This document shows, piece after piece, positions 1 through 64,000 of a DNA stretch of 64,000 nucleotides (the stretch's first letter is position 1; each line of letters begins with the position of its first letter). Under the pieces are notes generated by a model, which searched no databases, was not told the origin of the DNA, and saw nothing but the letters and a program-made list of their open reading frames with translations. The translations under genes and the position numbers were made by a program. Source of the stretch: Lamellibrachia columna (lineage: Eukaryota; Annelida; Polychaeta; Sabellida; Siboglinidae); NCBI GenBank assembly GCA_963662155.1, contig OY759269.1:14647142-14711141 (forward strand). Direction: 5' to 3'.

Positions 1-1659
1 GCTACAATGTTACTATAATGTAGCAAGTCATGTAGCTAAAGCAGGGTCTGTGGATAGCTACAATGTTACTATAATGTATGTATAATAATAATTGAGAAAT
101 AATAAAATTACATTTATGGATATGGGCACCCAGAGGGAATTGGACCGGGGAACATTGGAACTGGATTTTTTTCAAGTTTACGTCTTTCATAGCGAGCAGT
201 TTACTATTTGTGTTAACTCTATTATCTTGTATATATTATGTTAAGGCAAAACAAAAGTCTATGCACCCAATAGAGATAATAAAAACTAACCATGTGCAAC
301 TAAAATCAAAACTATCACACTTAGAACGTGTTCTAAAAGCGGGAGATTCCTGTCAGATCTCCATTTGACCGAGGGCTGACATGTTAACCAGCATAGTTCT
401 ATGAAAATTGGATAACTTTTACTATCTGTGACATATTAAGTGATGCCAGTATACACGGAACGAATGCAAATGTGCTGTTTTGTCAGAAAGAGGACTAGTT
501 TAGTAAAACAGGCCAACTATATAGCTATATCCTATTTGCAAGTATAGGAATACGTGTATACAAATATATTATAATTTGGCAAGGGAATTTTGCATGGCAT
601 AGGGTTATCTAACAGTATGATACGGCCCATGAAATTACGATGCTGTGTATTCAACAAGGTTTTCCTAGAAAACCATTGGCATCATATTCTTAATTGTAGT
701 TACAAATGGTTATGCTTTAGTAACTCTTATAGGTGCATAAGCCCAAATTCATAACTTTTCCCCTTAACTAATTATATACAATTATATCATTATGTTATTG
801 TATTTCCTGCATACTTAACGCTAACAGGGAGAGAGTTTCACAGAGTTGGTGCAGCAACATTGGAACTATTTTGATTAAAACTTATATTTTATAATGTAAT
901 AATTAATTACATATCAACACATAAGCTTGTGCCTCATCAGTTTGGTTTTTTGCTCATATCATTTCAAATTAATTTAGTGAAAATTCAAAATTACCTAGTA
1001 TCCACTATGACATGCTACCTCGCTTGTGCAACTTTTATACATATGTAGTTTTTATGAAATCATCAGACAAACTACTAAATTATTTAATTCTGCATGCAGA
1101 ATTTATTGAAGTGAAAATGGAAACTCACAAATTTTTTCCTTGGTGAAATTTCATAACTTTGTCATGTGATCGGCGAGAAGATGGACGTCACGCCCATGAT
1201 CAGCCTTGACCCCATAAAGTGTATACCGTTTTGGATATCCACCATTTTGAGCTTTACCAGATCTAATGACTAAAGTCAATTCTTTCGATGATTTCAACAA
1301 AAATATGTACTTTTTAATTAAACCTACTGCGGATATTACATCAACAAACCAGATTCACCATAGACTAAATCAGTTGAGGATGCAATAGGAAAACCACAAA
1401 CCAAGATATCAGCTTTTCCATAGCTTCAGTTTGGTTTATTTCCTACTGAAGTAGAATTTCAAATGGATGTAAAATGAAAACCATTTCAGTTAATTAATTT
1501 CTGCATGTTACTCAGAAATTAATACACTTTCAGACAATGCTGAGATCTCAGTTTGGGATTTTTCCAACATAAGCTGGTTTTTTTTATGCAGTGTTACATT
1601 TTTTCATAAAAATTTTTTTGTCAGTGCCAAGGGTGAATAAAATGTTTCTATTTGCACAG
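1..1659. other. Intron or upstream flank without a recognised gene
   Basis: This AT-rich stretch lies before the first visible exon of the GAF-like gene and is probably one of its introns, because that exon starts at a splice acceptor and not at a start codon. I see no coding exon here. The only structured element is the inverted-repeat unit at 240-770. The short open frame at 2-190 on the minus strand has no recognisable motif. Confidence 0.5.
240..770. repeat. MITE-like element family A, copy 1
   Basis: The two ends are imperfect inverted repeats of about 80 bp. The left end carries TATGCACCC, a run rich in ATAATAAAA, and AACCATGTGCAACT. The right end (about 680-770) reads as its reverse complement, with AGTTACAAATGGTTATG and TAGGTGCATAAGCCC. 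The same ends occur at 7,367-7,765, and one end at 39,518-39,605. No coding capacity is visible, so it behaves like a non-autonomous inverted-repeat element. The superfamily is not assigned. Confidence 0.6.
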
Positions 1660-4600
1660 AGACTACCTCTTCAAGTGTGTCGACAACTCAGAAACGATCA
1701 GCGCGGACGCGTACGGTGAACGCCACCTGGCAGTACCCTTGCGCGACTACGATGGCTGGGCGATCGTAGTGGTTGACATCAGCATCATTGATGTGAAAGA
1801 GTTGCCTCACATCGAGAGTCGCGAGGTGATGAAGATGCTGAAGCTGCTGCAGATGGCCTACAAGGAGATCTTCAGAGAGGCCATTGAGGGCGAGAAGAAG
1901 TATATGCTCGGTAGGCAATACATTAAGCACATCATTTGAATAATTTAGTAGGCACAAAATAGATAGTTAATGAATATTTGTAATGATTTGTTTGTTGACA
2001 ATTTATGTAATTAGTTATTTGTAAATTATTTAGTAACTTTTTAATAACTGCTTTTTAAGCACTTTTTTAATGACAGACATTTTTATTATTTATTTATCTG
2101 TAAACATATTTAACTTTTTTAAACTTTCACCGAGCTCATAATGTGATTAACTTCTCCTCTGTAATGTGAACATGTGTTTAAAAATAATAATAGTAATAAT
2201 GGAAGGTACTTAATTTCTTTCATTCAGTCATCATTTCATTCATTTGGTAGGCATATCATTCAGTTAGCATTTCACTCATTAGGGTAGACATATTCGTTCA
2301 TTCATTCAGTAGGTTATCATTTCATTAATTTTGTAAGCATATCATTTCTGTAGGCACATCATTTCATCCATTTGGTAGGCACATGATTTCATTTATGCAG
2401 TAGGCACATGATTTCATTCATGCAGTAGGCACATGATTTCATTCATTCTGTACGCACATGATTTCATTCATGCTGTAGGCACATGATTTCATTCATGCTG
2501 TAGGCACATGATTTCATTCATGCAGTAGGCACATGATTTCATTCATGCAGTAGGCACATGATTTCATTCATGCTGTAGGCACATGATTTCATTCATGCAG
2601 TAGGCACATGATTTCATTCATGCAGTAGGCACATGATTTCATTCATGCAGTAGGCACATGATTTCAGTAGGCAAACCATTTTAGTCATTCATTTGTCGCC
2701 TTAATTCTTGGTAGTTCTTTTAATTAAAAATGACAACGTTGATGCTTTTATCTTTAGTCAATGTTGAATTTAGATGATTTTGTCTTTGTGGGAAACCATG
2801 ACAATATTGCACTAACACTATCACGTCTGACTCTCCTGCTTCTAGAGGGTGAAAGAGAGAGTGACAACAACAGGACGGGGATCATGTTTGACCGTCTCAT
2901 GTTGATGGAACTGCGAGACAATGTGAGCAAGTTGGATGCGACGGCGTACGCCGAGCTGAAGAGTTACAAGGAGCCACCCGAGGTGGTTCATCTCATCCTC
3001 AAGTCCGTCCTTGCCATCTTCCATCACAAGCTCGCAGTCGAAGGCTACTTTGACAACTGGAACCAGTGCAAGCAGGTCAGTGTCCATCGTCTTCTTCCGG
3101 ATTTTAGGGGGGAACACGACAGGTGAAATGGCATTTTTTTTATTAAGTGTTTCCATCATTTTCTGATAGCTTTGTATATTTCCTATCCATAGAGTTCACT
3201 TCTATGACAATTAGATGCATCAAAATCTCTGTTATTCATGAATAATGCATGCCTCTTTCAAGTAATAACACCTCTTTTTTAAACTTTGATAGCCATTTTC
3301 TCAAAAGGTTGTATTCAGCTTATTCTTCTTTTTAGAACTGGTAGAAAACACTATAAAAAATAATCACATCAGTTTTTTTATAGTTAGTTTAAAAAAAATA
3401 GTTTTTGATAAACTAAATGTATGCCTGTTGTAAAACAGAATGTATACTGAAGATGGTTTTGCACAAATTATAATGATATCTTTGTTCAATAAAGAATGGC
3501 ATTGATTCTCAATGTGCCCATATTTGTTCAAAACCTTGGCCATTTTTGATAGCACGGAAACAGGGGTTCTGTCAGAAAAAAGTTTCATATTTTTTACTCA
3601 GTAAGACCCACTGTACAGTTTGGGTACAACAAAATTGCACTAACTGTGTAAATTAAGAAAGCTGTGTATCACCTTAAGCAAACATCAGTAAAGGTCATCC
3701 ACCATTAATGGTCCTCTGCCTTGGTAACCTAGACTATGCTGCCATCTTGAACGTTATCTTGCATTGCCATTTGACAAATTCCTAGAGCTAATACAACATA
3801 TTAAAGGATTGATTTGTTATTTATTTCCCTACTAATCCTCTATTGCAACATTCAAGCGATACATTGTAATCAGTAAAATTTGTCAGTTTATGAATATAGA
3901 AGTAAATTATATTGAGGTATGAAAATAAGGCACCACACCAAAATGTCAGCTGTGCATGCAACATATGCTATGCTATTCCTGCGGATGGATTGGTTCCTGG
4001 GATTATGGGATGAGTGTAGGGTCTGCCACTTCCCTTGAGATTGTACATAAGATAATGCACGTCAAAGCCAGAAGATGATAGTATAGGATATGCGTCAACC
4101 GCAGATGAACCAACATTTCTTTTCTATGAACAATTGAACAAACTTTCTTGTTTCTTGCAGTACGTCAAACCTCAGTTGAATCAGATGATCATAAACTATG
4201 ACCCAACGGCAGTCGAGCCTATCAAAGACCCGGTTCCTCTCGAGTTAATCAACAGCTATCTTGATGGTACGTATCATATTATCTTCAACATTCCTGAAAT
4301 AATTTCATTTTGATATCGTTCTGTGAGAAATTATGACTTTTATGCATTTCTTATTATGTCCGTGTTTTGTTATACAGCTCAGTACGTGATTGCCAAAAAG
4401 TGTGACAACAGACAACAGTTTATTGGATTTAAATTACCCAATGTTGGAATTCGTACAGTTTGTTAGAAATAAATTACACAATGTTGGAATTTGTACAGTT
4501 TGTTGGACATAAATGACATAATATTGTTGACCTTCCAGATGTGCCACACGGAACTGTGGCCAAACATGGCTCAATGCCTGCTCAGTTCCTGTACAACTGG

Positions 4601-5652
4601 GTCTTTGTGTGCGTGTCACTCATCGAACACTCCCGCAAGATGCGTGCTGGACGACCCCGGGTCATCACCGAGGAGATAGCAGCACGCAAGAGAACAAAGG
4701 TGTTAGAGGGCATGGCATCAGCAGACGTGGAGGATGCGAAAGAGGAGGAGGAGGAGGAGAAAAAGGGGGTATGTGATTTGTTTTCACATTTGATTTGTAC
4801 ATGATTTGTTTGCTTTCACTCTTGCTTTCAAAAAAAACTTTCGCTTTGGTATAAATATTTCACTTTCGCCTTGAGAAATCTTGCACTGTTGCTTTGAGAT
4901 AAATTTTCACTTTGAGATAAATATTTTACCTTTGCTTTAGAAATAAATTTTTCACGTTCATGTGAAATAAATGTTTAATTTTCGCTTTGAGATAAGTTAT
5001 AGCCAAACAGTTACTTATTCATTATTAATCTGTTCCTTTACTACTATGATATGAAGTCCCTGGTGGATACCTTTACAATCATTTGTTATGTCAGCAAAGA
5101 ATACCAACAATAACGCTGACTGATATTTAACAAAATCACAACACTAGCATCGAAAAGAAGAAATCCATCATCTGGTATTTTAATTATGTCACATAGATAC
5201 GCGAATGTGTTATCAGAGTTTTTGTATGTTGTTTATTGCCTTAAGCGAGTAAATACAATGGGACCTCACTATTAAAGACACCCTAAGGATTGGATCAAAG
5301 GTTACCATAATGTCAAGGTGGCTGTGTTAACAAGGTGACCATAGAAGGGGGTTCTACTGTATGTTGCATTTATTATGCATTATCATGTGTTGTATTCCTT
5401 TAGGATGACAAAGAGGCAGAATCTGAAGGAGAAGGTGAAGATGAAAGTAAGCAGAAGAGTGAAGAGGGTTCACTAAAAGATAACGCCAAAGATGATCACC
5501 CCAGCTTAGAAAGTGGCAAAAATAAAGATGTAAAGAAAAGTCCTAGTGGTGGTGCCAAGGAAAGTACCAGCGGAGAAAGTAACGAGGATTCTTCTGATAA
5601 CAGCGAAAGTGATGAAGGTTCAGAAAGCGATGAAATTGACGATAGCGATTAG
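1660..5652 (+). CDS. 3' part of a host gene with a GAF-like segment (EFCAB5-like, tentative), five exons
   Basis: Five exons join in a consistent reading frame: 1660-1910, 2774-3075, 4161-4266, 4539-4768 and 5404-5652, with the stop TAG at 5650. Each is bounded by AG and GT, and the phases match (1, 0, 1, 0). The first exon reads like the end of a GAF domain (HLAVPLRDYDGWAIVVVDIS). The middle exons are helical and rich in charged residues. The last is a low-complexity acidic/serine tail. The arrangement reminds me of the C-terminal region of EF-hand calcium-binding domain-containing protein 5, but that is recognition by feel and not a decisive motif match. The 5' part lies outside the window. 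The start of exon 2 was placed at 2774 because the nearer AG at 2757 would put a stop in frame. Confidence 0.65.
2338..2675. repeat. 25-bp minisatellite in an intron
   Basis: About a dozen near-identical 25-bp units of the type GTAGGCACATGATTTCATTC plus ATGCA run head to tail. Earlier, looser units (CATTCATT, GTAGGCATATC) lead in from about 2,210. It sits in the first visible intron of the GAF-like gene. Units alternate mainly between ATGCAG and ATGCTG at one position. Confidence 0.9.
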
Positions 5653-6174
5653 ACGGAAGGATAAACAGTTATCAATGTCATAAGACTTTGACAAGTGAGG
5701 GAAGAAGTGGCTAGCTGATAGAAATTAAAGTAATGTACAACGATTTTCACTGCTTACCTGAAATGGAGCTAGTGCGGGGGGGGTAATATGCCCCAATTCT
5801 AAGTTCATCTAAATTCACAATGTTAAACTGCACGTTTTAACCTTTATTGCTGTGGTATATTTACTATAAAAAAAAAAATTTTAAATGGAAATTCGTCAGG
5901 CCAATTAATCATCTAATGAAAAACCTTATATTAATTTTCATCTTCAGAGGTGAATATTTATTGGACTGTCATTTGTTGTTGTACAACTATCTGTGCATGT
6001 CCTAGGACTAGCATATTTATTTCATTGCCAAATCGTGTATTCTCTTAAATATTAAGACATGAAACAGGACGATAGTAACCCGCTTTGTGTGGATACTATT
6101 TATAAATAACTGAGATGTTGTAAATGTTAATAAATTCACTGTCGCAATAGATGTAAACAGTTGCTCAGTTAAAC

Positions 6175-6180
6175 AATAAA
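6175..6180 (+). promoter_or_regulatory. Polyadenylation signal of the GAF-like gene
   Basis: This is a canonical AATAAA about 520 nt after the stop codon. A second AATAAA lies 46 nt upstream. Either could define the mRNA end. Confidence 0.5.
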
Positions 6181-7366
6181 AATCGTTGTACATTCCATTT
6201 AAGATAGCAAGAGAAGTGGAAACAAAACAAAATTATGTATGGATTCTAATGCCCGTGGTGCTGCTGCTGAGTAGAGTTTATCTGAGTGATCTTTCTTATA
6301 AGAACATAGGTTCAGGTTTAGTTTCTGGTTTCAGACATAAATATGGAAATGTTTAACACTGGGTATATCGATCCAGCCTTGTATTTTCTCTGGTCTCCTG
6401 CATCAGTTGTCCTAAAAATGTTGAGGTTTTCTCTCTAGTAGGATGTTTATGTGTGGACTTAATTAGCTCGGCTTGGTAAGTGTGATCGTAAAGTTTCCAT
6501 GAGTTTCTTTGTTCTTTGTTGGTCAGTTAAATGTTAAGTTTAGTAGTTCATTGTTATGTTTTTGTTAAATTCGGTATAAATGCACGAATGTGATTCATTG
6601 TGAAAATAACCAGTTGTTAGGGGCATTCACTAAATGTAATTCTCCAAGACTTTGCCCTTCAGGACTTCCACTTTGCAGTTCAAAAGCCATTTTTCAACTG
6701 TAATTCCCATTTGAACAAAAGTGTTGCAAACAAGTAACTTGTTTGTAAACTCCACCTTATATTTCAGTGGTACTTAATATGATTTATATTAAGATGTGGA
6801 CTTTAAAAAAAATTCTCATGACCATTTGTTTTCAAATGATAAATTTTGAGATACTTCTCTTTTGGAACAGCCTCTTTACAATGGTTGAAAATGTACCAAT
6901 GAAAAAGTAGAGTAAATGCCACTGCACTGGGGTTAAAATATTGTTATTGCATGTCTTATTCTGTTGTACTGAGTAAAAGCTTTGTCCTTTTATAAAAGAA
7001 GATTTAACAAGACTAATTTCAAGATCCCGAAGGGCATAATGACGAAGAACACTAACGTATGGATAAACCGCAGTTTGCACAAAGATTGCATTTAACACAA
7101 ACAAGTTACAAGTGATGTCGTATTGGTAAACAGTTTAAAACAACAACAATCACTGATATGGAAGCCACACTGAAAATCAATTATCACATAAATGTGTCAT
7201 TACAGAGCTCATGCCTAATATATCCATTCTCTTTTCAGCTGCAACGTCATGAATGGCTCGTCACTTGAGAGAGGAGAACTGTAGGAAACCGTTCTTCAGA
7301 ACCAGTAAAGACAATAATCACTGATCATTCCCAGCAAACGATGCTACAGACAAATTTAGTTGAAAC

Positions 7367-7765
7367 TTAAAGGGAAACAAAAGCCAATGCACCTATACGG
7401 GTAACTAAAACATAACCATTTGTAACTACAGTTAAGAAAATCATGGCAGTGGTTTACTAGAAAAACTTTGTAGAACGCACAGCATCTTAATTTCATGAAC
7501 TCCTATACTTGTCAATAGGATATGGCCATGCTGTTTACTTCCAAACTCGTTATATAATATATTTTGGCCTTCATTTACTAAACTAGTCCCCTTTCTGGCA
7601 TAACAGCCTGGAATTAACAGTTAGCCGGAAAATTGATCAGAATATCCAACTTTTGGAACACATTCTGAGTAAGCAAGTGGCATGATATTCTTGATTTTAG
7701 TTGCACATGGTTAGGTTTTATTATCTCTGTTAGGTGCATAGCCCCAAAACCTGTTTCGCTTTAAC
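7367..7765. repeat. MITE-like element family A, copy 2
   Basis: The left end (7,367-7,450) and right end (about 7,685-7,765) are inverted copies of each other and match the ends of the unit at 240-770. The outer edges are TTAAAG-like, followed by GAAACA and GCACCTA. The interior is AT-rich and non-coding. It is shorter than copy 1 (about 400 versus 530 bp). Confidence 0.6.
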
Positions 7766-8129
7766 AAAATGCACATTTGTGTTCACATTAAACTTATGCT
7801 TTTTGTGACTGTTGTTAAACACTGTACACGCCTGTTGAGAATATATATCGACTGCCTCACTACTTGATGTTAATTTCCATCATAAATTCACATTCATCTT
7901 AATAATTCACACCAAGGACAGGGTCGGTACTGTGAAGGTGCCTGAGGCTTCATCAGGTTCTGTGTTAATTACGTTTTATAGGACAATGTGTTTTGTACTG
8001 AATCTCAGTGACAACTGCATGACAAGTTTTATTGGACAATGAACTGTCTTTGTCTGAATACATGTCAATGACACCTGGCCATCTGGAGCTTGCGAATACG
8101 GTATCTGGGAATATTTGCAGAGGATAAAC

Positions 8130-8426
8130 TTAACACTCTGTCCAAGCAGAAATACTTGTCCAAATGGACTTCAATAAAATGTCAGACACAGTTATCATGA
8201 TTATTAGAAAACTGATTAATCCACAGAGTTTCTTTTTTTGTTTAAAATCTGCAAATCCATATAGCGATTCCCCAACCAGCGTGGATAACAGTAGTGTCAC
8301 TGCTAGGGTTGAAACAAAGATTATTGCATCAGAGCACGTGTGGGTGTTATTCACTGGCTTTATGTTTCTAACATCAAAACGCAGGTTTTCGACACTTGCT
8401 GTGTATACGACAACGGGTTGCAAAAA
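8130..8426 (-). CDS. Possible terminal exon of an unknown membrane protein
   Basis: On the minus strand a 98-codon frame follows a CAG at 8,429-8,427 and ends at a TAA. It predicts two clean hydrophobic segments (SDAIIFVSTLAVTLLLSTLV and LCGLISFLIIMITVSDILL) with a basic loop between them. A minus-strand AATAAA lies about 100 nt downstream (near 8,030), which suits a last exon. I do not recognise the family. The plus strand is also open across the same stretch, so a chance frame is possible, and no upstream exon was identified. Confidence 0.3.
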   Translation of the reverse strand, partial: FLQPVVVYTASVENLRFDVRNIKPVNNTHTCSDAIIFVSTLAVTLLLSTLVGESLYGFADFKQKKKLCGLISFLIIMITVSDILLKSIWTSISAWTEC

Positions 8427-9035
8427 CTGCATAATGCTTGTCCCAAAAATGTAACCTTTTAAACACTTATTGTGCTAGATAGGCCAGAAAATATCACTTA
8501 AAAATCTTTCTCCATCACTTTCCTCTTCTGTGAGTTAGATCAGATATGAGAAATTCTTTACACTTGCCCGGTATATAAATCAAAGGTATAAATTAAGTAA
8601 ATGGCAGCAGCATTGTGTAATATTTTTACAGCCACAGACAGGATATTGTTTTCAGCATGTGCCAAGTCTGACAATAGAATAGGAATATGTGTTCAGTTTA
8701 ACCATTATGTGATTGTTTACATGAGTCTCCAAGCTAGGACTGTTTGATTGGAGAGATGTTCCTTTGTTGTCTGCATGTGAACCAAGATATGTCAGTTGTG
8801 TAAGATTTGTAATCATTATTGTAAATTAAAGATCTGAAACTTTGCACTTGTAGTTTAGTCGGTGATTTTCTTCTTTTCCCGAAGGTGTAGCGTAGTGTGG
8901 ACACAATCGCACGCCACCGTCCTCCGTCCTCAGAGGTAATTTTTTACGTAGTTTTCAACCTGTCCCTCTCTTAAAAAGGTTCTTCTCTGTGTTTCTTTGG
9001 GCCTGTTCCCAGTCGGGTGTACAACTTTTATTTTT

Positions 9036-9545
9036 AAAGGTATGTTTGGTCGAATCGGTAGAGTCATTAGGAAAGTGAGGATTGCGCGTGATTTTTTTCG
9101 AGCACTTTCATATCGGATACGTTACGAGGGTTAATGTTTTCAGCACTACAACTTTAGATATTCCATTTCATGGGGCAATAGACAGAGGCAATGACATTTT
9201 AAGAACTAGTACGTTACGGACGTGACGATTTGGTTTACAGGGCTGTAACTAGATAAAAAATTAAGCAATTTCTTAACCGTTTGAAGTTTTGAACATCAAT
9301 ACGAGCAAACATGAACGGGAAGTAAGAAAAAGAAACAAAAAGTTTAATTTTTATTTTATTTTATTAAAGGTATGTTTGGTCGAATAGATAGCTCCCTAGG
9401 AAAGTGAGGATTGCACTCGATGTGTGATTTTTTTCACTTTTACATTGGATACGTTACAAAAGTTAATGTTTCCAGTACTATAGCTTTAGATCTTTCACAT
9501 GATGTCAATAGACAGACGCGATGATATTTTTAGAGCTGTTATAGG
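9036..9545. repeat. Diverged tandem duplication, period about 330 bp
   Basis: A segment starting AAAGGTATGTTTGGTCGAAT occurs at about 9,036 and again at about 9,364. Both copies continue with GAAAGTGAGGATTG, a TTTTTTTC run, GGATACGTTAC and CAATAGACAGA. It looks like an old direct duplication with scattered substitutions. No coding frame spans it. Confidence 0.75.
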
Positions 9546-9589
9546 TGCGTTCTTATATATAGTGCGCATCCAGTCTTTGGGACTGTTCA

Positions 9590-9912
9590 TCTGATGCCTC
9601 CAGAGACTGTAGACAGAACAAAGACAGCATCATCAGTAAGACCAACAGCCAGCCAGTTCAAAGTGCTTTACACTTCACCTCCTGGCAGACACGTTCATTC
9701 CAACACCATATCGACTTCTCTATGAAGCATTCAGCCACACTGCACTTACTGCGCGAAAACACTCGTTCACATATCCACCTGTCTGTAACCAGGTCCTCGT
9801 TTATACAGCTAAGTGAACTGTGGCAACGTGGGGTTAACGAAACTGCCAAAACAGCAAGAGGGTTCTCTCAATTGAGAGCTCGGTGTTCTAACCGCTATGC
9901 TACCGTGCACAC
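9590..9912 (-). repeat. tRNA-derived SINE copy with a piece of VMP1 exon-2 boundary
   Basis: The stretch is a diverged, shortened version of 52,851-53,212. Both contain CACATATCCACCT, AGTGAACTGTGGCAA and, at the end, the reverse complement of a tRNA-like A box (GGTTAGAAC). The left 45 bp (GCCTCCAGAGACTG) matches the start of VMP1 exon 2 and its flanking intron. This copy is therefore a duplicated VMP1 intron chunk carrying the SINE, lacking about 75 bp present in VMP1. Confidence 0.65.
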
Positions 9913-11672
9913 CATCGTTAAGGACGGACGACTTTGTTAAAAGGGTTGTAATGAGACCAAATTAAGAGGTCAGACGAATGTTACATGTGTTTGCAGCGGA
10001 ATTGTTACAGACAAAAGTAGTGCCTAAAATATGCAATTTTGCCGATGTCAGTGATTTTATTCTGCAATGGTTATGTTGCTATAACTTTATAGCAGAACTA
10101 ACTCCTGGCATGAGTAGCGATGACATCGACAGTTTGAGAAAGTGCCATTAATCCGGCGGCTAATTAAGTGTCAAAAATAGTTTTAGTTGAAGTACTTAGT
10201 CGTTTGACCAAGCGTGATATGATTGTTGGATCGTGTTGTGCTGCGTAGCGAGGCCGACTTTTAACGGGGCTTTGCGGTAAAAAAAAGACGTACAACTCTT
10301 GGCGCTCCTAGGGGATAGTTAACATAAGGAGAAACGCAATTTATCGGACAGTGTGTGCCCGCGGTTAGTCGGAGACGCGCGGATTAATTGCTGATTGAAT
10401 ATTGCTGCGAAATTCGTAGGTTCTAATTTCGTTTTTTTTTTTTGTGTCAACACATGGACTGTTATGAAACGAAGAAAGCGTCGCTACGGAGCAAGCGAGC
10501 GACGAGTGAGTGAGGGGAAACGAAGTATGAGCGTTTTGTTCTGTTCGAATTCGATATTGCCGCAATTTTCGCACCGTCTCAGGAGACAGACGACTTGACG
10601 TGATTCGTGAATTGGCGCCGGTTATGACGCCTCTAGTCGCGATAATTTCGAATACGTTACATCATAGACATAGTAGTTAGTACGTCACCTTGGCGCCCGC
10701 TATCTGGCGCATTGCAAGTACTCTGGGTATTGTATAATTATAAATGTATTACCTATGGAATATAAAAAAAATATTCGAGTGTGAACCATACTTGACATTG
10801 TTACCGGAGAGATTATAAATTAGTTTTACTCGATTTAGGCTGGGTAACACAAAGTTGCCTACTGAAACAGGAAGATGGTTCAATATTGATAGAAATGTAT
10901 TGTACTTTGTGTAACAGAAATGAGATTAGGGTGAATTTCATCTATTGTTTGAATGTGTCACTTTAAGAGAACGAAGAAATATATTTCTGCCCAGATGTTT
11001 TATTAATCACGCTAATGCTGTCAAGTTCTCTGTGTTGTTCATAGTTTAAATAAACTAACAAGAATTTGTAAATTGATCAAAATCACAATTGGTAAGTTTA
11101 ACTAACATTGACTGATGTTATTACTTTTAAATGTTATGAGTACTTGCAAGTACTCTGGGTATTGTATATTTATCTCACACACCATTGTATGGTATTAGAG
11201 AATAAAAGTTGACTTGTTGGTTTGACTTGAAGATAATTGGAAGGCAAGTACGGACGCGACATTTTCCTTCATTTCTTCTTCAAATTCTGCCTAGCCTCAA
11301 CATGCCGAGTGTGTAGGCAGATCAATAGGTGAACACAAAAATAATTACTTATATACAACATCTTACACGACTGTGTCGGTTTCTGCTCACCCAGTAAGAT
11401 GTCCCTGTCCCGTTTCCGAACGATCTCCACCACTGCCGTCGAGACTAGCGATGCCGGACAAATCACTGTCACTAACATTCCTAGAACTATAGAACCTCGA
11501 GTATGGTGACAAGCTCATGGCGCCGAAGCTGCCAAACCCGAACTAGATTTAACAACAAGATTGAACAAGATTGCCATCCAAGGCAAAGGCCCAGATGGCA
11601 AGTGGACAAGGAAGCCATTGGTTTATCGAGAGTCCAACATTTTTAATCTATGTACAATCCGCCCTCCTGAGA
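9913..11672. other. Intergenic DNA left of the Polinton
   Basis: No gene is recognised. Two copies of GCAAGTACTCTGGGTATTGT are present (about 10,709 and 11,144). A motif near 10,229 (TCGTGTTGTG then TAGCGAGGCCG) recurs at about 29,770 beyond the Polinton. Open frames here have no motif. Confidence 0.5.
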
Positions 11673-11678
11673 TATGTG
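11673..11678. repeat. Target-site duplication, left copy
   Basis: TATGTG sits immediately before the left terminus of the Polinton and is repeated exactly at 29,449-29,454. A 6-bp duplication is the known signature of Polinton integration. Confidence 0.95.
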
Positions 11679-11882
11679 AGTAGTAAGTGGAAGTTTTTGG
11701 GACCTCCTTATCTGTGCAAATTCAGTGGACCAGACATCAAAGGAACATCAAAGGCAAAACACCCTAATATCGCCCACCGCTTCTGAGTGCGCGCAGCCAA
11801 TCAGAGCGCCCCCTGGCGGTGGTAGCCGAGCGTGCGTGACGTAAGCGCCCCCTAGCGACGGGAGGAGGAACGAACATTGACC
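11679..11882 (+). repeat. Left terminal inverted repeat, 204 bp
   Basis: It matches the reverse complement of 29,235-29,448 apart from one substitution seen near the outer end and a 10-bp unit missing here (GCCGCAGAGC is present on the right). Inside are an NF-Y-type CCAAT box (AGCCAATCAG, 11,795-11,804), a CRE/ATF-type TGACGTAA (11,837-11,844) and two GCGCCCCCT cores (11,806 and 11,845) that resemble the CTCF core motif. These motif readings are by eye. Confidence 0.95.
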
Positions 11883-12713
11883 AGTAGTCATCGATAGTGG
11901 ACATAGGAACAAAGAAAATACACGTAATAACACCCACCCACGTAAACACGTGACCGTGACCTGGACCCTGACGGAGTGACCAGTCCGAGTGGCTAGCTAA
12001 TGCCAACTGGACGCCCGAACGACTGGAGTTAACTGTAAGCCGAAGCGTTTATCCAGCTGTGAGTCGTAGCGCGAGATCAAAGGACGCCAAACTGTACAAT
12101 GTAGCAAGGGAGCCGAGCTAATCAGTGATAAACAGCAACAATGTTGCAGTGACGACATTGATGTGGGACCGAGGTATGTCATAGCCGGTTATATGGAGTG
12201 AACATAAGACGTGATAAAAGTAAAACCGATAAAGATAAGGCGAATATGTAATAGTTATTAATTAGCCGACATGCATGGCTATAATATAACCGCTGGACGA
12301 CGGAAATCGAACCGTTCGTTAAATAAAATGTAGCAGGACGAAAATGGACTATGTGTAAAATGTAATATGTCAACACGCAGTTGGAACAAGAACGCAATAC
12401 AAGACGGGAATATAAGGTGATGCAAAATTTAATACACGAAAAAACACAAGTACAAATAGAAAAGTAAACGGTAGTAGTATTAGTTATAAGGAAAAAGAAG
12501 TTATAAAATGATCGTGGATAGAAGTGTTCATTCAGGAAGGCTATTGAATGCGGTCAACAGCGAACGCCGAACGCAACGGGCAGTCATTTTGCGTGCCAAG
12601 GCAATGCGGAGGGACACCGAACGACGGCGACGGAACAGTGACGGGAGATGGATGGGTCCTCTGTGAAGGCGACGGAAAATAGGTGTGGGTGATGGGACAT
12701 GTAGGAGTAGCAA
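11883..12713. other. Left internal region without a recognised gene
   Basis: About 830 bp separates the TIR from the end of the first gene. It contains no convincing coding frame; minus-strand frames over 12,528-12,813 are arginine-rich shadows. It may hold the 3' UTR of the minus-strand gene (an ATTAAA-type signal on the minus strand lies near 12,427). CATCGATAGTGGACA at 11,889-11,903 recurs at 17,548-17,562 upstream of PolB. Confidence 0.5.
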
Positions 12714-13425
12714 CTAGTGCATGACGGGTTCCCAATTCGTCATGTGACAGCGGAAAGCGACACGAGTGGCGTCGTCGCAGTCGTCGGCGGCGGCGTCTTC
12801 TTCGTCGGACCACGACTCAGGTGGAGCGGTCGAGGGGGCACGATATCCAGTGATGTAATGAGTGACGTCTGACATGACGTGTCGCCAACGGCTGACATGT
12901 TCTGCGAACGCTGGCAACAGATCGGCGTCGTAGAGGTGTTCTCGAAAGAGCACTGTCGCTTGACAGCTCCGTCGGTGTACGGCACCTTGTAGCATCTCCA
13001 GCATGACACGGGCCCAGTGAAAGCGAGGTATGCTGTAAGTAAAGGACACAACCAGAGTGAGAACATGCATAGGCATCTATATATATAACAGACGTAACCA
13101 AGCAACGAGAGATAGGTAATACGAAACCGATCGACTGGCAGACGTTATCGCTAGGCAAGCCGCTACATATGGAATTTGGAACGTGGACTCGACGAACACT
13201 CAGCGAGACATGTATACACAGGAACGATAGAACAGTATGTAAAGTGAAAACAGGTATGAGCTATGTAGAGCTATGTAGAGCTATGGAAGTATAATAGTAA
13301 TAAATAAATAAAGAAATAAATAAAAGAAATACTCACACACTACGCATTAGAGGCAGCAACGAATCTCCCATGATATTCATGAGAACCAAAAAGTCCGCAA
13401 AGTCACGTACTGCAACGACAGGCAT
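12714..13425 (-). CDS. Spliced Polinton gene of unknown function, two exons
   Basis: Exon 1 runs 13,425 to 13,337 (ATG at 13,425) and ends at a strong donor (GTGAGT). Exon 2 runs 13,032 to 12,714 after TTTACTTACAG. The phase is 2 on both sides and the joined frame is 135 codons. Exon 1 begins MPVVAVRDFADFLVLMN. Exon 2 has helical, tryptophan- and histidine-bearing segments, then an acidic patch (SWSDEEDAAADD). I do not recognise the family. It is transcribed away from the rest of the element, from a TATA box at 13,503-13,496. The exon structure is inferred from splice consensus and open frame only. Confidence 0.6.
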
Positions 13426-13471
13426 TATGAATTGAAGTGGTGAACGTTGTCGAAGGCAATGGCGGTTGTTA

Positions 13472-13503
13472 TGACGACACGACGAACGCAGCAGCTATAT
13501 ATA
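13472..13503 (-). promoter_or_regulatory. TATA box and initiator of the minus-strand gene
   Basis: On the minus strand TATATATA occupies 13,503-13,496 and an initiator-like TCATA has its A at 13,472, 31 nt downstream. The start codon follows at 13,425. The spacing is the textbook TATA-to-start distance and recurs at other genes of this element. Confidence 0.55.
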
Positions 13504-13504
13504 C

Positions 13505-13996
13505 CATGCTAGAAAATAAAACCAGACAGCTGGCGTAACCCGAGGAACAATACCACACTAATCAGAAAACAGATAAGCGGCCGGCAACTGTCAGCTTACC
13601 GACACCGGGCATCCATCACGCAAGGAAAAAGCGGGAGGTTATGTACTCGACAGTGCTAGAATGGCGTGTAGTTAAGACAGTAACTGTACATTTTAACGAT
13701 GCTAGAAATAAGCCAGACAGCTGACGTAACCCGAGGAACAATACCACACTTATATATATCTAGAACGGCGTGTAGTTAAGACAGTAACTGTACATTTTAA
13801 CGATGCTAGAAATAAGCCAGACAGGCTGACGTAACCCGAGGAACAATACCACACTAATTAGAAAACAGATAAGCGGCCGGCAACTGTCAGCTTACCGACA
13901 CCGGGCATCCATCACGCAGGGAAAAAGCGGGGGTTACGAGTACTCGACAGTGCTAGAACGGCGTGTAGTTAAGACAGTAACTGTACATTTTAACGT
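13505..13996. repeat. Three-unit tandem repeat between divergent genes
   Basis: Two full units (about 13,505-13,698 and 13,804-13,996) and one shortened unit (about 13,701-13,800) share GCTAGAAATAAGCCAGACAG, CGTAACCCGAGGAACAATAC and GTGTAGTTAAGACAGTAACT. The middle unit lacks the central part holding AAGCGGCCGGCAACTGTCAG. The block sits between the minus-strand gene and the NADAR gene, so it could be a shared regulatory region or replication-linked sequence. A TATATATAT at 13,751-13,759 in the short unit could drive the NADAR gene. Confidence 0.85.
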
Positions 13997-14008
13997 CATA
14001 AAGTCACC

Positions 14009-14493
14009 ATGAACCGACCTATACAGTTTAGAGGCGGTAAACATTATTTGTCCAATTTCTACGCGTGCAGGATACATGTGTGGAATAGAGAATTTACCAG
14101 TGTTGAAAGTGCTTACCAATGGCGGAAATGCATGCATCATGGTGACATGAAGACTGCAGAAAAAATGCTGTCCACGCGCACGGTCTACAGGCGAAACACC
14201 TCAGCAAGAGCATACGAGAAAAGGAACAGTTACGCGAAGAATGGAATACACAACGATATTCAATAATGTATGCGTTAGTTGCTGTTAAATATCGCGATCC
14301 AATCCTACGTAAACGACTGTTAGACACTGGATATTCCGAGTTGAAGGAATGGGTCAAGAGTCGGGAAGGATACTGGGGTGCACTGACATACTGTGGTCAA
14401 GCCGGTCAGAACATGCTAGGGCGTATACTCATGCGAGTACGCGAGTTCATTCGATTGCATCAGACTCCCGCCAGACGATCACAAGACCAGTGA
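14009..14493 (+). pseudogene. NADAR-domain (YbiA/DUF1768-like) gene, one frameshift
   Basis: The ATG at 14,009 has a good context (GTCACCATGA). The N-terminal frame shows FRGG, LSNFY and SVESAYQWRK, the usual start of a NADAR domain. The C-terminal frame (to the stop at 14,491) shows YWGAL and GQNMLGRILMRVRE, the usual end. The two halves are in different frames; the switch lies between about 14,180 and 14,191 and equals one missing base. NADAR proteins act on NAD-derived ADP-ribose compounds, and some remove ADP-ribose from guanine in DNA. A role against host ADP-ribosylation is an inference. One conserved spot reads VES where family members commonly have VEH. The break may be real or an assembly error. 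Confidence 0.85.
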
Positions 14494-14589
14494 ACAGAGT
14501 ACAGCGAGATACCAGACATCCAGCAGCGTACATCACGCGCGCGACCAAGGGTCGACGATAAGAAAGCGCACCATAGGCAGTGGGAGGTG

Positions 14590-14597
14590 TATATAAA
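14590..14597 (+). promoter_or_regulatory. TATA box of the multi-module early locus
   Basis: TATATAAA lies 95 nt before the first start codon at 14,685. The predicted start site near 14,620 is in a CA-rich stretch without a strong initiator. It is the only TATA found upstream of the six modules, so it probably serves all of them. Confidence 0.6.
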
Positions 14598-14684
14598 CCC
14601 AACGCAGAGTGAACGAGACACACACAATCGCACTCCGATCCACAGCACACTTCGAGACTACTACAAGCATCAGCAGAGAAAGAA

Positions 14685-15155
14685 ATGGCCGCCCAACAAG
14701 CCGATATGATGATGTCAGTCAGCCAACTCGAGAAGGAGGTATGTAACGGTACTTATATATTTAGACGGCCGTTAACCATAGTACAATGTGCTGTTCAAGA
14801 TAAATATATAGTATATCCATCTTGTCAGCAGTGTAACAAACGTGTGAGTCCTGAAAACAATGGCTTTGTGTGTCCTATCCATCGATGGCAGCGTGGTGTA
14901 GTGTATCAGTTCGCTATGCGTATCCTCCTACAAGACACCATCGGCAGTGAAGTGTGGGCAACGTTATTTAATGCCAAGGCTGTCCAGGTGTTGGGATACA
15001 CGGCTAACGATTACATGAACATGAAGACAGATGCCGAGCGGTATGCAGCACTGGACATGCTGCGGGGGGCCCAAGTCATGGTGACCATTAGGAAACGCGT
15101 GGCGGGACAGTATGTAAATTACACGGTGACAGACTTGGAAGTTGTCACAGTGTGA
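14685..15155 (+). CDS. RPA70-like single-stranded DNA-binding OB-fold protein
   Basis: This is a 156-residue protein. It carries a zinc-ribbon pattern (C47-x2-C50 ... C63-x2-H66) followed by YQFAMRILLQDTIGSEVWAT and a later ALFN/LGYTA-like segment. That order (zinc ribbon inside an OB fold, then L-x-D-x-T-G, then LF) is characteristic of the DNA-binding domain C of replication protein A 70 and relatives. It probably coats single-stranded DNA made during protein-primed replication. Its first 18 codons end at a strong splice donor (GAG then GTATGT at 14,739) in phase 0, so the same start exon may also be spliced to downstream modules; this reading frame is the unspliced product. Confidence 0.75.
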   Translation: MAAQQADMMMSVSQLEKEVCNGTYIFRRPLTIVQCAVQDKYIVYPSCQQCNKRVSPENNGFVCPIHRWQRGVVYQFAMRILLQDTIGSEVWATLFNAKAVQVLGYTANDYMNMKTDAERYAALDMLRGAQVMVTIRKRVAGQYVNYTVTDLEVVTV

Positions 15156-15171
15156 ATCAATCTGTTGACAG

Positions 15172-15741
15172 GCTGTCGCTACCGTCGCTACCGTCGCTGC
15201 TGCTGCAGCTACTGGAAGCAGTGACGTCACCGACAGGGAGGGAAGCTCTAAGGTAATGGAATGGTTACATAATAATAGCTGGGAAATACTATTCTCCTCC
15301 TCGGCGGACAGCTGTTCACCGCCACCACCATTAATTACAATAACAGATGACGAGGGGGAGGATAGTACGTCACAGGCCGACATCATATCCATAAGCAGTA
15401 GCGATGATATGGAGGCTACGGTGAGTGGTTTAGATAGGATACGGGATCGATCCAAAGCCATGACGAACGAAAATACCTTCTATAAGGCGCTAGAGGTCGC
15501 CAGCGTGCAATTTGCCTGTGACGAGGTGCATCGCATAATGAATTTAAAGGATGATACGGATCGTTACGTACCATCGACCAGCATGGTCATGCACGTCTTG
15601 CGGTGGCTATCGATAGATGTCATCGCAACGTGTGGGAACATGAAATGGCGTCACCAAGTGACAGACTTGGTTAGAAAGAGTATGTACGCCCAATACAACG
15701 ATATACAGGGCGACGCGGATGAAAATGCCGAATGTAACTAG
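15172..15741 (+). CDS. Early-locus module 2: serine/acidic protein with two SUMO-interaction-like motifs
   Basis: The frame is open from an acceptor-like AG at 15,170-15,171 to the stop at 15,739, in phase 0 with the start exon. An ATG at 15,256 would allow unspliced translation. An alanine-rich start is followed by LITITDDEGED and IISISSSDDME, each a hydrophobic core before acidic or serine residues, as in SUMO-interacting motifs. A donor-like GTGAGT at 15,421 (and a weaker GTAATG at 15,253) lies at a phase-0 boundary. The C-terminal half is helical with unknown function. I recognise no family. Confidence 0.5.
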   Translation, partial: AVATVATVAAAAATGSSDVTDREGSSKVMEWLHNNSWEILFSSSADSCSPPPPLITITDDEGEDSTSQADIISISSSDDMEATVSGLDRIRDRSKAMTNENTFYKALEVASVQFACDEVHRIMNLKDDTDRYVPSTSMVMHVLRWLSIDVIATCGNMKWRHQVTDLVRKSMYAQYNDIQGDADENAECN

Positions 15742-15758
15742 TTCTTTCTATTCAACAG

Positions 15759-16502
15759 AGCACTGGTCTACCGCAGCTGCAGAAGGCCTACAAACGCCAA
15801 GCCCCGGTCGATGACGATACGAGAGTGGTGGTGAAGCACCGTTGCACGGGGCAACGCGTCACACCGACAGCATCGCAGGACTACTACTGCAACTCGCCAC
15901 CAGCAAACCAGGAGGCGGAGCTACCGTGGGGAGCGGTGGAGTTGTCTGAGTCGGAGTCGGACCACGATGATGGGTGGATCATCAGAACCCCCCCTCATTA
16001 TTACGATGACGTCGACGAAGAAGCGATCGCTTCATCCCCCGCTCACGAGGACGACGACGACGACGAGGACTTCACGTACAGTCCTGCTTCACCACCACCA
16101 CTCACGCAAAGTACGGAGGCCGAGAAGACAACTACACTGTACGTATTCCCGATGAAAACCGTCGTCCTGAAGCCAGACGGGGAGTGCGAGTACATCGCCG
16201 ACCAACACACAATCACTCACCCGAAGCCGTCGACGTCGACCATCACTCACCCGAAGCCGTCGACGTCGACCATCGAGGACGACGCCACTGATGCTGAGGA
16301 AGATCCGAGAAAGGTGTGTTATTTAGAAATGCAAAACAACATTGCCGGTTTAATAGCGGAGGAGTGGAGGGCATCCGCCCCATCCACGGTGGAGGAAGTG
16401 ACCGTGGACGTGTGCCGATCACTAGCATTCACTATACTGTCGGCACCGTACCAGGAAATCATCATGAAATATGTGCGTTGCGCTATCCGTCGACAGCCGT
16501 GA
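15759..16502 (+). CDS. Early-locus module 3: acidic proline/serine-rich protein
   Basis: The frame is open from the acceptor TTCTTTCTATTCAACAG ending at 15,758 to the stop at 16,500, and lacks a good ATG near its start. It is therefore most easily read as a spliced exon. It contains acidic runs (EDDDDDED), a perfect 30-bp duplication encoding ITHPKPSTST twice (about 16,211-16,270), and a phase-0 donor-like GTGTGT at 16,314. The C-terminal tail after that donor is helical. Function unknown; acidic composition would suit a transcription regulator, which is inference. Confidence 0.5.
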   Translation, partial: STGLPQLQKAYKRQAPVDDDTRVVVKHRCTGQRVTPTASQDYYCNSPPANQEAELPWGAVELSESESDHDDGWIIRTPPHYYDDVDEEAIASSPAHEDDDDDEDFTYSPASPPPLTQSTEAEKTTTLYVFPMKTVVLKPDGECEYIADQHTITHPKPSTSTITHPKPSTSTIEDDATDAEEDPRKVCYLEMQNNIAGLIAEEWRASAPSTVEEVTVDVCRSLAFTILSAPYQEIIMKYVRCAIRRQP

Positions 16503-16581
16503 ACATTAGTATGTGATGAACAGTAGTCGGTAGTATGCAGTAGGCAGTATGTATGCACTTATAACCACGGTATATGAACAT

Positions 16582-16622
<41 letters not shown>
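16582..16622. repeat. (TAG)n microsatellite
   Basis: This is a run of TAG trinucleotides between modules 3 and 4, followed by a T/G-rich tract that leads into the acceptor of module 4. Confidence 0.95.
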
Positions 16623-16645
16623 TTTTTGTTGTTGTTGTTATGTAG

Positions 16646-16750
16646 ATGGAAGTGTACGACGAGGCACCCGTACTCCCAGGCAGCATTCGGAAGCGATCTG
16701 GAGTATTGAACGCCACGTATATGACGTCGTCAACAGAATATTATTATTAG
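16646..16750 (+). CDS. Early-locus module 4: candidate alternative last exon
   Basis: It follows GTTATGTAG at 16,645 and is open in phase 0 for 34 codons to TAG. It begins MEVYDEAPVLPGSIRKR. The acidic-APV start followed by basic residues is shared with modules 5 and 6. It begins with ATG, so independent translation is also possible. Evidence is limited to the open phase-0 frame, the acceptor and similarity to its neighbours. Confidence 0.35.
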   Translation: MEVYDEAPVLPGSIRKRSGVLNATYMTSSTEYYY

Positions 16751-16837
16751 TAAACATAACCGAGTTAGTAGGTAGTAGTAGTTGTTGTATTACGTAATAT
16801 GGAGTGGAATATTAGTATCTTTTAATTTGTTCTGTAG

Positions 16838-16939
16838 GATGACGTACCTGTGTCACCGGCTGAACTGCGTAGGCGTGCATGCCGGGAATTAGTGGTGATG
16901 ATACTAGAATACATTATATCAACACACGATGAACAGTAG
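16838..16939 (+). CDS. Early-locus module 5: candidate alternative last exon
   Basis: It follows TTGTTCTGTAG ending at 16,837, with a good pyrimidine/T-rich lead. The phase-0 frame is open for 33 codons and reads DDVPVSPAELRRRACRELVV, then a hydrophobic helix. It resembles module 6 in order (acidic start, P-V, RRR, hydrophobic helix, stop). It has no ATG at its start, so it only makes sense as a spliced exon. Confidence 0.4.
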   Translation, partial: DDVPVSPAELRRRACRELVVMILEYIISTHDEQ

Positions 16940-16958
16940 ACCTATTTCTTTTATGTAG

Positions 16959-17084
16959 GAGGAGAAGGAGGAGGAGGTGGAGGTGGAGGAAGCACCCGTG
17001 CTAGCAAGAGACGAGAGGAGACGCACAGTACATAATTTAATTCAGATAATTGTTGATTTTATGATTGAAACCCCCGCATTTTAA
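16959..17084 (+). CDS. Early-locus module 6: candidate alternative last exon
   Basis: It follows CTATTTCTTTTATGTAG ending at 16,958, the best acceptor of the group. The phase-0 frame is 41 codons: an acidic lead (EEKEEEVEVEEAPVL), then RDERRR, then a hydrophobic helix and TAA. It looks like a paralogue of module 5. The AATAAA at 17,469 is the next polyadenylation signal. Confidence 0.4.
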   Translation, partial: EEKEEEVEVEEAPVLARDERRRTVHNLIQIIVDFMIETPAF

Positions 17085-17167
17085 GAAGCACCGTTTGCAA
17101 CGGAATAACAGTAGTTAGTCGCTCTCTCTCGTTTAATGTATGCTTGTAGTTGTATGACATAGAGTAA

Positions 17168-17224
<57 letters not shown>

Positions 17225-17677
17225 ACAGACTTATATAGTATTCATCATCATTGTACGTAACCTCTGTCGTGGTGTAAAATCCCACAAGTTAATAACCATG
17301 GAACTAGCCACTGGCGTATCGATAACCGATCGTAAGCTAGAGGTCACTGTCGCGGATGTAACAATCCCACAAACCATAAAGTCTTCATAGTAATTATATA
17401 AGTCTAACCGTGTATATATGTATATGTATATGTATATTATGTATATGTCTATGTCAGTATATATACTCAATAAAACGTCATACAATGAATGAAACGTGTT
17501 GTCAGTGGTGTTGCCACGGTCTACATAGTGGAAAGAGAACCCGTAGCCATCGATAGTGGACACACAGTAGCCAATACCACAGGATCACACCTTAGGTCAT
17601 ACACCCTTCACAAATCACCATGCACCAACCACCACCACCACCTCCACCACCACCACCACCACCACTACCACACGTAC
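17085..17677. other. Intergenic spacer between early locus and PolB
   Basis: It holds a (TA)n run at 17,172-17,221, a polyadenylation signal at 17,469 and a CAC-rich tract at about 17,620-17,670. The His-rich open frame over the CAC tract looks like repeat read as codons. CATCGATAGTGGACA at 17,548 repeats a 15-mer next to the left TIR. Confidence 0.5.
17469..17474 (+). promoter_or_regulatory. Polyadenylation signal of the early locus
   Basis: AATAAA is followed within 30 nt by a GT-rich stretch (GTGTTGTCAGTGGTGTTG), the usual downstream element. It is the first such signal after the six modules. Confidence 0.6.
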
Positions 17678-17712
17678 TATATAGCTGTACTAAGGACCGC
17701 TGTCTCTCAGTT
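17678..17712 (+). promoter_or_regulatory. PolB core promoter: TATA box and initiator
   Basis: TATATAG at 17,678-17,684 and TCAGTT at 17,707-17,712 place the start A at 17,709, 31 nt from the first T. The PolB ATG follows 22 nt later. TCAGT is the classical metazoan initiator. Confidence 0.65.
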
Positions 17713-17730
17713 GTAGACACGTAGAGCATC

Positions 17731-20700
17731 ATGAAACGACACAAATGTCGTTACTGCGGACTGGTGCTCGACACGTATGCAGCGCTAAAACGCCACGTAG
17801 CGAGTCATGCGTTACCGACAGTGAACGAACACACGTATGCGGCGGCGCAACCAATAGAGGTGCCACCTAGCGACCAGGCAAAGCGAACGAAATATTCGTG
17901 TAAATGCGATGCAACGTTTGAGAGATGGGACGATCTGCAACAACATGTGAGATCCGTATGTCGTCTTAGCAGTAGCAGTAGCAGTAGCAGTAATAGAAAA
18001 CAGACCACAGTGTACACATGTGCGAAATGTGGACAGAAGTTCACTAGCCGCTATGCCCTGACCAGACACGCACGAAAAGCGTGTACCGACGACGGCGTCA
18101 CGAAACCACCATCGCCGAAGAGACCAATCAGGGAAGCCACCACACCCAACCATCCACTCGTTACCGACGCAGACCCCATCGACCCACCTGCTCGACTCCC
18201 CTTCGCCGACAACCTGTCGACGGAACTGTTAGATGTCGTACGAGCGCACTGGTCGACCATACGGACACGTGTATCGAGAGGTCCTCTCCAGTGCAGGTAC
18301 GATTACAGATTAACGACTCTGGACACGACCGTTCTAGAGACGCCGTTGAAGAACGTGTTCCAGGAACAGACCAACGCTTTCAAGATTAACCTCAGTTACG
18401 GGTTCATTCTGAGGAACAAGAACACGGGTCAATACAAGTACTACCATCCCTCGTGCAACTGCTGTGGACGCTACCTGGACGAGCCCAGTCTGATCACCAA
18501 CAGCAAGGAGTTTGATAAGTTCCTCGAACGCATCCGAGAAACCGACGTCTTGCAATGGGCCATCAATCAAAGACCGGATTCGGCGTGGGTGTGCGAACTC
18601 GTGACCAATGTCACATTTTTCGTCAATCGCATCATCGATCACCCGATAGGATGTGTAGGAATGACCGACCTTCCAGTCTACATCAAGAGGAACAAAGCCG
18701 TCATCGGATTGGAAAAGGAACCCATCCATGCCAAGAGGTACAGTGACAACTTGTGTCTCTTCCGATGTCTGGCGCTGCATCGAGGATGTGAAAGTCGTCG
18801 ATTGGAACCAGCTGTGAAGACGCTGTACGAGACGTACGCCCAAGACGGCGTATCCATGGAAGCATTTGCCGGGGTCACGATGGACGACCTCTATCGTGTA
18901 GAGACCACGTTCCAAACGAATGTGTGCGTGTACAGTCTCGTAAAACCAGATGGAGAGGATGGAAAGCCAACTGCAGAACTCGTTCGTCGCTCGGTATGTA
19001 AGTTTTCTGACACACTCTACCTCAATCTTCACGGGACGCATTTTTCCTTCATCCAGGATAGACGCAAGTACTGTCACTCGTACAGATGTCGGAAGTGTGG
19101 TGACTCGTTGTGGAAAGACGCATGGAGTCTACGCAACCACGAGAGCACGTGTACGGGAGGTGTGCGCCGAGTCTATCCTGGTGGCGTGTACCATTCGACT
19201 CCATCGGTGTTCGAACGCCTGGCCGACGAGAACATCCGAGTGGCCGAAGCGTTGCAGTACAATCCGTACCGAGCCACCTTCGACTTCGAGTGTTGGTTCG
19301 ACACCGAACACCTTCCGTCTGACAGTGCCCAGGTTCACTGTGTTGCGCGTCACGTCCCGCTGAGCGTCAGCGTGGCATCCAACGTACCCGGACACGAACA
19401 GGTGACATGCATCGTCACGGATGGAGACACCAACAAGTTAGTGAGCACCATGATGACTATCCTGCAAACGATGAGTGAGGCCGCGTACGACCAGATCAAA
19501 GACTCATACGATCATGTGTTGGAACAACTCGCAGAAGAGCTGACGAAATGGGACGCACGGGAGGAGGCTGCACGAAAAGCCACCGACAAGGACGCTCGAC
19601 CGGCAACCAATCCGTACAAAACGCTGATGGGACAACTGTATGGATGGATGCGTCAGTTACCTGTCATCGGGTTCAATTCGGGGAAGTATGATCTCAATGC
19701 CATCAAACAGTTTCTCATACCGTACTTCCTGGCGACGTCCAAGACCGTGGAACAAGAAGAAGAGCAAGAGGACGAGAGGGAGCAAGAGGGCAACAAGAAA
19801 GACGAGACCGACGGCGTCGGGTCAATGTTCGTCATCAAACGCAACAACACTTTCATGTGTCTTTCGACGGATCAACTGAAATTCCTCGACATGATCAACT
19901 ACATAGCCCCCGGATTCAGCTACGACAAGTATCTGAAAGCGTACGGATGCGAGGTGACAAAAGGTCATTTCCCGTACGAGTACATGGACCGACTGGAGCG
20001 ACTCGACGACACCGCTCTTCCACCGAAAGAGGCCTTCTTCAGTCGACTGAAGAACGAAGGTATATCAGACGAGGATTACGCCAGTTGTCAGGAGGCCTGG
20101 CGCGTCAATGGCATGACGACGTTGCGCGACTTTCTCGTCTGGTACAACAACAGGGACGTGGTTCCCTTTCTACAGGCCATCGACAGACAGTTCGCGTTCT
20201 ACCGACAACGGGGAATAGACATGTTCAAGCAAGGTATCAGCGTACCTGGTCTGACCCTGCTGTACCTGTTCAACGACCTTCCAGAGAAGACCTACTTTAC
20301 CATCTTCAACGAGAAGAATAAAGACCTGCACGACCTCGTCAAAGAGAACATTGTAGGCGGGCCTTCGATCATTTTTCATCGCTATCACGAGAAAGGGGTC
20401 ACCACGCTACGTCAGAACGAGTACGGAGAGGCGGCTCGTCCTTGCCGATCGATCGTCGGATACGATGCGAACGCACTGTACCTGTGGTCGCTCATGCAAG
20501 ACATGCCTATGGGATGGTACACGCGACGACGAGCAGAGAAGGACTTCCGCCCCGAATCAGCGCAGCTGTACGGACAGATGGCTGGAGAATGGTTGACGTG
20601 GGAATCCGAACGCACGGACGTCCCATACGGCATCAGATCAACGGACGAGAGAAGAGAATAGGCAAACATCGGGTGGACGGATGGTGTAGCGAGACGAAGA

Positions 20701-22118
20701 CGGCTTATCAGTTCGAAGGGTGCTATTTCCACGGTTGCTCGTGCAACCGTGACGAGGTGAACGCCGTCAACGGGAGACCAATGGCGGAACTGCTCGCCGA
20801 GACTCGAAAGACCACCGCCTATCTACGTCACTTTGTCACAGTCGTCGAGCTGTGGGAATGCGAGTGGAAAGAGATGAGACGAACCCCGGCCGTACGTAAG
20901 TGTCTGGATGCTGCATTTCCCCGACGTCGACACGTGCGCTGGACCATGACGTCGCAACAGATCCTGAACGGAGTGCGTGCAGGAACCGTGTTCGGCATGA
21001 TCGAGTGCGACATACGCGTACCGGAAGAATTGCGCGCGCACTTTGACGAGATGCAGCCCGTGTTCAAGAACATCAGTCTGATACGCGAGGATCTCGGTCC
21101 GTTCATGCGCCGATACGCCGAAGAACACGACATCATGAAGACTCCGCGACGCATGCTCGTGGGTAGTTATTGCGGCGATAAGATACTGCTCGCAACGCCA
21201 CTGCTGCGATGGTATCTGGACCACGGTCTCGAGGTACTGCACGTGTACCAGGTCATCGAATACGATCCTATTCCGTGTTTCCGGCGGTTCGGCGATGCAG
21301 TGTCCAAGGCCCGACGCGAGGGCGACGTTCACCGAGACAAGACCATCATCGCGGACACCATGAAGTTGCTGGGGAACTCGGGCTACGGAAAGACCATCAC
21401 CAACGTTGACCGACATCGTGACGTCAGCTACTGCACGGAGAAGGCGGCATCGCTCCTGGTCAACGATAAACGGTTCCGACAACTCGATATCGTCGTCGAC
21501 GATGCGTACGAAATAGAGTTGAACAAGAAAACCGTCAAGTACACCCTACCCGTACACGTGGGATTCTTCGTTCTGCAGTACTGCGAGATGGATACAGATT
21601 CCGCCTATTTGGCCTTGGCCGGCGAGTCCGTCGACGACCTCGTGACCCCGGAACTACGAGAACATTATTTCCGACATCGTTCCGAATGGCTCCCATCGGA
21701 ATGTTGCGACGATCATCGGAACGACTACGTGCGCTGTCGTCTCGCCAATCGACCGTGGGTCGGAGACGAGGCGTGATGTAAGGCGCGAAGAGCGTTCGAC
21801 AAGAGGACACCGGGTCTGTTCAAGGTCGAGTGGTCCGGTGCCGGGTTCGTGGGGTTGTGTAGCAAGACGTACTATTGTTTCGGAGCCACCGACAAGTACA
21901 GCACCAAAGGACTGAGCAAACGGCACAACACCATCGACAAGGACGCGTTCCTGGCGGTGCTCACCAACCGTCGGAGCGGAGGTGGATCGAACCGTGGTTT
22001 CCGGGTGCATAAATCTATCGTGATGACGTACGTGCAGGTACGGGATGCACTCACCTACTTTTACGCCAAACGCGTGGTGCACGAGGACGGGGTGACCACG
22101 GGTCCGGTGGACGTATAG
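17731..22118 (+). pseudogene. Protein-primed family B DNA polymerase (two breaks)
   Basis: The first 976 codons carry three N-terminal C2H2/C2HC zinc fingers (residues 6-26, 57-77, 97-118), an OTU-like pair (DNLCLFR near 340, GTHFSFI near 436) and a further CRKC finger near 455. Exonuclease motifs follow (FDFE near 517, NSGKYDLN near 648, YNNRD near 805), then polymerase motif A-like YDANALY near 912. The remainder reads in another frame and has FEGCYFHGC, GNSGYGKT (near 21,375) and DTDSAY (near 21,594). The frame change is equivalent to one missing base between about 20,616 and 20,628. A further in-frame TGA interrupts at 21,774-21,776. All catalytic motifs remain visible, so the damage is recent or is an assembly artefact. 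Confidence 0.93.
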
Positions 22119-22148
22119 AAAAGGTGATGCACGCTGCACTCGTTTCAT
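22114..22148 (+). promoter_or_regulatory. ATPase core promoter overlapping the PolB stop codon
   Basis: TATAGAAAA starts at 22,114 and contains the PolB stop TAG. An initiator-like TTTCATAC has its A at 22,147, 33 nt downstream. Transcripts from here would lack the ATG at 22,127 and begin translation at 22,157. Confidence 0.5.
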
Positions 22149-22156
22149 ACGCAATC

Positions 22157-22783
22157 ATGGATGCACGATGGAAACACCCCTTCACGTGCATCGTCGCCGG
22201 ACCGACGGGGTGCGGCAAGAGTACTTTCGTGACGCGTATGTTGCGTCACGCCGCTGCGATGATAGATCCACCGCCCGAACAAATAACGTGGTGTTACGGC
22301 GAATGGCAAGAGGCTTACGCAACGATGGACTTGGGTCACGTGCGATTCGAGGAAGGTTTACCGACGGCGGCCATGTTCGACCCGACAACGAGGAACCTCA
22401 TCGTCATAGACGATCTCATGGCAGAAACGGACGAACGGGTCACGACCTTGTTCACTAAAAAAAGTCACCACAGGAACACGTCCGTGCTGTATCTCGTACA
22501 GAACCTATTCCCTAAAAACAAAGAGAGTCGCACCATCAGTCTGAATTCGCAGTACATGGTGGTGTTCAAGAATCCACGTGACGCATCGCAGATGGCGACC
22601 TTGGCTCGGCAGATGTATCCGGGACGCTGCAAGTTCGTGCAAGAGGCGTTTACAGACGCCACGGCGGTACCGTACGGTTATCTATTGGTCGATCTCAAAC
22701 AGGACACGCCCGAGGACATGCGTCTGCGCACGGCCATCTTTCCAGACGACGGTGTTCAGTACGTGTACCTGCCGAAGGTATAA
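22157..22783 (+). CDS. Packaging ATPase (FtsK/HerA-A32 type)
   Basis: The 208-residue protein has a Walker A motif GPTGCGKST at residues 15-23 and a Walker B LIVIDDLM with D85-D86. These are the hallmarks of the genome-packaging ATPases of Polintons and related viruses. I chose the ATG at 22,157 (MDARWKHPFTCIVAGPTG) because homologues normally start just before the HPFT segment and because the predicted start site lies at 22,147. An upstream in-frame ATG at 22,127 would add ten residues. The gene ends in a TAA that is part of the TATA box for the next gene. Confidence 0.93.
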   Translation: MDARWKHPFTCIVAGPTGCGKSTFVTRMLRHAAAMIDPPPEQITWCYGEWQEAYATMDLGHVRFEEGLPTAAMFDPTTRNLIVIDDLMAETDERVTTLFTKKSHHRNTSVLYLVQNLFPKNKESRTISLNSQYMVVFKNPRDASQMATLARQMYPGRCKFVQEAFTDATAVPYGYLLVDLKQDTPEDMRLRTAIFPDDGVQYVYLPKV

Positions 22784-22813
22784 AACGACCGAGTGTGTGG
22801 ATAGTCTCTTCAT
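22779..22813 (+). promoter_or_regulatory. Core promoter overlapping the ATPase stop codon
   Basis: TATAAAA at 22,779-22,785 includes the ATPase TAA. TTCATTC follows with its A at 22,812, 33 nt downstream, and the next ATG is at 22,821. The leader would be under ten nucleotides. Confidence 0.55.
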
Positions 22814-22820
22814 TCGCATC

Positions 22821-23189
22821 ATGTCTGCCCTGGTGAAGAGACACATCGTGTGCATACAGGCTCTGGCCAGAGTCAAGAACAACAAAATTAAAAAGGCCAT
22901 CATCGCCAACGCCGACGCCGATCTGCTGTGTGCACTAGCCGAGTGTGCCTACAACATACTATCAAAGAACATTCCATTGACCGCTTTACAGAGGCGACGA
23001 TTGAATAAATACAGGACGAAGTTACGCGAGTTGGCTAATAGACGAACGCTCGCTGCCAGAAGACGACGCATCTTGCTGCAACCGCAGGTTGGCGAGGGAC
23101 AGAGCGGCGGTTTCCTATCGGCCTTCCTAGCACCGTTGGCAAGTTCGGTCTTGATACCCTTGCTCCAACAGGTGCTGACCAAAAGGTAG
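22821..23189 (+). CDS. Conserved Polinton small basic protein
   Basis: This 122-residue protein has the segment ADADLLCALAECAYNIL followed by IPLT, a run of arginines (ARRRRI) and a hydrophobic C-terminus (GGFLSAFLAPLASSVLIPLL). I recognise the A-D-L-L-x-A-L-x-E-C-A-x-N-I-L signature as common in animal Polintons, but no function is established to my knowledge. The basic middle and amphipathic tail would suit a DNA-binding or membrane-active virion component; that is inference. It lies between the ATPase and the next conserved protein, with a 4-bp gap. Confidence 0.7.
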   Translation: MSALVKRHIVCIQALARVKNNKIKKAIIANADADLLCALAECAYNILSKNIPLTALQRRRLNKYRTKLRELANRRTLAARRRRILLQPQVGEGQSGGFLSAFLAPLASSVLIPLLQQVLTKR

Positions 23190-23193
23190 ATAC

Positions 23194-23973
23194 ATGGAAC
23201 ACGCACGCAAGATGGCCTTGGTAGACCCGCGCCTGTTGGACACGCTTCGGTCACCCCCACCCCCACCCGCGACCGACACCTTAGGCAAGAAGGTGCAAGC
23301 CCTCGATGACGAGATGAAGACCATCCTAGATAGAAAGGACCTAGACGACGGGACCAAGGTGACACTGTATAATCAGGTGTTGCAGCGGTACAACGTCTTG
23401 ACCGATAAACGCATCAAGGAACCGCTACGCGTGGTCACGGTGAACGAGTCGGAGGTGGCGTCGGAGTCGGGGTCGGAGGGTGCAGGTCGCGCTCCTATTA
23501 GCGGACTGGAGGCCACCGTCTTGGCCACCGTTCCCAGGACCATGCAGGCCAAAGCCAGTCGTTTGATGGAGTATCTCAAGAGAGACATCGCGTGGACCGC
23601 TCGCGGTGAACTGATACACGAGGGCGTGCCGGTTGTCGGAAGTAACGTGGTGGATCTCGTTAATGATATGTTGCGTAAGAGTAAGACCGCTCCGACGGGT
23701 TGGCAGCCATTCGCACGACAACTCCGTGCCATCAACCTACCCATGACGTTGGTCGGTAACGTCGCCAGAAGAGCCTACATACGTCCGGAGCCGACGGTCA
23801 CTCCCTCTCGTCGGTCCAGTACTCCTCCGCGTGCTGCATCAGGTAGTGCACGAAGATCGCTCAGTTGGACACCCCTCGCCCGTCAGAGCCGTCGAATGGA
23901 ACATACCATGCCCACCCCACCCCCCGAAAGACGCAAGGCTTTGACGTCATTGGCTGGTTGGGACAACCTATAG
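23194..23973 (+). CDS. Conserved Polinton protein of unknown function (259 aa)
   Basis: It starts MEHARKMALVDPRLLDTL, followed by a proline run, a coiled stretch (LDDEMKTILDRKDLDD, YNQVLQRY) and GVPVVGSNVVDLVNDMLRK. I recognise the YNQVLQRY and GSNxVDLVND segments as recurrent in Polinton proteins without assigned function. No own TATA box was found in the preceding gene, so it may be read from the transcript of the 22,821 gene. Its stop TAG is inside a TATAGG that could start the next unit. Confidence 0.7.
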   Translation: MEHARKMALVDPRLLDTLRSPPPPPATDTLGKKVQALDDEMKTILDRKDLDDGTKVTLYNQVLQRYNVLTDKRIKEPLRVVTVNESEVASESGSEGAGRAPISGLEATVLATVPRTMQAKASRLMEYLKRDIAWTARGELIHEGVPVVGSNVVDLVNDMLRKSKTAPTGWQPFARQLRAINLPMTLVGNVARRAYIRPEPTVTPSRRSSTPPRAASGSARRSLSWTPLARQSRRMEHTMPTPPPERRKALTSLAGWDNL

Positions 23974-24370
23974 GATGGTGCGGTGCGTGTCCGTAGCACA
24001 GTGTTCGACATGTCGCCCGATCCACAGGACCTCGTTTACCGTTCCATCGTCGGTGCGATATTTATCAGTGGACTTTACATGATTGCTCACGGTATAGTCC
24101 TACGTTTTATGCAACAGACGTTATTCGAACCCCCCACGCTCGTCGAATGGAACATTCCTTGTCCACCCACCCACCCTCCCCCCCGCATCACGCAAGGCTT
24201 CGTCGTCATTGGCTGGATGGAACAACGTATAAGGTGGTACGACGCGTATCCGTAGCACAGTCATGCTCATCGATCCACAGGACGCGTACCGGTCCATCGT
24301 CGCTGCGCTATTGTTCGAAGGATTTACCGTGCTGGGAGACGTTGCAGCCGACATTCTTATACGCCAGGTG
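23893..24370 (+). repeat. Tandem duplication, period about 250 bp, carrying a promoter and small gene
   Basis: CGTCGAATGGAACATWCC, CCCACCC, CGCAAGGCTT, GTCATTGGCTGG, GTCCGTAGCACAGT/TATCCGTAGCACAGT, ATCCACAGGAC and TCCATCGTCG occur in the same order from 23,893 and from 24,143. Each unit contains a TATA-like box (TATAGG at 23,969; TATAAGG at 24,228), CACAGT 31 nt downstream and a short membrane-type reading frame. The first unit includes the last codons of the preceding gene. Confidence 0.85.
24010..24255 (+). CDS. Small membrane protein, duplicated cassette copy 1
   Basis: The 81-codon frame starts MSPDPQDLVYRSIVGAIFIS. It has one hydrophobic stretch (SIVGAIFISGLYMIAHGIVL). Its C-terminal half reads into the second repeat unit. 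The start is 10 nt after the predicted initiator at 24,000. Similarity to copy 2 (DPQD-Y-RSIV-A) supports that both were once the same gene. Confidence 0.45.
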   Translation: MSPDPQDLVYRSIVGAIFISGLYMIAHGIVLRFMQQTLFEPPTLVEWNIPCPPTHPPPRITQGFVVIGWMEQRIRWYDAYP

Positions 24371-24397
24371 TTATTCCGACTATGGTTACTCCGCTAG
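24263..24397 (+). CDS. Small membrane-type protein, duplicated cassette copy 2
   Basis: The 44-codon frame starts MLIDPQDAYRSIVAALLF, parallel to copy 1, and ends at TAG 24,395. The hydrophobic segment is shorter and interrupted by acidic residues (FEG, GDVAAD). It overlaps the next small frame. Too short to judge on its own; the parallel with copy 1 is the evidence. Confidence 0.35.
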   Translation: MLIDPQDAYRSIVAALLFEGFTVLGDVAADILIRQVLFRLWLLR

Positions 24398-24543
24398 ACC
24401 GTTGTTGTTCCACCGCTGTCATTGTGGGTGCCATAGTGTGTGTCCTACTTCACGTCGGCGTGCTCCTCGTCATTCGTCAGCAGTCGGACTCCGGAGTCAA
24501 CGTCACCGCCCCCGTCAACACATCGGTCCTCCACCTCTTTTGA
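24382..24543 (+). CDS. Small single-pass membrane protein upstream of integrase
   Basis: The 53-residue frame has one clear membrane segment (STAVIVGAIVCVLLHVGVLL) and then a polar tail with NVT, a possible glycosylation site. Its stop overlaps the integrase start in TGATG, a compact arrangement compatible with termination-reinitiation. Too short for the usual gene-length cut-offs. Family not recognised. Confidence 0.5.
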   Translation: MVTPLDRCCSTAVIVGAIVCVLLHVGVLLVIRQQSDSGVNVTAPVNTSVLHLF

Positions 24544-25610
24544 TGGCACAGAGGGGAGAACGCTCCTTGAGTGAGGTCTACTTCGATCCCACGAAGGTAG
24601 GTAGTTATGGCGGCGTCGCTGGCTTGCGACGCGTCACGCGCCTGCCACGGAAGGCCGTCACGGCATGGTTGTCGGAACAGGACGCCTACACCTTACACAA
24701 ACCAGCGAGACGTCATTTCAAGAGACGACGCGTCATCGTGGGTGGTATGCTTCAGCAGTGGCAGGCCGATCTCGTAGACATGACGAAGGTCAAAGACGTC
24801 AACGACGCTATGGCCTTTCTCCTCACGATGATCGACGTCTTCTCGAAAGTGGCCTGGTGTGTTCCCATGAAGAACAAGTCCGCGGCGTCGTTGGTAAAAG
24901 CGCTGCAATCCACGTTCGTCGACGTTTGCCCCCAGACCTTGCAGACGGATCAAGGCACAGAATTCCGGAACAAATCCGTTCAGGCGCTATTGAAGCGTTA
25001 CGACATCCATTACTTCTACACGCACAACATGGAGACGAAGGCAGCCGTCGTGGAACGGTTCAACCGAACGTTGAAGACGCGCATGTGGCGCTACTTCACG
25101 AAACACCAGACGTGGCGGTACGTCGACATCCTTCCGGACTTGATGCGATCGTATAACAATGCCCCCCACCGCATGATCGGTATGGCTCCGTCACAGGTGA
25201 ATGCACAGAACCAAGAACAGGTGTGGCAACGTCTGTACGGTCACGATGGTAAGGGCGTGCCCAAGTTGCGCGTGTCAGATCGCGTGCGTGTCAGCAAGTA
25301 CAAACGCACGTTCGAAAAGGGCTACGAGACGAACTGGAGCGAAGAGTTGTTCACGATACACGAGGTTCACCCCTCCGACCCACCCGTGTATCGCTTGCGG
25401 GACGATCTCGGCGAAGTGCTGGAGGGTACCTTCTACGAACTGGAGCTGCAGAAGGTGACGGTACCCTTCGATAAAGTGTACCGTGTTGAAGCGGTACTGA
25501 AACGCCGTACAGTTGGTAGACGAAAGGAAGCTTTGGTGAAATGGTTCGGCTATTCCTCCTACTTCAACAGCTGGATCGATGCCAAGGGACTCGTCAACTA
25601 TAAAGCCTAG
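24543..25610 (+). CDS. Polinton integrase (RVE fold) with chromodomain
   Basis: The 355-residue protein carries the retroviral-type catalytic triad: D76 (WQADLVDM), D136 (QTDQGTEF) and E171 (VVERFNRT). A C-terminal chromodomain lies at about residues 310-353 (YRVEAVLKRR ... ALVKWFGYSS ... SWIDAKGL), which in related integrases guides insertion to modified histones. I chose the ATG at 24,543; the open frame continues upstream to 24,147 only through the tandem-duplicated cassette. All catalytic residues are present and the frame is intact. Confidence 0.95.
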   Translation: MAQRGERSLSEVYFDPTKVGSYGGVAGLRRVTRLPRKAVTAWLSEQDAYTLHKPARRHFKRRRVIVGGMLQQWQADLVDMTKVKDVNDAMAFLLTMIDVFSKVAWCVPMKNKSAASLVKALQSTFVDVCPQTLQTDQGTEFRNKSVQALLKRYDIHYFYTHNMETKAAVVERFNRTLKTRMWRYFTKHQTWRYVDILPDLMRSYNNAPHRMIGMAPSQVNAQNQEQVWQRLYGHDGKGVPKLRVSDRVRVSKYKRTFEKGYETNWSEELFTIHEVHPSDPPVYRLRDDLGEVLEGTFYELELQKVTVPFDKVYRVEAVLKRRTVGRRKEALVKWFGYSSYFNSWIDAKGLVNYKA

Positions 25611-25632
25611 CCGCGCACATGACGACACTGCA
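25599..25632 (+). promoter_or_regulatory. Core promoter inside the integrase 3' end
   Basis: TATAAAG at 25,599-25,605 encodes the last integrase residues. CATTCG follows with its A at 25,632, 33 nt downstream. The next ATG is at 25,641. Confidence 0.5.
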
Positions 25633-25640
25633 TTCGAGAA

Positions 25641-25964
25641 ATGACACACGACGCGACACCACCACCACCGACCTGCACCACCACCATAGACGAGGAGGAG
25701 GAGAAGGAGGTGGACGAACACGAGGATTGTACTGACGCTGCAACGAACGAGCCAGACAGCACTCCCTGGCATCTGTTCGGTACCGCGTGTCCCAAAGAGG
25801 AGATCGTGTTTCTGTGTCAGGTCGTCGTCTTGTACACGGTCATTCTGATAAGCATTTACAACCTGACGACAGGTCACGGCGATTCTAATATGTGGACGGC
25901 TCTGTTGAGTAGTTCTTTGGGTTACCTACTGCCCAATCCCACGTTGAGACGCAATGGCGACTGA
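25641..25964 (+). CDS. Conserved Polinton single-pass membrane protein
   Basis: The 107-residue frame has a threonine/proline and acidic N-terminus, then FGTACPKEEIVFLCQVVV, a membrane segment (IVFLCQVVVLYTVILISI), and DSNMWTALLSSSLGYLLPNP. The C-P-K-E-E-I-V-F and WTALLSSxLGYLLPxP segments recur beside capsid genes in Polintons; function is unassigned. It overlaps the next gene by 11 nt. Confidence 0.7.
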   Translation: MTHDATPPPPTCTTTIDEEEEKEVDEHEDCTDAATNEPDSTPWHLFGTACPKEEIVFLCQVVVLYTVILISIYNLTTGHGDSNMWTALLSSSLGYLLPNPTLRRNGD

Positions 25965-26784
25965 TTTCTACATGACGCTGCCCAGCAACGCTTCCATGGA
26001 GATGCACCCCGACAACACCTTGACCCATTACGTCACGCACTTACCTCAACGCATCGATCTGACCGGCGAGTGGGAGTGTGGGTTGGCTGAGGTCCAGTAT
26101 CCGCACACTTGGTACAACGTCACAGATAACGATGTCTGGTTCTTCCTCAACACGATCGATGCTGCGGACTCGTCCCGACGTTCGAAGTTGTCGTGTGGGT
26201 ATTACGACGATCCGTTAACATTGATGTATCACGTCAACAAGGGACTGTACAGTATGCGGACGGATGAGACACAGGCTCAAATGAGCTATAGTTCCGTCAC
26301 TCAGAAAATGACGTTACACATGACAGAGAACACCCTGTTCACCATACCGTACCACAGCGCGGTGGCGTCCATGTTAGGATTCCGCGAACCCGTAGCCAGC
26401 GAGCCGAAGGCGCTTACGTCATCTCCCGTCCTCCCCGTCGACTCCAGCCATCCCGACTCGTCGTACCCCTTCCACATCGAGGCCAACGATGTGGTGAACC
26501 TGACGCAGGGGTTCGACACCCTCTACATCTACACGGACATCGTGGAGTCTCGTATAGTGGGTGACACTATCGCGCCTCTGTTGCGTGCCCTTCCGATTAG
26601 CGGACGTCACGGTGACAGGTTGTCCGCTCGTTTCACTAACGTGCACTACGTGCCCCTGTTGCGCTCGAACTTCACCTCGATCGAGGTGGATATAAGGAAC
26701 GACATGGGTCGACGCGTGCCATTCGAATACGGCAGAGTGACGGTGACGCTTCATTTTCGTCGACGCAAGCCCGGACTGTTCTGA
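25954..26784 (+). CDS. Minor capsid protein (penton-type jelly roll)
   Basis: This is a 276-residue protein at the position and of the length of the Polinton minor capsid (single jelly roll, pentamer-forming). It starts MATDFYMTLPSNASMEMHP and has ALAEVQYPHTWYN-like text (GLAEVQYPHTWYNV), typical of this family. It would occupy the five-fold vertices of the icosahedral shell. No own TATA box was found; it may be translated from the preceding gene's transcript. Its stop overlaps the next start in TGATGA. The frame is intact. Confidence 0.85.
   Translation: MATDFYMTLPSNASMEMHPDNTLTHYVTHLPQRIDLTGEWECGLAEVQYPHTWYNVTDNDVWFFLNTIDAADSSRRSKLSCGYYDDPLTLMYHVNKGLYSMRTDETQAQMSYSSVTQKMTLHMTENTLFTIPYHSAVASMLGFREPVASEPKALTSSPVLPVDSSHPDSSYPFHIEANDVVNLTQGFDTLYIYTDIVESRIVGDTIAPLLRALPISGRHGDRLSARFTNVHYVPLLRSNFTSIEVDIRNDMGRRVPFEYGRVTVTLHFRRRKPGLF
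26691..26721 (+). promoter_or_regulatory. Core promoter inside the penton gene
   Basis: TATAAGG at 26,691-26,697 and CCATTC with its A at 26,721 (30 nt) precede the ATG at 26,784. Confidence 0.45.
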
Positions 26785-27185
26785 TGAATTACAACGATTA
26801 TTACGCGCGTCAGGCTGGCGGTGCGCTGCCCTACTTCGCCGGTGCGCAGTACCAGCGAGGTCACGGACTGGGCAGCCTGTTCGGCGGTCTCTTGCGCAGC
26901 GCCATGCCGCTCATCAAGAGAGGTGCCGTGGCGTTGGGCAGGGGAGCGTTGAAGACCGGCGTTCGCATAGCCGGCGACGTCTTATCAGGCCAGAACATAA
27001 AAACGGCTGCCAAACGACGCGTCACCGACGCCGTGTTGAGCAGTATTCGAGCCCCCCCTGGTAAACGTATAAAACGAGCGGCCGCAAAGGCGACATTCAC
27101 TGCAGTAAAGCGACGCCGCAAGAAACGGACGTCCCCGAAACGCGCTGCCGACATATTCGACGACAACGATGGCGTTCGTGCATAG
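26784..27185 (+). CDS. Basic glycine-rich virion protein, adenovirus pVI/pX-like
   Basis: The 133-residue protein starts MNYNDYYARQAGG, has an amphipathic glycine-rich part (GHGLGSLFGGLLRSAMPLIK) and a lysine/arginine-rich C-terminus (VKRRRKKRTSPKRAADIF). The position between penton and major capsid and the G-L-G-S-x-F ... P-L-I-K-x-G pattern resemble the membrane-active and DNA-binding core proteins of adenoviruses and adintoviruses. The function is inferred. It overlaps the major capsid gene by 17 nt. Confidence 0.7.
   Translation: MNYNDYYARQAGGALPYFAGAQYQRGHGLGSLFGGLLRSAMPLIKRGAVALGRGALKTGVRIAGDVLSGQNIKTAAKRRVTDAVLSSIRAPPGKRIKRAAAKATFTAVKRRRKKRTSPKRAADIFDDNDGVRA
27068..27100 (+). promoter_or_regulatory. 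Major capsid core promoter inside the pVI/pX-like gene
   Basis: TATAAAA at 27,068-27,074 and TTCACT with its A at 27,099 (31 nt) precede the capsid ATG at 27,169. This is the clearest of the embedded promoters. Confidence 0.6.
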
Positions 27186-28481
27186 ACAGTCGTGCGAGGG
27201 AGTCAAGACCGAGCTGGATCTCTTTACCGTACCCCCCACTCAGAACTGCATCGCCGAAAGTCACGTGGTGGAACATCAACCCATGGCCTCTCTGGACTCT
27301 GGAGGACCGATAGAATTCTTCATCCCCGGATCGGGAGACGATTACATGGATCTCGCCAACACGATGCTACACGTGCAGGTGAAGGTGACGCGAGCCAACG
27401 GTAACCCTATCGACGCGGGCGAACCCGTGGGACCGGTGAACAACTGGTTGCATTCGCTGTTCAGCAATGTCGACCTCACCCTGAACGACCAGTATTCTCT
27501 TCGTCCTTCAACTCGTACCCGTATCGATCCTACATAGAGACGCTGCTGAGTTACGGATTCGACGCCAAGTCGACGCAGCTGACGAATCAGCTGTGGTACA
27601 AGGACAAGGCTAATCGCATGCGCGCCACCGAGCTAGCCGCCGGACCCGATCCTAACCCCGGGTTCGTGACTCGTCGAAAGTACATATCCGGCAGTCGCGT
27701 GGTCGACATGATGGGTCGTCTCCACGTGGATATGTTTCTGCAGGATAAATTCCTGATCAACGGTGTCGACGTCAAGTTACGCCTGGTGCGCAGCAAGCCC
27801 GAGTTTGCGCTGATGGCTGCTGGACAAAACGAGTACAAGGTAACCATCGTCAACGCGTCCGTCTTCGTCAAGAAGGCCTCCCTCAATCCGGCCGTGCAGA
27901 AGGCTCACATCTTGGCTCTCGAGCGGACCACGGTCAAGTATCCGTTACGACCCGTCGAATGCAAGGTGTACTCCATTCCCACGGGAGCTCTGTCGCACAC
28001 GCACGAGAACCTGTTCCTCGGCTCCCTGCCGAAACGTCTCCTACTGTGCTGCATCGACAACGACGCCTACAACGGCACGTACGCCACAAACCCGTTTCAC
28101 GCCAAGAACAACGCCATCAGCTTCGTCTCCGTGTACGTGGACGGTCGTCAGATACCCGCCAAACCCTTCCAGCCCAACTTCGAAGAAAACCTCTTCGCCA
28201 GGAGCTACGCGAGCCTGTTCACCTCGACCGGCAAGATATGGCAGGACGAGGGGAACGGTCTGACTCGCGACGAGTACCGAGACGGCTACACCTTCTTCGG
28301 TTTCGACCTGACCCCCGACCAGTGCGACGGTCCCTGCTTGAATCTGGTACAAAAGGGCAGCCTGCGCATAGAATTCCATTTCCGTGCAGCGCTTCCGACC
28401 ACCGTGAACGTCGTCGCCTACGCCGAATTCGAGTCCGTGCTGGAAATCGACAAGAACCGCAACGTCATCTACGACTACTGA
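27169..28481 (+). pseudogene. Major capsid protein (double jelly roll, hexon-type), one frameshift
   Basis: The N-terminal frame (ATG 27,169) shows IEFFIPGSGDDYMDL, a hallmark of Polinton major capsid proteins. The C-terminal frame (to the stop at 28,479) shows FLINGVDVKLRLVRSK, NPFHAKNN and the ending VYVDGRQIP ... GYTFFGFDLTPDQ. Unbroken, the reading would be about 437 codons, a normal length. The two frames meet between about 27,490 and 27,500 and differ by one apparently missing base. The protein forms the trimeric capsomers. As with PolB, the break may be real inactivation or an assembly error; the rest is free of stops. Confidence 0.92.
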
Positions 28482-28482
28482 G

Positions 28483-28962
28483 ATGGACACCCTGCAGATC
28501 GCCCGTCTACTGGCGATGGATCCGAACACCGCGTCCGTCTTTGGCGGCGTCGTACCCCGAGATGGACTGCCTGCAACAATTGACGCTTTGCCGATCGCCT
28601 TCGTGTGCAACACCGACGACGGCGACGAACCGGGCGAACATTGGATAGCGCTGTACCTGTCCTCCGACGGACGCGGCGAATACTTCTGTTCGTACGGTCT
28701 GCCGCCTCGTCACGCGGCGTTCCGCACCTTCTTGAACAAACACTGTTCCGAGTGGACTCATAACAGCAAGAGACTTCAGAGTCCTCTGTCTAACGTTTGC
28801 GGACAATATTGCGTCACTTATATCATGCTTCGTTGTAACGGTTCTCCTATGAGAACTTTCGTCAACGCTTTCCACACCGATCTGGTCGCTAACGATTGTC
28901 GCGTGTTCGATTGGATTAAGCTGCTGAAAAAGGGTATACCGTACTATCGCATATCGTACTGA
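28483..28962 (+). CDS. Adenain-like cysteine protease
   Basis: The 159-residue protein shows the adenovirus-protease pattern: H53 (GEHWIALYL), Q99 and C106 (Q-S-P-L-S-N-V-C). It starts one base after the capsid stop. It would mature the virion by cleaving capsid and core proteins. Oddly, the position where the family has an acidic catalytic residue (typically D-S-Y/F-G) reads C69-S-Y-G; E66 three residues earlier is the nearest acid. Activity may therefore be altered. No own TATA box was found. Confidence 0.88.
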   Translation: MDTLQIARLLAMDPNTASVFGGVVPRDGLPATIDALPIAFVCNTDDGDEPGEHWIALYLSSDGRGEYFCSYGLPPRHAAFRTFLNKHCSEWTHNSKRLQSPLSNVCGQYCVTYIMLRCNGSPMRTFVNAFHTDLVANDCRVFDWIKLLKKGIPYYRISY

Positions 28963-28965
28963 GCC

Positions 28966-29080
28966 TCTGGCGCGGTGGTCGCTCCACCCGTAAGCTCGCC
29001 CTCGAACCTCTGGCGCGGTGGAGACACCCGTAAGTTCGCGACCTCTGGCGCGATGGTCACCATTCGCAAGTCGCCTCGCC
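28966..29080. repeat. Short tandem repeat after the protease gene
   Basis: Three imperfect units begin CCTCTGGCGCGGTGG (28,966, 29,010) and CCTCTGGCGCGATGG (29,041), each followed by ACCCGTAAG- or ATTCGCAAG-type sequence. It lies in the 3' UTR of the last gene. Confidence 0.7.
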
Positions 29081-29160
29081 TTCATCTTCGTCATACCCGG
29101 CTCGTTGTATCCAATCACATACGATCGCCTCGTTTGTACTGCTGCCGCTTTGTTGTATTC

Positions 29161-29166
29161 AATAAA
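29161..29166 (+). promoter_or_regulatory. Polyadenylation signal at the right end of the Polinton
   Basis: AATAAA lies 199 nt after the protease stop and 69 nt before the right TIR, followed by a GT-rich stretch (ACGATTGTGTTCG). It would end the capsid-block transcripts. Confidence 0.65.
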
Positions 29167-29234
29167 ATACGTGTGCACCGTACGATTGTGTTCGTCTCCT
29201 TACTAGGTTAACGACCCTCCGGTAAACGTAACTA

Positions 29235-29448
29235 GGTCAATGTTCGTTCCTCCTCCCGTCGCTAGGGGGCGCTTACGTCACGCACGCTCGGCTACCACCG
29301 CCAGGGGGCGCTCTGCGGCGCTCTGATTGGCTGCGCGCACTCAGAAGCGGTGGGCGATATTAGGGTGTTTTGCCTTTGATGTTCCTTTGATGTCTGGTCC
29401 ACTGATTTTGCACAGATAAGGAGGTCCCAAAAACTTCCACTTACTACT
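29235..29448 (-). repeat. Right terminal inverted repeat, 214 bp
   Basis: This is the reverse complement of the left TIR, with a 10-bp unit duplicated (near 29,311-29,321) that the left copy lacks. It contains the mirrored motifs: TTACGTCA (29,273-29,280), CCACCGCCAGGGGGCGC (29,295-29,311), CTGATTGGCT (29,323-29,332) and GCTAGGGGGCGC (about 29,261-29,272). Confidence 0.95.
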
Positions 29449-29454
29449 TATGTG
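29449..29454. repeat. Target-site duplication, right copy
   Basis: TATGTG directly follows the right terminus and equals the left copy. Confidence 0.95.
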
Positions 29455-29655
29455 TCAACCTTGTTGTAGACATATTTACGCTGCTAGCAGTTACACAATA
29501 TGTAGATAATTTGTTCCATTCATTGATTGTCATCTGTGAGAATTAGAAGAGCAAGAGGAGTCACGATTGAAACCTACAAATCGGCTACAAATATCTCCAT
29601 GGTATCCTCAAGGTCGACGGTGTCCATGGGACACAGTCGTGAAGCACAAGATGGC

Positions 29656-29657
29656 TG

Positions 29658-29744
<87 letters not shown>
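29656..29744. repeat. (GTGC)n microsatellite
   Basis: About 22 perfect GTGC units occur 200 bp right of the Polinton. Long Cys-Val-Arg-Ala frames over it are repeat artefacts. Confidence 0.97.
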
Positions 29745-29745
<1 letters not shown>

Positions 29746-30656
29746 AGCGAGCGTGGGTTGCATGATGGTGTCGTGTTGTGTTGCTTAGCGAGGCCGGCGT
29801 TTAATGACGTATTCCAAAGCCAAAGGGCGCAATAACCCAATGGCAGTGCCCCCTAAATATACATGTATGCAAAGTCGTGGTTTTGTCAAGACAACGTTAT
29901 ACTTATATACGTGCTTTATAAACAGTTCCCGCTTTCACGTAATCCTTTGTTAGGCCTACGAATCTAGAAGTTTAATTAGCCCCGCCAGTAGTCAGTGTTG
30001 GCGCCTCTTGCCTCGTTGAAACCGGAACCAAACGGTGTCGTCAAAATGAACAAATAGCGCTTGGTGTGTTGGTTCGGCGAGGCTTGTTTGACATCGAACA
30101 TCAGTTGTCTAGTCGCGTGTTGGTTCGACGAGGCTTGTTTAACGTCGAACATCAGTTCGTCAGCACTGTGTTGTGAATGATCTCTTGGCGAGGTAAGTTC
30201 TAAAACTAGACCCATTTATGGTCCGCATCTAGAACTAAATGATATGATGGAACTTTATTTTTTATAGGCCCTTTGTGTTCGTTGATAAGAAAGCGATTAT
30301 AGAGTGTGTGTAGCTGGATGTGGGAGGTTAATTGTTCCTAAAAATTGGCGGGCGGTGAGAGGTCGGCCTAAATCTTGTTAAATATGCAGATAACACTACT
30401 CTTATCGGTCTGATCTCAAGCGACGAAAACGAGTACAGAAGAAACATAGATCATTTTGTATCATGGTGCAAGGCCAACTTCCTCGAGTTGAATGTTAGAT
30501 TGCACTTCCTGAGAAAGCTCAATTAAAATAGATGGGGTAAGATTGGTGGGAGGTGGACTCTCAAAATTGGTGGGAATGAGATTGGCCCCACAAACAAGTG
30601 GGATATGTGAGCCCCAAAAACAGATGGGAGGTTGGCTCCCAAAAGAGAGGTAGGTT

Positions 30657-30998
30657 CCCGGGGGGGGGGGTACTCCCTATACTGAGGTATACATGTATGT
30701 GCCGCGCAAATGCCCCTGTTTTTGGCCATTTTTCTCTCTCTGTCCGAAGAAAAAATTTAAATTTTCTCTCTTTGTGCCCCAATTAAACCTGACAATTCTC
30801 TCTTTCATCGATGAGGAAATGTCCCAATGAAAACGTTCCGCCCGGGCTTACCTTACGCTTATAGATATTAGATAAATTGTTCAATAATTATGTCGTGGTG
30901 ACCATACATTTCTTGATTTCTCTCTCTCTCTCCATGTGCTCCATGGGGCTCTGGTGGCACACCCCACCGTTTTGGTATGGCAGTACCTCCCCCCCGGG
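30657..30998 (+). repeat. MITE-like element family C, copy 1
   Basis: It starts CCCGGGGGGGGGGGTACT and ends AGTACCTCCCCCCCGGG, short inverted termini. GGTAGGTT flanks it on both sides (30,649-30,656 and 30,999-31,006), a plausible 8-bp target duplication. The interior has TTTCTCTCTCTG and GTTCCGCCCGGGCTTACC. An inverted copy lies at 33,114-33,450. Confidence 0.65.
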
Positions 30999-33113
30999 GG
31001 TAGGTTGAAACCCCTCTCACAACCGCATATTATATCGCATGTCGTTTACTTAGCTGTTATCGCAGTTGTTCAAACAATGTAAATCCTGTTGAAGTATTTG
31101 TTTGTTGATAAGGAAGTGATTATATCGCCGAACGTCATTCACCTTGCTGGCTGATCAAGTTTGTATTCAGAATGTCACAGTTAGTGATAAGATTGGGAGC
31201 TCTGCGCCGTGTGATGGGGATTGATCGACATATATGGAATATAGGGTCCCACATTGTACGTATAGTAGGTCCTACGTGTCTACACAAAAGAGAAGCTTAA
31301 TCATTTGGAACACCGGCGTATTTATGGGGAGGGGGCGGCCACCGCCCCTCCCCGACCCGTCCTCGTGGTTTTGAAAAGGGAGCTTCGGGGGTACACAGTC
31401 AGCCGGGGATTTATGGGATGATTTCTGAAAGGTGCTATAGTTTTTTTTTATAGTATATTTGTATATAGCTATAGTATATACATTATTTTAAAAGGGGGTT
31501 CGTTCGACCACCCCTCGAGGACGAATATGAGTTTGGCGCAGAACTTAAATAAAGCTGAGTTCAAAGTTTGTTAGGAACAACTCTACTAGGTATATTCGTT
31601 GGATTTTATGTAATAAATTATAGATATGACAAGTCGCACTCAGCTGAAAATTGAACTTGGATATTTACATTTCAGCTAATTTTGCATATTCTTCATAGTT
31701 GTGACAGCAATAAAAACGGCGTTTTGGAGACATGTGAATCAGAGGCGTCCGCGGGGATTTTTCCAGGGAGGGGCAAGAATTTTTGGGACATAATAAAGCA
31801 TATGCATGGTAAGGCATACACCATGTATTCAAACATTGTAGGGCCTACATACAATGATGGGATGTACTTTTCCAGTTACTGGTTGAATAAAACCTGCAGG
31901 CGACGCCTTTCAGACCCAAAGCGGCTAATCACGTCCTTGGTGATGGCGTCCTTTCTGTCCATCACTTTCTGTCGATGCACGCTAAGCCTGCACAGCGAGA
32001 CAAACGTTCAGTAGATATCGTTGAACGAAACCAGCTCTTAACTCGCCTCAAGGTGCTGAAAGACCGTTCAACTCGTCAACGCAATAAGTGCAGCTTTACG
32101 AACAGCCTGGAACAAATGACAGTAGTTCAACATCTCCATCAATGTTGCATTGGCTCCAGTGTTCAGGTGTGTGTCCACAGCTCAAACCAGGCCAGAGATT
32201 CTTCAGCGAAGTTGTCAATGTTGTATATATCGTTGACCAGAAAGTAGAAGAACTCATCACATTTTTATGAAGAAATAAAAAAATCACGTTGCCCAAGACA
32301 CACATTGAAACCATTGAAAGTCAAACAAATCAACGGCGCCATCGTATAAGGATAGCGAAAACAATTTAATTTTAAAACAAACGTTCAAAAACAAATAAAA
32401 AATCAGGACAATACAATTTCATTAAATGACAAGCTGTCAGTAGCGAATGAAACGTAACGCCTTTATATTTTCGAAATACCCCGTATGTCAAGGGTTCTTA
32501 GTGTTTTTTTATGGTAAATCAACAAATGTTCGCTACGTAAAACGTTAACTTCCAACAATCGCAGAAACCACGCGCGCGCGGCGAACACTTACGTAAACCG
32601 TTTGAGAGTACGTAGCGCAAGTTACTCTGTCCTGGGGACGGGCATGTTTGCTACGACGGGTAACCGTATAAATGTATATAAGATTAATACAAAATAAATG
32701 GTATTTGTTTGTTCCCCTGGCGAAAGGTTATCATGGTTCTTTCGATACAATGTATTAATTGGGATAGTCAACACAATTAGGGTAAGATATTAAACTCCTT
32801 TGTAAGTAAGGAATTTGCTAATATGACATTATTCATGTCATCAAAGTAAGTTTATTTAAATACACCGATTTAATGGAAACATTGAAAATCACTGATTATT
32901 TCAGGTTTTGACAGTTATTATACATGTAGTGGTTTACTTCTCAAGTTAATGTTATGAAATGGTGTTTGCAGTGCCACTGTTTTCCAGTCTATGCAGCCAT
33001 TTCTTTCAATCCGCTGGTGGTGGTCACTACCCGTTAGCGACGATCGAAGGCCAACGACCACGTTCTCACCACTGCGTCGATCACCATCTGTAGCAGGCAT
33101 TCGATGGTGACAT

Positions 33114-33450
33114 CCCGGGGGGGTACTGCCATACCAAAACGGTGGGGGTGTGCCACCAGAGCCCCATGGAGCACATGGAGAGAGAGAGAAATCAAGTAAT
33201 TTAGGGTCACCAAGAGAGAATTACTGAACAATTTGTCTAATATCTATAAGCGTAAGGTAAGCCCGGGCGGAACGTTTTCATTGGGAAATTTCCTCTTCGG
33301 TGAAAGAGAGAATTATCAGATTTAAATGGGGCACAAAGAGAGAAAATTTAAATTGTTTCTTCGGACAGAGAGAGAGAAAAATTGCCAAAAACAGGGGCAT
33401 TTGCGCGGCACATACAGGTATACCTCAGTATAGGGAGTACCCCCCCCGGG
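33114..33450 (-). repeat. MITE-like element family C, copy 2 (inverted)
   Basis: It is the reverse complement of 30,657-30,998 over its whole length with scattered differences: CCCGGGGGGGTACTGCC at the left and GGGAGTACCCCCCCCGGG at the right. TGACATCC flanks it at 33,108 and 33,452, again compatible with an 8-bp duplication if the ends are set one to two bases in. Confidence 0.65.
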
Positions 33451-34289
33451 ATGACATCCGCAGGTCGTTCAATTTGTAGGTTGCACCCAGCTGTAGTCGT
33501 TCTTGAAAACGAACCTGGATCTGTCGCATCATCAAATCTTAGAAGGTGTAAGGAAATTAAACCACAAAAAAAACAACAATAACACAAACAACTCGGACAC
33601 TGAAATCAAAAGGCGAAACTCTTGCCTAGACACTGCCACGCCCGCCACACCTATAGGGCCTATAGCTGCCACACTCGCAGCTGAAGGGCCTAGCGGCGAA
33701 TTCAAGCACGTAATTAAAAATACAGTTTTAGCAAGTCTAAGACTTCACTAAAAACAAATTGTAAACATTTTATAACAGTAACACGCCATTGTGTATAAAT
33801 TGACATATGAAAAGCTAAACCGCTAGAAGGTCAAGATGTATACGTAGAGTATCTGCGTCTACTCACGTCTCCGGCCCGTCTCGTGGTTAGCATAACTGTA
33901 CACTAATATCTCTGGTGATTGACGGTACGGACCATGATATGTCATAGTGCATAAATCAGGGCTACACCCTCCCCACTTTAAAATTAGACGGCTGAAACGT
34001 GTAAGACAATGGCATATTTAGGGGGTCATTAGCCATGCCCTTCCTTTGGTTTAATGTTGTGTCGTATGTAACCTGTTGCGCCGCTACACGGTAGTATGGT
34101 AAACTAATGGGTGACTAAGCTTGCCCCCCTTGACACTCATTGAAGAGGTAGGCTAAAACGTAGAGCCGCGGGAAATCTCAACAGTTTACACACTAATAAG
34201 CTTTCTCTAAACGCCCCCCCCCCCGCCCCCAAAAAAATTATCTCTCTTTCTCTCGTTGTCGGTCGCGTTGCGCGTTTGCTCGCTCGGGT

Positions 34290-34395
<106 letters not shown>

Positions 34396-34439
34396 CATAC
34401 ATATACATATACATATACATATATATCCATCCAATTAAC

Positions 34440-34512
34440 CTAGTTAATTGGTCGTGTTGGTCATCGCAGAAGGATCGAAGCAGAACTTCACACTAGAGTG
34501 GACCCAGGTCGG
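34440..34512 (+). pseudogene. Stray partial copy of ML-gene exon 2
   Basis: TAGTTAATTGGTCGTGTTGG, TCATCGCAGAAGG and AGCAGAACTTCACACTAGAG match the acceptor and first half of the ML-gene exon at 37,681-37,745 almost exactly, 3.2 kb further right. The match stops after GTGGACCC; the second half of the exon is absent. It is a duplicated and truncated exon, not a separate gene as far as I can see. Confidence 0.8.
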
Positions 34513-35188
34513 TCAAGTGAGTCCCTGTACTTATGGAGTCTATTCCTTGTTTCTTCAATTTAAGTGTCAATTTACTATCTTACATTATTTGAATCTAAGT
34601 TTGGGTCGACCTGTTTTTTAGTACCTTCCGATAGTGCATAATGTGCTGTGTCATCCATATGAGCCACGTGACCTGTCTACACAAGACTTGCTTGCATCAG
34701 AATCTGTTCAATGCTCGGGGCGTTTGCTCGGTGTTATTTCCCTGGTGGTAACGTAATACCTCTATCCTATAACCACAGGCCCGACCTCGGGGTTTTGAAA
34801 AGGGGGTTCGAGCTACACAAACAGCCGGGGATTTCGAACTGTTTGACTGAATAACGGGAGTGATTACGTGATTGACCTTTATTCGTAAATAAAAGCGATT
34901 TTTATGTACGCAGTTTTTATAAAAAATTTACTTTATTGATAGTACATAGAAAGCAATCGGGATACGGCGGGAATACGTTTCAAGTAAAACAAGACGTCAT
35001 TTCAGTTTGGGTTCAGTTTTACCCTTAATTAACGATGCTCATGCGCCGTAATATGAGTTATTGAAATAAAGTTATATATATGCTTCAAACTGGCCAGTGG
35101 CGTATCTAGGATCTCACAAATGGGGAAGCCGGGGAGCCATGCTTAGCCACCCATTAGTTTATCACCCCCTCCCCCAATTAACCTGAAC

Positions 35189-35190
<2 letters not shown>

Positions 35191-35275
<85 letters not shown>

Positions 35276-35283
35276 ATATATAT
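35191..35283. repeat. (TA)n microsatellite
   Basis: A long TA run passes into TACG units. It adjoins the (AC)n run. Confidence 0.96.
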
Positions 35284-35305
35284 ACGTATACGTATACGTA
35301 GACGC

Positions 35306-35323
35306 ACACACGCACACACGCAC

Positions 35324-35369
<46 letters not shown>
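35306..35369. repeat. (AC)n microsatellite
   Basis: ACGC-interrupted units lead into pure AC repeats, immediately after the (TA)n run. Confidence 0.95.
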
Positions 35370-35373
<4 letters not shown>

Positions 35374-36144
35374 CATAACCACGCAGTCACATGCCTCCAT
35401 TCAAGGTCTTGGGGATTCCCCAATGAGTCATTTTATATTTATAGGTTTATAGGTAGCGCGTCACAATATTGCATACAGACCTTATTGTATACACACAGCA
35501 AACAGTGTCCTCATAATGAACAAGTAGGGCATATCTAGTGGTGCGTGGTGCAGCAGTGCGTGTTTGGTATATCGACAATCAGTCGTGTTGTGGGAGATCT
35601 CCTGGCGAGGTAAGTTCTAAAATGACACCCCTATGACTAAAAAGTTGTTCTCAGTTACTGTCAGTGGTGCTAAACGATACGGTCGGACTGGATACGATCG
35701 GACTATAGGCACCTATTTGTTCGTTGATAATGAACTGGATACATTGCATGTGGTTCACCTTGCTGTTACTACAGTTGTTCAAACAATGTAGATCCCGTCA
35801 AAATGGCTGCAGTTCAAGATTGTATTAAGTGTGTCAAGGAAAGGGTAGGAGCTATCCAACTAGATCTACGCTTGACGAAAATTTATCGGTATATCTGGAA
35901 TACGTGTCCCAAACTGCAGTCATTGCGCAAACACAAAGGAGAGCTCAATCATTACGAGCTGTTCGTTCTCTAAATAAAACATTTGCTAAATAATCCATTG
36001 ACACAAAATAGGCCTAATCTGTGAAGCTCATCGCATAGACATTTCAACAGAAATACAAGTAAAAATACATTAAAAATATTAAATATGTCTCACATTATCT
36101 GGCTGACGCCAGTCTACAGTAAACAAGCAGTGGCATAGGCCATA

Positions 36145-36262
36145 GTGTGAGTGAACATGTTTGCAAATTTTTTTACGAATATATGTATCTCAGAAGGGCG
36201 TATTATACACATAAATTAATAATCGTTGGACTCTCGATAAGCCAATGGCTTAATTCCTTGCC
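36145..36262 (+). mobile_element. 5'-truncated CR1-type LINE tail
   Basis: It matches the extreme 3' end of the CR1-type element at 63,890-64,000: GTGAACATGTTTG, then TATCTCAGAAGGGCG, then TTGGACTCTCGATAAGCCAA. Only the last coding stretch and the 3' hairpin survive. Such short 3' fragments are the usual product of aborted target-primed reverse transcription. Confidence 0.7.
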
Positions 36263-37175
36263 CACTCTGCGTGCATTTAATAAAAATAGACTAAAGATCT
36301 ACGTTTATGCAAAGATGGATCCAACATTAGAGGTCGTGTTTGGGACAGTCGATGATAGGGTCTAAATCTATTTTCAACGTATAAAATACGAGTTGTTGAA
36401 ATAAAGGTAAATATAAATATTTCACAAATGCTATAATCTAGCTGACGTCAATCAACAATACCCATGCTGTTGCATAACCACGTACAACCATTCAAGTTCT
36501 TGGGGATTCCCCAAATAAGCAGCATGAGTAAAGGCAGCCACAATGCATTGTGGGCATCAAAAGAATAACGTAAAAAGTCGGCCATTAGCCAATTTTGGCG
36601 GCCAACCCGATCGTTTCGCTCTAGTGAATTCAATCTGTTTCGCGCCTCGCAAGCCATGCGGAATTGGAGGGAACGGTCGTTTGGTATGACAGACCCTGTG
36701 GAATTCGACACTAACAACATAATGTTGTTTTTAAAAGGCATCTTAATATTCACCTGTTTCCTAGAACATTTTATACGGCGCCATGAGTTGTTTTAAAACA
36801 CATCTTGAGACTCACCTGTTTTCTAGAACATTATTTACGGCGCCATGAGCAACAACTGTTGGAATGGCGCCTTATACATTTAACGATTTTTTTATGTTTA
36901 AACTCCATAGGCCACTGGCTTCCTTATCCAATTGTTTTTATAACCCCTGTGTCTTTGGTGGGTTAATTATGCTAGTGGCACAGTGGCATATTTAGGGGGC
37001 ATTGGGTCATTCCCCCTTGGCTTAATACTTTTTTCGTATATAATATGTTGCGCCACTTTTCCAGATCCTAGATACGCTTGAGCAGCATATATTGTGATAC
37101 ACACGCACCACTATTCTGACCACAAACCACTATTATTGTAGCGCCGTGTCACCAGGAAAGCGACAAACCACCACA

Positions 37176-40100
37176 ATGACTTCGGAAGCCCCTCTGTTGA
37201 TAATGCTTCTCCTCTTCACGGCGTCCGTGTCGTCAGAGTTATTCGAAAACTTCAAAAACAAAAAGTTCACCGATCTCGGAAGTGAGAGCGGAAGAGCGCA
37301 ACGATGCAGTAAGTATTATACTGAAGTGATGTGTGGACATTCATTTGCCTGTTAAAGGGAATGTGCAACGATTACACAGCCAGTCTCCTCGATCTCGAAA
37401 TAGGCCTACATCTAAATTAACGACGAATTGGGCATAATGCTATATCTCACATATAAAGTGACGATTTATGGGTCTGCCAATAATACCCGGAAATCAGTCT
37501 CTATGTGTCGTGAGACTGACAGATTTGATTTCTTTGCAAAATAGTGTGTTTTCGGAAATATTAAGAGATTAAAGATGACGATATTAGTACGTTTTGTATG
37601 GATATTATTTTCTAACCAATCGTAACTTTGATTTGTGCTTGGTTACTAGTTTGAAGTTTCTAACTGTGTCTATATAGCTTAGTTAATTGATCGTGTTGGT
37701 CATCGCAGAAGGGTCAAAGCAGAACTTCACACTAGAGTGGACCCCAAAGAAGGTGTCGCTTGGTTCGCTGCACGTCTCGTTTGCAATAACGCCACGTAAG
37801 TATGACGTCATACCCCAAATGCAGTGGCCTCTTGCTACACGCACTCCCGATGTAAGGAATATTTGTCTTAAAAAAGGCAACTTTGAAATCACCGTTATGT
37901 CCTGCACTGTTCGCGTACCCACTGATAAAAGGAACATCGGATATAGGGAACAGTTTGGCTAAATCCCGACTTTTTCCTTATGGCGGGAGGCCCCTGCAAC
38001 TAGTTTGTAGCACAAATAAGTCACACATACAGTCCATAGCAGAAGTCACGGTCACCATGCCACTGTTAGGAGGGTGTTCCCTTGCGTACAATACATAGGG
38101 GCATAAAGTTTAGAAAACCGAACGTCTGTCTACTTTTCTATAGAAAACATAACCATGTAAATATAGGGAGCGATGCTTCTAGGAATTGATTCAAAAAGGA
38201 AATATGTAAAAAAAAAAAAAAATTGAGACTTCCTTCCCAATGTTTGAGACACGGCACCTCTGAATGTGGTAAAAACAAAATTTATAAATATCTCAAAAAG
38301 GCGGTTTACACACATAAAAATGTTTTTGGACTTCGGATAAGCCGATGGCTTCCTTATCCACTTGCCATCTGGGGGTTTTGCTTTGGTTGGCAAACCTGTT
38401 CAATCTAGTTAAACGTTAACATATTGGAGGTTATTGTGCAATTATTAAACCATGTTACACCAGGTCCAGTGCTGTGTACCTTTTCTTCATTTAAATATTA
38501 ATAATAAGTATTACTGCACAACACAGAGCTTACCCTACCATCATATATTGCTAACACTGACCGACGTTGTTGCCAATGTTATCACCACTGCACTGGTTCA
38601 ATGAGGGGCATCCGTGGCCTAGTGGTTAAGGTGTTGGACTCTAAATTCGAGGGTTATGAGTTCAAGACCCACACTGGGCAAGGGTCGTTTTCGAAGCTTA
38701 GGCAATTTCGTTTACCCTACTTTGCCTCAGTCTACTCAACTGCAAATGAGTACAGACACTGTTTGGAAGGTACCTGCGATGGACTAGTGTCCCGTCCAGG
38801 AGAGTCAGTATAACTGCACTCTAAGTTGCTTCGCACTACAGAAACCAGGTTTAAGCACTGGCCATATAAGCCTTCATGGCTTCCTAAGGCGTAATGCCTG
38901 GGGGATGACTTTACCTTACCTACCTACTGGTTCAGGTCCAGGAGAGTCAGTATAACTGCACTCTAAGTTGCTTCGCACTACAGAAACCAGGTTTAAGCAC
39001 TGGCCATATAAGCCTTCATGGCTTCCTAAGGCGTAATGCCTGGGGGATGACTTTACCTTACCTACCTACTGGTTCAATGTCTTCGTCGTCTTTCTTGCAG
39101 TGGTGGATCACAAGGAGGGGAAGACTTGCATCCATGTGTACTTCGATAAGACACCATATTACCAGCACTGCTCCGATTTTTCCTTCCACTGCGGAGAAAT
39201 TAACAAATACTTCCCCAACACGTGCCCCTTCCGTAAAGGCGGTAAGTTCTTATATACCATATATTGAAAAAATTGGGCGACGGAAAAATGTCAATACACC
39301 AAAAAAACTGTGTATAAACAATAAAGTAACTGTTTAACACTAGTGGTGTCATTTGGTGACTAGTGTAGAACTGAAAAGTGGTGCCAACTGTTTAACACCA
39401 GATGGCGATACTTTTCAGTAATCAAATTACAATAATTATGGATCCTGCTGATTAAAAAACGGGGTGTACACTAATTAGGGCATGTTATATCAATATCAAC
39501 AAAAGCAGGCGGTTCTTTAAAGCGAAACAAAAGGCATGGTTTTGGGACTGTGCACCTCGGAGTTAATAAAAACGAACCATCTGCAACTACAATCAAGAAT
39601 ATCACATTAGATTAGTGATTTTCATAGAATTTGTTCTGATGCATGGTGGGAGATGCTGGTCAAATCTGGAAATAAATAAATATACTGTTTTCGGTTGCAG
39701 TGAGTTCGAAGGGCAGTGCCGTGGTTGATCTGCATGACTTACCGTTCTTCCCAAATCCAGTAAGCATTGCGATATACGTAACAGGGTTTTGACAACATTT
39801 CCTACATTGTCCTCTCACTGTAATCTGGCGAGAGTATGTAGACATGTACATATCATACTACTCTTCCTTTCCTAGACGCTTTCATCTCAGGTACCAAACT
39901 TCCAGGAGTTCACTCCACTATTTCACTTTCTATGAACTATCAAACGACCTGCTATGCATATAATTATGTACACGTGTCATGTTGGATTCCAAGAAGCCAT
40001 CATGATATTAACTGGTAAAACACAGTACCAAGGCGTAGGTAGTTATTGCTATGATAATGTTGTGTGTCGTGAATTTGTTTAACTATTGTTATTTAACTTA

Positions 40101-41684
40101 TTATGACAGTCACTTACACACTACCAAGTTATCCTGCCTGGAAGATTAGCAATTTTGTTAGTCTGTATAATTATGTGTCAGACATTCAATTTCATTTTGA
40201 TATTTGAAACATTTATTTGTACTCTTAACTTATTTAATTGTCCAGTTCACAAGTACAGACTTACACAACTTTCAATACCTCTCGACTGACACATGGAATT
40301 GGTGGCAGAAATCATAGTTTATAAATGAGAGGAATTAATGTAAAACAGGCTGATAAACCTTAATTGCCAGTTACTGGCTAAAAACAAGAATGCAGATACA
40401 AATATCATGATTACTACATGAACTTAGCAAGGATTAAACGACAACCATAGCAAATGCCCCAACATAACATTGACTCCTGACTTTTATTTTAAAAGCAAAA
40501 CAGGTCATTGCCACTTTAGTAGGGCAACACTTTTTATTTCATTATAAAAAAGACAGGAAATATTACTCGAAGAAAGTGGAAAATATACACTAATAATTTA
40601 TTTTCTTGTCGAAAATAATTATAACAAGACTTTTAAGCGGCCGACTTACCTTTATGATAATTGACCATTACCCTAAAGTTCACAAATACTAAATAATATG
40701 TAAAGAGCTTTTAATAATGAAGATATTAACATACAAACCAGGAGCATTTCCCCCAGCTCTTTCATTTGACACATTCCTTCAGATTTGTCCCATCCCGCCT
40801 TATCGGCATAGTGCCTTTTACTCAATATACATTTACCCTTTTATCACGGCAATATTAGCCAATTTCCACTGGGACAAGGTCCTACCAGGGCACTATCAAT
40901 GGTCCAAAAACGACAATTTTGAGAGGAAGATCCTGAAATAGCAGACTTTTTTCATAAATGGGCAAATAGGCAGGAGCAGAGCCCCAAAAAGCTATACTCT
41001 TACTGAGGCCACGCCCCAAAAGGCTATACTCTTACTGAGGCCACTCCCCAAAAGGCTATACTCTTACTGAGGCCACGCCCCAAAAGGCTATACTCTTACT
41101 GAGGCCACGCCCCAAAAGGCACTTTCAAACAAATGATACATATTCGAAGCTCAGTAAAACGTCTATATTATTATGCATATTAATACCTTTTCTAAATTTT
41201 GCCCTTTTTAATCTCTCAAACTGCCCTTTTGACACATTGAAATTCACCAAACAAACACTGTTATCAATTGATCACATAACCAAGTATATACCCATATTCC
41301 AATGAAACAGTAGATTCACAATGCATTGTTCACAAATTCTTTTAGCAATAACGCTGTATGTCTAAACATCTTGTTCATTCTTACTCTGAAAGTAGTCTTG
41401 TGATCGACAAACTAGTAAATTTTTAACCCTGTGTAGTTTCAAAATGCCGATGATTTCAGGCAGGTGACAACTGTTCTGACCATCTAATAGTGTGGTATGT
41501 ACAATATATCAGCGTTTGTGTGTACAAGAACATATTTTGAATATGTCTAACACAAGACCTTTATATTCGCCAGGGCAATTACACAGTGGAACTCAAAGTG
41601 ATCGGTCTGGATGGTACAGCGTTTCTGTGCATGGAGCTACATGTTCCCATTGTTGCTCCTCCGCCTGATTATTTGTATGACTAA
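37176..41684 (+). CDS. Secreted ML-domain lipid-recognition protein (MD-2/NPC2-like), five exons
   Basis: Exons 37,176-37,308, 37,709-37,795, 39,101-39,241, 39,701-39,759 and 41,574-41,684 join in matching phases (1, 1, 1, 0) into 176 codons. The protein begins with a signal peptide (APLLIMLLLFTASVSS). Later exons supply paired cysteines (CIHVYFDKT ... HCSDFSFHC ... NTCPF) and the typical ML ending YTVELKVIGLDG then FLCMEL. ML proteins bind lipids or lipopolysaccharide in a cup of beta strands, for example with Toll receptors or in lysosomes; which ligand applies here is unknown. It ends 40 bp from the VMP1 stop, tail to tail. Confidence 0.75.
38262..38366 (+). mobile_element. 5'-truncated CR1-type LINE tail in an ML-gene intron
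   Basis: AATGTGGTAAAAACAAAATT, TATCTCAAAAAGGCGG and TTGGACTTCGGATAAGCCGA parallel the 3' end of the CR1-type element at the right edge of the window. The hairpin (AAGCC-GAT-GGCTT) is conserved with compensating loop change. Confidence 0.6.
38603..39070 (+). repeat. tRNA-derived SINE with internally duplicated tail
   Basis: The head is tRNA-like: GTGGCCTAGTGGTTAAGG (A box) and GAGTTCAAGACCC (B box). A 140-bp tail unit (from TCCAGGAGAGTCAGTATAAC to TTACCTACCTACTGGTTCA-type sequence) occurs twice in a row, at about 38,793-38,930 and 38,935-39,070. The second copy abuts the acceptor of ML exon 3. Confidence 0.75.
39270..39486 (+). repeat. Repeat family B, copy 1
   Basis: It contains TAACTGTTTAACACTAGTGG, CAACTGTTTAACACCAGATG, ATGGATCCTGCTGATTAAAA and ends AATTAGGGCATGT. 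The first two phrases make the middle part an internal near-repeat (GTTTAACACYAG). Two more copies lie at 46,673-46,917 (inverted) and 55,852-56,090. It has no coding frame, so it is probably a non-autonomous transposon. Confidence 0.75.
39518..39605 (+). repeat. MITE-like element family A, single end
   Basis: AAAGCGAAACAAAAGGCATG, GCACCTCGGAGTTAATAAAA and CATCTGCAACTACAATCAAG match one inverted end of the elements at 240-770 and 7,367-7,765. The partner end is not seen here. Confidence 0.6.
39760..41573. other. Last intron of the ML gene
   Basis: AT-rich intron. Apart from the 32-bp tandem repeat at 40,980-41,119 I see nothing notable; the open frame at 40,717-40,941 has no motif. Confidence 0.5.
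40980..41119. repeat. 32-bp tandem repeat
   Basis: Four and a half units of GCCCCAAAAGGCTATACTCT followed by TACTGAGGCCAC occur in the last ML-gene intron. Units differ by single bases. Confidence 0.93.
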
Positions 41685-41724
41685 GACTCTGTGTATCCGT
41701 GGAAACGATCTCTGGCCTGTTGAC

Positions 41725-57403
<15,679 letters not shown>

Positions 57404-58697
57404 GCGGTCGTGAGCTTCGATACACAAAGTATGAGATGGCACATAAAATATCATGACACCCAAATATAAACCATCCGTCAGAAATGAAATTATGCAATTC
57501 GGTGCAACCAAAATTGTATAAGTATTTTTTATGCAAGTAGCAATGCAATAATGATTCAAGTAGATGATGCTAATTAATTATGCGAAGTGAAAGTGAGTTC
57601 CCGCTAGGGGTGACACCTGTTCGTATCCCTCTGCGTAACAGCCCCTGGTGAAGCGTCACTCAAAACAAATATAAGCAGCTTCTGACTGAGTACTAAAATT
57701 ACTGAATGACTGAACTGAATACTGTCTACTCGATCATAATACTATTGCTACAGTCGTGATCACCCTGCAGTGTTCGCTATATCCGTTCCCTGTTTTCATC
57801 AATGCAAACATGAAACGAAGAGTGATGATTGCCGGTGGCATTTGAAGCAACTTCAACTTAGGGCACTGACTTGGTGATGGATTCCACTTTAGTATTTGGA
57901 AAGGAGTGAATCCTGTTTAGAGTTAGTTTTCCATTAATTAATTCTAAAAAAATAAATGTGTTTTTTTAATTGGTTGTTGCGTCATTTTACCCAGTGTGGT
58001 ATGTATCGTGATATGTATCATAGTGTGACTTCCATATCATGAAATATATCACATTGTGAAATATCGCATAACTCCAGCACTAGTTATGACAGATCGCAAT
58101 TCACTAGATGGTGACAATAACAAATAGCTACTCTAATTCTCGTTCTAAAAGGATCCTCGCTACACATCCAACATACCTAAAATCTTTCCAAATTAATAAT
58201 ATTTACAGAGTTGATTATTTCTTAGCAACACTAGCCAACACAGCAGAATCATACATGCTATATCATAAAAAAACAACACAAAATTCATAATCTCTTTGTG
58301 CCACGAGTCTTTAAATTAGTCAGAAATGGCTTCAGGACACTTAGATTATTTTATGAACATAAAGAAAACATTTACCCACCTTTTGTGATGTATGATTTTA
58401 AAAGATTTGTTTATAATTTGATTAAAAAAGCCCGCGGGCATGCGCAAATTTCACAACGAAGCCGAAGGTGGTCCTTATTAATTTATATCCTGAATGTTAG
58501 CGAGAACGTCTCAAATAGCAACAAAGCTGATAAAAAAACGAGCAACAATCAGTCAGTATGCTTAGGCGATAATGAAAGAGTTACCAGCAAAAAGCCTTTT
58601 TAAAAGGGTGATTCGTGCGTCAAAAGCAAATGCTCGGTGATGTCATTGTCAGCGAATTTCACTCTCATGCTTATGATGCTAACCTGGCGGAATCATG
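57404..58697. other. Upstream region of VMP1
   Basis: The VMP1 5' UTR and promoter should lie here, since the next upstream structure is unrelated. No TATA box or CpG-rich core is evident. The frame at 58,298-58,603 (plus) is AT-driven and lacks motifs. Confidence 0.4.
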
Positions 58698-59392
58698 CTA
58701 ACTACTCTCTACTTCCGCAAACCTGTAGACATGCGTCAGAAACGAAAACGGTCGTACCAACTCATGCTTGAGTCCTCGTATAGGCAGTCTTCGGCGCACG
58801 AGTTCTTCTCGTAATCTGACAACTGTCATTACAGAATAATCGATCGGAGCAGCGATTTGGATGATAACGCCATCACCGGCAGGGGAACCTTCAAAACTAC
58901 CGTTGCTTTTATAAAATTCGAAAGAATAACCGATCGTACGCGACATGATTTCGTTCAGCCTACCTGTATCCAATTGAACCGCGTGTTGTACGCATAAGAT
59001 TCTGGTCAAAGACACAGAAAAAATCGATAATCTACATATCGTACTCTGACCGCAGAGACCGTAATGTAACACGTCACTCGAATCAGACGACTCTCCTTAG
59101 ATGGAGGTTGTCGCGTGTATGATCTGGTCACGACTCTCAAATAAGATTGCCCATCCTTACAACGCAAGAGGAAGGAGTTGGTGTTGTTGTATTCCGTATA
59201 TATATATGCAGCCATATACTTAAATCGGGGAAGAAGACTTAACCATCTGAGATAAGTGTAGTTCTCGGAACCATTTGAGCTATTCCGGCTACTTGGACTT
59301 GGTGCAGCGACTTGAATTTGGTGTAGATCATTTACAAAAAAACGCGGTATATCAAATAGAATAAGTATTACTATTGAATATATATTATACAC
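58698..59392 (-). pseudogene. Unrecognised coding segment in two overlapping minus-strand frames
   Basis: A frame starting at 59,392 (with YLRWLSLLPRFKYMAAYIYT and DGQSYLRVVTRSYTRQPP) overlaps a frame ending at 58,698 (with TRILCVQHAVQLDTGRLNEI and LREELVRRRLPIRGLKHELV). The two are offset by one base, and codon choice looks protein-like in both before and after a T6 run near 59,022. A single-base loss in that run would explain the pair. I do not recognise either half, and splicing is the alternative. The segment is flanked by AT-rich DNA. Confidence 0.35.
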
Positions 59393-59866
59393 AAACGTAT
59401 TGTAGACATATATTAGGAAACAGGTTTTGTTAATTATTAGTCAGAGGGAGTATTTTAGAGTAAGTTAGTTTCGGATTCTGTCAGGGAATTCAGCGAGCGA
59501 TAATAGGGTTGTTTAATATTCGAAAATTGAGATAGCATAGTGAATAGTTTACATTGGCTAATATATATATAAGATAAAGTGATATATTTACTTAAATTAC
59601 ATACATAAGGTAATATCTGACATAGTGGTAGTAAACGTTTTCGGTAAAAAGGAATTAACAGCAGGATTTTAGCGTAAATTAGTACACACTGAATTCATTG
59701 TTTTGTTACACAGTGTTCTCCGTATTCGCTAGGTGGCAGGTTTTTTTTTCTCATGCGAGGTTAATAGAAGACACAGTTAGCAAGTATATTAGACTAAAGT
59801 GTTCTTTTGATCACAAAAACAGCCTTATTCAAGGCTAACGTTGCAAACTAATTAAAACTAAATTGT
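59393..59866. other. Probable 5' UTR of the CR1-type LINE and flank
   Basis: No frame. The LINE's 5' end cannot be placed because CR1 elements make no fixed 5' terminus and are often truncated. The stretch just before 59,867 is AT-rich. Confidence 0.35.
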
Positions 59867-61076
59867 ATGATGGCGCCGTGCAAACGGCAGTTAAAGGCCA
59901 CAAGGCACTTAATTTGTGGCAGTTGCAGTAACTGGGTGGACTTCGTCAAGTCTGGGTGCGAGAAGTCCTGGGCTGAGGTCCAGGCAGATAGTTTTAGTTT
60001 TGAGTGTAGGGGATGTACGAAGATGAAGGAACTAGAGGTGGAGTTGGAAGAGCTGAGGCTGCTCGTTGTGGCAATGGTGGGAAGGGAACAGGGGGGTTGT
60101 GCCAGTAGTTCCGGTGGGGGAACAGTAGATGATAAAGTGGGGAAAGACACAAGAGATGCTAGGGAGAGCTCACCGCAGCCTGGGAGGAAGCTGAGAGGAG
60201 GAAAGGTGACAGGTCGTAGGGAGACAGGACGTAAGGAGACGGGAAGGAAAGGAACGGGAGGGAAGACAACCGGAGCGAAGGAGAGGGGAGTAGGGGAGAC
60301 AGGAGGGGAGGAGAAGGGAGTGGGGGAGACAGGAGGGAAGGAGAAGGGAGTGGGGGAGACGGGAGGGAAAACAACCGGAGTGAAGGAGAGGGAAGTGGGA
60401 GAGACAAGAACAAAGGAGTGGGAAGTGGGGGAGACAGGAGCGAAGGAGACAGGAGGGAAGTGGTCAGGACAGAATGTGATGGAGGGGATCGAACGGAAGA
60501 GTTATTCTGCAGCAGTGATACAGGGGGTGAGGAAGAGAGCGAGGGTGTTTGTGGGGGATTCGATAGTTAGGAAGACCGACAGAGTCTTAAACAAGGGAGA
60601 TGATGTGGTGGTCTGCTTGCCTGGAGCCAAAATAGAGGCGATAACTGAGAGGGTAAAAAACATCGTAGGCTCGGGTAAGGGTGGATCTGTTTTAGTACAC
60701 GTAGGGACAAATAACGTAGAGAGGGAGCGTACAACTGCCATAGTTAGGAAATATAGGCAGTTGGTCAGAACACTAAAACAGACGCGGGTTGAGCAGGTAA
60801 TACTGTCAGGGATTTTACCTGTAATGGACAGGAGGGGTCACAAATATCGAAATTGTCGGGGGATGGCAATTAACATGTTAGTCCAGAAGTTATGTAGGGA
60901 AGAGGAAGTTGGATTTATGGGGAAGTTTTGTTGGGAGGGCTGATATGTACATGAAGGATGGGCTTCATTTAAGTGGAAAGGGGGCGGCAGTATTCGCGGA
61001 CAAACTTTCAGCAGCAGTAGATAGTGACTTGGGTACAATGACAACTATTTTTGGAAGTAAACATTCTTTAAACTAG
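59867..61076 (+). pseudogene. CR1 ORF1: zinc-finger and esterase-type protein, frameshifted
   Basis: The start MMAPCKRQLK is followed by a cysteine cluster (CGSCSNW ... CEK ... CRGC) of PHD-like type, a coiled stretch, a Gly/Glu/Lys repeat (about 60,205-60,465), then VFVGDSIVRKTDRVL and VLVHVGTNN, the GDSI and GTNN blocks of SGNH esterases. The frame stops at 60,943. An adjacent frame from about 60,924 to 61,076 reads MYMKDGLHLSGKGAAVFADK, the expected final esterase block with D-x-x-H. The shift equals one extra base near 60,919-60,924. Confidence 0.85.
60205..60465 (+). repeat. Coding tandem repeat in CR1 ORF1
   Basis: Near-30-bp units encode VGETGGKEKG-type decapeptides (several copies, some variant such as VGETRTKEWE). 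It is low complexity in the linker between zinc finger and esterase. On the minus strand the same DNA reads as Ser-Pro-Leu repeats, which is an artefact. Confidence 0.8.
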
Positions 61077-61078
61077 AA

Positions 61079-63952
61079 GTGCAGGGGGGTTACCTAGAGG
61101 TGTCTCAAGCAGAACAAGAGGCCACTAGCACAGATAAACCAATATCAAATCATCCAAAAAACATCTCTGAAAAAGGTTATAGATGCGTATGTTTAAATGC
61201 AAGGAGCATAGTAAATAAGAAAAACGAATTAAACATTATGGTAGAAGATATTGACCCTCACATAATTGGTATAACTGAATCATGGGCCAACATAGATATA
61301 ACAGATGCTGAATTAGGACTGACAGGATATGTAATGTTTAGGAAAGATCGAATAGGAAGAAGGGGCGGGGGAGTTATTTTATATGTTAAAGAATCTATTC
61401 AGGCTTATGAAATAAAACTAGAAAGGGAAGCAGATTGCGATGAAGCTGTTTGGTGCAAAATTGTTTCAGGAAATTCAAAATTAACTATTGGATTAGTTTA
61501 CCGAAGTCCAAACATAAACGAAGAGGACAACACAAAAATAAAAAACGCTATAAAGGAAGTTAGTAAAGGGGAATGTATCATAATGGGAGATTTTAACCAT
61601 GGACACATACAATGGAATTCTCTAGAGAGCACAGGGATTGAGGACCAAAAATTTCTATTTTTAATCCAGGATAGCTTTCTTACTCAGCACGTACTAGAAC
61701 CAACCAGGGGAGAAAATGTATAAGATATAGTTTTGTCATCACAAAAAGAATTAGTGGACAATGTAAAAATATTTGAACCATTGGGTAATAGTGACCATAA
61801 TCAAATACATTTTGACATCAATGTAAAATCAGAAAGTAAAAATAAGAAAACGTACAAGAGAAACTTCCACAAAGGTAACTACAAAGATATGAGAAAATAC
61901 TTAGCAAAGCTAGATTGGAATAACATGCTGATGAATAAGACCGCAATTGAATGTTGGAATATTCTAAAATATGAAATTGAGAGTATCATCGATAAATTTG
62001 TTCCCTTCCAAAAACAAGGAAAACGGTGTAGAAAGAAACACTTGTCAAAAGAGGCTATTAGAAAAATAATGCTAAAACAAACTATGTGGAGGGTTTATAG
62101 GCGTACCAGAAAGGATGAAGACTATGCAAAATACAAAGAGGCACTTAATGCAGCTACAACTGAAATCAGACAATCTAAAAGAAGCTATGAGCAAAAACTA
62201 GCATGTAACATAAAAAATGACAGCAAGAGTTTTTATGCATATGTCAGGAGTAAACAAAACGTACAAGACAAGGTTGGACCTCTAGAAGACAGTGCTGGAA
62301 ATATAATATCACAGGGGTTTTTAATGGCGGAAGACCTAAATGGTTACTTTAGTTCAGTGTTTACCAAAGAAGATATTAATTCATTACCAGTTGCTGATGC
62401 TAAATTTCAGGGGGCTAAATCTGACTATTTAGGTCCGTTAGTTGTAACTCCAGAATTGGTAGCTAAGAAAATAATGGCAATGAAGGATAACAAATCACCG
62501 GGAGTGGATGGGATTCCTCCAAAATTACTAATGGAAACAGTAGAACAAATCAGTATACCACTTGCAAGAGTATTCAACTTGTCATTAAAAGAGGGAGTTG
62601 TGCCATTTGAATGGAAAGAAGCAAACATCATACCATTATTTAAAAAGGGTTCGAGAAATAAGTCAGAGAATTACAGACCAGTGAGTTTAACGTCAGTGAT
62701 TTGTAAATTATTAGAAAGGTTACTTAAAGACCATATGGTGGAATTCCTCGTTAAGCATAAATTATTAAATTCATCTCAACATGGATTCCTTAAAGCGAGG
62801 TCATGCTTAACAAATATGTTATGTTTTTTGGAAGAAATCACTAAGTGGATAGACGTGGGATCGCCAGTAGATATTATCTACTTAGATTTTCAGAAAGCTT
62901 TTGACAAAGTGCCACATCAAAGATTACTACTTAAATTAAAAGCCCATGGTATCGGGGATAGCATAACTGACTGGATAGAACAATGGCTGACTGACAGAAG
63001 ACAACGAGTTGTAGTAGATGGAGAAGTTTCAAATTGGAAATCGGTTTTGAGTGGGGTACCTCAAGGATCAGTATTAGGACCTATATTATTCTTAATTTAT
63101 ATCAATGACTTGGACGACAGTATAACAAGTAACGTACTGAAATTTGCGGATGACACAAAACTGTTTAGAAAGGTTAATACTGATGGTGATAAACAACATT
63201 TACAAAACGATCTAGACAGATTAGTGAAATGGTCTGAGAAATGGCAGATGCTGTTCAATTTTGGGAAATGTAAATGCCTACATACAGGACATGGGAACTT
63301 GAATGTAAACTATAAAATGGGAGATACTGTTCTGGGTACTACTGTAAAAGAAAAGGACTTAGGAGTTACAATAAGCGCTGATATGAAAGTTTCAGAGCAG
63401 TGTGGTATTGCAGCTTCAAAGGGTAATCAAATTCTTGGATTGATTAGAAGAAACATAACATACAAGGGAAAAAAGTTAATTATACCTCTTTATAAAGCAA
63501 TAGTTAGACCTCATTTAGAATACTGTATACAAGCATGGAGACCATATCGTAAGAAGGATATATATACGCTTGAACGCATACAAAGGAGAGCAACTAAAAT
63601 GATTCCAGAACTTAGAGACCTTAGTTATGAAGAACGCCTGAAAGAATGTGGTTTAACAACTCTAGAGACAAGGAGGTTAAGAGGAGATCAGATTGAAGTT
63701 TTTAAGATATTGAATGGGTATGAAAATATTGATAGAAATATGTTTTTCTCACTCAAGAAGGATAGCAGAACTAGAGGACATGAGGTAAAATTAGTAAAGG
63801 ATCAATGTAGATTGGACATCAGGAAGCACTAGTTCTCACAGAGGACAATAAATGAATGGAACAAATTGTCTACAGATTGTGTAACTGCTAGCAGCGTGAA
63901 TATGTTTAAAAACAAGGTTGACACATATCTCAGGAGGGCGGGCTATAAGTAG
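61079..63952 (+). pseudogene. CR1 ORF2: endonuclease-reverse transcriptase with two in-frame stops
   Basis: APE endonuclease motifs: CLNARSIVNK, GITESWAN, GLVYRSP, MGDFNHG and, after a stop, NSDHNQI. Reverse transcriptase motifs: SPGVDGIPPK, YRPVSLTS, YLDFQKAFDKVPH, SGVPQGSVLGP and FADDTKLF (near 63,145). TAA at 61,721-61,723 and TAG at 63,830-63,832 interrupt an otherwise continuous single frame that ends at 63,952; each could come from one base change. Catalytic residues look intact. The start is taken at 61,079 after the end of ORF1. Confidence 0.92.
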
Positions 63953-63954
63953 AT

Positions 63955-64000
63955 GAACATTGTTGGACTCTCGATAAGCCAATGGCTTCCTTGTCCACTT
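63955..64000 (+). repeat. CR1 3' tail hairpin
   Basis: GGACTCTCGATAAGCC followed by AAT and GGCTTCCTTGTCC can fold (AAGCC with GGCTT, GGAC with GTCC). The same hairpin occurs at 36,226-36,262 and 38,329-38,366. In CR1-like elements the 3' end is recognised by the element's reverse transcriptase. Confidence 0.65.

What the first reader, a model, noticed from the sequence alone, without database searches (positions are those of the whole stretch)
14590..17474. One promoter, one start exon and six in-frame modules: a nested alternatively spliced early locus in a Polinton
The start exon (14,685-14,738) ends at GAG then GTATGT in phase 0. Downstream, acceptor-like AGs at 15,171, 15,758, 16,645, 16,837 and 16,958 each open a phase-0 frame that ends in its own stop. 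Donor-like GTGAGT (15,421) and GTGTGT (16,314) are also phase 0. Modules 5 and 6 have no ATG at their start and share an order (acidic lead, P-V, arginine triplet, hydrophobic helix, stop), so they look like duplicated alternative last exons. Read through, module 1 is a full RPA-like protein. This resembles the compressed, splice-diversified early regions of adenoviruses, which I do not know to be described for Polintons. Caution: I chose sites partly because the frames agreed.
Basis: partly seen in the sequence, partly recalled or inferred. Interest (0 to 1): 0.88.

Follow-up and report, generated by a model that had tools for sequence, protein, structure and literature searches.

The report
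Alternatively spliced early locus of Polinton
A virus-like element scattered through a deep-sea tubeworm genome appears to use one switch and one starting segment to make a whole set of proteins by alternative splicing, a compression known from adenoviruses but not known to us for this kind of element; the case rests on DNA comparison, because no RNA was seen.

Summary
The window lies in the tubeworm Lamellibrachia columna, inside a 17,770-bp Polinton/adintovirus-type provirus (11,679-29,448) with a perfect 6-bp target duplication. In 14,300-17,500 the three named donors rank 1-3 of 244 GTs and four of the five named acceptors rank 1-4 of 237 AGs in a frame-blind score; all are phase 0. I compared 80 further copies from the same genome, down to about 65% identity in module 1 and 34% in the end of module 3. 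Splice sites persist: D1 in 41 of 41 close copies, GTAAGT in 37 of 40 distant ones. The frames evolve as protein both where a donor must be ignored (module 1 pN/pS 0.26, 2b 0.59, 3b 0.37) and where splicing must enter (module 3 before its first ATG 0.47; tails 5 and 6 0.46 and 0.58). Both retained and spliced forms are therefore needed. Modules 4-6 are duplicated last exons, gained and lost among copies; module 4 shows no coding-type constraint. Transcripts and 'early' timing remain untested. Module 1 is an RPA70 DBD-C-like protein; module 2 carries SUMO-interaction-like motifs. Intact vertebrate Mavericks are reported intron-free.

The parts
14590..14597 (+). TATA box (TATATAAA), the only TATAWAW match between 14,300 and the start exon
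   Evidence: further matches: 14,754 inside module 1, and 17,172 onward; identical in 41 of 41 close copies; TATAAA or TATATA within 150 bp upstream in 28 of 40 distant copies
14685..14738 (+). Start exon, 18 codons, ATG; supplies the N-terminus to all products
   Evidence: pN/pS 0.43 (bootstrap 0.19-1.15), 3 of 3 distinct indels multiples of 3
14739..14744 (+). Donor D1 (GTATGT)
   Evidence: GT in 41 of 41; only +4 varies (T 22, A 5, G 14); GTAAGT in 37 of 40 distant copies
14739..15155 (+). Module 1: read-through of D1, RPA70 DBD-C-like zinc-ribbon OB protein (156 aa with start exon)
   Evidence: PF08646 1.6e-12; RPA70/RFA1 chains 7e-6 to 8e-4; pN/pS 0.26 (0.17-0.40)
15170..15171 (+). Acceptor A1
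   Evidence: AG in 40 of 41; TTGACAG in 36 of 40 distant copies
15172..15420 (+). Module 2a exon, with two SUMO-interaction-like motifs (LITITDDE, IISISSSDD)
   Evidence: pN/pS 0.58 upstream of its first ATG, 0.48 after; motif in 96 of 112 homologues versus 14.2 expected in shuffles
15421..15426 (+). Donor D2 (GTGAGT)
   Evidence: 39 of 41, other two deleted; GTGAGT/GTAAGT in 36 of 40 distant copies
15421..15741 (+). Module 2b: read-through C-terminal domain, stop at 15,739-15,741
   Evidence: pN/pS 0.59; module 2 has 112 homologous proteins
15757..15758 (+). Acceptor A2
   Evidence: AG in 39 of 41; motif located in 29 of 40 distant copies
15759..16313 (+). Module 3a exon: acidic; in the window no in-frame ATG for 131 codons
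   Evidence: pN/pS 0.47 (0.38-0.58) over 15,759-16,151; ATG positions; motifs
16314..16319 (+). Donor D3 (GTGTGT)
   Evidence: 39 of 41; phase 0 and best upstream donor in 32 of 38 distant copies with the module 3b motif at 34-89% identity
16314..16502 (+). Module 3b: read-through C-terminal domain and stop
   Evidence: pN/pS 0.37
16644..16645 (+). Acceptor A3
   Evidence: AG in 36 of 41
16646..16750 (+). Module 4, candidate last exon (34 aa)
   Evidence: open in phase 0 at 30-36 codons in 35 of 36 copies examined; tail paralogy; but pN/pS 1.0
16836..16837 (+). Acceptor A4 (best acceptor of the region)
   Evidence: AG in 37 of 41
16838..16939 (+). Module 5, last exon (33 aa)
   Evidence: pN/pS 0.46 (0.27-0.77), 54 copies
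16957..16958 (+). Acceptor A5
   Evidence: AG in 38 of 41
16959..17084 (+). Module 6, last exon (41 aa)
   Evidence: pN/pS 0.58 (0.40-0.84), 53 copies; 11 of 16 distinct indels multiples of 3
17469..17474 (+). AATAAA, the only one in 14,300-17,700
   Evidence: a string containing AATAAA in 25 of 41 copies, nothing aligned in 12, variant in 4

Best explanation
This is one transcription unit of an endogenous Polinton/adintovirus-type element. A TATA promoter and a single 18-codon start exon feed three 5' splice sites (D1-D3) and five 3' splice sites (A1-A5), all in phase 0, ending at one poly(A) signal. When D1 is not used, ribosomes read through into module 1, an RPA70 DBD-C-like ssDNA-binding protein. 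When D1 is used, the start exon is joined to module 2, module 3 or a short tail exon. D2 and D3 repeat the choice: read on to a C-terminal domain (2b, 3b) or splice it away for an interchangeable duplicated tail (4, 5, 6). With free choice this allows up to 16 proteins. Shown: anatomy, site strength, phase, conservation in 81 copies, protein-type evolution of both retained and spliced frames. Inferred: actual splicing, relative use of isoforms, 'early' timing, and function (replication plus SUMO-pathway or transcriptional control, the viral early-region pattern).
For: Frame-blind ranks of donors 1-3 of 244 and acceptors 1-4 of 237, phase 0; one AATAAA, and no TATAWAW match between 14,755 and 17,171 that could serve modules 2-6 separately, the nearest being 418 bp before module 2. 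Sites kept in 41 close copies (D1 41, D2 39, D3 39, A1 40, A2 39, A3 36, A4 37, A5 38; all eight in 28). At D1 the amino acid changes (Cys/Ser/Gly) only at intron +4, while +1 to +3, +5 and +6 are fixed. In distant copies D1 is GTAAGT in 37 of 40, D2 canonical in 36 of 40, D3 phase-0 GTGTGT in 32 of 38 although the protein beside it is down to 34% identical. Protein-type evolution both in retained 'introns' (M1 0.26, M2b 0.59, M3b 0.37) and in frames without a usable ATG (M3 0.47, M5 0.46, M6 0.58, M2 before its ATG 0.58). Distinct indels are multiples of 3 in M2 26 of 32, M3 245 of 320, M6 11 of 16 and the start exon 3 of 3, against 8 of 39, 13 of 53 and 3 of 22 in UTR stretches. A gene model of another species (P0164, Lamellibrachia satsuma) enters module 3 with the residues that follow A2 in copy L083.
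Against: No RNA was seen. The 12-mers before the acceptors are only slightly more conserved than other non-coding 12-mers (982 of 20,000 draws as low). Donor hexamers are nearly invariant, but 23 of 153, 19 of 186 and 5 of 244 other in-frame hexamers of the same modules are as conserved (D1 taken without +4). Non-coding stretches are also somewhat below 1 (spacers 0.71 and 0.86, 3' UTR 0.73), and one shifted frame of module 5 gives 0.68 against its true 0.57. Indels: module 1 0 of 2, module 4 3 of 7 and module 5 3 of 6 are multiples of 3, while the spacers have 37 of 79 and 7 of 10. A1 is a weak acceptor. Module 4 has no coding-type signal (pN/pS 1.0). Tails are missing or different in some copies (for example L019, L028, L035, L036, L039, L040). 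All 80 chosen copies have no stop inside module 1, and copies are related by descent, so counts are neither unbiased nor independent.
Confidence: 0.9

Rival explanations
1. Separate small genes with their own promoters and starts, no splicing; the site matches are chance.
For: Module 2 has an ATG (15,256) at which most of its 112 listed homologues begin; a second TATAWAW match lies at 14,754 inside module 1; acceptors of this strength are not enriched over the window.
Against: In the window module 3 has no ATG for 131 codons, yet that stretch evolves as protein (0.47); among 40 copies its first in-frame ATG lies at 25 different codon distances from the acceptor in 36 (indels contribute) and is absent in 4. 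The region upstream of module 2's ATG evolves as protein (pN/pS 0.58, bootstrap 0.32-0.99), and a divergent lineage appears to lack that ATG (P0160-P0163). Modules 5 and 6 have no ATG at their start. No other TATAWAW match before 17,172.
Confidence: 0.05
2. One ordinary constitutively spliced gene (start exon, 2a, 3a, one tail); modules 1, 2b and 3b are just intron sequence.
For: All junctions are phase 0 and donors and acceptors are well conserved.
Against: Modules 1, 2b and 3b, which such introns would remove, have pN/pS 0.26, 0.59 and 0.37 with shifted-frame controls of 0.98-1.88, and module 1 is a recognisable RPA domain.
Confidence: 0.04
3. Module 4 (and its acceptor) is a conserved DNA or RNA control element rather than a last exon.
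For: Module 4 is conserved about equally at all codon positions (differences 0.096, 0.074, 0.086; pN/pS 1.0, 57 copies) and holds a TGACGTCGTCA stretch, ATF/CRE-like by recall.
Against: It is open in phase 0 at near-constant length behind a kept acceptor, and its first half matches tails 5 and 6 as protein, with codon-position agreement 10/9/2 of 14 against module 5 and 8/11/5 of 14 against module 6.
Confidence: 0.35

Closest known systems
Adenovirus early regions (E1A, E4) (recalled)
   Same: One promoter, shared 5' exon, nested alternative splicing, several related regulatory proteins from a few kilobases; the host element carries an Adeno_IVa2-like ATPase and a gene weakly like the adenovirus protease (E 0.05, below cut-off).
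   Different: The unspliced product is an RPA-like domain; junctions all phase 0 with duplicated tail exons; no LxCxE in 0 of 232 module 2 and 3 homologues. Timing unknown.
Polyomavirus T-antigen region (recalled)
   Same: Shared N-terminal exon; the retained intron encodes a Cys-rich protein (small t) and splicing enters a larger one.
   Different: No J-domain or helicase found by Pfam; here the choice is repeated three times with interchangeable tails.
Polintons/Mavericks and adintoviruses (PMC8097293, PMC11071296: passages read)
   Same: TIRs with AGTAGT...ACTACT ends and 6-bp TSD, rve integrase with chromodomain.
   Different: Intact vertebrate Mavericks are reported to have intronless ORFs; I found no report of a spliceosomal alternatively spliced region. 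Self-splicing group I introns are reported in some protist polinton-like viruses (passages of PMC12220804), a different kind of intron.

Membership tests
[quoted passage not shown]
   Arms 11,679-11,882 / 29,235-29,448, 99-100% complementary; TATGTG on both sides
Polinton / adintovirus-type element | Retrovirus-like integrase with C-terminal chromodomain | tested here: met
   24,147-25,607: PF00665 7.5e-12, PF00385 1e-6
Polinton / adintovirus-type element | FtsK/A32-type packaging ATPase | tested here: met
   22,124-22,780: PF02456 Adeno_IVa2 2.8e-5, 23.6 bits versus cut-off 21
Polinton / adintovirus-type element | Protein-primed DNA polymerase B | tested here: inconclusive
   Frames of 17,731-22,118 searched apart; PF03175 only 0.24, below cut-off; OTU-like part recognised by eye only
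Polinton / adintovirus-type element | Double jelly-roll major capsid protein and penton | tested here: inconclusive
   27,618-28,478 and 25,954-26,781 gave no Pfam family and no solved structure for the former; no fold could be run
RPA70 DBD-C family (module 1) | OB fold with zinc ribbon, sequence match above the family cut-off | tested here: met
   PF08646 47.8 bits versus cut-off 28.5; RPA70 chains; CxxC...CxxH invariant in the 11 sequences of A1. Fold itself not modelled
Alternatively spliced viral early region | Spliced and unspliced mRNAs from one promoter | not testable with these tools
   No RNA data on hand; comparative evidence only
Alternatively spliced viral early region | Expression before genome replication | not testable with these tools
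   No expression data
LxCxE-type oncoproteins (E1A, E7, T antigen) | LxCxE motif | tested here: not met
   0 of 112 module 2 and 0 of 120 module 3 homologues (the 120 listed of 151 found)

The most novel reading that the evidence does not exclude
A combinatorial early locus: eight phase-0 junctions make start exon, regulatory bodies and duplicated C-terminal tails freely interchangeable, up to 16 proteins from 2.8 kb, with tail exons gained, lost and fused between copies of a Polinton family with more than 150 copies in one genome. Splicing-compressed early regions would then have arisen in, or been inherited by, the Polinton side of the adenovirus relatives.
Probability: 0.55. Interest if true: 0.82.

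Novelty: new variant of a known kind. Interest (0 to 1): 0.72.

Why it matters
Intact vertebrate Mavericks are described as intron-free, in agreement with the first descriptions (PMC8097293, passages read). A conserved, multi-choice spliced unit in an annelid Polinton shows what looks like adenovirus/polyomavirus-style early-region economy in a group often placed near the root of eukaryotic DNA viruses. It bears on whether that strategy is old or convergent, warns that ORF-only annotation will miss Polinton genes (modules 3, 5 and 6 have no usable ATG), and can be tested at once with public RNA-seq of the same specimen (PRJEB68010).

Tried and rejected
Viral contigs: integrase, module 1, module 3 and ATPase queries gave no confirmed relative in 4 scans; prokaryote contigs none for module 1; phage records none for module 1 or the 17,731 ORF. 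AlphaFold of module 2: mean pLDDT 46, not used. Pfam on modules 2 and 3: nothing that I found credible (window's own module 2: one hit below its cut-off; scattered hits among members). A frameshifted helix in module 4: not supported (671 and 1,315 of 2,000 shuffles). Similarity of tails to modules 2b and 3b: not significant. Amphipathic tail helix: not beyond shuffles. LxCxE oncoprotein idea: rejected. Branch-point search: uninformative. I did not pursue spliced retrocopies, because a junction probe would mean joining exon ends.

Dropped rows: M4 1 of 58, M5 7 of 61 and M6 5 of 58 tails before the codon test. One search mislocated D2 in 8 of 40 copies; one search replaced it (3 not located, of which L062 and L085 show GTGAGT). 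Choice of copies: 40 of the 150 scored places and 40 of the 150, spread by identity; all 80 are listed there with no stop inside module 1.
Full report
WHERE IT IS. The window is G000:C9:14647142-14711141 of an 879,693,805-bp genome held in 30 contigs. Total and chromosome lengths agree with the published Lamellibrachia columna assembly wsLamColu1.1 (879.73 Mb in 42 scaffolds, 15 chromosomes; passages of PMC13080331). The finding lies in a 17,770-bp element at 11,679-29,448 with inverted repeats, AGTAGT...ACTACT ends and a TATGTG duplication on both sides. It carries an rve integrase with chromodomain and an Adeno_IVa2-like ATPase, and a gene weakly like the adenovirus protease (E 0.05). Its polymerase-like gene is broken into several frames, so this copy is defective; DNA polymerase B is only weakly matched (PF03175 0.24) and no capsid protein was confirmed. 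I call it Polinton/adintovirus-type on the ends, duplication, integrase and ATPase.

THE OBSERVATION. All named sites exist. In a frame-blind score (my recalled consensus), donors 15,421, 16,314 and 14,739 rank 1-3 of 244 GTs of 14,300-17,500, and acceptors 16,838, 15,759, 16,959 and 16,646 rank 1-4 of 237 AGs; 15,172 ranks 12th. All are phase 0. A TATA box stands before the start exon and the only AATAAA at the end; further TATAWAW matches are one inside module 1 (14,754) and those of the AT-rich 3' part from 17,172.

THE TAILS. Modules 4-6, translated separately, are paralogous: M5-M6 and M4-M5 0 of 2,000 shuffles reach the score, M4-M6 3 of 2,000. Four off-frame controls for M5-M6 show nothing; for M4-M6 two of four off-frame pairs are also high (0 and 13 of 500), which I put down to shared low-complexity DNA. 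M5 and M6 agree at codon positions 1/2/3 in 17/20/8 of 29 codons, as expected of old duplicates kept as protein.

COMPARISON WITHIN THE GENOME. A module 1 search scored 150 of 1,119 candidate places and a distant query 150 of 1,108. I took 40 early regions from the first list, spread over 86-100% identity, and 40 from the second; all are places without a stop inside module 1. In the window plus 40 close copies, GT/AG is kept at D1 41, D2 39, D3 39, A1 40, A2 39, A3 36, A4 37, A5 38 of 41, and all eight in 28 of 41. At D1 the codon after the donor GTA changes between TGT, GGT and AGT: only intron +4 moves, although that changes the amino acid of module 1. In the 40 distant copies D1 is GTAAGT in 37, D2 is canonical in 36 with one lost and three not located, and D3 is the best donor upstream of the module 3b motif, in phase 0, in 32 of the 38 copies with that motif, though the motif is only 34-89% identical. 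TTGACAG at A1 is seen in 36 of 40 and the A2 motif in 29 of 40. At least one tail behind an acceptor passes my filter in 32 of 40.

HOW THE FRAMES EVOLVE. pN/pS in phase 0 is 0.43 for the start exon, 0.26 for module 1, 0.58 for module 2 before its ATG, 0.48 and 0.59 for 2a and 2b, 0.50 and 0.37 for 3a and 3b, 0.57 for M5, 0.58 for the core of M6 and 1.24 for M4 in the 41 close copies. Leaving M4 aside, shifted frames range from 0.68 (M5) and 0.82 (2a) to 2.99, most near or above 1; spacers give 0.71 and 0.86 and the 3' UTR 0.73. Module 3 before the window's first ATG gives 0.47 (0.38-0.58) over 131 codons. Tails over close and distant copies: M5 0.46 (0.27-0.77), M6 0.58 (0.40-0.84), M4 1.0 (0.49-1.99). 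Distinct indels are multiples of 3 in 3 of 3 (start exon), 0 of 2 (M1), 26 of 32 (M2), 245 of 320 (M3), 3 of 7 (M4), 3 of 6 (M5) and 11 of 16 (M6), against 8 of 39, 13 of 53 and 3 of 22 in the UTR stretches and 37 of 79 and 7 of 10 in two spacers. So the signal is strong for modules 1-3, moderate for tails 5 and 6, absent for tail 4.

WHY ALTERNATIVE. Module 1 lies between D1 and A1 and evolves as protein, so D1 must be left unused in some mRNAs. Module 3, tail 5 and tail 6 lack a usable ATG and evolve as protein, so splicing must enter them in other mRNAs; the start exon is the only exon upstream that brings an ATG and a donor and is not itself dependent on splicing, so D1 is the natural partner. 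The same reasoning applies to 2b at D2 and 3b at D3. A constitutive gene or a row of separate genes cannot do both. With free choice the graph allows 16 products (arithmetic). A gene model of Lamellibrachia satsuma (P0164) enters module 3 with the residues that follow A2 in copy L083; what evidence that model rests on is unknown.

TAIL TURNOVER. Of seven copies looked at for this, L028 and L035 keep only module 4; L036 and L040 (and, by the same peptide, L039) have one tail that combines module 4- and 5-like parts; L026 has an additional tail acceptor.

FUNCTION. Module 1 matches Replication factor-A C (PF08646) and RPA70/RFA1 chains. Module 2 has a SUMO-interaction-like motif in 96 of 112 homologues versus 14.2 expected; module 3 a variant in 54 of 120 versus 16.9, PPxY in 96 of 120 and basic NLS-like strings in 72 of 120 (no shuffle control for these two); no LxCxE in either. 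These are motif matches, not tests. My best guess is a replication and host-control early region.

LITERATURE. Intact vertebrate Mavericks have intronless ORFs, in agreement with Kapitonov and Jurka (passages of PMC8097293; the older paper not seen). Passages of PMC11071296 on adintoviruses mention no splicing of their genes. The Drosophila adintovirus paper's only 'splic' passage concerns host cDNA contamination. Passages of PMC12220804 report self-splicing group I introns in some protist polinton-like viruses, a different kind of splicing. The listings showed no title or abstract start on a spliceosomal spliced or RPA-bearing Polinton region, on nematode Mavericks, listed nothing on point. 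The library lacks most subscription papers, and the first adintovirus description did not appear in the listings.

Noticed in passing
14009-14490: A NADAR-like (YbiA family) gene just upstream of the unit; in the window its two halves lie in different frames (PF08719 0.0014 and 1.8e-6, both below cut-off). Of 8 loci (L001 is the window) 2 (L002, L006) have both halves in one open frame; in 4 the motifs were not located.
   Followed up: partly
17731-22118: Polymerase-like gene with C2H2 fingers and, by eye, an OTU-like part is interrupted in this copy, so the provirus is defective; PolB domain only weakly matched.
   Followed up: partly
whole genome (G000): The module 1 search has over 1,100 first-look candidate places, of which 150 were scored, all matching and most without internal stops: a very large Polinton family in one tubeworm genome.
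   Followed up: partly
13519-14017: Direct repeats of 44-107 nt between a minus-strand ORF and the NADAR-like gene, possibly control repeats.
   Followed up: no
12714-13076 (-): Minus-strand ORF of 120 aa; P0166, a hit of the module 2 search, begins with a similar protein.
   Followed up: no
L079 (G000:C4:16146100-16146567): A module 1 copy reported inside an open frame of 1,876 codons; part of the fetched stretch reads N.
   Followed up: no
15222-15229: A perfect TGACGTCA (ATF/CRE-like by recall) inside module 2, and a related stretch in module 4.
   Followed up: no
30663-33447: Long inverted repeat, about 2.8 kb in all, next to the Polinton, probably a separate non-autonomous element.
   Followed up: no
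59867-63832: LINE-like ORFs with endonuclease and reverse transcriptase domains.
   Followed up: no
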